Shown piece after piece: positions 1 through 48,290 of a stretch of DNA of 48,290 nucleotides. The first letter of the stretch is position 1. Each line of letters starts with the position of its first letter. The notes under the pieces are model-generated. The model searched no databases. It was not told the DNA's origin and was given only the letters and a program-made list of their open reading frames with translations. A program made the position numbers and the translations under genes. This DNA comes from a virus, in the IMG/VR virus record IMGVR_UViG_3300046517_000579, positions 1 to 48,290 of that record; one strand, 5' to 3'.

Positions 1-62
1 CAATGGTCCCACGCTACGGCTATCAGTTGCCATTGTCTCAATATCGTCGCGTGGGACCATTG
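1..62. repeat. Fold-back inverted repeat at contig end
   Basis: Bases 1-13 (CAATGGTCCCACG) are the reverse complement of bases 50-62. The first ten bases are absent from the second copy of this locus near 48155-48164, where the reading frame is intact. This is best explained as a chimeric or fold-back read end extending the contig, not as a genomic hairpin. Confidence 0.7.
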
Positions 63-171
63 GCATAGTTAAGCCGATTGTTCCCCAAAATTGCGCATTC
101 CTATCCTCGAATAGCTTGCGACGCGCGCGTTTCATGCGCGTTGCAGCGCTTGTGATCTTTTCCCATATCAT
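1..171 (-). CDS. VWA/HEXXH protein, 5' part (junction-split)
   Basis: This is the N-terminal end of the gene whose remainder lies at 47132-48290. On the minus strand an ATG at 171 follows the ribosome-binding stretch AAAGGGATAG. It adds 12 residues (MIWEKITSAATR) in frame to the MKRARRK start seen at the right end of the window, giving a protein of about 397 aa once the circle is closed. The frame matches the right-end copy exactly down to base 11. Bases 1-10 diverge and probably are not genomic. The fragment has no domain of its own; function is discussed under 47132-48290. Confidence 0.8.
   Translation of the reverse strand, partial: MIWEKITSAATRMKRARRKLFEDRNAQFWGTIGLTMPMVPRDDIETMATDSRSVGPL
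11..136. repeat. Direct terminal redundancy, left copy
   Basis: These 126 bases are identical to 48165-48290. Because a gene reads in frame through the joined ends, the redundancy closes the map into a circle of about 48,154 bp. It could be an assembly overlap of a circularly permuted genome or, less likely, a short true terminal repeat. It lies inside a coding region, which argues against a dedicated packaging end. Confidence 0.9.
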
Positions 172-212
172 AGCTCTATCCCTTTCGGTTTCTAGCAGCC
201 AATCCACTAGCT

Positions 213-245
213 ATTGACCACGGCTTAGCTATTGCCGTGGTCAAT
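213..245 (-). other. Perfect hairpin between MoxR and VWA genes
   Basis: A 12-bp perfect inverted repeat (ATTGACCACGGC / GCCGTGGTCAAT) with a 9-base loop lies between the stop of the AAA+ gene (257) and the ATG of the VWA gene (171). It has no T-run on the minus strand, so it is more likely an mRNA-stabilising, processing or attenuating structure than a full terminator. The CCGTGGTCAA half recurs at 1362-1371 and near 2996. Confidence 0.6.
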
Positions 246-256
246 CTGCTAACGGA

Positions 257-1306
257 CTAAGCCGCGATATCGTCGCCCGCGTTGTCTTGATTGATTTTGA
301 ACGCGACATGTTCCGCCGTTGTGCGGAACATATCATCCTTGGCAATTGCCAGTGACCAGAAAGCCGCTTGGTACAGGCTATCAACGCGTTTGATATACGT
401 TGCGATGGTAGCGATATTTGCCATGGTCAAGCGCGACACTAATCCTACGCCTATCGCGTAATTGATCGAAGGTTCATGCGGAACATGAACGTTCATTGGA
501 TCAATCATGATTGCGTCAACGTTAGGTGCAAGCCGATATGTCGCAAGAAAATTCATAAGCGCGTCGCTGTTATCCTCGCCAATGTTTTGAGCAAACAAGC
601 GACGCAATTGAGTGTCTTTCGGCATAGGGTTCATTCGCAGATATTTGTCGCAGCGCGCCAATGAACGCGGCGTCACAAATGCGATTGCGTCGCTTCCGGC
701 TTTTTCAGGATAGCGATGCAACGCGTTCAAGCCTTCCGCCTTGCCTTTTTGTGCAGCGCTTTGAATGTACGCGACAAGGATAGGCGAAACGTTTGACACT
801 GCCCACGCGAGCCATGCTGCTACGTCAACTTCGATTTCTATGATTGCGAGACGATTAGACATGGCGCGAGATATCTTTTGCGCTGCCGCCTTGTCTTGAC
901 CGCGATTGCCAGTAGCAACAATCCGCCAGCCTTCGGGCAAGCGATAGCCCGGCAACTCGCGTTCAAGGATTAGCTGATTTAGCGCGGCTTGAACGGACAA
1001 TGACGCGTCCGTTAATTCGTCTAACATCAAAATACCTTCGTTGCCGTCGCGCGCTGCTATCGGCAGCCATGCCGGAACATACGTTGCAATCAAGCCTGTC
1101 GCAGTATCGGGCATAGGCAATTGAACGTCTGTCGCATCCATTTGAGACGCGCGCTTGTCAATCACTGGCCAATTACGTTTGGCTGCACATTGGCGCACTA
1201 AATCTGTTTTTCCTACGCCAACGGGACCAATAACTACCGTAGGAATGAACGCGTCAAGATTGACAGACAAATCAGCGGCAGCATGCGCGAGAGTGTATGC
1301 GGTCAT
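257..1306 (-). CDS. MoxR-like AAA+ ATPase
   Basis: A 349-aa single-domain AAA+ ATPase of the MoxR/CbbQ type. Walker A is GPVGVGKT at residues 27-34, Walker B ILMLDE at 92-97, a sensor-1-like VATGN near 132-136, and a TPRS motif near 212 in the sensor-2 region. MoxR ATPases act as chaperones or remodellers and are typically paired with a VWA-domain partner; the next gene downstream encodes one. The AGAAAGG stretch precedes the ATG by about 10 bases. It is the middle gene of the three-gene cassette, with perfect hairpins on both sides. The substrate is unknown. The AAA+ class is clear; the MoxR label rests on motif layout and neighbourhood. Confidence 0.85.
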   Translation of the reverse strand: MTAYTLAHAAADLSVNLDAFIPTVVIGPVGVGKTDLVRQCAAKRNWPVIDKRASQMDATDVQLPMPDTATGLIATYVPAWLPIAARDGNEGILMLDELTDASLSVQAALNQLILERELPGYRLPEGWRIVATGNRGQDKAAAQKISRAMSNRLAIIEIEVDVAAWLAWAVSNVSPILVAYIQSAAQKGKAEGLNALHRYPEKAGSDAIAFVTPRSLARCDKYLRMNPMPKDTQLRRLFAQNIGEDNSDALMNFLATYRLAPNVDAIMIDPMNVHVPHEPSINYAIGVGLVSRLTMANIATIATYIKRVDSLYQAAFWSLAIAKDDMFRTTAEHVAFKINQDNAGDDIAA

Positions 1307-1356
1307 CTTAGTTGCCTTTCTAGGCTAGCAGGGAGACGCGCCAATCGCGTTTCCGT

Positions 1357-1383
1357 CTTGCCCGTGGTCAAACCACGGGCAAG
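1357..1383. other. Perfect 11-bp hairpin in cassette spacer
   Basis: CTTGCCCGTGG and CCACGGGCAAG form an 11-bp stem around a TCAAA loop between the first and second cassette genes. It lies just downstream (minus-strand sense) of a second strong hairpin at 1391-1419 and may pause or process the transcript. Confidence 0.6.
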
Positions 1384-1390
1384 AGAGAAA

Positions 1391-1419
1391 CGCGCGCCTA
1401 GCAGCGTGCTAGGCGCGCG
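1391..1419 (-). terminator. Strong hairpin with T/C-rich tail, possible attenuator
   Basis: A 13-bp perfect stem (CGCGCGCCTAGCA / TGCTAGGCGCGCG) with a 3-base loop starts six bases past the stop of the 1425-2312 gene. On the minus strand it is followed by TTTCTCTCTTG, a broken T-run. This looks like a partial rho-independent terminator that could reduce read-through into the MoxR gene. A similar hairpin plus CTTCTCTCT layout follows the VWA gene. Confidence 0.55.
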
Positions 1420-1424
1420 AAACG

Positions 1425-2312
1425 CTATGCCATAAAATCAGAAACGGCCGTAACAATCTCTTTTGCTTTTGCCGTCACGTCGCGACGCAACGCGGCGTCA
1501 ATCCGCAAGTCTTCCGCCTCATGTTCTGTGATTGCTTGCATATCGGCAATCAATTGCGAAACGCGTTTATCATTGGCAAAATTCAAGCCGGGCATAACAT
1601 CAATCAAATCGCGTATGTTTCCGACAAGCGTATCGCGAAATGTTCCCTTGTCTTTTCCCGTCGCGCTAGGCTGATAAGCGTCAAGACTTTCGACCATATG
1701 CGCAACTACCTCATGAACGCGACTAAACGTATTCATTGCGGCAGCGGCAGCGCGATCATGCAAGACGGCGCTGATATCAGCGCGTACGCGGTCAATCGCG
1801 TCTTGCCCGATATCAGCGCGGAAATCAGCTTCGTTTGGGATGGGCAATGTACGCGTACGCCATGCAAATTTGTGCGCAATGCGTTCCACAGCGGGATAAT
1901 CCGAGCCGTTCCATAGCTTGCCAAGCGCGACATATTCGTTTGCGGCTTGCTCGCGTAGCAAGGGATATTCGGCAACGAAGCGCGGGACCAAATCAGCGAA
2001 TTTCGCTTCTCCGCGTTCCATACCGTCGCGATATTTCTCATGATTTGAAATATGAAGGATACGCGAGCCGTTATCAAACCACGGGCTAGTACAATGCATG
2101 TGATGCAAGCGCGTTTGCATCACAACATTATTAATCTCTGTGAGCAAGCTAGACGCGACAAGCTTTTTTGAAACATGAGCGGACTTCGCATGCGCGTTAG
2201 CGGCGTCCGTCAAATCAGCGCTAGCCTTCTTATCAATCTTGCGAGCCGTCCATTGCGACACAGAGAAATCAACTAGCATGGTGCTAGATGCGAGATGCGA
2301 ATAGCGAGACAT
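1425..2312 (-). CDS. Unknown 295-aa protein of the MoxR/VWA cassette
   Basis: I do not recognise a named family. The 295-aa protein is soluble, mostly predicted helical, with no signal peptide or membrane segment. It has a conserved-looking central stretch (residues about 75-150, rich in His, Trp and Tyr) and an acidic helical C-terminus. The ATG at 2312 is preceded by AAAGGG. It is the promoter-proximal gene of the minus-strand cassette that continues with a MoxR-like ATPase and a VWA/HEXXH protein, so it may be a substrate, adaptor or target of that pair. This is inference from position. Its own promoter and leader hairpin lie immediately upstream. Confidence 0.75.
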   Translation of the reverse strand: MSRYSHLASSTMLVDFSVSQWTARKIDKKASADLTDAANAHAKSAHVSKKLVASSLLTEINNVVMQTRLHHMHCTSPWFDNGSRILHISNHEKYRDGMERGEAKFADLVPRFVAEYPLLREQAANEYVALGKLWNGSDYPAVERIAHKFAWRTRTLPIPNEADFRADIGQDAIDRVRADISAVLHDRAAAAAMNTFSRVHEVVAHMVESLDAYQPSATGKDKGTFRDTLVGNIRDLIDVMPGLNFANDKRVSQLIADMQAITEHEAEDLRIDAALRRDVTAKAKEIVTAVSDFMA

Positions 2313-2332
2313 GAGAGAACCCTTTCAAAGCG

Positions 2333-2353
2333 GCCTTGCGCCAATCGCAAGGC
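2333..2353 (-). other. Leader hairpin of the MoxR/VWA operon
   Basis: GCCTTGCG and CGCAAGGC form a perfect 8-bp stem with a 5-base loop in the 5' leader of the cassette, directly upstream of the ribosome-binding GAAAGGG (2321-2327). It could affect translation initiation or mRNA life. Confidence 0.45.
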
Positions 2354-2361
2354 GAGACACT

Positions 2362-2390
2362 CATATAAAGCGAATGCGTTGCGTAAACAA
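2362..2390 (-). promoter_or_regulatory. Candidate sigma70 promoter for MoxR/VWA operon
   Basis: On the minus strand TTGTTT (2385-2390) is separated by 17 bases from TATATG (2362-2367), about 50 bases before the ATG at 2312. Spacing is ideal; the -35 match is weak and the -10 moderate. It is the best candidate in the region. Confidence 0.4.
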
Positions 2391-2501
2391 GCGCTTTTTT
2401 GTGGAACATGAACGCGTACGCGTTGAATAGAATTCGGGCTAAAATATGGCGAGAAACAAATGATTTTTGGCAAGCGTGTAAAAACAATCAATTTTGAGAA
2501 T

Positions 2502-2638
2502 GGCGGAATTCCACAGAATGGCTGAATTCCGCCGTCGCAAGCCTATGGCTCAAATCAGCCATTGTTGCATTTTTGAATCGGTTCAAATGACTATACTTGA
2601 CCAATATTTGGCCATAATTAGCTTAAAATGGCGGAATT
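2502..2638. repeat. GGCGGAATT repeats
   Basis: GGCGGAATTC (2502-2511) and its reverse complement GAATTCCGCC (2524-2533) form a 10-bp inverted repeat with a 12-base loop. A third copy of GGCGGAATT is at 2630-2638. The related AATGGCTGAATT (2518-2529) lies in between. Confidence 0.6.
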
Positions 2639-3130
2639 GAGCCATTCTTTACAAAAGACGAAAACGCGCCAATTCAGTCTAAAATCATAACTTGCGGTGT
2701 ATTTTATGATCTCATGCACCAATTAGAAGTGGCCCTAGAAATTAGGCTCATATCGGCGGAACAATGTTAGTCCAATATAGCAAGAATGTACATTAAGGCG
2801 CGCTACCACCAATTAGGGGATATACTAGGCAAAAGCGCTTTACAAGTTTGGAGCCTAGAAGCAATACAGTATAAAAGCGAGCCTATATCAAAAAAATAGC
2901 GTACAGACGCGTACTGCGTAGCAGTATTTTATTGATATATGGCTGGTAGTCTAGGCTAGTAATCGAAGCGCAAAACGGCTTTTGAACGCGTTAGCCCGTG
3001 GTCAAGAGCGAGCGGAACAAAAGCCGGCTCGCGCGAGCGCACGCACGCGAGGGGAATTATACTCAAAGGGAGCAAAAAGAACGGGCTAAAAGCGCTTCAC
3101 GTCGCGAAATCATGATACGCGTAACTCATT

Positions 3131-3203
3131 ATGAGATGCGCATACAAATATGAGATGCGCATCTCACAATAAGACTTGCAACGCAATATGAGATGCGCAT
3201 CTC
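3131..3203. repeat. GAGATGCGCATCTC palindromes
   Basis: Two perfect 14-bp palindromes GAGATGCGCATCTC sit at 3152-3165 and 3190-3203, each in the context ATATGAGATGCGCATCTCA. A partial copy (ATGAGATGCGCAT) is at 3131-3143. Dyad sites at about 38-bp spacing suggest a dimeric DNA-binding protein. The ligand is unknown. Confidence 0.65.
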
Positions 3204-3370
3204 ATTATGAGACGCGACGCGTAGAAAACACGTTAGGCGCAACGCGTCGCGCGCAACGTGTTACACGCAACGCGTTATATGCGACAAATTGGCTTAAACG
3301 CGTTATTTACAAGAAAAGCGCTTGACACAGTATAGTTTAGCAAAATTGTTCTAATATCAAGTATAGTAAA

Positions 3371-3551
3371 GTGACAAATATGTCACATTACAAATTAGAA
3401 TAATATACCCTTGACAAGTATATCTTAACAAGAATGTCACATCATAGTACATATATGTCACATTACAGTATAGTAAAGTACATAAATGTCACACTACAGT
3501 ATTGTAAGTGTGACATATTTGTCACTCCATTTTACGTGACATATTTGTCAC
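3371..3551. promoter_or_regulatory. TGTCAC/GTGACA operator or iteron array
   Basis: Three full dyads of the form GTGACA-N4-TGTCAC lie at 3371-3386, 3510-3525 and 3536-3551 (the last two identical). Three half-sites TGTCAC lie at 3435, 3456 and 3487. Bases 3446-3476 and 3477-3507 are near-identical 31-bp direct repeats carrying a half-site each. The regular array points to cooperative binding by a phage or host regulator or by an initiator protein. It sits directly upstream of the candidate RNA at 3560-3948. Confidence 0.65.
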
Positions 3552-3559
3552 ACGGAGGG

Positions 3560-3948
3560 GTGGGGGGACTTTTTTGCTGCAACCTGGGATTGCTCTTCCT
3601 TGAAGTGTCTCAATTTACGCCCCAAAATCCCGCGCAGCAAATTTGTAAGGGACGTACAAATATGTAAAGGGCTGGGCTTTGTAGTGCGCGCAGTAGCAGT
3701 AAGGCATGGCTAGCAGATCAAGGGCACGATCAGGCTGAGAGAGCGCCAAGCCTACAGCGTGGTTATGCGGCTTTAGGCTAGGCTTGCGTCGCTACGGGCA
3801 ACGTGGTATGGCGTAGACCACGCCATACAGGCGAACGGCTAGCTGAGCCCATTCAGCGAGGGAGCCCCAAAGATTTCAATACCGCACTGATTGGGAACTG
3901 ATCTGCCAAACTCAGGGAGCTTAACAGAAATGTTAAGTTCCCTTTTTT
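3560..3948 (+). ncRNA. Candidate structured non-coding RNA with terminator
   Basis: No protein frame covers this stretch, yet it ends in a near-perfect plus-strand terminator (3915-3948), which implies a plus-strand transcript. Several helices are visible: CAAGCCTA (3747-3754) with TAGGCTTG (3779-3786), a perfect 9-bp hairpin GTATGGCGT/ACGCCATAC (3806-3814 with 3820-3828), and GCTGA/TCAGC (3842-3846 with 3853-3857). The 5' end is not defined; a start just downstream of the TGTCAC array is a guess. I do not recognise a known RNA family. Confidence 0.4.
3915..3948 (+). terminator. Rho-independent terminator
   Basis: The stem GGGAgCTTAACA / TGTTAAGtTCCC closes a GAAA tetraloop (3927-3930) and is followed by six T residues (3943-3948). 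Orientation is plus strand. The only plus-strand transcript it can end is one from the non-coding region upstream. On the minus strand there is no T-run after the stem, so it does not serve the small terminase gene well. Confidence 0.85.
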
Positions 3949-3949
3949 G

Positions 3950-4456
3950 TTAATAGCAGGAACTCACATCAAAATCGTCGTTTACAATTTCTGCATCAAT
4001 TACATTTTCGTCAATTAACAAAGAAGTGTCTTTTACAATAACGTCAATGACACCCTGCGCCCTAGCTTTGGCTCGCTGCAAGGCGTCAAGTACTTCGCGG
4101 TCAGCGGTGATCGTGTGTTCGACCACGCTGTGTGTTCCATATGACAACCGTCTACGCCGTTCCAGAAGCCATTTGATGTTCCCTGACACGACACTGGCTT
4201 GGCTGTCACGTGCTACACCATAGATGTGGTGGTCATATATCCGTGGCAGCGCTTCGGCCATAAGATCGTACAGACGATCTTCGGCTTCTTGTCGCATCTG
4301 AGCAAGCTGCGGGTAGCGCCCACCGACTTTTGTATAGTTAACAAATGTCGTATATGCCACGTGACACATATCGCACGCTACCGTTGGCTGGTAGCCTTGT
4401 GATATCGTTGTGAGTACGCGCAGCACGTCAGCTACGATGTCATATGGAACGGTCAT
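3950..4456 (-). CDS. terS: Terminase small subunit (putative)
   Basis: About 168 aa. The N-terminal half has a helix-turn-helix-like run (residues about 20-50). The C-terminal part (NIKWLLERRRRLSYG, then a helical Lys/Arg-rich stretch) resembles small terminase subunits, which recognise phage DNA and load the large subunit. It lies next to the large terminase on the same strand, but downstream of it, the reverse of the usual order. The ATG at 4456 overlaps the stop of the tiny upstream ORF (ATGA). A GTG at 4465 is an alternative start. Identity rests mainly on context and overall look. Confidence 0.7.
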   Translation of the reverse strand: MTVPYDIVADVLRVLTTISQGYQPTVACDMCHVAYTTFVNYTKVGGRYPQLAQMRQEAEDRLYDLMAEALPRIYDHHIYGVARDSQASVVSGNIKWLLERRRRLSYGTHSVVEHTITADREVLDALQRAKARAQGVIDVIVKDTSLLIDENVIDAEIVNDDFDVSSCY

Positions 4457-4563
4457 AGCTTCCACCCTCGCTTATATAAACCCCACCACAGTGGTCCGCA
4501 GACAATCGCGTATATGCCTAGCCCAATCGCCACGCCCATTACGCTAGAGAGTAAACTCGTCAT
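4453..4563 (-). CDS. Tiny membrane protein between terminase genes
   Basis: A 36-aa ORF beginning at an ATG that overlaps the last codons of the large terminase gene, preceded by AAGGTGGAAT, and ending in an ATGA overlap with the small terminase ATG. The sequence has one hydrophobic helix (VMGVAIGLGIYAIVCGPLWW) followed by a basic tail (KRGWK), so an inner-membrane protein with cytoplasmic C-terminus is likely. Function is unknown. Its tight coupling to both terminase genes supports it being real. Confidence 0.6.
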   Translation of the reverse strand: MTSLLSSVMGVAIGLGIYAIVCGPLWWGLYKRGWKL

Positions 4564-6076
4564 ATTCCACCTTTGCTTGGTTTCGTATACGCCAGTCTAG
4601 TCCACGATCACGTCGAACCACCTTGACTGCAAATGTAAGCATGAAGCTATCGGCGCGATCCGGGGAGTGTTCCCCTGTCCGCGATTTATATAACTCTTTG
4701 CTTTCCATTTTAAGCTTTTGCTCAAAACGGTCATATCCGTATTGCAGACCAGTCAGTTGCAGGAAAAACTCGTTATCGTCGTCTATGCAGCCACCATCGA
4801 CCAGCCAGTCTTTGCCCAAATGCCATATCTCGTCTCGTTTGCGATAGTACTTATCGGGTTCGGCGCTCATTGCGCCCGGCCAGAACTCGAATACCTTCAA
4901 ATGGTGGTTCTCACGCAGTTGGTCAATCACGCCGTCGCCGCCACCGGGTGCTTCGATCACAATTGCATCCGGGTGGTTTTGCTGGTATTCTTTCACGATG
5001 ATGTTTGTTAGCTGTACGGTGCTTATTCCCTTAAAGACACGTCGTTTGCGGCTACGGGCGTCTCTGCCCTGACGGTACGAAATGACGATCTCGTCGCCCC
5101 CGTATCGTGCAACGTCCACTGCCATGATAAGTGCTGCTTGTGCGTCGGGGTCAAGCGGTCTTGTTTGCGCATCTCTCGCCAAATCTTTTCCAATAAACTC
5201 GTTGAAAGCTTGATGCGGGAACTGACCGTATACTCTAACACGGGCTTCATCGCTGTCCGCTCCATACATCTTGATGATATCGGCGAGTGCCGACTTGTTT
5301 GTGTGCGAAACATCGCGGCTGTCCACGAATTCCGTGTCGTACATCTCTGCGTGCTTGTCAAAACAGTCCGCAAAGTCGCCAATTGGCTGCGTTGGGTTGC
5401 CAAATACAAGGAAAAACACCTCTCCATCAGTCGTTGCACCCGTTGCAGCCTCCCAAATCTTCGCATGAATGCCTGATGCTTCGTCAAATATCATCAAAAC
5501 GCTGCTTTCAGCGTTGTGTAGCCCTTGAAATGCCTCCGTATTGTCTTCACCGACCGTCATAGCGGTCATCATGTAGTTTTTTCGCACTGCGTCAGGCACT
5601 AAACCGCTTGAATAGCTCGTTGCCTGCCAGTTGAACCACTTTTTGAACAAAAATATCGCGTGCCACTTCGCTAATTCGGGCCAAGTCTTGTCTTCAAGCT
5701 GTTTTTGTGTATTCGCAGTAATGACGCCACGCGCCATAGCCCTTGTCGCCATAACCCACTGTATCACCCATGCGACTAGCGCAGATTTCCCAACGCCATG
5801 GCCAGAAGATCGGGCTGATCTCCATACAAGCGGCTCTAAGCCAAGCGTGATCCGTTGGTCGTTCTCCTGTACGTGTTTGCCCAGCTTCGTCAGCAGTCTT
5901 GCTTGCCATGGCTCTGGTCCAGTTCTGTTGTGTAGTGGATTAAAGCTTCCATCAGGCAATTGTGGCTCGCCCCACGGGTACGCGGCCTTCACGAACCCCA
6001 ATGGGTTATCCCTGAAGCCGGCTGCAAACTCGGCCAGTTGCTTGTCTGTCGAGAGCGGAACCACTGACATCCCCAT
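4544..6076 (-). CDS. terL: Terminase large subunit
   Basis: The 510-aa DNA-packaging motor: ATP-driven translocase plus headful or end-cutting nuclease. The N-terminal ATPase carries Walker A GHGVGKS (residues 92-98) and Walker B VLMIFDEA (193-200). The C-terminal RNase H-like nuclease begins with MAVDVARYGGDE (318-329) and has a late acidic site in HSPDRADS. Length is normal. It is divergent from the plus-strand virion operon, with only 61 bases between the start codons. The start used is the ATG at 6076; a second ATG two codons on is also possible. The next two genes are a tiny membrane ORF and the small subunit. Confidence 0.95.
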   Translation of the reverse strand: MGMSVVPLSTDKQLAEFAAGFRDNPLGFVKAAYPWGEPQLPDGSFNPLHNRTGPEPWQARLLTKLGKHVQENDQRITLGLEPLVWRSARSSGHGVGKSALVAWVIQWVMATRAMARGVITANTQKQLEDKTWPELAKWHAIFLFKKWFNWQATSYSSGLVPDAVRKNYMMTAMTVGEDNTEAFQGLHNAESSVLMIFDEASGIHAKIWEAATGATTDGEVFFLVFGNPTQPIGDFADCFDKHAEMYDTEFVDSRDVSHTNKSALADIIKMYGADSDEARVRVYGQFPHQAFNEFIGKDLARDAQTRPLDPDAQAALIMAVDVARYGGDEIVISYRQGRDARSRKRRVFKGISTVQLTNIIVKEYQQNHPDAIVIEAPGGGDGVIDQLRENHHLKVFEFWPGAMSAEPDKYYRKRDEIWHLGKDWLVDGGCIDDDNEFFLQLTGLQYGYDRFEQKLKMESKELYKSRTGEHSPDRADSFMLTFAVKVVRRDRGLDWRIRNQAKVEYDEFTL

Positions 6077-6137
6077 TGCTTAGAAAACACGTTTATGCCA
6101 TGTTCGCCAAATTCAAATCAAGCCAAGGACCACGAGC
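6077..6137. promoter_or_regulatory. Divergent promoter region (terL / virion operon)
   Basis: This 61-base spacer must hold the minus-strand terminase promoter and perhaps the plus-strand virion one. On the minus strand TTGATT and CATAAA are separated by 18 bases, a modest sigma70-like match. No clear plus-strand promoter is seen. Confidence 0.3.
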
Positions 6138-6362
6138 ATGAGCCTATTTGGTGGCGGTGGGTCCAAAACCGTATACGTGCCGACACCGGCACCGCCGCCA
6201 CCCGTGGCGCGCAGCAAAGGCGTCGTTGACATGAGCGACAAGCAATACAAGAGTTTCGTGTCAGCCAATCCAAGTTCGTACGCTTCGAGCATTCTGGGTG
6301 GTTCAGCGCCTGCGCCAAAGAAGTCATACGCAGCGCAACTGTTTGCCGGTGGGGGCTTATAG
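6138..6362 (+). CDS. Small Gly/Pro-rich protein, unknown
   Basis: A 74-aa protein with a Gly-rich start (SLFGGGGSKT), a Pro run and a Ser/Ala-rich C-terminus; no fold is recognisable. It is the first gene of the virion operon and ends two bases before the portal gene. Small ORFs of this style precede the portal in several related podoviruses and are sometimes virion parts. The ATG follows ACCACGAGC, a weak ribosome-binding site. Confidence 0.65.
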   Translation: MSLFGGGGSKTVYVPTPAPPPPVARSKGVVDMSDKQYKSFVSANPSSYASSILGGSAPAPKKSYAAQLFAGGGL

Positions 6363-6364
6363 CA

Positions 6365-8170
6365 ATGGCTGATGGCAGCTATGGCGGCACGGGTAACAAC
6401 GTCAGCATCATGACGTTGAATGATGGTCAACGTCCAAATCCACGCGACATAATTATGTCGTACAAAGAAGCGCAGTCGATACGCTCGCCTTATGAGCAAG
6501 ATTGGAAGATGAATGCAGCGTTCTGCCTGCCACGCCACTATTCAAGCTGGCTGAGCGAAGGGCCGACGATGAACGCGCCGCAGTCGCGCGACGTGAAGCG
6601 CTATGCGTATGACGCGACAGCTTCAAGAGCGCTGCCAAAGTGGAGCGCCATTCTGCGTCGTCTCGCGACGCCTGATGGCCACAAGTGGCAGCGTTTGACG
6701 CCAAGCAATCCCGACTTGCTCAAGAGTTACAACGTTCGTGCGTATTTCGACGTGCTGACAGATTTGTTGTTCTCGTTGCGCTATGATCCGCGTGCGCTGT
6801 TCTCGCAGACGTGTGACGAGACGTATTTGGGGCTGGGCTGCTATGGCACAGCGCCAATACGCATCAAATGGCGCGACAAACGGCCAACCGACCAGAAGGG
6901 TGGTCTAGCGTTCAAAGCAATGCCACTGAAAGATATGTTCCCGCTGGCTGATGGCGACGGGATCATAGACACGATGTTCGTGCGCCTGTGGTACACAGCC
7001 CCACAGATCAAAAAGAAATTCCCTGCGTCGTCCATATGCCCATGTGTGCAGCGCGAGCTATCAAAGCCAATTCCGAGCAATACGCGTTATTTCGAGATTG
7101 TCCACGCGGTGTTCCCGCGTGACGTAGCCCGGTATGATCCAACGACGCTCACGGTCAATCGTCACCCGTTCATTGGCTGTTTCATATGCGTGGAAGAGAG
7201 CGAATACATGGGGCCGGAAGACGGGTTCGCCAGCTTCCCATATCTGGTGCCACGCACGGCAACTGAGCCCGGCCAGTTGTTTGGCTTCTCTCCCGCGCAG
7301 CAAGCCAGCCCGGCAATGGGCACGGTCAACGCGATGAAGAAGACGATGCTGCGCGTTGCCCAGAAGAAAGCAGACCCGACGCTATTAGCGAGCGACGACG
7401 GGGTACTATCCGGGCGTTTGGGGCTGACGCCCGGATACGTAAACTATGGCGCGCTGAACTCGCAAGGCATGGAACTCGTCAAACCACTGGACGTGGGCGA
7501 TCTCAATCCAGCCAAAGACATTCTCGCCGACGAACGCGGCGACATAGACGATGCGTTCTTGGTCAATCTGTTTCAAATACTGATCGAGACGCCAGAGATG
7601 ACGGCAACGGAAGTCATCGAGCGTGTGGCGGAGAAAGCAGCGCTTGCCGCTCCAACGATGGCAAGACTACAGGGTGGTTTCTTGGGGCCAGAGGTTGAGC
7701 GCGATCTGGCGTTGATAGCCGAGAACGCGCCATACCTCATGCCAATGATGCCGCCTGAGTTGATCGAAGCACGTGGAGAATACGAGATTGTTTACACATC
7801 GCCCTTGGCCAAAGGGCTACACGCGGAAGAGGACTCCGGGTTTCTGTATATGGTTCAGTCGTCGATTGAAGTCGCGACGGCGACAGGCGACCCAAGTCCC
7901 TTGGACCACTATAACTTCGATGTGGCCATCCCTGAACTAGCGGAACACCGCTCAGTGCCAACGCGTTGGATGAACACACCGGATCAAGTCGCGCAGCTAC
8001 GCCAAGGCCGGCAGAACCAGCAAGCGCAAGCCCAGATCGCGCAAGCGGCACCGTCGATTGCGAAGATAGCCGTGACGGGTAAACAAGCGCAGCCTGCGGC
8101 AGCGGCGGGCGCTGGCGGTGGTATAACGTCACGTGGTGCAGTCAATTACAGCGGTGGTGCCGGTGGCTGA
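6365..8170 (+). CDS. Portal (head-tail connector) protein
   Basis: A 601-aa protein of the podoviral head-to-tail connector family. The N-terminus (SPYEQDWKMNAAFCLPRHYSS) and the central EPGQLFGFSPAQQASPAMGTVNAMKK region fit this family, whose members form the dodecameric ring at the packaging vertex. A Gln/Ala- and Gly-rich C-terminal tail (residues about 545-601) is typical. It follows the terminase region and precedes a Bbp19-like protein and scaffold, the usual order. ATG at 6365. Confidence 0.93.
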   Translation: MADGSYGGTGNNVSIMTLNDGQRPNPRDIIMSYKEAQSIRSPYEQDWKMNAAFCLPRHYSSWLSEGPTMNAPQSRDVKRYAYDATASRALPKWSAILRRLATPDGHKWQRLTPSNPDLLKSYNVRAYFDVLTDLLFSLRYDPRALFSQTCDETYLGLGCYGTAPIRIKWRDKRPTDQKGGLAFKAMPLKDMFPLADGDGIIDTMFVRLWYTAPQIKKKFPASSICPCVQRELSKPIPSNTRYFEIVHAVFPRDVARYDPTTLTVNRHPFIGCFICVEESEYMGPEDGFASFPYLVPRTATEPGQLFGFSPAQQASPAMGTVNAMKKTMLRVAQKKADPTLLASDDGVLSGRLGLTPGYVNYGALNSQGMELVKPLDVGDLNPAKDILADERGDIDDAFLVNLFQILIETPEMTATEVIERVAEKAALAAPTMARLQGGFLGPEVERDLALIAENAPYLMPMMPPELIEARGEYEIVYTSPLAKGLHAEEDSGFLYMVQSSIEVATATGDPSPLDHYNFDVAIPELAEHRSVPTRWMNTPDQVAQLRQGRQNQQAQAQIAQAAPSIAKIAVTGKQAQPAAAAGAGGGITSRGAVNYSGGAGG

Positions 8171-8519
8171 GCAGAACATTGATGCGGCGGACCCACTTGA
8201 CCCGAGCGATATACACGCGGCCGAACAGCTTGCGTTGGAAACGCGTGAAGAGGTCATTGCGCGTAAACAGGCTAAGCTACGCGCACGACGCGATAGCTAC
8301 AGGCGGCTATTTGCTGGCAATGCTATGCCTGACGACCATGATATTGTGTTGGCTGATCTCAAACGTTTTTGTCGTGGTAGCCAAACTCCATGGGACGCAG
8401 ACCCACGTGTACACGCGCTTCTCACAGGCAGATTTGAAGTTTACAACAGAATAGTCAATCACTTAAATATGTCGTTTGACGACCTGTGGGAAATGCTAGA
8501 AGGACCGAGCAATGAGTAA
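8163..8519 (+). CDS. Bbp19-like phage protein
   Basis: About 118 aa. The core YRRLFAGNAMPDDHDIVLADL, a following RFCRG, then GRFEVYNRIVNHLNMSFDDLW matches the Bbp19-type proteins of Bordetella phage BPP-1 and relatives, whose role is unclear but which lie next to the portal gene. The start used is the GTG at 8163, which overlaps the portal stop by 8 bases; an upstream in-frame GTG at 8133 would add 10 residues. The gene overlaps the start of the scaffold gene by 8 bases. This is one of the better pointers to the BPP-1/Bcep22-like group. Confidence 0.8.
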   Translation: MAEQNIDAADPLDPSDIHAAEQLALETREEVIARKQAKLRARRDSYRRLFAGNAMPDDHDIVLADLKRFCRGSQTPWDADPRVHALLTGRFEVYNRIVNHLNMSFDDLWEMLEGPSNE

Positions 8520-9441
8520 CGGCGGTGGAATAGGCGGCGGTGGCAACGAAGGTGGCGGTGGTGGTCAGTCAGCGCCGGCTGTGCCATGGGCTGGCGCTGG
8601 TGAAAATCAGATTTGGACGATTGGCGATAAGCCATGGTATGAGACGGCAGTGCCGGATGGACCGGCACGTGAGCTATTTCGTGCCAAGAAGTACGCCAAC
8701 CCAGCGGTACTCGCAACGTCGTACGCTGAACTAGAGCGTACCAATGCTTCGCGTGACGACAGCAAGATGGTGCGCTTGCTGGACGACAACGCGAAGCCAG
8801 ACGATGTAAACGCGTTTTATGAGCGCTTGGGGCGACCGAAGACGCCTGAAGGCTACAAAGACGTGAAGTGGGGCGACAACGTTGACCCTGCCATGAAGGA
8901 ATTCGGCACCAATCTGGCGTTCAAGCTGGGTCTAAGCCCGAAGATGGCTGAGACGGTGATGGCGCAAGAATGGAATGCGTTTGTCGGTAAGATGAATGCA
9001 CAAGCTGCTGACGCCGAGAAAACCACAGGTGCGCAAGCACTGGCAACGTTGAAAGCCGAGTGGAAAGGCGATTTCGACGCCAACAAGGCGAAGGGACAAC
9101 AAGTTTTGACCGCACTGAACCGTGCTGGGTTCAGCGAAGCGGATATGTCGGCGCTGGAGAAACACATTGGCGTCGTGCCGGTGGTAAAGCTGCTGGCGAC
9201 CATTGGCAAGCTGTCAGGAGAGGGTAAATTCATGGAAGGCGGTGGCGGTGGTGGACAAGCTGATCCGGCGACGATGACTGCCGAGCAAGCGAAGTCAATG
9301 ATTACGCAGAAATCCATGGATAAGGATTTCCAAAAAACATACATGGGTAAACACGAGCCCGGTCACGATGACGCGGTAAAACTCATGGAGAACTTGTACA
9401 AGAAAGCTGGCCCGCTGATGGGCGGCGCAGCAACACCGTAG
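8512..9441 (+). CDS. Capsid scaffolding protein (putative)
   Basis: A 309-aa protein located between the Bbp19-like gene and the capsid gene. A Gly-rich N-terminus is followed by a stretch containing RPKTPEGY (residues near 110) that is typical of podoviral scaffold or head-assembly proteins, then a highly charged helical middle, a second Gly run and a helical C-terminus. Scaffold proteins guide procapsid assembly and are then lost. Assignment is by position, composition and resemblance. Confidence 0.7.
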   Translation: MSNGGGIGGGGNEGGGGGQSAPAVPWAGAGENQIWTIGDKPWYETAVPDGPARELFRAKKYANPAVLATSYAELERTNASRDDSKMVRLLDDNAKPDDVNAFYERLGRPKTPEGYKDVKWGDNVDPAMKEFGTNLAFKLGLSPKMAETVMAQEWNAFVGKMNAQAADAEKTTGAQALATLKAEWKGDFDANKAKGQQVLTALNRAGFSEADMSALEKHIGVVPVVKLLATIGKLSGEGKFMEGGGGGGQADPATMTAEQAKSMITQKSMDKDFQKTYMGKHEPGHDDAVKLMENLYKKAGPLMGGAATP

Positions 9442-9451
9442 GAGACGATAG

Positions 9452-10075
9452 ATGGCAAAACGTGGCAGAGGCTATGGTTTCGAAGCTGATGAAGCTGATG
9501 CTGGTGCGGCTGACCCCGACGCGCTGCCGCCCGGTGCTGGCTCTGTTACCGTCAAGGACACTGCCGGCAACGACGTTGCGGTGGTGATTACAGCCGAACA
9601 GGCACGTGTATGGTGGGCCAACGTGCCGCCAAAAGCCCGGCTTGAGTATCAGAAGAACTTCGTCAACGCGAATGCGCCAACCGACGATGAACTGGTTGCG
9701 GCATACGTTGACGCGCATGCGCCGGCAACGCCAGAACGCGCGAATGCGTGGTGGGATACGCTGTCAACGGCAGACAAGAAGGCATATCAAGACAGCCTGA
9801 TCGAAAAGCCGGCTGACGACGTACTGGTCAAGCTGTACGACAGCGCACATGCGCTCGAAACGCCAACGGCGCTGGCGGAAGACACACCGCCACGCGTACA
9901 GCCGGCAACGCCCGGCGCAAGCGCGACCAATCCTGATCTGATGTTCAACGACGCAGTGCCGTTGGAAGACGTGCCGCTGTACGCGGGCTCGCCTCGCCGG
10001 CAGTACCAGCCGCCAAATACGACGCTTCCAGAGGGTGCTAGGGCGCGCGGGCAGGAGCGGATGCGGGTTTCCTAG
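9452..10075 (+). CDS. Unknown protein with two internal repeats
   Basis: A 207-aa protein of no recognised family. Residues 49-90 and 95-134 are two copies of one unit: both have a WW pair, a helix with a central K-Y-Q, an LV-x-x-Y segment and end in D-x-A-H. Flanks are Ala/Pro-rich and disordered. It sits between scaffold and capsid, before a strong terminator, so a head-assembly or minor head role is likely. The start is preceded by the AGGAGACGATAG ribosome-binding block, which is nearly the same as that before the tail fibre gene. Confidence 0.7.
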   Translation: MAKRGRGYGFEADEADAGAADPDALPPGAGSVTVKDTAGNDVAVVITAEQARVWWANVPPKARLEYQKNFVNANAPTDDELVAAYVDAHAPATPERANAWWDTLSTADKKAYQDSLIEKPADDVLVKLYDSAHALETPTALAEDTPPRVQPATPGASATNPDLMFNDAVPLEDVPLYAGSPRRQYQPPNTTLPEGARARGQERMRVS

Positions 10076-10144
10076 CGGGGACGAGCGAAAGCGAGCCCAC
10101 GGGGCTCCCAGCCCCCTTCGTGGGCCATAAGCCGACGCTCTTAG

Positions 10145-10185
10145 AGAGCCGGGAGGTATCAGCACCCTCCCGGCTCTTGTTTTTT
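10145..10185 (+). terminator. Rho-independent terminator before capsid gene
   Basis: A perfect 12-bp GC-rich stem (AGAGCCGGGAGG / CCTCCCGGCTCT) with a 9-base loop is followed by TTGTTTTTT. It ends the portal-scaffold transcript and isolates the capsid gene, which presumably has its own promoter. Confidence 0.9.
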
Positions 10186-10212
10186 ACAGAAAACGCGTTT
10201 ATTGCGTAGACA
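10183..10212 (+). promoter_or_regulatory. Candidate promoter for capsid gene
   Basis: TTTACA (10183-10188), an 18-base spacer and TAGACA (10207-10212) follow the terminator directly. The -10 has the TAGANA form also seen in the early-gene promoters near 44.7 kb. The match is weak, but a promoter is expected here. Confidence 0.35.
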
Positions 10213-10320
10213 TACAGGAAGCCTACCCGGACACCTTCCTGTTTCCATGGAATACGATGATCAACCCGTCAACGTGATCCAATCACGTGACACGTTGACC
10301 AGCCACGGAGACAGAAAGTC
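10213..10320 (+). promoter_or_regulatory. Capsid mRNA leader with two inverted repeats
   Basis: The leader contains ACAGGAAG paired with CTTCCTGT (around 10214-10243) and a perfect 9-bp repeat GTCAACGTG / CACGTTGAC (10268-10276 with 10291-10299) that itself encloses CGTGAT/ATCACG. Such 5' structures commonly stabilise abundant capsid mRNA. The ribosome-binding GGAGACAG lies after them. Confidence 0.45.
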
Positions 10321-11265
10321 ATGGCTGAGACAGTAGCTTCCTACTCAATCCCCGAAGCGCACGTATATATGTTCACGGATAATATCCGTGCAACAATCGC
10401 ACGAGCCGGTGGTCTTGTGTACCCGTATGTGTCGATGGGCTCATACGTTGGCGAACGTGTTCAGGTGGTCAACTTCATTGGCCCGGTTGAATTCGTTCAG
10501 CGTGATACGCCATACAGCGACACCAAGCTGACTGAACTCGAACACACGAGCCGTTGGATCAACGGCTTCGAATACGACGTGGCAGTCCTGATCGACAGGC
10601 TTGACACGTTGAAGATGATCTATGATCCGACTTCGCCGTATGTGGATCGTTTCCGGCAGGCACACGAACGGAAACGTGACCAGATCGTGGTGGATCAGTT
10701 CTTTGCGGACGCGAAGGCCGGCAAAGACGCTAACATCGTCATGTCCTACAAGGCCGCGAATACAATTGCGGCAGGAACGCTTGGGACCACGGCGGCTGGC
10801 TTTACGACGGCGAAACTGCGCGCGTTGCGCAAGTTGATGAAGAAGCGCAACCTTGACCTTCGTTCGATCAAGCCGATCATTCTCGTCACCAGCGAGGCAA
10901 TTGACGATCTGATTGGTGACACGAATTCGGCCGGTCAGGGGCTCACAACGTCGTCGGATTACGCGGCCATCAAAGCATTGGTGGACGGCGAGATCAATTA
11001 CTTCATGGGCTTCCAGTTCCAGCCCTTTGAAGACTACAATGCTAGGGGCATTCCTTATCTGGCTGGCTCAACCGTCGTGCGTCAGTCGCCGGCATGGATA
11101 CCGGATGGCATGCACTACGGCACTTGGCAGGACTTGGTTGTCACGATCAGCAACCGGCCCGATAAGAACAACATCAAGCAAATACACGCAACGTTCACAG
11201 CCGGTGCAACCCGGCTGGAGGAAGACAAGGTGTTTGCCATCGCGTGGGACGAGACAGCACCGTAG
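10321..11265 (+). CDS. Major capsid protein
   Basis: A 314-aa protein of the HK97-fold capsid type found in BPP-1-like podoviruses (Bbp17-like). Features: an N-terminal segment, a central region with a DRFRQAHERKRDQIVVDQFF helix typical of the spine region, an LRKLMKKRNLD segment, and a C-terminal domain ending in a β strand with AIAWDETAP. The gene is isolated by a terminator upstream and a hairpin downstream, as expected for a highly expressed capsid gene. The assignment is firm from position and sequence look. Confidence 0.9.
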   Translation: MAETVASYSIPEAHVYMFTDNIRATIARAGGLVYPYVSMGSYVGERVQVVNFIGPVEFVQRDTPYSDTKLTELEHTSRWINGFEYDVAVLIDRLDTLKMIYDPTSPYVDRFRQAHERKRDQIVVDQFFADAKAGKDANIVMSYKAANTIAAGTLGTTAAGFTTAKLRALRKLMKKRNLDLRSIKPIILVTSEAIDDLIGDTNSAGQGLTTSSDYAAIKALVDGEINYFMGFQFQPFEDYNARGIPYLAGSTVVRQSPAWIPDGMHYGTWQDLVVTISNRPDKNNIKQIHATFTAGATRLEEDKVFAIAWDETAP

Positions 11266-11282
11266 TTGTGGCACCGGGCTGC

Positions 11283-11318
11283 GGCTGGGCATAATGCCCA
11301 GCCGTGTCTGTCCGACAC
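11283..11318 (+). other. Tandem hairpins after capsid gene
   Basis: GGCTGGGC/GCCCAGCC (8 bp, loop ATAAT) is followed at once by GTGTC/GACAC (5 bp). No T-run follows, so this is likely an RNA-processing or stabilising element that sets capsid expression above that of downstream genes. Confidence 0.55.
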
Positions 11319-11333
11319 AGAAGGAAGACGAAA

Positions 11334-11816
11334 ATGGCAGTTGTAGTATTCGACCCACTGAGCGCCGCACCGGGTTATTTGAAGCGGCCAATCGACAGTC
11401 ACGGCAAGCTGCGCACAATCTATGGGAAGATGGTGGCAGCGACGCTTGGCGACATTGGCAGCACGATCAACATGGGCGTGCTGCCTTCCGGCGCAGTACG
11501 GCTGCGTTTTGCCGGTTGCAGTATTGTGCATTCGGCGTGGGGTGCTGGCGCGCTGCTTAACATTGGCTATGCGCCATATCGCTACAAGCAGGATCAGAAC
11601 GCAGTCGGTGACGGCATTGATCCCGGCAGCGCAAATGCACTTGGCCCGGCAATTGATATGTCGGCAGCGTCGGTAGCACGTACGGCGTGGCAGGCTGCGT
11701 TGATGAAATACGACTTCTACAGCGTAGCTGGCGTCAGCATCATCGGCACGGTGGCCGGCGCGGTGGTCCCGCAGGCAGCGACTGCCGAATGGTGGATAGA
11801 GTACGTCTACGAGTAA
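11334..11816 (+). CDS. Capsid cement/decoration protein (putative)
   Basis: A 160-aa, β-rich protein encoded directly after the capsid gene, the place of the Bbp16 cement protein in BPP-1. Contents: an N-terminal strand region, a central CSIVHSAWGAGALLNIGYAPY run, a YKQDQNAVGDGIDPG loop and a hydrophobic C-terminal part. A jelly-roll cement role is inferred from position and length, not from a recognised motif. The ATG at 11334 is chosen because AGAAGGAAG lies 6-10 bases upstream; an in-frame codon at 11304 lies inside the intergenic hairpin. Confidence 0.6.
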   Translation: MAVVVFDPLSAAPGYLKRPIDSHGKLRTIYGKMVAATLGDIGSTINMGVLPSGAVRLRFAGCSIVHSAWGAGALLNIGYAPYRYKQDQNAVGDGIDPGSANALGPAIDMSAASVARTAWQAALMKYDFYSVAGVSIIGTVAGAVVPQAATAEWWIEYVYE

Positions 11817-11844
11817 ACGAGACTAGCTATGGGAGCGCCAAGCC

Positions 11845-12462
11845 ATGCCAAGCATGAAAGACATCTGCAACATGGGGCTAGGCAAGCTTGGCGCTTCCCG
11901 CGTCAACAATTTGTCGCCGCCAATCAGTACGTTGGAAGTCAAGTGCGCTGCTGAGTACCCACAGTGGAAAGCCAGCGAGCTACGTAAACGCCGCTGGGTA
12001 TTTGCAACGGTTCTAACCTCGTTAAGCGCGTTAACTGAACCTGCACCGGCTGGTGCTGCGACTGACGGGCGGGTATTCAAGTTTCAGAAGCCCGGCGACT
12101 TGCTGCGCGCAATCAGGCCCAAGAATTGCACGTGGGTACAGCGTGGTGAGTTTTTCTACGATTTTCAAAACACCATTGTGCTTGAATACATTCGTAACAC
12201 GCCTGACAGCGAAGTTACGGACGCGTCGTTTGTCGAGCTACTGGCTTGCCGCGTAGCTGTTGAATGCGCTGAACTTGCAACGCAGTCGCCTACGAAGAAG
12301 CAGTTTGCTGTGACCATGCTTGTGCGCGCCGAAGAAGAAGCTGGCCGGCTGAACGCATTCGTGCTTGACCCGCATGACGTAGATGGTGACGACGGCGCAT
12401 TCACGTGGGACAATGCGCGCGTGATGCCAGAATTCAGTGGCGAACAAGGCAAGTGGTGGTAA
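11845..12462 (+). CDS. Tail adaptor (tail tubular protein A-like)
   Basis: A 205-aa protein resembling T7 gp11-like adaptors: the start MKDICNMGLGKLGASRVNNL, then a W-rich KASELRKRRWVFA helix, a Pro-rich loop, and a DFQNTIVLEYIRNTPD strand followed by helices. This ring joins the portal to the tail nozzle. It is followed immediately by the nozzle-like gene. GGGAGCG serves as ribosome-binding site. Confidence 0.85.
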   Translation: MPSMKDICNMGLGKLGASRVNNLSPPISTLEVKCAAEYPQWKASELRKRRWVFATVLTSLSALTEPAPAGAATDGRVFKFQKPGDLLRAIRPKNCTWVQRGEFFYDFQNTIVLEYIRNTPDSEVTDASFVELLACRVAVECAELATQSPTKKQFAVTMLVRAEEEAGRLNAFVLDPHDVDGDDGAFTWDNARVMPEFSGEQGKWW

Positions 12463-15400
12463 ATGGCTAGAACGTCTCCAATCCATAACGTACTGGAAGG
12501 CGAGTTTTCGCCACTGGCCGAAGGCCGCGTAGATGTTGATCGCTATCCGCGCGCAATGCGCTACATGCAGAACATGGTGCCGTGTCGTACGGGACCGGGC
12601 ATAGGGCGCTCAGGTACGTATTTTGAACGGCAGTGCATTGAGCCTGCTTATGCGTCGAAGATATTGCCATTTGAGTACAATGAAGACGAAACATTACAGC
12701 TTGAATTCGGTCATTATCTTTTACGTTTTCATTACGAATACAACACGATTGCCGCGTATCGCGAAGCGCCGGTCAGCTACGTCGTTAGCGTAAATCCGTT
12801 TACGTTCTATGCGCCAAGCAATAATTTTATTCGTGGCAACCACGTTGTCCTTAGCGGTTTTGCCGCGCAGCTTAATGTCAATGGTCGTATATTCAAAGTA
12901 ACCAACGTTTCCGGTGGCACGGTAACGACAGATGGTGTTGCTGGTACTGACGCCTATGTATGGGGTGGTTCTCCGGTTGCCGCAGTGGTATACGAGATTG
13001 CGACGCCTTACCGGCGCGACGACGTACAAAATATACGTTTAGTTCAGGAACTAAACGTGTGTTATTTGTTCTGCACGAAGACAGATGGCTCTGGCGACTA
13101 TATGCCATACCATCTTGACCGATATGATACGTTCAACTGGACCATGCAGCCCTTTCCGCTTGCGGATGGGCCGTACATGGATATCAATCAAACAACCACG
13201 TATTTGAAACCAACTGGGAATGGTACGTGGATACCAAACATGACCAGTAACGTTGCGCCAGCGCCATTTGTGTGCGCGGCGAGCAGCGAAGTGGTTGGGC
13301 ATGAAGCTTTTCGCGCATTTGACAACGACGTAGACAGCTATTGGGAAGGCAATGCGTCGCAAGAAGGCTGGTTGGAGTACGCGTTTGAAAATGGGTTCAC
13401 GAATTCGTTACCATCGTTTAGCGGGCCAACTAATGGCTTGATGACGATTTCGGCTACGTCGAACGCGTCAGGGCACCCGGCTTGGCAAGCGTCAGACCAG
13501 AGCGCCGCAACATATTGGCAAGCGAGTGCCGCGCTACCACAGTCGTGGTACATCGACCTTGGCGCAGCGCAGACGGTGCGGGAGTACGCTATTCGCGCGT
13601 GTAAGCCGGCTGAGTGGTTTGCGCCAAAGAACTTCACGCTGTCGGGTTCAGCCACGGGAACAGGTGGTCCATGGACAACTGTGGACACGCGCGTTGGCAT
13701 TAAATGGGCCAGTGGCCAGCGTAGACAGTTCACGGTCAAGACGCCGGCTGCATTCCGTTATTACCGTATCAACGTGACAGCGGTTAATAACAACTACACG
13801 GTGGTTAAACACCCGGCAGTTGGTATCAAGGGTAAGAAAGGTTATGTGGCCGCGTATACGACCACGACATCAACAGCGAATGTGTGCGCGTTCACGCAAG
13901 CGCAACTGAGCTATGGCAGCGGTACGCCTAAGTGCGTTGACGGCTATACGATCTATCTTGGTCGTTATAACAAAGGTCAAGACGTGGCTAACCACGCACC
14001 GCGTACGTGGTACTTCGAAGGCTATGACGGTGCAAACTGGCAATTACTCGATAGTCAGCAAGGCTACGAGAGTTGGGGCCAATTCCGCTCAGAATACTTC
14101 CCACTGAAGAACCGCGAAGCCTATAAGAAATATCGTATACGCATAAAAACAGTTCAGCAAGCTGGCGACGTGAACCCGCGTATTGGTAAGCTGGTCATGT
14201 CGTCACCAGACGCGCCACTGCTAACGCTCACACCTACGAGCAAGAATGGCATAAACGATGGGCGAGGCTTCTTGCCTACAGACGTAGGGCGTATGATACG
14301 CGTTCGTGACGCCGACAATATTTGGCGCTGGACGAAGATCACAGCGGTATCGACATCTGATCAGATTTATCTCTCGATGCGTAGCACTGACCCCTTTGTG
14401 CTAAATGCTCAAGTGAAATTCTGGCGACTTGGCTTATGGTCAAATACGACCGGCTGGCCGATATGCGGTGTGCTGCATGAAGACAGACTATGGTGTGCCG
14501 GCGCGGCTGGCTTTCCAGATCACGTAGTTGGCTCGTATGCTGGCCGGCATATGTTCTTTCAGCAAGTCAACAGACTTGACGAAGTGTTGGATGCAAGCGC
14601 GATTGTCATGCGCTGCAATAGTCGGTTCATGTCGCGTATCGTATGGCTGAAGTCAGCCGTTGAAGCGCTACGCGTTGGCACCGGCAAAAACGAATTTGTG
14701 ATATCGACGCCAACGGACGGGGCGCTGACTGCGAGAAACATAAAAGCGCGCATCACCACCCAGCGGGGCAGCTACCCACACGAAAGCATCTTCGTGGACA
14801 ACGAAGTGGTATTTCTGCAAGAAAGCGGTCGTGCGCTGTATAACCTATCGTTTTCGCTGACGACAACGGGCGTGCAGATATACAAATCAACGCTCATGTC
14901 GAAATGGGGCTCGCATCTGCTTCAGCCGCAAGTCGTGCAGATCGTGTATCAGCAAGAGCCGCATAGCGTCATATGGGGCAGGCGTAGCGACGGTTCAGTC
15001 GTTGCAATGACGTATTCGACTGACGATGACATATATGGTGGTCATCGGCACGATTTTGGCGCAACCATCAAAGACCTGTCAACGCTATACAGTCCGACTG
15101 ATAAACAACACGCGTTGTGGATGGTCGCAATGCGGACCATCAACGGCCAAGACGTTCACTACATCGAAAGGCTTTATCGTTTCTGGGATTTTGGCGACGT
15201 GCTGTGGGAAGACGCCACGTACATGGACAGCGCGTTGCGGTATTATGGTACTACGCCGGTCGATAAGGTGTATGGGCTAACCCACCTTGAAGGTCAATAT
15301 TTGAGCGTGCTGGCTGACGGCATAACGTATACGGGACTTGGGCCAGTGACGAATGGCATGCTGGCGCTCTTACGACCAGCTACGTACATCGTTGTTGGGC

Positions 15401-15759
15401 TCCCGTACGTGATACAAGGCGAGATAGTCGCGCCAGAAAGCGGCGCTGGCGACGGTGGCACTGCGCAAGGTAAGTCCAAGCGCCCGCATAGCGTTGTACT
15501 CAGACTATGGCAAAGCGCTGGTGGCGAGGTTGGCCGTTGGGACGAAGATCACGGCGAACTCATGTGGACGCCATGTGAGTACAACTACCCAATGACCGAG
15601 AACATAGATGAGATCGTACTCAGGGACTGCCTGACAAACGTGACCGTGCTACCGGGTGGTTATGGGACGCTGGGCACGGTGGCGTTCAGGCAGACGCAAC
15701 CACTCCCATTCAACGTGGGTGGCGTGTACCCGCAGACATACGTCGAAGACGAGCGATGA
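12463..15759 (+). CDS. Tail nozzle-like protein with discoidin-like domains
   Basis: A 1098-aa tail tube/nozzle protein. The N-terminus (FSPLAEGRVDVDRYPRAMRY, then a C-rich NMVPCRTGPG) is characteristic of podoviral stabilisation/nozzle proteins, and the C-terminal two thirds contain LWCAGAAGFPDHVVGSYAGR and PTDGALTARN segments of the same family. Between residues about 270 and 570 lie F5/8 type C (discoidin)-like domains, which bind surface glycans. One (about 326-450) appears complete: HPAWQASDQSAATYW, then WYIDLG, then FRYYRINV. It sits inside a second that is split into 270-310 and 485-565. The start codon overlaps nothing and follows the adaptor stop directly. Confidence 0.85.
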   Translation: MARTSPIHNVLEGEFSPLAEGRVDVDRYPRAMRYMQNMVPCRTGPGIGRSGTYFERQCIEPAYASKILPFEYNEDETLQLEFGHYLLRFHYEYNTIAAYREAPVSYVVSVNPFTFYAPSNNFIRGNHVVLSGFAAQLNVNGRIFKVTNVSGGTVTTDGVAGTDAYVWGGSPVAAVVYEIATPYRRDDVQNIRLVQELNVCYLFCTKTDGSGDYMPYHLDRYDTFNWTMQPFPLADGPYMDINQTTTYLKPTGNGTWIPNMTSNVAPAPFVCAASSEVVGHEAFRAFDNDVDSYWEGNASQEGWLEYAFENGFTNSLPSFSGPTNGLMTISATSNASGHPAWQASDQSAATYWQASAALPQSWYIDLGAAQTVREYAIRACKPAEWFAPKNFTLSGSATGTGGPWTTVDTRVGIKWASGQRRQFTVKTPAAFRYYRINVTAVNNNYTVVKHPAVGIKGKKGYVAAYTTTTSTANVCAFTQAQLSYGSGTPKCVDGYTIYLGRYNKGQDVANHAPRTWYFEGYDGANWQLLDSQQGYESWGQFRSEYFPLKNREAYKKYRIRIKTVQQAGDVNPRIGKLVMSSPDAPLLTLTPTSKNGINDGRGFLPTDVGRMIRVRDADNIWRWTKITAVSTSDQIYLSMRSTDPFVLNAQVKFWRLGLWSNTTGWPICGVLHEDRLWCAGAAGFPDHVVGSYAGRHMFFQQVNRLDEVLDASAIVMRCNSRFMSRIVWLKSAVEALRVGTGKNEFVISTPTDGALTARNIKARITTQRGSYPHESIFVDNEVVFLQESGRALYNLSFSLTTTGVQIYKSTLMSKWGSHLLQPQVVQIVYQQEPHSVIWGRRSDGSVVAMTYSTDDDIYGGHRHDFGATIKDLSTLYSPTDKQHALWMVAMRTINGQDVHYIERLYRFWDFGDVLWEDATYMDSALRYYGTTPVDKVYGLTHLEGQYLSVLADGITYTGLGPVTNGMLALLRPATYIVVGLPYVIQGEIVAPESGAGDGGTAQGKSKRPHSVVLRLWQSAGGEVGRWDEDHGELMWTPCEYNYPMTENIDEIVLRDCLTNVTVLPGGYGTLGTVAFRQTQPLPFNVGGVYPQTYVEDER

Positions 15760-16190
15760 TAAGATTTACCCCACTTGAAGAGTGGCACATACCGCTGATC
15801 CAAGCGCAAGAGGTTCAGGCTAGGGACCAAGCGTTCCATATCGCGCAGAACGCGATCCCCGATCTTGTAAAAAACTCGTTTTCTCTGTGTTGCTGGATTG
15901 ACGACGAGTGCGTCGGCGCAGCCGGCGTAAGGCCCATCTGGCAGGGGCGCGCGGCGGCTTGGGCGCTCTTGGGAAGGAATTCCCGGCCCGCGATGGTCGC
16001 CATCGTGAAGAAACTCCGGTTCGTTCTCGCTACGATGCCCGTCAATCGCATAGAAATGACCGTGCAAGCGGAATTTGGACCCGGCTGTAGGCTGGCAGCG
16101 CTTTTGGGCTTTGAGCGCGAGGCGAGGCTCCCCGGCTTCTTCCCGGACGGTTCAACTGCTTATTTGTTTACACGCTTGAAACACGTCTAA
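15756..16190 (+). CDS. GNAT-like / T7 gp13-like internal protein
   Basis: A 144-aa protein with the look of a degenerate GNAT acetyltransferase: an N-terminal helix, strands around CCWIDDECVGAAGVRPIW, a helix with RNSRPAMVAIVKKLRF, and a final CRLAALLGFEREARLPGFFPDG strand-helix unit. Proteins like this (T7 gp13 type) sit at this position in podoviruses and are needed for virion assembly rather than known acetylation. The start overlaps the nozzle stop by 4 bases (ATGATAA). Confidence 0.7.
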   Translation: MIRFTPLEEWHIPLIQAQEVQARDQAFHIAQNAIPDLVKNSFSLCCWIDDECVGAAGVRPIWQGRAAAWALLGRNSRPAMVAIVKKLRFVLATMPVNRIEMTVQAEFGPGCRLAALLGFEREARLPGFFPDGSTAYLFTRLKHV

Positions 16191-16201
16191 GAGGTAGCAC
16201 C

Positions 16202-16660
16202 GTGGCGATGATGGGCGCAGTGCTAGGGGTAGTCGGCGGGATCGTGCAAGGCGTCGGCGCGATGCAGGCGCATGAGGCACAAGCCAAGGCAGACGAATAC
16301 AATGCTGCTGTCGCTACGCGTAACTCACAAGTCATCAAGGAACAGACTGCGGCGTCAATAGACGATCAGGCACACGCAAACGCGCGTCAGCTAAGTGCCA
16401 TACGCGGTATGTTTCTAGCCAACGGCATTTCGCAAACAGGTTCGATGATGGACGCTATTCTGGACCAAGCACGTACGGATGCGCTTGGCATTCAGCGTAA
16501 ACAATATGCTGGGCAATTGCAAGTAATTGAGCAGACAGATAAATATAATCTGGACAAGATGGGCGCGGCTGACGAACGCGCAGCGGGAAGCATAAGTCTG
16601 GTTAGCGGCATACTTGGCGGTATTAGCTCCGGTGTGAGCGAAATGACAAGGAGCGCATAA
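16202..16660 (+). CDS. Internal virion protein B-like (T7 gp14-like)
   Basis: A 152-aa protein beginning with a Gly/Ala-rich hydrophobic segment (MGAVLGVVGGIVQGVGA), followed by long Gln/Ala-rich helices and a second hydrophobic stretch near the C-terminus (ISLVSGILGGISSGV). This matches small podoviral ejection proteins that form a channel in the outer membrane. A GTG start follows AAGAGGTAGC; ATGs two or three codons later are possible. Confidence 0.75.
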   Translation: MAMMGAVLGVVGGIVQGVGAMQAHEAQAKADEYNAAVATRNSQVIKEQTAASIDDQAHANARQLSAIRGMFLANGISQTGSMMDAILDQARTDALGIQRKQYAGQLQVIEQTDKYNLDKMGAADERAAGSISLVSGILGGISSGVSEMTRSA

Positions 16661-19600
16661 ATGCCATCTATTCCGCTGCCCGGTGTTGCACGCGTAGATC
16701 AGATTAGCCCGCTAGTTGGCGCTCCACAGTCACAAGCGACTAGCGAGGCTTTCGGCGGTGCTGTTGGCCAAGCAGTTGAAGGCTTCGGTGGCGCGATTGG
16801 CGCGCTTGGTCAATCAATTGGCGGTTATTTCGACAAGAAGCAAAAAGCAATAGACGCAGCGTCTGTTGCGACACGAACAGCCAACACGACGTTTACACCA
16901 CAAGCAAATGATTTAACTAATAATGCGCCGCCTGACGGCAGCGGCTTGGTAGACGCCACCAAGACCGTAGGTATGAAGTTTGTTGACGACCAAGTAGCGG
17001 CATACGTAAAAGATGGTGCAACGCCGGCTCAGGCAAACGCGTATAGGCTTAACCTGTTGAACATGCAAGCGCAGCATGTTCAGAACGCTGCTAGCACAGC
17101 TAACAAGATGGCGAACGACAACGCCAAGCTTGACGTGGACAAAGGCTTGGCTACGCAGCTTGACGATATCGTAGCTGGTGGTGCGATTGATCAGCCTAAC
17201 TTCGAGGCGAGGACAAAGATCGCGCACGATTTGATAGATAAGAATACGAGCTTGACGGGCGATCAGAAGAAGCAATTAGCGCAAGATTGGGATCAGAAAG
17301 CAGTAGCCGGGCGTTTTGACGCGGCGTTGAGCGCAGCCGAGAAAAGCAACGATCCGGCTGCGGTTCAGGCTGTCATAGATGATATCAAGAAGCCCTATTG
17401 GCGCGACAAGTTTGACGCCAACATACTCGATAACAGGATTAAGGTTCTAACGCAGACGCAAGCTGCTGTCGAAAAGCTGCGATTGGGGAATATAGCAGAC
17501 TCGCATCTTAATGCCATCCGCGCCAACCCAACGCAAGAGAACTATTTGAAGGAGACGAAAGCCGCGTTAGACGCGTTTAACAAAGCAACGAATATGACTG
17601 GCTTGGAGAAGACAGCCGAGTTAACGCGTATACGGTCAAACGCAGCAGCTATGTTCTTTGAAGGCAGGGGCGAACAAGCCGGTACGCCCGCAGACATTGA
17701 CGCCATTATAAAAGACCTGAAGACAAATTTTGGCGAGGAACTGAGTTCAGGCGCTTTAGACAGCGAAATAAACAGTTTGCTACAGAAAAAGAACCTTTTG
17801 CAACAAAACGAGAATAGTGCGTATACCAAAGCTATTGGGGTACAAAAAGACGTACTGACACGCAACGAAGAAAATCTGAATGTGCTGGTACAGCATCTGT
17901 TCGACAAAGCGGACAAGATGCCAATCGAAGATGCTGAAATGAATGACTTGAATGCCAAGGCACAGGCGCTTGAAGTGCAAGAGCGCGTAATGCCCGGCTC
18001 AACAGGTGGTATAAAGCCGGAATTGCTGGCAAGAATACAGGATACGTTCACCAAGCGCGAGGCGTTCAGGGCAACGCACGGCCAGTCTAATGCTACAGTA
18101 ATTAAATACATCAACGCGATGACTAATCCCGCCGCAAAGGCGTGGACGGTGTTGGGTGGGCCAGATAACCCGGATGCGCCGGCTGACGGTAGCGGCGGCG
18201 GCGGCGGTGCAGCCGCTGGGGCTGACGGTACTGGCGGTGGAGCTAAAGGCAAAGCTATTACCCCGGCTCCGACGAAGACTGCCGGTGCTGCGCCCGATAT
18301 GCAACGAGCATTGACTAGCCCATGGAGTGCTAGGCGTATTGGCTACACGGCTGACAACGGCGTGAAGGTCGTTGCGCAGATAACTGATCACACAGCCATG
18401 CAAGGCATGCAACCACGGGCGTATGTGCTTCTGAACGGTGGCGTGGCGGCTGCTGGCGTGGCTGGCGTTGCAGTCATTCAGATCACGGCTGCGGCTGGCG
18501 GTGGTCATCTGTCGCATGCAGCCGGTTCAGAAATGGACGTTGTAGGCTGGCAGGACAAGGCTGAAACGATACCGTGGACCACTGCGCAGAAAATGCAGTT
18601 TCTACGCGGTGTAGCTGGTGCTGGCGGAAACAGATTTGGTATCTACGAACACGCTAATGGCTCAAACAGCAACAAAGTCCATTTTGGTTATGCGCATGGA
18701 GACTACCCGCCTGCGGTATGGGGTGCAAACGGGCTGGTTGGCGGCGATGCGTCACGTAACTTTCATGATCCGCTCGTGAAGCAATTTGGTGATCAGTTTG
18801 GTGCTGGTACAGTCGCAACAAATCGCGATGCTGCTATCATACCATATGATAGCGGTGGTCAGACGGCTAGGAGTATTGGCGACAACATGCCACGATACCA
18901 GCAAGTTATCGGGCAGATGGAAACGGGCGGACAGGCTAATCCGTATACAACTGTGGTCAATGAGTCCGCAGGCGGTAAAGCCGCATTAGGTAGATATGGC
19001 ATACTGCTGGAAAACGTAGGTCCGTGGTCGCAACGTGTGCTTGGTCGCACATTGACAGCAAGTGAGTTTTTGGCAGACCCAAAAGCGCAAGACGACATAT
19101 TCAAAGGCATGTTTGGTATGTATGTGCGCAAGTATGGGCCAGAAAACGCGGCGCGTGCGTGGCTGGGCGGCGAAGGCAGCGTAGCGCATCCCGGCGCAAG
19201 AGACAGCAACGGTAAATCCGTAGGTGACTATGGCGCGGAGTTCACGCGTTTGATGGGCGGTTCCAGCAGCTACGATAGCGCACCGTCAGCATCAGGGCTT
19301 GAAGCAGCAAGCCGCGAGCAGCTTATACAGGTGCAGACCGCACAGACTGTGATGGCACAAACTCAGCAGCAAATGAGCAATGGTAACTTCATTGCTTTCG
19401 TTGCTGATAACATGCACGTGCCAATGGCCGATCTCAGCACGCCAGAAGGCTACGCCCAACGCGCGCAAGACTATGAATGGGGTAAACAGCATTTCACGCC
19501 AACAGCCGCACAGAGTACGCCATTTAACCCTGACGAAGTGTCAGCAAACGAAGCGACGTTGAAATCAGGTGATGCGTCAAGAATACTGGCAATGGCACAA

Positions 19601-20791
19601 GCCATTCGTAGCTGGCCACAAGACATGCAGGAAGACGCCTATAAGCAGATGGGCGAAAGAGCGCCGACAGAGGTAATGGCAGCGCGTTACGCGTCGCGCG
19701 GCGACACGTCAATGGCGTTGTCGCAAATACGCGGTGATCAGGCGTTGATAGCTAACCCCGATCCTGTGTGGAAGAAAGCATTTGACAACGCGTGGTCCAC
19801 GTCTGATGGCATGGGCGACTTGCTGCGTGGGGCTGTCGATACAGGGCTGAACAATCTCAAAGTCGGCTTGAAGGGTTCGTTGTCAGCGCTGTACATGGAC
19901 AAATACGGTCCTTCGCACGCATTCAACCAAGCTGAGATGGATCAGCTAGCTGAGCAAGCACTGGGTCGTTCCATTGGGGTGGTCAACGGCACGCGTACGC
20001 TTATGCCAGCCGGTACGAACGACACGCAATTCAGTAATTTCATGGAAGTTGCGGATTGGCAGAGAGTGTCAATGACACAAACACCACCGCAGGGGCAAGA
20101 CGCCAGTGGCGCGGTGCATACTATTTCTGAATACGATATGTCGCGGATGCACCCAATCAACGTTGGCAGCAACGTGTATAAGTTTGTCAACGACAACGGG
20201 TTATTTGCGAAGACGATAGTCAACGGTAATACCGTGATTGACTATCAAGCAGTCATTGACAAGCCGTCAATCGACTTGGCACTGCAAGAGGCGAAGACAC
20301 CAGCGCAGACACCACCGGATGTGGGCGCTGGTCCAGCCGGGGCGAGGGGCGCGGGCGGCGTTGTGGACTTGGGGCGGCGTGGCGCACCGGACGCGGCCAC
20401 AGCGGCGAGCGTGGCTGCGGCAACGCCGGTTGTCGATAGGGGCACCCCGGTGGTTCCCGGCTCGCTGGCAGCGACGCCAGAGGCTGCGGCGGCTGCGGCA
20501 GCGGCAGCGACGGCAGGCCCGCCAGCGCCCGCCCCTGCCCCCGTAGCGCCCACGCCGGCAGTCACGCCCGCGCCGGCTCCAACGATGACGCCACAAGCGA
20601 TTACGACAGAGCAACAGCAACAGATCGACGCTGCCGTGGAAGAGTACAAAGCGTCGATGAAACGTGGCGGTGGTGCTATGACCGCTGAGTTGGAAAAGAT
20701 ATTCAGAGATGCGTATCTGCAATCCATACTGACCAGACAAGCGAAGCCAGCGCCTGTGTTACGTGGAAAATCACCGTTAAAGGGTAAGTAG
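16661..20791 (+). CDS. Ejection protein with M15-like and lytic transglycosylase domains
   Basis: A 1376-aa internal virion protein. The N-terminal half is helical and coiled-coil-like. Near residues 610-680 a peptidase M15-like region shows SHAAGSEMD (H-x6-D zinc-site pattern) and a later KVHFGY histidine. From about 743 a lysozyme/SLT-like domain follows: IGQMETGG with the catalytic Glu near 752, then GRYGILLENVGPW and the LTASEFLADP stretch. The C-terminus is Ala/Pro-rich. It should open peptidoglycan during DNA entry. Two different murein-cleaving domains in one ejection protein is notable. Confidence 0.85.
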   Translation: MPSIPLPGVARVDQISPLVGAPQSQATSEAFGGAVGQAVEGFGGAIGALGQSIGGYFDKKQKAIDAASVATRTANTTFTPQANDLTNNAPPDGSGLVDATKTVGMKFVDDQVAAYVKDGATPAQANAYRLNLLNMQAQHVQNAASTANKMANDNAKLDVDKGLATQLDDIVAGGAIDQPNFEARTKIAHDLIDKNTSLTGDQKKQLAQDWDQKAVAGRFDAALSAAEKSNDPAAVQAVIDDIKKPYWRDKFDANILDNRIKVLTQTQAAVEKLRLGNIADSHLNAIRANPTQENYLKETKAALDAFNKATNMTGLEKTAELTRIRSNAAAMFFEGRGEQAGTPADIDAIIKDLKTNFGEELSSGALDSEINSLLQKKNLLQQNENSAYTKAIGVQKDVLTRNEENLNVLVQHLFDKADKMPIEDAEMNDLNAKAQALEVQERVMPGSTGGIKPELLARIQDTFTKREAFRATHGQSNATVIKYINAMTNPAAKAWTVLGGPDNPDAPADGSGGGGGAAAGADGTGGGAKGKAITPAPTKTAGAAPDMQRALTSPWSARRIGYTADNGVKVVAQITDHTAMQGMQPRAYVLLNGGVAAAGVAGVAVIQITAAAGGGHLSHAAGSEMDVVGWQDKAETIPWTTAQKMQFLRGVAGAGGNRFGIYEHANGSNSNKVHFGYAHGDYPPAVWGANGLVGGDASRNFHDPLVKQFGDQFGAGTVATNRDAAIIPYDSGGQTARSIGDNMPRYQQVIGQMETGGQANPYTTVVNESAGGKAALGRYGILLENVGPWSQRVLGRTLTASEFLADPKAQDDIFKGMFGMYVRKYGPENAARAWLGGEGSVAHPGARDSNGKSVGDYGAEFTRLMGGSSSYDSAPSASGLEAASREQLIQVQTAQTVMAQTQQQMSNGNFIAFVADNMHVPMADLSTPEGYAQRAQDYEWGKQHFTPTAAQSTPFNPDEVSANEATLKSGDASRILAMAQAIRSWPQDMQEDAYKQMGERAPTEVMAARYASRGDTSMALSQIRGDQALIANPDPVWKKAFDNAWSTSDGMGDLLRGAVDTGLNNLKVGLKGSLSALYMDKYGPSHAFNQAEMDQLAEQALGRSIGVVNGTRTLMPAGTNDTQFSNFMEVADWQRVSMTQTPPQGQDASGAVHTISEYDMSRMHPINVGSNVYKFVNDNGLFAKTIVNGNTVIDYQAVIDKPSIDLALQEAKTPAQTPPDVGAGPAGARGAGGVVDLGRRGAPDAATAASVAAATPVVDRGTPVVPGSLAATPEAAAAAAAAATAGPPAPAPAPVAPTPAVTPAPAPTMTPQAITTEQQQQIDAAVEEYKASMKRGGGAMTAELEKIFRDAYLQSILTRQAKPAPVLRGKSPLKGK

Positions 20792-23491
20792 ATGATACGG
20801 CCAGCGCCTGACGCTGTTTTACCCTATAACAACGTAAACAATCTCAATCCGAGTTCGTTGTCGGAAGGTGCGCCTGCGTATGGCGAGCCAACAAGTTTTG
20901 TGAGCGGTGTTGGCGCGGCGTATCGCGCTGCTGTAGCTGCTGGTGCAATGCACTACAAGTCGCGTATGCTAGACGAGTATTCTGCGCTACAAGATAAGCT
21001 TATGACCGCTGGCTTCGAGCGACCACGGCTGTTTGCGGTAAACGAAGATCAAGTGAGTGATCCTGAGTTTCAGGCGTTAATGAACGAGCATACGCCTGTG
21101 CTACCGGGTGAAGACGAGCGCTTTGCGACTGATACAGCCAAGCGTCAAGCAATGCGGGATTGGGTCGGGCACGTTGATAACTTAGCGGTCAAGGCACAGG
21201 CAGCACGACCAGACTTGGGCATTGAAACGCTGACGCAGATGCATCAGCGCGTTATGAAAGAGATAGCCAGTGACACGAAAGACGGACAAGGCATAAGTGG
21301 CTGGCGCGGTTTAGTTGGCGCATTCTTTGGCGATCTTGGCGCGATGACAGCGTTCAAGAGTGACCCATGGGCACCCGTTAAGATTGGGTCCATGTTTTTG
21401 GGCGGCGAGCTAGTAGCTGGCGCGAATGTAGCTACGCGTATGGCAGTCATGGGCGCTATGAATGCTGGTGTGAGCCTATTGCCGGGAGATAGACAGACAC
21501 TCGCGCAAGCGGGTACGCCACAGAGTAACGAAGACATAGCAATGGGCGCGCTGTACAGCTTTCTCGGCGGTATGGCGTTTCAAGGCTTGGACGAAGCCGT
21601 GATAGGTTCGGCTGGCCGCGCAATTAGAAATGATCGTTATTCGTGGATGACGCTCAGCAAGCGCGACGCTGCGCTTGCCAAGCTGGCACCCACTGAACCA
21701 CCGCCAATGCCAGACGTGCCACCAGTGCCGCCAACGCCACCAGCAGCACCGCCTGACTTGGCGGCGCTGGCAGCACGACCGGCTGGGCCAGCAGTGTTTG
21801 AGCGTATGGGTGCGGGTGCGCGCCGGCCGGTCACGTCAGAGAACGAATACGTGTTGCCGGGGCTTCCGCCGCCAGCACAGAAAGCCGCGCTGAGCGATAT
21901 CAGCCGTGGGCAGATCGAGCCATTAACGTCATGGGCGCAGATGGAGAGCGCGCCCGGTGCATTCATTCCACGAGCGCAACGCGTGCCAATGGCCATTCTG
22001 GACAAGCTGGCCAGTTCGCGTATGGGCAAACAACGCTTGGCTGAAGACTTGGATATGGCTGCGCAACAGATGGAAGCCAATCCAACGATATCAGCACAAG
22101 AAGTCGTGCCACCAACAAGGCCGTTGAGCCCGAATGCAACGCTACACCCGGAAGTACGGACGTGGCTGGGGCCGGGCGTCAATACGGCACCAGAGCTAAA
22201 TCCGACGCTTCAGCGCGCAGCGCTAGGACACACATACAGACTTGAAGACGCAGCACGTGAACTTGACCCCGGATTATGGGATACGTGGGATCAGGTAAAC
22301 AAGGATTTGAAGACAGCGAAAGCTGATCTGGACAGGGTAACGAAGTTTCAGGCGGCTGCGCAAGCCGGTGGTACAGACGCGCTTGATAAGCGCATAAACG
22401 AGTTGATGAACCAGTTTGCACGTTCGCCGTCGTCAGCAACACGTATGAGCATTCTGCAAGAATTGGAAGACACAAGGGCGTATCACGCTGACTTGCAAAG
22501 AACACGAGCCGGTGGTGTACCGACTGCTAAACCGCCCAAGGGGCTTGATATTGTATCGCGTGTGGAAAAACTGGCAAAGATACAAGCCAAACGCGATGAA
22601 CTGTATAAAGGTGGTATTGAGCGTTCAATTGCTCGCGTAGACAATAACCCTGTTACTGGCGAAAAAGGCTTGTGGGCACTGCAAGTCGATGACGCCAAGG
22701 CGTGGGAAGAAAGTATGCGGCCGGGTGCGACTGATCGTATCAGTCAGTCATGGCGCTGGCCAGATGGTAAACGTCCAAAGGACTTGCCCAAGAACCCATA
22801 CGAAATAACGCTGACGAAAGGGCCAACGCAGAAAGAGTTGATGGCCAAGCGTAAGGCCGAATTTGAACAGCAAGCGGACCCAATTGCGAATGATCCAAAA
22901 GCGCCGGCCAACGAGACGCCTATTGAGACGGCAACACGCGTCAACACCACAAACTACGAAAACAAAGGAAAAGTTGACGCTGAAGCGTTTTATAAGCAAG
23001 TACGCGATTTTGCGAAGACAATGGAACCGGGTGGTGAAGCGACGCCAGCGCCGAGACTTGGCCAATACGAAGCAATCAGCGATAAACCGATCAGGCCGGG
23101 CATAGACATAGAGAAAGACATTAAGCCGACTGAAGCTGGCGAATTGGTGGGAGAGCGTTTCAAGGGTTTGACCACGGATGGACGTGTACGGTTGCTAGAT
23201 GGCGAAGTCAAAGCCGTGCATCTTGGTATAGGCGGCATGTGGTCATCAGGCGAGAAGATCAATCCCGCTGACGTAACGCATTTTAAGAACAATTTCAAAG
23301 GCGCTGATTGGGTGTCGGTAAACAAGCCAGCAGCAACAATTGGTGGCACAGATATAGCTAAGCTGTGGCAACAAGGCGCGTTTGAGTTCGATGGCAAGAG
23401 CCTGAATTTGAAAGAAGCAATGGACGAAATAGCGCACGACGAAGAAGCGTTCAAAAGCTTTGGTAGTTGTATAGCGGAGCCCGCAGCATAA
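20792..23491 (+). CDS. Large internal virion protein, unknown fold
   Basis: An 899-aa protein lying between the lytic ejection protein and the terminal ejection protein. An N-terminal half with Gly/Ala-rich hydrophobic stretches (residues about 185-235) could cross a membrane. A Pro-rich linker (about 297-325) follows, then a charged helical region and a C-terminal β/α part starting near 790 (GERFKGLTTDGRVRLLDGEVKA split by short loops). No known enzyme motif is clear. Its place suggests a T7 gp15-like ejection protein. The stop overlaps the next ATG (TAATG). Confidence 0.7.
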   Translation: MIRPAPDAVLPYNNVNNLNPSSLSEGAPAYGEPTSFVSGVGAAYRAAVAAGAMHYKSRMLDEYSALQDKLMTAGFERPRLFAVNEDQVSDPEFQALMNEHTPVLPGEDERFATDTAKRQAMRDWVGHVDNLAVKAQAARPDLGIETLTQMHQRVMKEIASDTKDGQGISGWRGLVGAFFGDLGAMTAFKSDPWAPVKIGSMFLGGELVAGANVATRMAVMGAMNAGVSLLPGDRQTLAQAGTPQSNEDIAMGALYSFLGGMAFQGLDEAVIGSAGRAIRNDRYSWMTLSKRDAALAKLAPTEPPPMPDVPPVPPTPPAAPPDLAALAARPAGPAVFERMGAGARRPVTSENEYVLPGLPPPAQKAALSDISRGQIEPLTSWAQMESAPGAFIPRAQRVPMAILDKLASSRMGKQRLAEDLDMAAQQMEANPTISAQEVVPPTRPLSPNATLHPEVRTWLGPGVNTAPELNPTLQRAALGHTYRLEDAARELDPGLWDTWDQVNKDLKTAKADLDRVTKFQAAAQAGGTDALDKRINELMNQFARSPSSATRMSILQELEDTRAYHADLQRTRAGGVPTAKPPKGLDIVSRVEKLAKIQAKRDELYKGGIERSIARVDNNPVTGEKGLWALQVDDAKAWEESMRPGATDRISQSWRWPDGKRPKDLPKNPYEITLTKGPTQKELMAKRKAEFEQQADPIANDPKAPANETPIETATRVNTTNYENKGKVDAEAFYKQVRDFAKTMEPGGEATPAPRLGQYEAISDKPIRPGIDIEKDIKPTEAGELVGERFKGLTTDGRVRLLDGEVKAVHLGIGGMWSSGEKINPADVTHFKNNFKGADWVSVNKPAATIGGTDIAKLWQQGAFEFDGKSLNLKEAMDEIAHDEEAFKSFGSCIAEPAA

Positions 23492-25986
23492 TGGCCGCAC
23501 CTGACGCATATCTCGGCTGTCTCAAGAAAGAGATGAACAAAAAGCGCGGCTACGGCGATAAGAAGATATCCGCTGCCGCAGACGAGTATCAGAGGCTGGC
23601 TGAGCGTAATCTTGCCAGTGGTATGGCGCTGACTGATGCGCGCGATACAGCCATGAATACGATCTTGACACGGCTGGACGCGGCTGGGCAGGAAAAGAAA
23701 GACAAGCTGTTCGCGACAGCCAAGCTACTGAGCGATCATGAAGCGCGTTTGCGGTCAACGTCAGCGGTCAAGACGTGGGCCGGCACGGTGGCCAGTAAGA
23801 TAGGCGTAGGGCTGAAGTCGCTGTTGGAAAGCGATCTGAGACTGCCTGCGTCAAACTTCAATTTCATGGCTATCCGCGACATAGCTGAAAAACGCATGTT
23901 TCGTATGTTCAACGAGACGATTGAGAGCGCGTCCAAGAACTGGCTTGGCCAACAGCGCGGTAACACCACCATGCGAGAGTTTGCTGCCGAGATTATGAAA
24001 CCCGGCAGTACAAACAACCCAGTAGCAAAAAGCTTCGCTGATGCGTGGCGGCAGCGCGATGCGTTCTTCATGTCGGAAATGAAACGGTTCGGTATCACTG
24101 TTTCGCCAGTTGATGGCCAGATGGTATTTCACCCGGTTGCAGCCAAGCTACCGCCAAAGGCTGAATTCATAGCCGATATGAAAAACAATATGGACTTGAA
24201 TAAAAGCGGTGGTGGAGCAATCATTCGAGAGAATGAGTTGGACGATTGGCTGGGTAAGTACTACGACGGCATACGGAAAGGTAATTTCAACGATCTGCCG
24301 AAAGCATTCGAGCAAACGGGTGGTCAATTCACACGTGACTTCGCCAATGATCGCATGATCCAGTTCAAGGACGCGGATGCATATGCAGCGATGCATGAAA
24401 AATACATGAATGGCGATTTTCTCTACACGCATGCGCAGTCAACAAAGAAACTGGCGCATAACATGGCGCTTGCGCAAGTCCTTGGTCCTAGCCCGGTGCA
24501 TATGGAAGGCACGCTGATCAAGATGGCTAAAGACTTGGCGGCTGAGTTGACGCCAGCGGGCTCCAACGTCAAAGCTATTGACAAGCAGATAAGACGTTTT
24601 CAGACCATGATGGACATGGCACTGCACCGGAACGCCATGGACCCTGAAAGCGCCATTGGCATGTGGACCACGGCGATATCAAACTTTCAGCAAGGGGCAA
24701 TGTTGGGTGGCTCAGTGTTCGCGTCGTTGCCGGGTGACATGGCGACGATGATAGCGACGCGTATGATCAATCACGAGCCAGTGCTAGCAGCGCTTGCAGC
24801 TATACCAAAAGCACTGATCATGTCCAAGGCTACGCAGCGCGAAATGCTCATGTTTGGACATGGCGCGTCGGAATACACAAATCAGATTGTGCATGAAGCG
24901 CGTTTCAACAGCATGGCTGAATACACCACGACGCCATTCAGATGGGGCGCGGATAAAGTGCTGCGCCTGACAGGCATGCCACGTGCTTTTGAAGCCGTGC
25001 GCGCAGCCGACATGATGGCACGGTCAAAGAGCCTATTCGAGCATATGAATACGCCATACGATCAGTTAGCTGAGCGTGACATGCTCGCGCGTTGGGACGT
25101 GACGGCAAAAGATTGGCAAGCAACACAGAAGGCAATGCAGACTGGCAACAACTACTCGCCGGCTGACGGCATAGGTATGTTCAGACCGCTTGACCACGCT
25201 GACGCGCTTGGACCGGAACTGACGCAGAAATGGCAGCTATTGATGCACAATGAAGGCAAGCGCAATGTCATTGAGACAACGCTTGAAGCACGTGCCATAG
25301 CGACGGCTGGGCTGCGGCCAGATACGTGGGCAGGTTTCTTGCTGTCGTCGGCTGGTCGGTTTCACAGCTATGCGCTCACGCAAGGCTTAGCGTTGGCGCG
25401 CACGATCATGGAAGCGGATACAGTAGGGGGCAAGATGGCCATAGCTGCGCGCTCTGGTTTGGCGCTCATTGTGCTGACGGCCATGGGCTTGCAAGTGCGC
25501 GACTATATGCAAGGAAAACAATTCGCTGACATACGTAACCCAAAATTCTGGGCACGAGCGGTATTTGCCAGTGGTGCGTTTGGCTACTGGGGAGACGTGA
25601 CCAATGGTGCTGTTCGCGCTGATCCGGCGTCAGCCGTTCTCAACACAATTGGTGGTCCATACGTGAAGATGATGGGCGACGCGATTGCGTTGTCGATGGG
25701 CTCAGCGTTTGCAAATATGGACGTGAACGAAGCGTCAGGCACGTGGACGGCAGGCAAGGCCGGCGTGCATCTCGTGGACTTCTTCCGCCAGAACCTGATA
25801 CCAGCGCCGTTCTTCATCAAGCCGTTGCTGGACCGGCACATACTGGAGCCGCTGCAAGAGGCAATGGACCCAAAGCTGATGGCACAACGCTATGCCGGCC
25901 AAATCAGCCACGCGATAGCAGCGGGCACGCCGTATCGCAAGGGCAACGAGCCCGGTACTCGTGGCTCGATCATCCCCGGTTTCTAG
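23491..25986 (+). CDS. Large internal virion / DNA ejection protein
   Basis: An 831-aa protein in the position of T7 gp16. It is largely α-helical, with hydrophobic segments in the last third (around IAARSGLALIVLTAMGLQV) that could insert into the inner membrane. The motif GPELTQKWQLLMHNEGKR and the following FLLSSAGRFHSYALTQG occur in ejection proteins of related podoviruses. The ATG at 23491 overlaps the previous stop; a TTG at 23467 is less likely. It precedes the tail fibre gene. Confidence 0.75.
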   Translation: MAAPDAYLGCLKKEMNKKRGYGDKKISAAADEYQRLAERNLASGMALTDARDTAMNTILTRLDAAGQEKKDKLFATAKLLSDHEARLRSTSAVKTWAGTVASKIGVGLKSLLESDLRLPASNFNFMAIRDIAEKRMFRMFNETIESASKNWLGQQRGNTTMREFAAEIMKPGSTNNPVAKSFADAWRQRDAFFMSEMKRFGITVSPVDGQMVFHPVAAKLPPKAEFIADMKNNMDLNKSGGGAIIRENELDDWLGKYYDGIRKGNFNDLPKAFEQTGGQFTRDFANDRMIQFKDADAYAAMHEKYMNGDFLYTHAQSTKKLAHNMALAQVLGPSPVHMEGTLIKMAKDLAAELTPAGSNVKAIDKQIRRFQTMMDMALHRNAMDPESAIGMWTTAISNFQQGAMLGGSVFASLPGDMATMIATRMINHEPVLAALAAIPKALIMSKATQREMLMFGHGASEYTNQIVHEARFNSMAEYTTTPFRWGADKVLRLTGMPRAFEAVRAADMMARSKSLFEHMNTPYDQLAERDMLARWDVTAKDWQATQKAMQTGNNYSPADGIGMFRPLDHADALGPELTQKWQLLMHNEGKRNVIETTLEARAIATAGLRPDTWAGFLLSSAGRFHSYALTQGLALARTIMEADTVGGKMAIAARSGLALIVLTAMGLQVRDYMQGKQFADIRNPKFWARAVFASGAFGYWGDVTNGAVRADPASAVLNTIGGPYVKMMGDAIALSMGSAFANMDVNEASGTWTAGKAGVHLVDFFRQNLIPAPFFIKPLLDRHILEPLQEAMDPKLMAQRYAGQISHAIAAGTPYRKGNEPGTRGSIIPGF

Positions 25987-25996
25987 GAGACGATAA

Positions 25997-28690
25997 ATGT
26001 CCATCAACGGCACAAACGTTGAACAAGAATTCACAAACGTCATTGTCAACGTAGCAGTAAACGTAAACATACAAGTAAGCGGTAGCACGTCTGAAGTGCT
26101 GGTCCGCTATGGCAATCTGAAGCTGATAGCGTCAGAAGGGCCAGATTATTCGGTGGTGATCCAGCCTAATCGGCTGACGTTTTATGTCACCCCGTTTCAA
26201 GCGCTACTCGATAAGATCGCAGCAAACGGGCCAAACGTACTCTACATATCGCGGAACCTCCCATTAACCAGCGACTTCGACTACGATAACGCGTTTGTCA
26301 GGCAAAAGATCGTTGACGAGTTCGACCGTGTGTGGATGGTCGAGCAACAGAACCTTTTCAAGATTGGTTCGCTTGAAGACGCCAACGAAGCAGCCCATGA
26401 AGCTGAAATCAGTGCGGATGCAGCGGCGACAAGCGCAGCGGCAGCGCAAACAAGTGCCACGAATGCAGCGACAAGCGAAGCAAACGCAGCAAGTAGCAAG
26501 AACGCGGCAGGAGCCAGCGCGGCAGCAGCGGCAGCGAGTGCAACCAACTCTGCCAATTCAGCCACAGCATCCCAGAACAGCGCAGTAGCTTCAGCAGCCA
26601 GCGCCGCGAGTGCAGCCAACAGCGCGTCTATAGCGACCAATAAGGTCGATAAGGCTGGCGACACGATGACCGGCCCGCTGAACCTACCAGCCGGCGCGAT
26701 CAACAATCCGTCCTTGCAGTTCGGGACCGGCAACAGCGGCTTCTACGCGACCGGCACAGGCGTGACGGCAGTCCTGAAGGCCGAAGTGAATGCCGCCGAC
26801 AAGCTGGCCATAGACATCAACGCTGTGAGCCCTGTCGTGCCGCTACGCGCGTCGGCGGGCGCGGTGGGCAGTCCTGCCATATCGTTCACGGCAGAGCCCA
26901 CAGCGGGCTTCTACAGGGCCGGCGCGGGGGACATCCGCTTCGCCATGAACGGCGCGGATGTGGTCAAATGGCTGAACGACAAGTCAGAGACGCATTTCGG
27001 GCCGATTGTCCTCCCGGCCGATCCGACACTGCCCTTGCAAGCCGCAACCAAGCAATACGTTGACAACACAGCGGCAGCACTGCCCAACCCCACGCCAACC
27101 ACCAAGGGCGGCGTCAAGTCATATGGGCCAGTAGTCAATCAGTTCCTGAAAGCAATTGACACCAGCGGCAACGTGACCAGCGCGGCTATTGGGCCAAGTG
27201 ACTTGCCTGACCCAACGTCTGGCACGAAGGGTGGTGTGAAGGCGATTGCGCCTGTGAGTGGGTCATTCATGACCAGCATAGGCACAGACGGTACGCCTAC
27301 AATGGCACCAGCAACGTCAGGACCACCACCAGCCCCGTCGCCAACTATATTGGGTGGTGTGTTCTCAAAAGCACCAGTAGCTGGTCAATACGTTAATGGC
27401 GTGGATACGGCTGGCAACGTGTTGACAGCAACGCTGACTGCCAACGACGTGCTTACGTCTATCAAGACAGTGGACGGCACCGGATCAGGCTTGGACGCCG
27501 ACTTGCTGGACGGGCTTGACAGCACAGCGTTTGCGACAACAGCGAGCGTGGCGGCTAAGGTCAACAAAGCTGGCGACACGATGACCGGCCCGCTTGTTCA
27601 CCCATTGGGTACGACGGCAGCAACGTCAATCAACTTTGGGACACCGGGAACGGGTATATGGAGTGCTGGCGCTACTCGTATTGACTTCTCGACAAGTGGA
27701 GTAACGCGATTTACAGTATTAGACGGGCAGCTAGTACCTACAGTACCAATACAGACAAGCTATAACGGGACGGCGGGCGCACCGGCTTACACTTTCTTCA
27801 GCGAACAAAATAGCGGCTGGTATCGCGCAGCGGCTGGCGACGTACGTCTGTCGATGGGCGGCAACGACGTAGTGCAGTTCAAGGCGTCTGACAAGAGTAT
27901 GACCACGTATGGCGTACATATCGCGCCATCGCAACCGGGGACAATATCGAGTTCTAGTAATCCTTCTGCCGTCATGGTGCAGAATAGCGGTGCGGCCGGT
28001 GACGCGGCGTATATGACCTTTATCCGGCAGGGTGCTTGGGCTGTTCAAATAGGTCTTGATACTGATAATGCGTTCAAGATTGGCGGCTGGTCTATGGGAG
28101 CCGCTGCGTACAGGATACTTCATGAAGGGCTGACTGACAGCCCACGTATGGTGCCACCCGGTACGATACTACCATACGCTGGGTCTGTCGCACCAGCGGG
28201 CTTCTATCTGTGCAACGCTCAAAATATCAGTCGTGCAGCTAATCCAAAGCTGAATGCACTGTGGAGCGCTGTTAGCTACCCGTTTGGAACCGGCGACGGC
28301 TCGACAACGATGGGCGTGCCGGATTTGCGCGCACGCGCTCCAATCGGCATAGACAACATGGGTGGTGGAGCGACTACGGGCAGAATTTCATATGGCTACA
28401 CAGGTGGCTTCAGCACATATGGTATGAACATAGCTGGTGGCGAAAGCATACATGGCCCCTCCCAGCCGGAAATTCCCAACCATTCGCACAGCCACAATCA
28501 CGCGCCTTCCGGCGGCGGCAACTTCACTGCCACCAATCCGGGAGCAAGCAACAGCTTACCGGCTGGGTCATCGGCGCGCTTGGTCGGCAACACCGACACC
28601 GACGCCACAACAGCATCCGGTTCGACCAATGCGTATATGAACCAGTTCCAGCCGTCGTTGATGGTTAACTACATAATAGCAGGAGGATAA
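25997..28690 (+). CDS. Tail fibre protein with T7-like N-terminus and collar domain
   Basis: An 897-aa receptor-binding fibre. Residues 1-115 resemble the T7 gp17 tail-attachment domain (YGNLKLIASEGPDYSVVI, PLTSDFDYDNAFVRQKIVDE). Residues about 125-215 are an Ala/Ser/Asn-rich coiled coil. Two DKAGDTMTGPL-type repeats follow near 218 and 523 (NKAGDTMTGPL), each before a GTGNSGFYATG-like or SINFGTPGTGIW module. The C-terminus has a tail-collar domain (ILPYAGSVAPAGFYLCNA near 720, PDLRARAPIG) and a His-rich NHSHSHNH stretch, then a likely trimerising end. It sets host range. AGGAGACGATAA is the ribosome-binding site. Confidence 0.92.
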   Translation: MSINGTNVEQEFTNVIVNVAVNVNIQVSGSTSEVLVRYGNLKLIASEGPDYSVVIQPNRLTFYVTPFQALLDKIAANGPNVLYISRNLPLTSDFDYDNAFVRQKIVDEFDRVWMVEQQNLFKIGSLEDANEAAHEAEISADAAATSAAAAQTSATNAATSEANAASSKNAAGASAAAAAASATNSANSATASQNSAVASAASAASAANSASIATNKVDKAGDTMTGPLNLPAGAINNPSLQFGTGNSGFYATGTGVTAVLKAEVNAADKLAIDINAVSPVVPLRASAGAVGSPAISFTAEPTAGFYRAGAGDIRFAMNGADVVKWLNDKSETHFGPIVLPADPTLPLQAATKQYVDNTAAALPNPTPTTKGGVKSYGPVVNQFLKAIDTSGNVTSAAIGPSDLPDPTSGTKGGVKAIAPVSGSFMTSIGTDGTPTMAPATSGPPPAPSPTILGGVFSKAPVAGQYVNGVDTAGNVLTATLTANDVLTSIKTVDGTGSGLDADLLDGLDSTAFATTASVAAKVNKAGDTMTGPLVHPLGTTAATSINFGTPGTGIWSAGATRIDFSTSGVTRFTVLDGQLVPTVPIQTSYNGTAGAPAYTFFSEQNSGWYRAAAGDVRLSMGGNDVVQFKASDKSMTTYGVHIAPSQPGTISSSSNPSAVMVQNSGAAGDAAYMTFIRQGAWAVQIGLDTDNAFKIGGWSMGAAAYRILHEGLTDSPRMVPPGTILPYAGSVAPAGFYLCNAQNISRAANPKLNALWSAVSYPFGTGDGSTTMGVPDLRARAPIGIDNMGGGATTGRISYGYTGGFSTYGMNIAGGESIHGPSQPEIPNHSHSHNHAPSGGGNFTATNPGASNSLPAGSSARLVGNTDTDATTASGSTNAYMNQFQPSLMVNYIIAGG

Positions 28691-28692
28691 CT

Positions 28693-29082
28693 ATGCTAGA
28701 GCCATATGAACTGTGGATAGACCAGTACCAATTGCTGCCATATGATCTGCAAGAGGCTATCGACAAGTATACGGCTGAGCTAGTCGCACATGCTTCCACA
28801 GAAGGTGTACCGGGACCATCAGCGCCCACGTTGGTGGAAGTCATATGCAACCAGCATGGCGGGCTATTTGTCATCGTGCCTGACCCAGAGCCAACGCCGA
28901 AGCGGGCTTTACCAAAAGACGCAAAATACTACAAGAACGAAACGGATCAAAAACTTATCATGGCAGTGGCGCTGAAGGCGGAAATGACAGCCAGAGCCCA
29001 AGCTGACAAAGAGGCAAAGCTGAAAGACGCTCAAGAGACACTACCGCCACCGCCGCCACCACTACCGAAGAAACATAAATGA
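28693..29082 (+). CDS. Unknown protein after tail fibre
   Basis: A 129-aa acidic-to-basic helical protein with a poly-Pro run near the end (PPPPPPLPKK). No recognised domain. Encoded two bases after the fibre gene with a strong AGGAGGATAACT ribosome-binding site, so a fibre chaperone or accessory role is possible but not shown. Its stop overlaps the next start (ATGA). Confidence 0.65.
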   Translation: MLEPYELWIDQYQLLPYDLQEAIDKYTAELVAHASTEGVPGPSAPTLVEVICNQHGGLFVIVPDPEPTPKRALPKDAKYYKNETDQKLIMAVALKAEMTARAQADKEAKLKDAQETLPPPPPPLPKKHK

Positions 29083-29258
29083 GCCAATACCGTGGTTCAG
29101 TGGCGCTAGTGCTGGCTTTCACGCTGGGCATAGTGCTGATCGTGATCACGGTGGCTATAGCCCTTGGCGTACACGTTACTGAGATGACGCGCACAGCCGC
29201 TGTGGGAGCGGTGGGGATACTGGTAGGAGCGCTGGCAGCGTATCTAGCGAAAAGCTGA
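29079..29258 (+). CDS. Small two-helix membrane protein, holin candidate
   Basis: A 59-aa ORF starting in an ATGA overlap with the previous gene and ending in a TGATG overlap with the next. It has two hydrophobic helices (residues about 7-30 and 40-56) separated by a short polar loop (HVTEMTRT), a positive N-terminus and a Lys near the end, as in small class II holins. The following genes encode a lipoprotein and further membrane or exported proteins, which supports a lysis cluster. No endolysin gene is visible next to it. Confidence 0.6.
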   Translation: MSQYRGSVALVLAFTLGIVLIVITVAIALGVHVTEMTRTAAVGAVGILVGALAAYLAKS

Positions 29259-29428
29259 TGAAACTGATCATTCTGGCATGTCTCATGCTAAGCGGGTGTA
29301 TCGTCATTCAGACAGTGCCTGAAAGACGCGTTGACCAAGCAGCACCAACAACGCCAGTAGCAAGGATCATACTTGAACAACGACAGGCGCAACCCGTGCC
29401 ACCACAGCGACCACGCGGAGGATCATGA
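29258..29428 (+). CDS. Small Pro-rich lipoprotein (possible Rz1-like spanin)
   Basis: A 56-aa ORF with a lipoprotein signal peptide: MKLIILACLMLSGC with a lipobox LSGC at residues 11-14. The mature part of about 43 residues is rich in Pro, Gln and Arg. Outer-membrane spanin subunits (Rz1) look like this, but no clear inner-membrane Rz partner is seen nearby, so the role is only suggested. Overlaps both neighbours (TGATG). Confidence 0.65.
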   Translation: MKLIILACLMLSGCIVIQTVPERRVDQAAPTTPVARIILEQRQAQPVPPQRPRGGS

Positions 29429-29586
29429 TGGACATTCTGCTTATAATCGTTGTCATCCTATTGCTATTCGGTGGCGGCTACGGTGGCTATCGCTATGGTG
29501 GTCCAGCGTGGGGTGGCGGTAGCCTTGTCACCGTGTTAGTGATCATTCTCGTCATATGGCTCTTGCTAGGTCATCGTCTTGTTTAA
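29425..29586 (+). CDS. Small hydrophobic protein (DUF3309-like)
   Basis: A 53-aa protein with two hydrophobic segments around a Gly/Tyr-rich loop (GGGYGGYRYGGPAWGGG). The layout resembles the short hydrophobic DUF3309-type proteins. A holin or antiholin role is possible given the lysis-like context. Start at the first of two adjacent ATG codons, after GCGGAGGATC. Confidence 0.6.
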   Translation: MMDILLIIVVILLLFGGGYGGYRYGGPAWGGGSLVTVLVIILVIWLLLGHRLV

Positions 29587-30055
29587 ACGCTTGTTGCTCA
29601 TACTTGTGACCACCCCTGCTTGGGGCGCGTCCATGGACTATTGCAGACCTTTCGCCGCGCAAACGAGCCAGCTACTGCTGACATACGCGTGGAATCGAGC
29701 GTACACCTATTGCCTTAACCAAGACGTTGATCCATTGGTGCCCGAGACAGTGGGAGGGGCAACCCAGATCATTCTTCCCGCGTTGACGCCGGTGCTGCCA
29801 ATGTCCCGGCCGAAACGCGTTGGAGACGTGCCGGCGTCAGGTTCGCCCCCGACGCCGGCAGCGTTGGAACAGCCGGCCGCGATCACCCCCGTGCCGGTTC
29901 AGGCAGCGACGCCAGCGAGGTCCAGCGCGGGCGTCGCTGCCGCCGCAGCCAAGTGCAAGTCCACGCATCCCAGAGGCTTCAAGCCCAATGGTGGCACTGG
30001 CACGTATAACGTGTTAGTACACGGAAAATGGATCTCGACTGCATGCCCCGGTTGA
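29579..30055 (+). CDS. Exported Cys-containing protein, unknown
   Basis: A 158-aa protein with an N-terminal signal peptide (MFKRLLLILVTTPAWGA, likely cleaved after GA), a Cys-containing helical part, a Pro/Ala-rich linker and a C-terminal block (KCKSTHPRGFKPNGG ... HGKWISTACPG) with two Cys that may form a disulphide. It starts at a TTG overlapping the previous gene by 8 bases. It is the last gene of the virion operon. Function is unknown; the periplasm is the likely location. Confidence 0.6.
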   Translation: MFKRLLLILVTTPAWGASMDYCRPFAAQTSQLLLTYAWNRAYTYCLNQDVDPLVPETVGGATQIILPALTPVLPMSRPKRVGDVPASGSPPTPAALEQPAAITPVPVQAATPARSSAGVAAAAAKCKSTHPRGFKPNGGTGTYNVLVHGKWISTACPG

Positions 30056-30070
30056 TACAATAAACGCGTT

Positions 30071-30101
30071 GGCTGCGTGTGTGCCGCAAGTCCACGCAGC
30101 C
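30071..30101. other. Hairpin between convergent operons
   Basis: A perfect 9-bp inverted repeat (GGCTGCGTG / CACGCAGCC) with a 13-base loop lies in the 123-base spacer between the plus-strand virion operon and the minus-strand replication operon. It lacks a T-run on either strand, so it is at best a weak bidirectional terminator. No better terminator is seen in the spacer. Confidence 0.4.
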
Positions 30102-30178
30102 CTCTGGGGCCGGGCTACGCGCGTTTCCTTCCTCGCGCCGTGGTTCGGCCCCTCGATCCCGGCAAAACCTCTCCACGG

Positions 30179-32266
30179 TCACGCCAGTGGCGGCGCGGGG
30201 GTATCTGCTTCGGGTTCCTGATACTCAGGCAGGATCAGCGCGGGTGCCGGAAGCTTGCTGCCGTCGATGCCGTCGATAAGCACCAGCATCTGGCTCTTGC
30301 CTTCCACGTCAAGCTGCATCGAATACCGTTGCCCGGTGGTTATATCCGTATACGGGTAAGGTACTGTGCCACGCTTGAATATCAAACGTATTTGCTCTTG
30401 TAGCGATCTTGCTGATCTGTCCGGCTCGTATGCGTCTTGAATGACCAGCGCAGCTTGCGGCACGGAAATCTTGTTTTTGTTGTACTGTATCATATAGTCG
30501 CCAATCGTAGCCACATACGTGGTGTTGACCAGCACAGCGGCGTTTGCCACGTCGATGGGCATTGCTACCGGGTACTGGTCGCCGTTCACGTGATGAACGA
30601 TCCTGCGCGCGAACCACGATGGATCGGTCATCGGTCCATGGTTACTCTTGGATATGCGCAGTGAAAAATACTCGTTGTGCCGGCCTTGCTCGATACGGTC
30701 GTAATCCATCTGCGGGAGCATGTTCGCGACCAATCGTGAACTGGACACGACGCTGCCAGCGCCTACCGACAAGTCAGGGCTGTTAGGGTCCAAGTCTTTT
30801 CGTTGCATCACGTTCTTAGCTGTGTGATGCGTGACAATCAGGCTCACGTCCAGTTCCTGCGCAAATATGTGCAGATGCAACATAGCCTCGCTCATTTGCG
30901 CGTTGTCGTTCTCGTTGATACCACGCAGTATCTTTCGCAACGGGTCCATTGCTATCAGCTTGCAATTTGGGTGCTTGTTGCGATACTCGCTGAAGAAGCG
31001 TATCGTATCAGGTGGTATCTGCATCTTACGGTCGCTGTACTCCACCAGCGTGAAATGCTTGCCGTAATCTTGGCTCATGACCATGAAGTGCTGACGCACA
31101 TGCTGAAAATCAATGTTGTATAGCTGGCACGCGGAATGCGTACGCCCAGCGTTCCAATGCGAATTGTCTTCCGAGTTATACAGCAGCACGTCGAACGGCT
31201 CAGCTATCTTGAACGCGCCAAAGTCCCTGCCCGTGGCAGCGTGTATGGAAAGCGCTATCAGCAGCATTGACTTGCCTACGCCACCCGGCCCAACAAGCAT
31301 TGTCATCTCGCGTTGCACGAGTAACGACTTAACCAGCCATTTAGTTGGCGTTGTCTGTCCAGCTTGCGGTATCATAAGGCTATCGTCCTTTAGCAGTGTT
31401 ACTGGCGCGGCGGCTACTGGCATATACGTTACGCCATTCAGTATCACTTCTGGATCACGTGAGCCTGTTTGACCGATTGCGTACGCTTCAGCGTTCTCGA
31501 CTTTCTTTTGTAATTCGTCAGCGCTCCACGGCGGTTCGCATCTTGCGTTGAAATGCTGTAGCATCAGGCTGGTGGTCGTGGGCTCGCTCAGCCCGTAGTC
31601 TCGCACTCCCATACACGCCACGTTATATGTGTGCTGATCACCACCTTGACCCTCGATTGCCGGTGCGACGTGTTCCAAGTACTCGATATAGAGCGGGATT
31701 GCCTTCTCGCTGTCTGCGTGACCGTTAAAACGCTCCTTGCGCGTTTTAATGGGCTTCAAGAGTGGTATGAACGTCTCAGGCAGTTCAGCAATTGGTTTGT
31801 CAACGTAGACTTCGTATCCGCCCCCACTCTCTATGGAGAAACTGCCCGGCCCAATGCCATAGCCATGCTCGCATCTGATGTCTATGCCCGGTACTACGTC
31901 CTGCGCGTTGGTAAATGTTTTGCCAACTGGCAAGCGGAAATAAGCTTGATATCCACCGGATGCTGTCTTGATCACGAGAGTGTCGAAGTGCCCGCCTATG
32001 CTTTCGTAGTTGGCTAGTGCTGAGCGCCCGAATTTCTTGTCGTATTTTGTGTCTATATCCACGATGATTAATGTGTTGCCGCACAGCACACCTATGTTGT
32101 AATCTTTTGAGCCTGTGATCGGATCACGCCATAGCAGCTTGATCCTCTCAGGGTCACGTGTCGCTTGCTCGATAAACGAGATGCTTGGACGTTTGCTCCC
32201 TAGCTCGATAGGGAATACGTCTACGCCACGCGCGGCAAAAGCCAGCGCTTCCAGCAGCTTAGCCAT
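30179..32266 (-). CDS. Prim-pol / RepA-like helicase fusion
   Basis: A 695-aa replication protein. Residues 1-150 match the bifunctional primase/polymerase (prim-pol) fold: GVDVFPIELGSKRPS, IVDIDTKYD with catalytic acids, and a later GYQAYFRLP strand. A primase C-terminal helical region follows. From about 325 a RecA-like helicase (AAA_25/RepA type) has Walker A GPGGVGKS (about 325-332), a YNSEDNSH motif and an IAMDPLRK Walker-B-like strand, then VTHHTAKN. It should prime and unwind DNA at the fork beside the phage polymerase. It is the last gene of the minus-strand operon. Confidence 0.88.
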   Translation of the reverse strand: MAKLLEALAFAARGVDVFPIELGSKRPSISFIEQATRDPERIKLLWRDPITGSKDYNIGVLCGNTLIIVDIDTKYDKKFGRSALANYESIGGHFDTLVIKTASGGYQAYFRLPVGKTFTNAQDVVPGIDIRCEHGYGIGPGSFSIESGGGYEVYVDKPIAELPETFIPLLKPIKTRKERFNGHADSEKAIPLYIEYLEHVAPAIEGQGGDQHTYNVACMGVRDYGLSEPTTTSLMLQHFNARCEPPWSADELQKKVENAEAYAIGQTGSRDPEVILNGVTYMPVAAAPVTLLKDDSLMIPQAGQTTPTKWLVKSLLVQREMTMLVGPGGVGKSMLLIALSIHAATGRDFGAFKIAEPFDVLLYNSEDNSHWNAGRTHSACQLYNIDFQHVRQHFMVMSQDYGKHFTLVEYSDRKMQIPPDTIRFFSEYRNKHPNCKLIAMDPLRKILRGINENDNAQMSEAMLHLHIFAQELDVSLIVTHHTAKNVMQRKDLDPNSPDLSVGAGSVVSSSRLVANMLPQMDYDRIEQGRHNEYFSLRISKSNHGPMTDPSWFARRIVHHVNGDQYPVAMPIDVANAAVLVNTTYVATIGDYMIQYNKNKISVPQAALVIQDAYEPDRSARSLQEQIRLIFKRGTVPYPYTDITTGQRYSMQLDVEGKSQMLVLIDGIDGSKLPAPALILPEYQEPEADTPAPPLA

Positions 32267-32277
32267 GACGCGTCACG

Positions 32278-34527
32278 CTACTTGACGTAGCGGTCGCCAG
32301 ACCAAACGCTTGCTGCCATGGGAAAGTCTTGTGCCCATGTTGGTAATTGGGTCATTAGCCATAGGTAGTACCTTTCATGGTCCACTGATCGGTCATACCA
32401 GTTTGGCTTAATCAACGATAACAGTTCGTCATGTACGGTCAGGCATATTTCGTAGCCTGCTTGTTCAGCGCGTACTATTGCCGGCGCGAGGAAATCACGC
32501 GCGGTGCCTTGTACTATATTCTCGCACTGGTATCCGCCATATAGTGTTTTTCTTGTCCACTGCTTCACGTCGTTAAGCCCATAGAACTGGACACCACGCC
32601 GCTTATGCTGAACTATTTTGTAACCACGTGCTATCAACGCGTCTAGCTCGTGTGGAAACAAACAGTCCACGTCTACGTATTGCATGCCGTCGTAAATTTT
32701 TTCTTCTGTCAGCACCACGGCATGTGGCTGAGCGTACATCAGAACCCGGCCAGAGGGAAGCCGGCAATAGAGGAACTGCGTGTCCGAAAAATAGCTTACC
32801 CGCCCGGCATAAACCGGGATTTCAACGCCGGGACGGTCAACCGCTTGGATTGCGGCGTCCTGCAAATCCCACCAACTTTGAACGATGTTCGAATTACTCT
32901 TGCGCCAGCCCAACACCGCGACTTTGACTGCGGTCCAAGTCGCTTCGTCTAACTGCATCTTGTCACGCGCGTGCGGAAACTTCCTCGCCACGTCATCCCA
33001 TACTTCAGCAGGGGTGGTTGCCGAGATTGCACGCACCAACGCCGGCAGCTTCAGTAAATACGTATTCGTTGCCGTAATGAATGCGCCTACACCACCCTGA
33101 TATCCACACTGAAGTTCGATAACTTTACCAATCTGCCGAAGCGGTTTGGAAACAGTATCAGGACTGATATTGAATGCCTTCGCGTACGCAAGCTTATAAA
33201 GGTCAGGCCCAACGTGGTTGTCGTAATCACGAAAAGCTTGTAGCTTCCAAAGCTCTTGTGCAAGCCACGCATTTATCCTGCCTTCGATATTGCTGAAATC
33301 GCCACCGACAAACAGCGTTCCCGCTGGGGCTGCTATCGTTGATCTTAATGACTTGGCCAGCCATGCTAGCGTAGCGAGCCCGCCTTGTCTGTCGCCATTG
33401 GCCAGCCGTGGCGGTCCAATCAATTCGATCATGTCGTACACTTCGCCAAGCGGGCGCGTCGTGTCGCTCGTGATCCCCACCACGAACGACACAATTGCAG
33501 CCTCTTCGTCGTCGCTCACACGCACATAGTTCTGGGGCTGCACCACCCTGCCTGCCCAACGCATTGTTTGCTGCGCGCCACCGAATTGCAGCCATCCACG
33601 TCCACGACCATCGGCTCCTACGGAGCCTTTGATCGCTCTGTATTTGGCTGTGCTTGTCTTCCCGGTGGTTGACCGTAGCTCAATCACGTCGGCGGCGTCT
33701 TCGTTGCCAATGCTCTCGGCTATGTCCAGAAGCTTCTGTCTATCACCCTTGCGCAGACTTGTTGCCATAACGTGTTGGCTGTTTAGCCATGCCACGATCT
33801 TGGCTACTTCAGTCGCCTTGTTTACCGCACCATTCGTAAGGTTGGCAATCTCTTCGTTGGCTCGTAGTTTTGCATAATCAACAAGTTTAATAGCTCGCTC
33901 GACAAATTGCATATCGTGAGGGATACCTCGGTCGTTAATTCGTTGGTCGATATGCCATAACTCCAACTCGTCTGATGTAAGTTCAGGCAGCATAGCATTG
34001 GCGTGCCGTTCCACATTAACGTCTTGGTCGCAGTAATCCTCCAGCGCTGTGAGTTTATCGGGCTCGTCCCACCATACGATTGTTCCATCTAGGTTCACCC
34101 TGCGTGGTTTGGTCATGCGCATCATGATCGCATGCCCGTCCATGTCTTTTTCAGGCAAGCCCAGCACCTTGGCCAGTTGCTCAAGCCTGCCCGGCAGATT
34201 GCACGCGAATGCGCGTACCATCAGATCGGAAGTCTGCTCAATGTACAGCATTGGCATTTTGAATTGCTTGTATATCTTGTAGTACCAAATAACGCGTTCA
34301 AACGGCCCATGCGTTACAACGCGTTTACCATACATGACGTGTTGAACCACGTCGAATGGCGGTAGCTCGCCTTTATACGGTCGCCAGCGCTTGATCGGTC
34401 CCTGCCCAATGCAGTAAGACGCCACCAGCACTTCGGTGGTAGGATCAGCCGCATAGCGGTACGCACCCGCTTTCTTTAGCGAGCATCCGCTGCGCGTCTC
34501 GAAATCAAGGACTAGATCGTCGTTCAC
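32278..34527 (-). CDS. DNA polymerase, family A
   Basis: A 749-aa phage DNA polymerase I-like enzyme. The N-terminus has a 3'-5' exonuclease start (LVLDFETRSG). The polymerase domain shows motif A GDFSNIEGRINAWLA (around 405), motif B KVIELQCGYQGG (around 470-480) and motif C LTVHDELL near the end (about 700). Together with the prim-pol/helicase it gives the phage its own replisome. It starts at a GTG overlapping the previous stop (GTGA). Confidence 0.93.
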   Translation of the reverse strand: MNDDLVLDFETRSGCSLKKAGAYRYAADPTTEVLVASYCIGQGPIKRWRPYKGELPPFDVVQHVMYGKRVVTHGPFERVIWYYKIYKQFKMPMLYIEQTSDLMVRAFACNLPGRLEQLAKVLGLPEKDMDGHAIMMRMTKPRRVNLDGTIVWWDEPDKLTALEDYCDQDVNVERHANAMLPELTSDELELWHIDQRINDRGIPHDMQFVERAIKLVDYAKLRANEEIANLTNGAVNKATEVAKIVAWLNSQHVMATSLRKGDRQKLLDIAESIGNEDAADVIELRSTTGKTSTAKYRAIKGSVGADGRGRGWLQFGGAQQTMRWAGRVVQPQNYVRVSDDEEAAIVSFVVGITSDTTRPLGEVYDMIELIGPPRLANGDRQGGLATLAWLAKSLRSTIAAPAGTLFVGGDFSNIEGRINAWLAQELWKLQAFRDYDNHVGPDLYKLAYAKAFNISPDTVSKPLRQIGKVIELQCGYQGGVGAFITATNTYLLKLPALVRAISATTPAEVWDDVARKFPHARDKMQLDEATWTAVKVAVLGWRKSNSNIVQSWWDLQDAAIQAVDRPGVEIPVYAGRVSYFSDTQFLYCRLPSGRVLMYAQPHAVVLTEEKIYDGMQYVDVDCLFPHELDALIARGYKIVQHKRRGVQFYGLNDVKQWTRKTLYGGYQCENIVQGTARDFLAPAIVRAEQAGYEICLTVHDELLSLIKPNWYDRSVDHERYYLWLMTQLPTWAQDFPMAASVWSGDRYVK

Positions 34528-34913
34528 AGAACTGCGTCACCCGCGCTGTCCATCACTGTCTGTAGAAAATCCATTGTCGTATCGTCCAGCTTGATGCGTC
34601 CCGGCTTGAACACAGCCCGGTTCATTGCCATGAACGCCTGTTCCATCTCCGTACGCGCGATAGCCAGCCATCGCTGGTCAATCGTTGCCTTCGTCTTCAT
34701 CGTGTCCATGATCCGCATGATCACTTCTTCAAGCTGCTTGTTGACGTTGACCAGCTTGACATTAGCGTCCGACTGTGGCTTGTAGCCTGCCACTGGAAGC
34801 CCTTCGTGTTCCTTCTCAGACAACTTATTTGCTCCACGTTTGCTTCTGAGCATCTTGTTGACGCCTTCACGCTCAGTCTGAGTGTGTTTGTTGATTTGTA
34901 GTTTTTCCTCCAT
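34524..34913 (-). CDS. Acb2/Tad1 hairpin-domain-like protein (putative anti-defence)
   Basis: A 129-aa protein. The C-terminal two thirds read as a helical hairpin: GYKPQS, VNVNKQLEEVIMRIMD, then DQRWLAIARTEMEQAFMA and NRAVFKPGRI. This is the pattern I associate with the Acb2/Tad1 hairpin family (DUF7681), small phage proteins that bind cyclic nucleotides and block CBASS or Thoeris signalling. The N-terminal 40 residues are basic and polar. The ATG at 34913 has GGAGGA nine bases upstream. Family membership is inference from memory of the pattern; the basic N-terminus is extra. Confidence 0.6.
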   Translation of the reverse strand: MEEKLQINKHTQTEREGVNKMLRSKRGANKLSEKEHEGLPVAGYKPQSDANVKLVNVNKQLEEVIMRIMDTMKTKATIDQRWLAIARTEMEQAFMAMNRAVFKPGRIKLDDTTMDFLQTVMDSAGDAVL

Positions 34914-34919
34914 TTTCAA

Positions 34920-35009
34920 CTTCCTCCAAGAAGTGTGGCGGGGCCGCCGTTCGACTGCACCCCGCCCAGCGAGCGGTTTCTAACTAGTATAAACCCCTCA
35001 CTGTTTCTC
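34920..35009 (-). promoter_or_regulatory. Spacer with GC hairpin upstream of Acb2-like gene
   Basis: On the minus strand GGCGGGG pairs with CCCCGCC across 16 bases, downstream of a TTTATACTAGTTAGAAA stretch. It may separate the polymerase transcript from upstream genes or hold a promoter. Neither a clear T-run nor a clear -35 is present. Confidence 0.3.
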
Positions 35010-35897
35010 TTACATCAGCGACGATATGTCGAAAGCGTCTTCAGCCGGCGTTGTGCGCGCCATGCCCTGATAGAGCGGGTTGGGCGGTGGCGTCGGCAGG
35101 AACCCACCCTGCGGGCCTTGCGGGGCTCTGGGTGGTTGCCAGCCCGGTGCCAAGCCGGTCATGGCTGGCGGGGCTCCCGTGGGCGGCGGCACTAGACCAC
35201 CCATTGCAGACGGATTGATCATAGGCGGCTTGACTTGCACGCCTTTGAACACTTCGCGCGGATCGACGCCACCGCCAGAAAGGTTCTGGTCGTCGCCGAT
35301 AATCATCACAGCCTGTAGTCCAAACGATATGCCTTTCTTCGGCTGCGGTGGTGACTTGCCGTACGGATACGCGTTGATAACAAGTATTGCCCACACACCC
35401 GGATACACCTTCGACTTGTCGGTAATCTTGTTTTGCGCTGGTGACGCGTCAACGATGGGCGGCGGGAATTTCGACGTGTGATTGATATACGTCAAGCCGG
35501 GCGTGAACCCCTCAAACTTGTGCGCCTTCTGCGCACAGTCATGAAATGGGTTCTCCAAGCCTGAATAGCCGGGCGGATTGAGGTTCGGATTGTAGTAGTC
35601 GCTGAACGTCTCGCCGCACAGCCGGTAGTACTCACTGTAGTAGATCGAAAAGTCAGTGAAAGGCGTGTACAGCGCACACACGCTGTATTTTGGCGTGGCT
35701 GACGGGTTGCCTGTCGGAGCCTTGGGCTCAAAAAGGGTGTCACAAAACGCGAGACGTACCGGACCAGACGTGATCAATCTGCCTTCCTGCGGCAGCATGC
35801 TTACCGGATTGGCTGCACATGCTTCCTGTATCCACTTGTCGCCAATGACGCTATTCGTCATCCGCGTGTTACCTTGTACGAACGAAGAGCCTGCCAT
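35010..35897 (-). CDS. Single-stranded DNA-binding protein (DUF2815-like)
   Basis: A 295-aa SSB of the phage DUF2815/Enc34-type OB-fold family. Typical stretches: GPVRLAFCDTLFEPK, PKYSVCALYTP, SKVYPGVWAILVINAYPY and KKGISFGLQAVMIIGDDQNLSGG. A long Pro/Gly-rich linker (about 215-280) leads to an acidic tip (EDAFDISSLM), as in other SSBs that recruit partners through the C-terminus. It covers ssDNA in replication and recombination. A good AGAGTAGACAAC leader precedes the ATG. Confidence 0.88.
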   Translation of the reverse strand: MAGSSFVQGNTRMTNSVIGDKWIQEACAANPVSMLPQEGRLITSGPVRLAFCDTLFEPKAPTGNPSATPKYSVCALYTPFTDFSIYYSEYYRLCGETFSDYYNPNLNPPGYSGLENPFHDCAQKAHKFEGFTPGLTYINHTSKFPPPIVDASPAQNKITDKSKVYPGVWAILVINAYPYGKSPPQPKKGISFGLQAVMIIGDDQNLSGGGVDPREVFKGVQVKPPMINPSAMGGLVPPPTGAPPAMTGLAPGWQPPRAPQGPQGGFLPTPPPNPLYQGMARTTPAEDAFDISSLM

Positions 35898-35935
35898 GTT
35901 GTCTACTCTCTGGTTAATGGTTGATGTTTTCTGAG

Positions 35936-37225
35936 CTATGGTTTCTGCTTGCTAGGGTCTACGTACTCGACTTGTGCTAACATATTCACTGCTGGTCGTT
36001 TGTCGTCGTAATCGACCAAAGTAAGATTACCAGATGTATCGCGTATCATCAAGGGGGCCATTGCTTTATTTGCTTCTTCGACCAACTTTTTTGAATTCTT
36101 CTGGCCAACGCGTTCATAGATTGCGTTCTTGACTAGCGTTCTGGCGTCGGTAATCGAAATAAGTTTCGGCTGAATAAACACGTTGCCGGGGATACCAGCT
36201 ATCTGTCCTAAGCTTCCTGCAATCTCGCGTGGATCACCATTCCACTTGGAGCGCGCTTGCGCCAAAACAAGTTTTTTACCCGGTATTGCCGTGCCACCAC
36301 GGGCAAGCTGGATTGCTTGTTTGTACACGGCTTCCAGCCACTCTTCGACCATATCGCGCGCAGTCAGTATCTCAGCTATGCGCTCCACACTCAGCCCAGA
36401 TACTTCAGGTAAGCCATTCTTGACCGAGTTTATATCTTTATACGTTGGTATGATCCCTCGCATGCGATACTTCTCAGCTTCAGGGCATTGCGATATCGCG
36501 GGGCACCACCGACAATATGAACCCGGTCTGATCTCAGGCACGGGCTCACGCGTTTTCTCAATAGCAAAGTTGACTTCGCCAATGAACCTGTCCAAGCGTT
36601 CGTCATTGCACGACCACTCGCGCATCTTCCCGTCTTTATGATAGCCTCTCGGCTGCATGATCATCATGCGATACAACGTACGTCCGCTGTTGCACATATT
36701 CTGTCGTCTCAACTCTTGCCGTGAGCCAACAGCATAGAACAGCAATTGCGTGTTTTCTTCGACGTTGACCGACACACCGGAGCCATGCTTGTAGTCAGCG
36801 ATGACCATGATATCCAAGTCAGGCACATAGATAGTCACATCAGACGTACCGCCAGCGTCGTCACCGTGCGTAGTCGGGAAGCTGAACTGGCATTCAAGGT
36901 ACAGCACCATGTCAGGCGAATATGCGTCAATCAGGTCTTGTATGTGATCGAGTGCGTCTTGCACGCTCTCTAAACGGATTTCCTCTGTGTCGTGCCGGTG
37001 GTCCCACACCGGGTCTAGGTTCATTTTCGCTTCTAGCGCCGACTTGTAGTTATGTGTCAACGCGTATTCCAATAGCTCGTGCGCCTCTTCGCCATCAAGC
37101 GCATACGTTGACCCTAAGCCTTCCGGCATTCCGGCCGCACGTTGAATGCTTCCATAGCACTTCATCCACCTGTTGGACGAAGACGCGCCATATACTGAAT
37201 GCGTGCGGCCGGAATGATCGGTCAT
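35936..37225 (-). CDS. PD-(D/E)XK nuclease (DUF2800-like)
   Basis: About 429 aa. The N-terminal SSSNRWMKCYGS, a GEEAHELLEYAL helix, the GGTSDVTIYVPDLDIMVIAD strand pair then YKHG (the D...(D/E)XK core), and a late CRWCPAISQCPEAEKY cysteine cluster that may hold an iron-sulphur site place it with RecB/Cas4-like DUF2800 nucleases. It likely processes DNA ends in recombination, next to the SSB. The ATG at 37225 directly follows the upstream stop; a GTG at 37240 would overlap it. Confidence 0.85.
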   Translation of the reverse strand: MTDHSGRTHSVYGASSSNRWMKCYGSIQRAAGMPEGLGSTYALDGEEAHELLEYALTHNYKSALEAKMNLDPVWDHRHDTEEIRLESVQDALDHIQDLIDAYSPDMVLYLECQFSFPTTHGDDAGGTSDVTIYVPDLDIMVIADYKHGSGVSVNVEENTQLLFYAVGSRQELRRQNMCNSGRTLYRMMIMQPRGYHKDGKMREWSCNDERLDRFIGEVNFAIEKTREPVPEIRPGSYCRWCPAISQCPEAEKYRMRGIIPTYKDINSVKNGLPEVSGLSVERIAEILTARDMVEEWLEAVYKQAIQLARGGTAIPGKKLVLAQARSKWNGDPREIAGSLGQIAGIPGNVFIQPKLISITDARTLVKNAIYERVGQKNSKKLVEEANKAMAPLMIRDTSGNLTLVDYDDKRPAVNMLAQVEYVDPSKQKP

Positions 37226-37226
37226 G

Positions 37227-37463
37227 TTAGGCGTTCTCACTCACTTGGACGCCAATCACCATAAGCGCCGCTTTGAGCATGTCGTAGTAATACGTTTTTT
37301 CGCTTTGCGGCAGGCTGTGCCACTTGTTGCCACCGTACATCATAGGATGACGATGACCGGGATCATTGTCCTGTGATGCTTGCACGCGGAATTCGAACAC
37401 CGCTTGCGCAGCTTGGTCCAGTTGGTCGGGGTTTACCATGTTAGTTCCTAACGCGTTTGTCAT
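37227..37463 (-). CDS. Small unknown protein
   Basis: A 78-aa soluble protein with an N-terminal helix (DQLDQAAQAVFEFRVQ), a polar HRHPMMYGGNKW loop, and a C-terminal helix (KTYYYDMLKAALMVIGVQV). No known family comes to mind. It lies between the nuclease and a Pro-rich protein, in the same operon. Confidence 0.6.
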   Translation of the reverse strand: MTNALGTNMVNPDQLDQAAQAVFEFRVQASQDNDPGHRHPMMYGGNKWHSLPQSEKTYYYDMLKAALMVIGVQVSENA

Positions 37464-37466
37464 GAG

Positions 37467-37886
37467 TTAACCGGGCGGTGCCCATGCCGTATTTGCGAAC
37501 GCCTGTTCGAGCCAGATCAACTGCTCTTCGTTGGCGTCCTGCGCGCGGCTCAGTTGAAGCATGCCCAACACCTTGCGCACGCCTTCGATCTTGTGGCCCG
37601 CCTTGCTGTAAGCGTCCATGAGCCGGATCACGCTGTCAAGGCGCGGGTTTGCCGGGGCTTGGATGACCGCTGGCTGCGGCGGGGGCGGCGGGGCGGCTGG
37701 TGCCGGCATGTGACCACCCGGAAGCGGGGGCGGGGCTACTGGGGCTCGTTGCGGCGGAGCGGCCGGCGTAGGCGACGCCGCGCCGGCATAGGTCATGCCG
37801 AGATTGATCCCGGCAGCGGCGAGTGCCGCAATGGCCGTTGACGCCTCTTGGGCAGTCAAGGGTCCAATAATAAGCTGTAAACTCAT
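37467..37886 (-). CDS. Unknown protein with Pro-rich linker
   Basis: A 139-aa protein: an N-terminal Ala-rich hydrophobic part (LTAQEASTAIAALAAAGINLGM), a long Pro/Ala linker (about 35-75) and a helical C-terminus (LDSVIRLMDAYSKAGHKIEG). The ATG at 37886 has AGAGGAAC about 10 bases upstream and is preferred to a GTG at 37913. Function is unknown. Confidence 0.6.
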   Translation of the reverse strand: MSLQLIIGPLTAQEASTAIAALAAAGINLGMTYAGAASPTPAAPPQRAPVAPPPLPGGHMPAPAAPPPPPQPAVIQAPANPRLDSVIRLMDAYSKAGHKIEGVRKVLGMLQLSRAQDANEEQLIWLEQAFANTAWAPPG

Positions 37887-37949
37887 ATTCTGTATGTTCC
37901 TCTGTTTGATCACTTCACGCTTCTTTACATACTCGCATTCACGCGAGTG

Positions 37950-39320
37950 TCAAGCGTGCGCAAGCATCTTTTCTCCTTCAATATCTGCTATAGAACGCGT
38001 TTTTTGTATGACTATCTCATTTACTTTTTCGTCAAAGCTACGAGCCAGCGTTACAAATCTGATAAAACACGGTCTTGTCTGTCCAAGCCTGTGAATTCGC
38101 TTGATTGCCTGCGCGTTTCCGGCTGGCGTCCAATCGCTTTCCAACATATCGAGCCTGTTCGCTTCGAACAAATCGGTGCCAAGTCCAGCGCTCTTTATGT
38201 TTCCAAGAAAGACAGTGCATGTCGGGTCTTCTTGGAATTGCCGTACATTTCTGTCAGCCTGACTGTCCGATATGGTTCCGTTTACAAGAACGCAACGCAC
38301 ACCATACTTTGTCAAAAAGTTGTAAATGAATTGCAACGCTGCCACATGAATGCCCATGACCACGTGTTTTTGGAACCCGGTGGTTCGAAGGTCGTCTAGA
38401 AGCATGTGCGCGTAGGGTGCTGCTTTCGCCTCGCCTAATAAACGCCTTAACGTCATAATGTGTTGCGCTTCGATGAAACTCAGTCCACCTGTCTGCACAG
38501 CCCTGACAATAGCGTCGCTCAGCGTTGGGTATTGCTTCAGCAAATCCACTATGGGCTTCGTGTCGCCATCCACGATGATTGGGTCCAGCCTGATTGCTGG
38601 CAACTGAAAGCCCACGTCTTTCAACGTGCGTCTGATCCTGTTGTCGTCAATCATTCCCATCAAATCGGCGGATGCTTCTGGCCGCATCGTCTGCCGTGAG
38701 CCCCACGTACTCACGTCGCTATAAAAGTACTTCTTTATGAACTCTGGCTGCGGCAGGGTGGTTGCCCGGCACAGTCTCAAGAACGTGAATATGTCTAGTG
38801 GGTCATTCGCCATCGGAGTACCGCTAACATGCCAAACATGCTCAGCCCAATTAACCAGACCACCACTACCGTCATAATGGCCACCGAGTATCTTTTGCGT
38901 GCGCGCAGCCTCGCTGTTTTTAACATAGTGCGCCTCGTCCATTGCCACGAAGTCGATAGGCTCGCCACTCATGTATATGGAATGAGCCCATTTTGTTGCT
39001 TGCTCATAACTCGTTACGAGTATATGATAGCGTCCTTTTTGCCATGCAATGAAATCATGTATTTCACGACCTTCTGTGATCTTGTAACCTCTGGTCGCCC
39101 ATTTATGAAACTGCGCGACTGTGTTCCTGCGTAGTTTTGCAGGCACAATCATGATCCCGCGCTGCGCTTTGATACGATCAGCAGCGCGGATCACTTGCGC
39201 TGTCTTGCCCAGCCCCATTTCATCGTGGAGCCCAGCACGTTCACGTGACGCCAGAAAATTCACACCGTCTTGCTGGTATGGATATATGGCTAGAAATCTA
39301 GTTGGCTTAACGGTTGTCAT
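37950..39320 (-). CDS. SNF2-like DEAH helicase/ATPase
   Basis: About 456 aa. A superfamily-2 helicase with a YPYQQDGVNFL Q-motif-like start, motif I DEMGLGKT (residues 33-40), motif II DEAH (about 128-131), motif III SGTPMAN, and C-terminal motifs including ATPase motif VI in AIKRIHRLGQTR. This is the phage SNF2/Swi2-type layout. It may remodel replication forks or strip proteins from DNA. The ATG at 39320 overlaps the stop of the short ORF upstream. Confidence 0.9.
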   Translation of the reverse strand: MTTVKPTRFLAIYPYQQDGVNFLASRERAGLHDEMGLGKTAQVIRAADRIKAQRGIMIVPAKLRRNTVAQFHKWATRGYKITEGREIHDFIAWQKGRYHILVTSYEQATKWAHSIYMSGEPIDFVAMDEAHYVKNSEAARTQKILGGHYDGSGGLVNWAEHVWHVSGTPMANDPLDIFTFLRLCRATTLPQPEFIKKYFYSDVSTWGSRQTMRPEASADLMGMIDDNRIRRTLKDVGFQLPAIRLDPIIVDGDTKPIVDLLKQYPTLSDAIVRAVQTGGLSFIEAQHIMTLRRLLGEAKAAPYAHMLLDDLRTTGFQKHVVMGIHVAALQFIYNFLTKYGVRCVLVNGTISDSQADRNVRQFQEDPTCTVFLGNIKSAGLGTDLFEANRLDMLESDWTPAGNAQAIKRIHRLGQTRPCFIRFVTLARSFDEKVNEIVIQKTRSIADIEGEKMLAHA

Positions 39321-39483
39321 TTTCAATCACTGCAATACGAACCGCCAGCAACAAGCCATTCTCAGCACATGTTATAAGCCAGTCGGCAAGCCCTGACGCA
39401 GCCTCGCCTAACGTTTCAAACCTCTTAGCCGACTGCAACCACCTGCCATCAGTCCATAGCGTTTCAAACGTGTATGTCCTCAT
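39307..39483 (-). CDS. Small protein, paralogue of 45859-46044 product
   Basis: A 58-aa protein (MRTYTFETLWTDGRWLQSAK...) with AGGAGACAAGC before its ATG. It shares W-x-D, a W-x-x-SAKR motif, EAA, ADW and TC-x-ENG with the 61-aa product at 45859-46044, so the two are paralogues. Ends overlap the resolvase and helicase genes by a few bases. Function is unknown. Confidence 0.7.
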   Translation of the reverse strand: MRTYTFETLWTDGRWLQSAKRFETLGEAASGLADWLITCAENGLLLAVRIAVIENDNR

Positions 39484-39992
39484 GGCTTGTCTCCTACTAA
39501 GAACGTTTCACCGTAGTACGCTAGCATAGCTGCTTCAGCCCGGTCAAGCTGTCTACCACCGCGTGGTCCACGCCATTTGTCTCTATGCGTAGGCAACAAG
39601 TCATCTGCGCGTTTGACTATTGCTTCGTCGTTGTCGGCTGCGCTCTTGCCGGGCACTCTCAGTAGCTTCTTCCACGTCTGTGGAGGTATCTCTTCCACAG
39701 GCAAATGCACAGATATACAAGCCATGCGCACCAGACCAAAGCATAAGCCCATAACAAACATCCCCCTGTCACCGGGGCGCTCCCATAGCTGTTCGATGAC
39801 AACACGATCAGCGCCTTTGAGTTTCGCTAGCTCGAAATACGTTAGCAGCGCAACGTCGTCTATTCGATTGCGTTTCGTCTTGTTGACCGTGATCCTGTAC
39901 GTTGGCATGTCTTCAATGTGAAGGATGCCGTTGCGGTGGTCGTAGTACGCCATGGCACCACCAATGCCAACGTCAACGCCTACGGTGGTCAA
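39480..39992 (-). CDS. RuvC-like Holliday junction resolvase
   Basis: A 170-aa RNase H-fold nuclease. Asp7 in GVDVGIGGAM, Glu67 in VVIEQLWE, and the DRAEAAMLAYYG C-terminal helix (Asp150, Glu153) fit the catalytic acids of RuvC-type resolvases. It cuts branched DNA before packaging. A TTG start overlaps the previous stop (TTGA); no better in-frame start is near. Confidence 0.85.
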   Translation of the reverse strand: MTTVGVDVGIGGAMAYYDHRNGILHIEDMPTYRITVNKTKRNRIDDVALLTYFELAKLKGADRVVIEQLWERPGDRGMFVMGLCFGLVRMACISVHLPVEEIPPQTWKKLLRVPGKSAADNDEAIVKRADDLLPTHRDKWRGPRGGRQLDRAEAAMLAYYGETFLVGDKP

Positions 39993-40270
39993 TGCCGCCC
40001 ACGCGATCTATACACCCATTTCCACGCCACCAGCGCTTCTTGCACACCTTTGATCAAAAGCGCTCTTTGCGCTTCTTCGTATGTTGGCCGGCGCAGATCA
40101 CGTGCGCCAAACCACAAGCTCATTTGTCCACAGTCAATGCATATGAACACGTCGCCGGGCGTTGGGCTGACTTTCGTACCTACGCCAGATGTTGCGTCAT
40201 GCGTCGCCTTGCACCATGGGCAGTGAACGGGTTTTTTCAGTTCCACTTCGTGTAGCTTTATTCCATCCAT
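39989..40270 (-). CDS. Zinc-ribbon protein
   Basis: About 93 aa. Two CxxC pairs (CPWC and CIDC) in a zinc-ribbon layout are followed by a helical Arg-rich tail. The ATG at 40270, with AGAGGGG upstream, overlaps the last codons of another zinc-ribbon ORF (40258-40461); a longer reading from 40486 would run antisense-like through that gene and is not favoured. Confidence 0.65.
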   Translation of the reverse strand: MDGIKLHEVELKKPVHCPWCKATHDATSGVGTKVSPTPGDVFICIDCGQMSLWFGARDLRRPTYEEAQRALLIKGVQEALVAWKWVYRSRGRH

Positions 40271-40461
40271 AGTAAACACCCCTCTGTCGTGCATTTGCCG
40301 CGCGTATGCTGCTTCTTCGTACCTGTAATTGACCAGTGTACTACGCCTCTCGCAGCACAGCGTGTGCATTGAAACTCTCCCGACAGAAGTCCAGTCTGTT
40401 GGGAGATTTTCTTTGCTTTCACGAGTGCTGCCAACACGTCGTTTATAAACTTCTCGTCCAC
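40258..40461 (-). CDS. Zinc-ribbon protein
   Basis: A 67-aa protein: an N-terminal helix (INDVLAALVKAKK) and a CTRC ... C-TTEGC zinc-ribbon with an intervening β hairpin (GVVHWSITGTKK). It starts at a GTG immediately after the HAD gene stop and overlaps the next gene by 13 bases. Possibly a DNA- or RNA-binding regulator. Confidence 0.65.
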   Translation of the reverse strand: MDEKFINDVLAALVKAKKISQQTGLLSGEFQCTRCAARGVVHWSITGTKKQHTRGKCTTEGCLLWME

Positions 40462-40863
40462 TTATTTCTTGCCCAGTTGTTGCCACGTCCTGAACGACTT
40501 AATCTGATCCATCGAAGGAAAAGTACCCGTAAACGTGATTGCCCGGTCATCAAGCGTCACAAACGCAGGTGGTTTCACCGTTGGCCAATCAATAGCCGAC
40601 AGCCATGCCAAGTCTTCCTTGTCGCTCTTACGCTGTTCCACTGCCCAGTAGCCAAGCCATTCCTGCATTGCCGCCTTACCGCGCGGGTCGTGTGAACGCG
40701 TTGACACGATACACACATGAAAGTGCTTCACGGCTTCGCGCAGCCATGCGATAGCTCCCGGCACTGGCGGGTCCGTAACGGCGTCCACGAATGTCCAGCC
40801 ACTTGAATAGCTGTGCAGCACGCCGTCAAAATCAACTACCAGTGTCTTCTTTTGGTCGCCCAT
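40462..40863 (-). CDS. HAD-family phosphatase
   Basis: A 133-aa HAD-fold hydrolase. Motif I VVDFDGVLHSY (Asp nucleophile about residue 11) starts the protein, motif II is IVSTRSHDPRG, and a late FVTLDDRAI gives the metal acids. Short HAD proteins with such a start in phages are nucleotide or polynucleotide 5'/3'-phosphatases. The substrate is not known here. Confidence 0.82.
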   Translation of the reverse strand: MGDQKKTLVVDFDGVLHSYSSGWTFVDAVTDPPVPGAIAWLREAVKHFHVCIVSTRSHDPRGKAAMQEWLGYWAVEQRKSDKEDLAWLSAIDWPTVKPPAFVTLDDRAITFTGTFPSMDQIKSFRTWQQLGKK

Positions 40864-41152
40864 GTACTACCTCATATGCTTCTGGTCCATAAAGATGCTC
40901 AGCCAGCACCACGACAAGATGCCATGGTTCAGTTGGCTCGTCGCGCCCACATCGCGACGACACCACGTCAACGCGTTTGATCTTGTACTTGGTCAACGCA
41001 GCTTCCATGGCTGCGTATACACCATCTTGTATGTTCGCTGGCCAATCGCCTAGCTCGCCGGGCAGATAACTAGTTACGTCTACAACGCACTCGAATATAC
41101 GCGTTTTACGTAGACGAATTGTTATACCGGGCGCATCTGATCCGGTCGCCAT
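40832..41152 (-). CDS. Unknown small protein
   Basis: A 106-aa protein with a β-strand-rich N-terminus (ITIRLRKTRIFECVVDVTSY), an amphipathic helix (DGVYAAMEAALTKY) and a strand (WHLVVVLAEHLY). No recognised domain. Overlaps the HAD gene by 32 bases and the upstream gene by 31. Confidence 0.6.
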   Translation of the reverse strand: MATGSDAPGITIRLRKTRIFECVVDVTSYLPGELGDWPANIQDGVYAAMEAALTKYKIKRVDVVSSRCGRDEPTEPWHLVVVLAEHLYGPEAYEVVHGRPKEDTGS

Positions 41153-41484
41153 GCCTTACCCTCTGTATCAATACCAAACGCCTTGGCTACCGTCTGTGGC
41201 TGGCCAAAGTAGCCCCGTAGCATTCCATAGACAGTCTGCGGCGCTTTGAATGCCACGACAGCCCATGGGGTGGTCGCCGGCAGTTGCGTGATGACCGTAT
41301 GCGCGTCAGCTTCCGTGATCACCACCCGTATGCCCTTGGTTGGGTCAGGCATGTTGACTTGTATGCTCACGCCATAGTGCCGCGCTGCGTCCATGGCGCG
41401 TCCAACGCTGTCTGACAGCAGCACGACCACGTTATCAGCATCACGCACGAGATACGTTGTTGGATCATCCATCAGCACTACCAT
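41122..41484 (-). CDS. Unknown small protein
   Basis: A 120-aa protein of alternating strands and helices (NVVVLLSDSVGRAMDAARHYG, IRVVITEADAHTVITQL). I see no catalytic motif. Start ATG at 41484. It is linked to neighbours in the same operon by a 31-base overlap. Confidence 0.6.
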   Translation of the reverse strand: MVVLMDDPTTYLVRDADNVVVLLSDSVGRAMDAARHYGVSIQVNMPDPTKGIRVVITEADAHTVITQLPATTPWAVVAFKAPQTVYGMLRGYFGQPQTVAKAFGIDTEGKAWRPDQMRPV

Positions 41485-41493
41485 CTCGTTCCC

Positions 41494-41877
41494 CTATGTT
41501 GACGGAAAAACGCTCACAGTAGACGTTATCAGCGGACTGTACGCGATAATGAAATCGCCCTTCGTGATCAGCACCCAGCCCATTGACGTTTCAAGGTTCT
41601 CGACTTGGTTCATGGTCACAGCCGGCAGCGACGCAAAGTTAATCGTTACCTTCTTGCCGCCCAAGCCAAGCGCAGCGTCACCGGGATACGCAACACCACC
41701 GGGGCATACGATCACTTTCTGTATGCCGGGAAACATATACGTCCAGCCCTGTCGTGTGTCTGTTGCGTCTGTCAGCCCGAACACCCAGCTATCCGTGAAG
41801 CCCACGTAGTCGTATGACGCACTAATTATCGTCGCTGGCGTAGTCAGATTAAGTATGGTCAAATCTTTAACAGCCAT
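41494..41877 (-). CDS. Unknown β-rich protein
   Basis: A 127-aa protein, strand-rich throughout and with few charges (YDYVGFTDSWVFGLTD, GWTYMFPGIQKVIVCPGG, KVTINFASLPAVTMNQVENLE). No recognised family. Begins in an ATGA overlap with the preceding gene. Confidence 0.6.
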   Translation of the reverse strand: MAVKDLTILNLTTPATIISASYDYVGFTDSWVFGLTDATDTRQGWTYMFPGIQKVIVCPGGVAYPGDAALGLGGKKVTINFASLPAVTMNQVENLETSMGWVLITKGDFIIAYSPLITSTVSVFPST

Positions 41878-42251
41878 CAGCGCTCTCCCAAAACGCGTTT
41901 TGTCTGCGCATCGTGTTCACGTACGTCTAGCCTTGCCTTGCGGTCTAGTTCGTCTTTGATTGCGAGGCACCCTGCAATCTGTGAATTAACGTAGTCCAAG
42001 AGCGCTTCCCAAAACGGGTCAGTCACAAAGCTTGACGAACCAGATCGTGGTCCATGCCGGTCAACCACGTCGGCTAAAGGCACACCTAACGCGTTTGCCA
42101 GTTGACGCGGGGATAGTCCCAGCGCCAACTGAATACGCGTCATGAAATCATTCTCGGATTGAGGGTCTTGTCCGAACATAGGTCTTTGAACGACTTGATT
42201 TCGGCCAGCCTTGTTGACCAAACCCCGTCTTGCGCGGCCCAGATCGCTCAT
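41877..42251 (-). CDS. HTH-like protein, unknown
   Basis: About 124 aa. A basic start (MSDLGRARRGLVNKAGRN) is followed by a helix-turn-helix-like run (MTRIQLALGLSPRQLANALGV split over two helices) and a helical C-terminus (DELDRKARLDVREHDAQTKR). The HTH suggests a DNA-binding role. The ATG at 42251 lies 104 bases inside the upstream gene (42148-42381) in another frame, so the real start may be later (for example near 42143). Confidence 0.55.
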   Translation of the reverse strand: MSDLGRARRGLVNKAGRNQVVQRPMFGQDPQSENDFMTRIQLALGLSPRQLANALGVPLADVVDRHGPRSGSSSFVTDPFWEALLDYVNSQIAGCLAIKDELDRKARLDVREHDAQTKRVLGER

Positions 42252-42381
42252 TGACTTGGAGTACTTCCGTTTCCGTGTTGCACATCGGTGGTTCATCAGT
42301 AGTCTGCCACTGTCTGTGGCAGACCGTACAAAGGATCATGTCGCCGCGTTGTATTACATGCGGGTGTTCAGGAGTGTTCAC
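42148..42381 (-). CDS. Small CxxC protein
   Basis: A 77-aa ORF starting at a GTG overlapping the previous stop (GTGA). The N-terminal half has a CTVCHRQW motif and one further Cys, like a short zinc-binding knuckle. The C-terminal half is basic and low in structure and overlaps the start of the next gene by about 100 bases, so the true end may differ if there is a frameshift. Confidence 0.5.
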   Translation of the reverse strand: MNTPEHPHVIQRGDMILCTVCHRQWQTTDEPPMCNTETEVLQVNERSGPRKTGFGQQGWPKSSRSKTYVRTRPSIRE

Positions 42382-43673
42382 GGAGATATCTCCTTGTATG
42401 CGTTTGTCAGCGCGGTCAAGTGCGTCAACAACGCGTTCAGCAGCGCAGTGCGCCTGTCAGCAGATGGTGTGCAGTAGGTTTTTCCTTTCATGATGTTTGC
42501 AAGCGTTGGACGTGAGATGCCCAGCATTTCCGCGAGTGTTTCGTCCTTGAAGCCGGCGTGGTCCTTGATGCTGCGCAGCGTCTCGATGGAGATCGCGCCA
42601 ACGGGCGGCTCTTCGGCAACCTTCTTCTTTCTGCCGGGCTTACCTGTGTTCGTACCCGGATCAGAGCCCACGCCAACCGAGCCGGGAGCGGTCAGGGCAG
42701 GACTTAGAGGGGGCGGCGGTGGGGGAGGAAGGTTCGACGCCTGAAGCTTGTCCTTGAGGCTCCCAACGGGCGGCGGCGGGGGCGGCGGTGGCAACGCGTT
42801 GCGCACAAGGTTCAGAGGGAGATCGGGACCAGCATCAAACGTGTCGGACGCGCCGTTCGTGGGCAACGTGTTTTCTACGTGAGGGTCCAAGTCAACGTAG
42901 TCTCTGCCGGGATCGAGGGTTTCGCCGGCCAGAATAGCTGTTTCCCACGCTTGCACAGCCTTCGGGCTGTGTGCCCTTATGTCTTGCAGCACCTTCACGT
43001 CTTCCGGGAGTAGTCCCAGCCGCTGCGCTGCGCCGCCAGCGAGGATATCATCGTTGTCGCTGACCAGATCAAGGTTATCAGCAAGTTCTTTCGGATCAGG
43101 AAACGACAACATGATACGGTTCAGGATTGCATTCACTTCCATCGTTGTATACTCCACTTGTTGTTCAGGTGTTTCTTCTGTGGCCATTTGACCACCATAG
43201 ACTTCCAGATCAGATGCGACAATGCCCACGCCTGCCAGTATCTGGTTGTCTGTGCGTTTCCAGCTTAGCTGTTTCCATATCTCTGCGGCAAACGAGTTTG
43301 CCAAGCGTACGTCTTCGTCGTCTTGCCACATGCGGGCGTCTGTCGTTGCAAAACCTAGCCATGAGGCTGACAGCACGCTTGCGAACGGTTCGAATAGCTC
43401 TAGCAAGCCGTCGTCATGCCCTTCGTACCAATCGCTTCCTCTGTCAGCAGGTGGTGGACCGTTTTTCTTGACGTAATCCACATACCAAAAATGTATTTCA
43501 GGCATGATCAGCGCATATGCTTCTTCCATGCATACGCGCTTCGTGATGTTGACTAGAATACTTGCTGCGCCTTGCGCGGACTTGAGCCTTGTACGTTGCC
43601 ACGTCTTGTCGGCCGCAAGTTGGCTAAGTACGTGGTCACGACCACCTGTCAGTAATGCCAAGCTTAGCGCCAT
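42378..43673 (-). CDS. Large protein with Pro linkers and C-terminal HTH
   Basis: About 431 aa. The N-terminal ~250 residues form a helical domain of unknown fold. Two runs of eight and seven Pro residues (roughly 300-335) make a stiff linker. A basic patch (GRKKKV) leads to a C-terminal XRE-like HTH (FKDETLAEMLGISRPTLANI) followed by a short helical tail. A transcription or replication regulator is likely. The ATG at 43673 overlaps the stop of the tiny ORF upstream. Confidence 0.7.
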   Translation of the reverse strand: MALSLALLTGGRDHVLSQLAADKTWQRTRLKSAQGAASILVNITKRVCMEEAYALIMPEIHFWYVDYVKKNGPPPADRGSDWYEGHDDGLLELFEPFASVLSASWLGFATTDARMWQDDEDVRLANSFAAEIWKQLSWKRTDNQILAGVGIVASDLEVYGGQMATEETPEQQVEYTTMEVNAILNRIMLSFPDPKELADNLDLVSDNDDILAGGAAQRLGLLPEDVKVLQDIRAHSPKAVQAWETAILAGETLDPGRDYVDLDPHVENTLPTNGASDTFDAGPDLPLNLVRNALPPPPPPPPVGSLKDKLQASNLPPPPPPPLSPALTAPGSVGVGSDPGTNTGKPGRKKKVAEEPPVGAISIETLRSIKDHAGFKDETLAEMLGISRPTLANIMKGKTYCTPSADRRTALLNALLTHLTALTNAYKEISP

Positions 43674-43786
43674 CGGAATTTTCCTGCCTTGTACTCTTGC
43701 CACATGCTTCGTAACATGGGGAAAACAAATGCACTGCCCAGCCAAAGGCTAATGAGTACCCAAGCAACGATCATGTTCAGTGTCAT
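43664..43786 (-). CDS. Tiny membrane protein
   Basis: A 40-aa ORF: MTLNMIVAWVLISLWLGSAF gives one hydrophobic helix, followed by a basic Trp-containing tail (QEYKAGKFRWR). It starts in an ATGA overlap with the gene upstream and ends overlapping the ATG at 43673. The overlaps on both sides support expression. Function is unknown. Confidence 0.6.
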   Translation of the reverse strand: MTLNMIVAWVLISLWLGSAFVFPMLRSMWQEYKAGKFRWR

Positions 43787-44019
43787 GCGTCGTACAGCGT
43801 GAAGCGGCCTTCAGCTACGGCCATGGTTGCGGTCACGATGACTGACGCGCAAACTTGAATGCTCAGCGCCAGCGTGCCGTCAACGTTGATATGCACGACA
43901 CCACCCGCTGCCGTGACCATCTCGCATGTGTTTGCCGTCTGTAGGGTGGTTGCCGGCCCTTCCATCGTGTCTTGTGTGCGGTCAATTACTTCTGCCATCG
44001 TGTCTGCGATTATTCCCAT
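43783..44019 (-). CDS. Unknown small protein
   Basis: A 78-aa protein, β-rich in its second half (GVVHINVDGTLALSIQ, CASVIVTATMAVAEGRF). GGGAGAACACG precedes the ATG. No family recognised. Confidence 0.6.
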   Translation of the reverse strand: MGIIADTMAEVIDRTQDTMEGPATTLQTANTCEMVTAAGGVVHINVDGTLALSIQVCASVIVTATMAVAEGRFTLYDA

Positions 44020-44048
44020 AACGTGTTCTCCCTGTGTGAATGAGTTTA

Positions 44049-44079
44049 AGCCGAGAGGCAGATTGGCTACCTCTCGGCT
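44049..44079 (+). terminator. Hairpin with plus-strand T-run in minus-strand operon
   Basis: A perfect 10-bp stem (AGCCGAGAGG / CCTCTCGGCT) is followed on the plus strand by CTTTTG. On the minus strand, the sense of the genes here, no T-run follows. It may block antisense transcription or act as an RNA-processing site between the 44184 and 44019 genes. Confidence 0.5.
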
Positions 44080-44183
44080 CTTTTGTCCCTTGATCAGATC
44101 GGGGTGCTTCGGGGGCTGGTTCGATCAGTCAGGGACATCGACGGCAGTAACAACGCTACGCCATGCCGCCGTGAACGCGTTTT

Positions 44184-44618
44184 CTACGCGGCCTTCTTCT
44201 TTTCGAAGGGGTTCACCTTCGTGCCGGGAACCACGCGGTAAACAACAATTCCCCAGTTGCCAGTGTCGTCGGCAGCTTCGGGATTGCGTGCCTTGCGGAA
44301 CGTGAATTCGTGCGTGGTCGGATGCAGCTTCTTGATGCGCCGCGACATGCTGGTGAAACGATTGATCAGCTTGCGCGCACCGTCCTTCGAAGCCTTCTCG
44401 TACTCGACCACATCCGTGATCGTCTTCGGCACTTCGGCAGGAACGAAGAACCACGCGAACTGCGTCTGCGCGTCCTTGCCCTTGCCCTTCAGTGCCGGTG
44501 CCGGCATGTCGATCATGTACTGCTGGTAAGGGCTAACCTCGCCGGCCTTGCCGCGTCCGCGAGTAGTCTCAGGAATTTCGGTGGCGTACTTGATCGCCGG
44601 GAATTCTATGTTGCTCAT
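44184..44618 (-). CDS. Basic early protein, unknown
   Basis: About 144 aa, Lys/Arg-rich (e.g. KGKGKDAQTQFAWFF, RKLINRFTSMSRRIKKL), with a β-rich end (NWGIVVYRVVPGTKVNPFEKKK). A nucleic-acid-binding role is plausible but no motif proves it. The ATG at 44618 follows AAGAAGGTACGAACAC; the same leader block (18 bases including the start) recurs before the gene at 46519. Two candidate promoters lie upstream. Confidence 0.7.
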   Translation of the reverse strand: MSNIEFPAIKYATEIPETTRGRGKAGEVSPYQQYMIDMPAPALKGKGKDAQTQFAWFFVPAEVPKTITDVVEYEKASKDGARKLINRFTSMSRRIKKLHPTTHEFTFRKARNPEAADDTGNWGIVVYRVVPGTKVNPFEKKKAA

Positions 44619-44666
44619 GTGTTCGTACCTTCTTCGTTGGGGTGGTTTGAATGTCTTGACCACTCT

Positions 44667-44695
44667 TATCTACGTCGTCGTACACACGCTGTCAA
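44667..44695 (-). promoter_or_regulatory. Candidate promoter, proximal
   Basis: On the minus strand TTGACA (44690-44695), a 17-base spacer and TAGATA (44667-44672). A perfect -35 and ideal spacing, with a weak -10. It is about 50 bases from the ATG at 44618. Confidence 0.45.
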
Positions 44696-44710
44696 CTCTC
44701 GTAGTCACAT

Positions 44711-44739
44711 TTTCTAAACTATTTTTGGCACTATGTCAA
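44711..44739 (-). promoter_or_regulatory. Candidate promoter, distal
   Basis: On the minus strand TTGACA (44734-44739), 17 bases, TAGAAA (44711-44716), directly after the terminator of the upstream genes. It forms a tandem pair with the promoter at 44667-44695 and probably drives the long early operon from 44618 onward. Confidence 0.55.
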
Positions 44740-44785
44740 CGCGTTCTTTACAAAGACGTAAAAAACAAGTTTTCTGCGCAGCCCC

Positions 44786-44823
44786 CGAAAAACAAAGCGC
44801 CCGCGAGTTTCCCCGCGAGCGCT
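44786..44823 (-). terminator. Rho-independent terminator (minus strand)
   Basis: On the minus strand AGCGCTCGCG pairs with CGCGGGCGCT (10 bp including one G-T pair) over an 8-base loop, followed by TTTGTTTTT. It begins six bases after the stop at 44830 and ends the 46519-44830 transcript. Confidence 0.85.
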
Positions 44824-44829
44824 CTTAGT

Positions 44830-45294
44830 TTATTCCCCCTGCGCAGTCTCTAGTCCGGTCTGCGCTTCGTCCAGCTTGGACAACAAGTCATCCACGTCTG
44901 GCATGTCCAGCGCCGAGAAGTCGGGGAAGTCGAAACCCGCAATCTCGCTCAGCGCGTCGTAAGCTTGTTGCAACGCGTCTACTGCGTTTGATGCCGCCTG
45001 GCCCTTCTCGCCGTTCTGTAGTCCTTCAGGCATGTTGTCGTAGTATTCTTGCTCTTCGTTTTTGGCATCTTCGATCTCGCCGCATAGCTCGTCGCACGTT
45101 GCAGATAACCCAGCGATTGCTTCGCTTAGCTCTTCCCACACTGGCGTTACTACTGCAATGAAGTTGTCATACGCGATCTTGACCAACGCGGCTTCGCTTG
45201 GAAAATCTATTTTCCCTTCAGCCCGTTCGATCTTTGACAGGTCGCTGACCTGTGTGATCAGCTTACCAATCGCTTGTCTACGTTCTTTGTTCAT
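44830..45294 (-). CDS. Acidic coiled-coil protein, unknown
   Basis: A 154-aa acidic helical protein (MNKERRQAIGKLITQ start; EELSEAIAGLSATCDELCGE; repeated acidic turns near DFPDFSALDMPDVDDLL). A coiled coil is likely. The ATG at 45294 has AAAGAGGGTG upstream and overlaps the previous stop. It is the last gene before a terminator. A DNA-mimic or inhibitor role is possible for such an acidic phage protein, but this is a guess. Confidence 0.65.
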   Translation of the reverse strand: MNKERRQAIGKLITQVSDLSKIERAEGKIDFPSEAALVKIAYDNFIAVVTPVWEELSEAIAGLSATCDELCGEIEDAKNEEQEYYDNMPEGLQNGEKGQAASNAVDALQQAYDALSEIAGFDFPDFSALDMPDVDDLLSKLDEAQTGLETAQGE

Positions 45295-45581
45295 TTCACC
45301 CTCTTTGTGATTGATGACACTTCCCACAGACCCATGTGTTCGTACACAAACACGTCCCAGGTCACACCTGCATCTAGCATGATCACATGCCATACGTCAT
45401 CACATACTTCATATATGTCAATCACATCTACGTGATCGAAACACGCACGTAACACGTTGCGCACATGATAGTGATCCAGCGTCTTTGCGTGTGAACGTCT
45501 CACAGGCGCAAAGCGTAAAATATCAGTTGCCCGCACTTGGCGGGCAACCACCCATGAAGGTGTGATACCGTCGCTTCTCAC
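45291..45581 (-). CDS. Unknown small protein
   Basis: A 96-aa protein with a strand-rich C-terminal half (VIDIYEVCDDVWHVIM, VTWDVFVYEHMG). Starts at a GTG overlapping the upstream stop. No family recognised. Confidence 0.55.
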   Translation of the reverse strand: MRSDGITPSWVVARQVRATDILRFAPVRRSHAKTLDHYHVRNVLRACFDHVDVIDIYEVCDDVWHVIMLDAGVTWDVFVYEHMGLWEVSSITKRVK

Positions 45582-45862
45582 TTGCGTTCGCGCTCTTTGC
45601 CTTCCAGATATAATCTTTCGCCAATGCCGCGATACTCGTCATACAAGGCGCGCACATACGTAACACGCATTTCCCACAGCTTGCGATCATGCTTGTAGTC
45701 TTCGTCGCTGCCGCGTGTCTGATAATCCCGCCCATGTGGTGACGCGCGTCCAAGCGCTTGTAGCAGGCTTTCAGCCTTAGCTGATACTTCAAAAGCCTGA
45801 TCAACTAAGTTTTCGCGTGAATTACCATTGATATTTACAAACGGCCCACGTGTGTATATCAC
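45578..45862 (-). CDS. Unknown small protein
   Basis: A 94-aa charged helical protein (VDQAFEVSAKAESLLQALG, WEMRVTYVRALYDEYRG), GTG start in a GTGA overlap. No family recognised. Confidence 0.55.
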   Translation of the reverse strand: MIYTRGPFVNINGNSRENLVDQAFEVSAKAESLLQALGRASPHGRDYQTRGSDEDYKHDRKLWEMRVTYVRALYDEYRGIGERLYLEGKERERK

Positions 45863-46044
45863 TTGTTTTCTCCATGTTTCTGTAGCGTATCAACCAATCG
45901 AGTTTCGACCGTTTGTCCGTTTTCGAGACACGTTACCATCCAGTCGGCCGCGAGTTGCGCAGCCTCTTTCATATTGAGAACGCGTTTAGCGGACATTTGC
46001 CACTCGTTTGGCCCATCTAGCCAATGCATCTCAAAAGTCCACAT
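45859..46044 (-). CDS. Small protein, paralogue of 39307-39483 product
   Basis: A 61-aa protein (MWTFEMHWLDGPNEWQMSAKR...) sharing SAKR, EAA, ADW and TC-x-ENG with the 58-aa product at 39307-39483. The ATG at 46044 follows CAGGGAGAGATAGG and lies just after the upstream stop; longer starts would overlap it. Function unknown. Confidence 0.7.
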   Translation of the reverse strand: MWTFEMHWLDGPNEWQMSAKRVLNMKEAAQLAADWMVTCLENGQTVETRLVDTLQKHGENK

Positions 46045-46045
46045 C

Positions 46046-46282
46046 CTATCTCTCCCTGACAACTTGTTGTCCAAGCGTGCGCCGCCGGTGCATCAATGAC
46101 TTGTATATCTCACGACCATTCTCGCTAAGTCCAGCCATGCCATTCGAGCCAAGCTGAAACTTCGGCTTGAACCCTATCTTATCGAGACGCCCAAATATCT
46201 CATATTCGGGCGACCATTGCCCATCGTGCTGGTAGTACGCGAACAGATACCAAGCCTCGCAGATATCGAAACGATCAAACAT
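46046..46282 (-). CDS. Unknown small protein
   Basis: A 78-aa protein: MFDRFDICEAWYLFAYYQHDGQ then YEIFGRLDKIGF and a basic C-terminus. It looks like a small conserved phage protein with an aromatic-rich N-terminus, but I cannot name a function. It begins immediately after the upstream stop codon. Confidence 0.6.
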   Translation of the reverse strand: MFDRFDICEAWYLFAYYQHDGQWSPEYEIFGRLDKIGFKPKFQLGSNGMAGLSENGREIYKSLMHRRRTLGQQVVRER

Positions 46283-46519
46283 CTAAGCCTCCACTCGCGT
46301 GATGCGAATGCATTCTTTCGCCGCGCCATAATGGCCCATATACCACAAGTTAGCCGCGTCAACCAAGCCCTTCGCAATGGCGAAACGATTATCTTGCATT
46401 GCGCTGATAACTTGTGTTCTCAGGTAAGATTGGATTGCGCTTTTCGGCACTGATTTGTTGCCGTGGCTTTCCATCAAATCATAGATGTAAGCCAGTTCGT
46501 CGTTTTTCCAGCCGCTCAT
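46283..46519 (-). CDS. Unknown small helical protein, first gene of early operon
   Basis: A 78-aa helical protein (KNDELAYIYDLMESHG, AIQSYLRTQVISAMQDNRF). The ATG at 46519 is preceded by ACGAGGTACGAACAC, the same leader seen before the gene at 44618. Longer starts at 46558 or 46576 are possible. A TTGACA lies at 46598-46603 on the minus strand, without a well-spaced -10. Confidence 0.6.
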   Translation of the reverse strand: MSGWKNDELAYIYDLMESHGNKSVPKSAIQSYLRTQVISAMQDNRFAIAKGLVDAANLWYMGHYGAAKECIRITRVEA

Positions 46520-46648
46520 GTGTTCGTACCTCGTTTTGCCTCTGTTTTCGTACCGCATCGCTCCTGTCATATACACATGACGTGAAGCGCTTGCGTTGTC
46601 AATCTCGTATTTTCATTTTTTGATTTTATTTTTCGTTGCTCTGAACGT

Positions 46649-46681
46649 CGTTCACGAATGGCGTTCATGAATGCCGTTCAT
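46649..46681. repeat. 13-bp CGTTCAnGAATGS repeats
   Basis: CGTTCACGAATGG (46649-46661), CGTTCATGAATGC (46662-46674) and a partial CGTTCAT (46675-46681) are direct repeats at 13-bp period, overlapping small dyads (GAACGtCGTTC). Confidence 0.6.
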
Positions 46682-46770
46682 ATTTTCTTTTCGTTTACGC
46701 GTTTTCTACGCGTACGCATTCAACGCGTTTTTAACGCGTTGCCAGCCGTGACCAGCCGTCACAGCGCGCG

Positions 46771-46810
46771 ACGCAGCGCGACGCAGCGCGACGCAGCGCG
46801 ACGCAGCGCG
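46771..46810. repeat. Tandem ACGCAGCGCG x4
   Basis: Four exact tandem copies of a 10-bp unit, flanked by degenerate copies on both sides (46761-46770 and 46811-46818). The unit is GC-rich and near one helical turn long. Confidence 0.9.
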
Positions 46811-46828
46811 ACGCGCGCTAGCGAGCCG

Positions 46829-46860
46829 TGACCAGTGACCAGTGACCAGTGACCAGTGAC
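46829..46860. repeat. Tandem TGACCAG x4.5
   Basis: Four exact 7-bp copies plus TGAC. A further GTGACCAG lies at 46749-46756, before the 10-bp repeats. Confidence 0.9.
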
Positions 46861-46901
46861 GCGCGTTGCGAGCCGTAGCGCGCGTCGCGTCGCGGCGTCT
46901 G

Positions 46902-46991
46902 TCAATCAAGCGCTGCTAGGTATCCCGCTATGAAAGCGATTGCGAGACACGCGGCCATTGCCAGCGTAACCGTCGCGTAAAAGAATTCCAT
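46902..46991 (-). CDS. Tiny membrane protein (29 aa)
   Basis: A 29-aa ORF, MEFFYATVTLAMAACLAIAF then IAGYLAALD: one hydrophobic helix with an Asp at the end. AGGGGAATGAACC precedes the ATG. It follows the VWA gene on the same strand after two hairpins. Small size makes it uncertain. Confidence 0.45.
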   Translation of the reverse strand: MEFFYATVTLAMAACLAIAFIAGYLAALD

Positions 46992-47040
46992 GGTTCATTC
47001 CCCTAGCTAGGGCGGATTGCCGCCACAAGGCGCGCGACAG

Positions 47041-47095
47041 GCGCGCTTCTCTCTATGGGGATAGGGTGTACCTAGCCCGATAGAGAGAAGCGCGC
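47041..47095. other. Perfect 16-bp inverted repeat
   Basis: GCGCGCTTCTCTCTAT (47041-47056) and ATAGAGAGAAGCGCGC (47080-47095) form a perfect 16-bp stem with a 23-base loop. It shares bases 47091-47095 with the hairpin at 47091-47124, so the two are mutually exclusive in RNA. Confidence 0.75.
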
Positions 47096-47124
47096 GTAGC
47101 AGGCTGCTAGCCTAGCTACGCGCG
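47091..47124 (-). terminator. Hairpin after VWA gene, possible terminator/attenuator
   Basis: CGCGCGTAGC and GCTACGCGCG pair over 10 bp, with an inner GGCT/AGCC helix. On the minus strand CTTCTCTCTATC follows, matching the TTTCTCTCTT after the hairpin at 1391-1419. It lies 8 bases after the VWA stop. Confidence 0.6.
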
Positions 47125-47131
47125 ATTTCTA

Positions 47132-48290
47132 CTAGCTAGTGTACAGGCAAAGCTTTTCGCCGTACGGTATACGCAGCGCTTCCGTAGCAGGCAGCGTGTC
47201 CGTAATTGCCCATAGCGTAGGTATCTCTGGATCAATACCGAAGCTTGACGTTTGACCGTCCGTCAAAAAGACAATCGCGGCGTAGCTTTCGTCACTATCG
47301 GCTATGTGTCGCATCACAGCGGCAAAATCAGTCCCACCGCCATTGCTAGCCTTGAACTGTATTTGTTCGCCATGTTCGTAATGGTCAATCGCTTTTACCG
47401 TAGTGTCCGTATAAATCACGTCTATTGCGTCGCATGCGTTGTCATCAAGCGCGCTTTGCGCTTCGATCAAAGCTTGATTAACTTTCTGCGTATCCATACT
47501 GCCGCTGATATCAACAATGAACGCGACAAGGCTAGGGCGAATTACCTTTTCGCCCGGCAATGCCATTCCCCTTGCATGGCCGCGACGTGAAAGCTTTGCC
47601 CATGATTGTTGACGCGAGCCTAGAACATCAATGAACGCGCGTAACGGCTGCCGCCAATCAATTGCATTCGGCAGATTACGCGTTGCGGACACATTTACCA
47701 ATTGCGTCGGAATATGCCCGCCAGCTAGCAAGCCGGCTTTGCGAGCCGCGCCTAGCGCTTGCGATACCGTCGCTTCGTTGCGTTCATTCAATTCGGCTAA
47801 TTGTTCGCCCGTCATTGGCGAGCCGTCATCATTCGTTGGTTCGATCATATCCCCGCTTCCGGGCACATGTCGCGGCGTCTTGCCTTGTCGCTTGTCTTGC
47901 TCGTTTTCGCGCGCAATCACATTGTAGATTTGTTCCGCTGCTAATCCCTTGAAGCGCGTTTCGTTCAAACAATCTTGCGTTAGCGTCAAGCCGGCTTGGA
48001 TCAAATCAGGGTTCAATTCGTAATCTGCCGCCATGTTCCATGTATGCGCGTCGCGTGTCCCTTGCCTTGCGAAATGCTGCAACGCTACATGCGATATCTC
48101 ATGAGCAATAACCCCCATGCATTCGGCTTCGCTTAGCGTCATCACGAATTCAGGATTATAAAAGACGCTACGGCTATCAGTTGCCATTGTCTCAATATCG
48201 TCGCGTGGGACCATTGGCATAGTTAAGCCGATTGTTCCCCAAAATTGCGCATTCCTATCCTCGAATAGCTTGCGACGCGCGCGTTTCATG
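47132..48290 (-). CDS. VWA-domain HEXXH metallopeptidase-like protein (main part)
   Basis: This is the main part of a protein of about 397 aa once the 12 N-terminal residues at 136-171 are joined. The N-terminal half is a zinc metallopeptidase-like domain with VIAHEISHVALQHF (HEXXH) and a downstream WNMAADYELN that could give the third ligand, as in DUF2201-type proteins. The C-terminal half is a VWA domain with the MIDAS motif DISGSMD, a GGTDF threonine site and IVFLTDGQT. MoxR ATPases work with such VWA partners; the MoxR gene is just upstream in the same operon. The substrate is unknown. Confidence 0.88.
   Translation of the reverse strand, partial: MKRARRKLFEDRNAQFWGTIGLTMPMVPRDDIETMATDSRSVFYNPEFVMTLSEAECMGVIAHEISHVALQHFARQGTRDAHTWNMAADYELNPDLIQAGLTLTQDCLNETRFKGLAAEQIYNVIARENEQDKRQGKTPRHVPGSGDMIEPTNDDGSPMTGEQLAELNERNEATVSQALGAARKAGLLAGGHIPTQLVNVSATRNLPNAIDWRQPLRAFIDVLGSRQQSWAKLSRRGHARGMALPGEKVIRPSLVAFIVDISGSMDTQKVNQALIEAQSALDDNACDAIDVIYTDTTVKAIDHYEHGEQIQFKASNGGGTDFAAVMRHIADSDESYAAIVFLTDGQTSSFGIDPEIPTLWAITDTLPATEALRIPYGEKLCLYTS
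48165..48290. repeat. Direct terminal redundancy, right copy
   Basis: Right copy of the 126-base repeat also found at 11-136. The base just before the repeat differs between copies (g at 48164, c at 10), which fixes the left boundary. The right boundary is the window end. Confidence 0.9.

Follow-up and report, generated by a model that had tools for sequence, protein, structure and literature searches.

The window, as we call the whole stretch of 48,290 nucleotides analysed here (virus record IMGVR_UViG_3300046517_000579), carries three consecutive minus-strand genes, as the earlier note on this DNA had described, encoding a 295-aa protein (hereafter X), a MoxR-type AAA+ ATPase and a protein with an HEXXH motif and a VWA domain (Table 1). 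An exact 126-bp repeat (bases 11–136 identical to 48165–48290) is found at the window ends, and the map therefore closes into a circle of 48154 bp; bases 1–10 repeat neighbouring sequence in inverted orientation and are probably an assembly fold-back artefact. The third gene does cross the circle junction, as had been claimed. Within the window it appears as an ORF (47132–48289, 385 aa) that is open at the window end, and on the circle it is complete (171–11 joined to 48164–47132, 397 aa, beginning MIWEKI...), with the same start codon as in two relatives (L002 and L005). Elsewhere the genome has the gene content of a tailed phage, with terminase, head-tail adaptor, major head protein and tail proteins, and it also encodes a primase-helicase, a polymerase, an ssDNA-binding/annealing protein, an exonuclease, a helicase and a resolvase. 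No near-identical phage DNA was found in INPHARED with window bases 1–20000 as the query.

Table 1. Positions of the three genes and of the gaps between them in the window.
Feature	Position	Strand	Remarks
X, DUF3150-like protein, 295 aa, putative third subunit of the trio	1425..2312	-	ORF
MoxR-type AAA+ ATPase, 349 aa	257..1306	-	ORF; Walker A GPVGVGKT, Walker B LMLDE, sensor 1 GNR, NR arginine finger
Zincin-like (HEXXH) and VWA (MIDAS) protein, bulk of the 397-aa gene	47132..48290	-	48165–48290 repeats 11–136
5' part of the VWA gene past the point where the circle closes, with its start codon at 171	11..171	-	11–136 is a copy of 48165–48290
X/MoxR gap, two strong hairpins	1307..1424	-	1391–1419 terminator-like; second within 1346–1394
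MoxR/VWA gap, hairpin TTGACCACGG...CCGTGGTCAA at 214–244	172..256	-	

The trio had been said to sit apart from the virion genes, which is only partly right, as the terminase genes (3950–6076) lie on the same minus strand 1.6 kb upstream; it does not adjoin the ssb, exonuclease or polymerase genes, located at 30–39 kb. A promoter of its own, also proposed, was not borne out: positions 1–4600 contain nine promoter-like (sigma-70) sites, against 7.9 expected in shuffles, and none lies just upstream of 2312. The gap hairpins at 1346–1419 and 214–244 have counterparts in the trio gaps of relatives L002, L004 and L008, and RNA processing or attenuation setting the subunit ratios is a possible role for them. 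The 1.6 kb at 2313–3949 contain no convincing genes and abundant palindromic repeats (GTGACATATTTGTCAC-like at 3371, 3446, 3510 and 3536; ATGAGATGCGCATCTCA at 3150, with its inverse at 3189; AAAAGCGCTT three times), and from its sequence this stretch appears operator- or origin-like.

The assignment of the second gene to the MoxR-like AAA+ ATPases with Walker motifs was upheld by a Pfam match to AAA_5 (35.9 bits, cut-off 22) and by its placement in phrog_1297 of PHROGs (3e-60); the protein has a dynein-related AAA domain with Walker A, Walker B, sensor 1 and arginine finger, and its gene adjoins a VWA gene. The VWA protein matched DUF2201_N (140.2 bits, cut-off 23.2) and the VWA-like DUF2201 (61.5 bits, cut-off 26.4) in Pfam and phrog_1314 (8e-79) in PHROGs, and the HEXXH (HEISH) and a full MIDAS (DISGS, GGGTDF, TDG) reported previously are both present. 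The VWA domain extends to residue 381 of 385, with no effector domain after it. The structure predicted for this protein, of moderate confidence (pLDDT 80.4, pTM 0.54), matched the expected VWA fold, and a chain of the NorQD complex (9qhe_G) was among its weak fold matches (E 6.3e-3). The metallopeptidase-VWA family phrog_1314 is labelled 'HNH endonuclease', apparently wrongly, and this label has spread to many phage annotations.

Protein X had been considered unrecognised and the new part of the cassette. Single-sequence searches of PHROGs, Pfam and INPHARED yielded nothing significant for X, and a match to SRP_SPB at E 0.05 was rejected as chance. Relatives of X were found in IMG/VR, leading to a Synechococcus/Planktothrix phage protein annotated as DUF3150 and to plasmid proteins. 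The window protein itself gave no match to Pfam DUF3150 (PF11348) at the gathering score, and close relatives reach 24.3, 18.4 and 14.9 bits, all under the cut-off of 24.9, whereas L105, recovered by the X-family HMM built here, passes with 41.5 bits and the DUF3150 protein of plasmid pCAR1 scores 309 bits; DUF3150 was the sole family matched in Pfam scans of the X family. Alignment of the phage X profile with that of the pCAR1/IncC-type DUF3150 proteins by hhalign gave a probability of 95.3 (E 2.4e-8, 152 columns, residues 11–167), and the AlphaFold2 model of X, built from 23 sequences and confident (pLDDT 87.2, pTM 0.81), matched a viral 'DUF3150 domain-containing protein' in BFVD (E 2.7e-17, TM 0.78). 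On profile comparison and predicted fold, X is a remote relative of DUF3150 by homology; since it remains under the Pfam threshold, we refer to it as DUF3150-like rather than as a Pfam member. It is thus no longer unrecognised, and what holds of its novelty is that the family has no known function and that our literature search found no paper mentioning DUF3150 by name. Against solved structures, the best Foldseek match of X had an E value of 0.65, and VIA-align returned helical bundles only (up to Z 10.4, on residues 174–295), within the chance range for helical models; such poor matches do not show a new fold.

Co-occurrence was assessed at DUF3150 loci of the core branch, which comprises the closer relatives of X, wherever 4 kb or more of sequence was available on each side; these loci lie in phages, conjugative plasmids and bacterial contigs. 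In this set, which comes from related-profile searches, includes many Burkholderiaceae and is therefore not an even sample, MoxR and VWA genes were both present, all on the same strand, at 77 of 77 loci. Among all 108 core loci there are seven exceptions, and each of them is truncated within 2.5 kb by the end of the available sequence. Scans of genome and virus collections, made with a plasmid-type alignment because a broad one proved too diverse to yield a pattern, provided 79 and 42 further loci. The claim that the three genes constitute one functional cassette is thus strongly supported, and of the two outcomes named beforehand as refuting it, that the genes never co-occur elsewhere or that X belongs to an unrelated virion or replication family, neither was found.

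The trio is kept together although its gene order varies (in one IMG/VR set, MoxR-DUF-VWA 25, MoxR-VWA-DUF 5 and DUF-MoxR-VWA 4), and a comparison of 51 neighbourhoods showed no further conserved gene. The nearest relatives of the window locus (L002–L005 and L008) retain the X-MoxR-VWA order; in phage MinM2 a stretch of 4.5 kb contains MoxR, DUF3150 and VWA; the genes follow one another directly as MoxR-DUF3150-VWA in plasmids of Rhodovastum, Cupriavidus and Burkholderia; and pCAR1 has AAA-DUF3150-NorD-like VWA. At one locus (L150:1110–3143), MoxR and DUF3150 are naturally fused in a single open frame of 678 aa (MoxR, residues 33–335; DUF3150, 375–672). The divergences of the three proteins are correlated (r 0.75–0.86, 0/2000 permutations, 44 dereplicated loci), in part because of shared descent. 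A terminase match was obtained in 13 of 20 IMG/VR trio records, so that many are true phages; the remainder may be fragments or other elements. Three phage records with different host names (OQ594354, OL906435 and PP438419) have the same length (65014) and the same match values, and probably represent one phage rotated or reversed. Among plasmids, DUF3150 was detected in at least 1139 of 72,556 records, mostly conjugative and including IncC resistance plasmids.

The ATPase and MIDAS residues of the trio proteins are nearly invariant. The Walker A lysine and the arginine finger of MoxR are each present in 108 of 109 proteins and the sensor 1 asparagine in 109 of 109, and the D, S and S residues of the VWA MIDAS are kept in 108 of 108. 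HEXXH is lost, with several different replacements, in 10 of 111 VWA proteins (L037, L060, L067–L069, L082 and L138–L141), while the MIDAS stays; proteolysis is therefore probably not the shared function, and the zincin-like domain would be a scaffold in at least some lineages. We infer from this pattern that the shared function is ATP-driven remodelling via the VWA adaptor. These data also bear on a role as virion assembly chaperone, which was proposed, on the model of Acidianus two-tailed virus, for the MoxR-vWA-metallopeptidase pairs that jumbo phages carry (PMC7824862). Applied to the trio, the set would fold, assemble or process proteins of the tail or capsid, and X would be an adaptor specific to the virion. 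The proximity of the trio to terminase genes in the window and in some relatives agrees with this proposal, and the families concerned, phrog_1297 and phrog_1314, are those matched by the window MoxR and VWA proteins. However, the loss of HEXXH is at odds with it, and the same trio occurs in conjugative plasmids, which make no virions, so that a purely virion-assembly role is unlikely; we consider it improbable overall. Unlike the window, the four phages with this pair that we examined had no detectable DUF3150, and hundreds of other phages likewise have a MoxR or VWA protein without it. The pair can therefore function when X is absent, or when an undetected analogue takes its place. In At2 and S-TIM5, the gene that lies downstream of VWA was rejected as a shared third partner.

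The trios of the Burkholderiaceae and Rhodovastum plasmids comprise the same three protein families (MoxR, DUF3150 and DUF2201 VWA), ordered MoxR-DUF-VWA rather than DUF-MoxR-VWA, with about one quarter to one third of the residues identical to X in the DUF3150 proteins. The IncP-7 plasmid pCAR1 has a module (ORF100–103) noted also in R478, Rts1, SXT and R391 (PMC2642839). In pCAR1 and the IncC plasmids, MoxR, DUF3150 and an HEXXH-bearing VWA protein (HECSH in pCAR1) are neighbours as in the window, but the VWA proteins are of about 600 aa and fall outside Pfam DUF2201, and the gene order differs, with ssb-bet-exo between AAA and DUF3150 in IncC.

Among cellular systems, NorQ-NorD, CbbQ-CbbO and RavA-ViaA similarly combine a MoxR ring with a VWA adaptor, but they have cellular clients, two components and no DUF3150. 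In NorQ-NorD, a 'finger' of the VWA protein enters the MoxR pore, and contact with the client is attributed to the MIDAS (PMC9976466, PMC13036017). Cofactor or metal insertion, as by NorQ-NorD or CobS-CobT, is a known role of some MoxR-VWA pairs (PMC13036017) and some records label the trio genes CobS or NorD, but no metalloenzyme gene recurs near the trio, and a chaperone for an element-encoded metalloenzyme is a quite improbable reading. The vWA-MoxR-VMAP ternary conflict systems (PMC7159879) are likewise built from a MoxR, a vWA and one additional protein, raising the question of kinship with a defence or superinfection-exclusion system. This we regard as very improbable, because those systems have an effector domain after the vWA, whereas the window protein ends at its VWA domain, and because the third protein here is DUF3150-like. 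A PADLOC scan of the trio also gave no significant match (best E 0.008, 12.9 bits, in the P-loop region of MoxR only).

We return to ATP-driven remodelling and suggest, with a probability of roughly 70%, that the three proteins form one remodelling machine of mobile elements. By analogy with NorQ-NorD, the MoxR ring would be the motor, and the VWA protein would be the adaptor, engaging the ring and gripping the client via its MIDAS metal site. The helical X would be a constant third subunit, coupling motor and adaptor to the client or presenting the client, a role suggested by its constant co-occurrence and the MoxR-DUF3150 fusion, although a single fusion and shared loci are no proof of a complex. 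The machine would belong to phages and conjugative plasmids and not to virion building alone, and its client would most likely be a protein or nucleoprotein complex needed by phages and plasmids alike to handle their own DNA within the cell (replication, annealing or establishment). DNA processing or establishment is our leading guess for the client, made entirely from gene neighbourhoods and followed by counter-defence. The hints are that the trio lies near ssb, recT or bet, and exo genes in the IncC plasmid pRMH760 and in PA83 and p26019-2, and that the strongly transcribed pCAR1 operon with the trio genes has a proposed role in transfer (PMC2642839). In an IncC plasmid, bet/exo are directly activated by AcaCD (PMC4207636).

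For counter-defence or host takeover, the role put forward in the earlier note, the machine would dismantle or inactivate a host complex attacking the incoming DNA. The presence of the trio in unrelated invaders, phages and conjugative plasmids, and the lack of a conserved host pathway neighbour beside it are consistent with such a role. However, the PADLOC library, which covers defence rather than anti-defence proteins, gave no match, MoxR, VWA and AAA are absent from the main text of a paper on anti-defence genes in plasmid leading regions (PMC11541004), and no experimental hint was found, so that we judge this role unlikely, if less so than the alternatives above.

A second, more distant branch of DUF3150, with members from Planctomycetes, deltaproteobacteria and elsewhere, lacks this MoxR and VWA, and at least one of its members passes the Pfam DUF3150 cut-off. 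In the members examined (L089–L106 and L022), a classical AAA ATPase adjoins, often together with a DUF1257-like gene, and ThiF, JAB, SSB or nuclease/helicase-like genes are nearby in some. Pairing with an AAA+ ATPase may thus be a general property of DUF3150 proteins.

The MoxR-VWA pair of phages and the trio neighbours of pCAR1 in plasmids were already known, and in the literature we found no account that treats the trio as a single machine present in both phages and plasmids. The proposal made here would link the DUF3150 family to phages and to one particular molecular machine. Genes of widespread plasmids that are so far uncharacterised would gain a direct, testable role, and phage and plasmid biology would be predicted to have a client in common. 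Tentatively, DUF3150 may serve as the dedicated third subunit of an AAA+ machine of mobile elements that acts at the same step after DNA entry in phages and conjugative plasmids, for instance in the remodelling of a host complex or the loading of recombination proteins onto the incoming DNA. If so, the trio would be an intracellular tool shared across two unrelated kinds of element.
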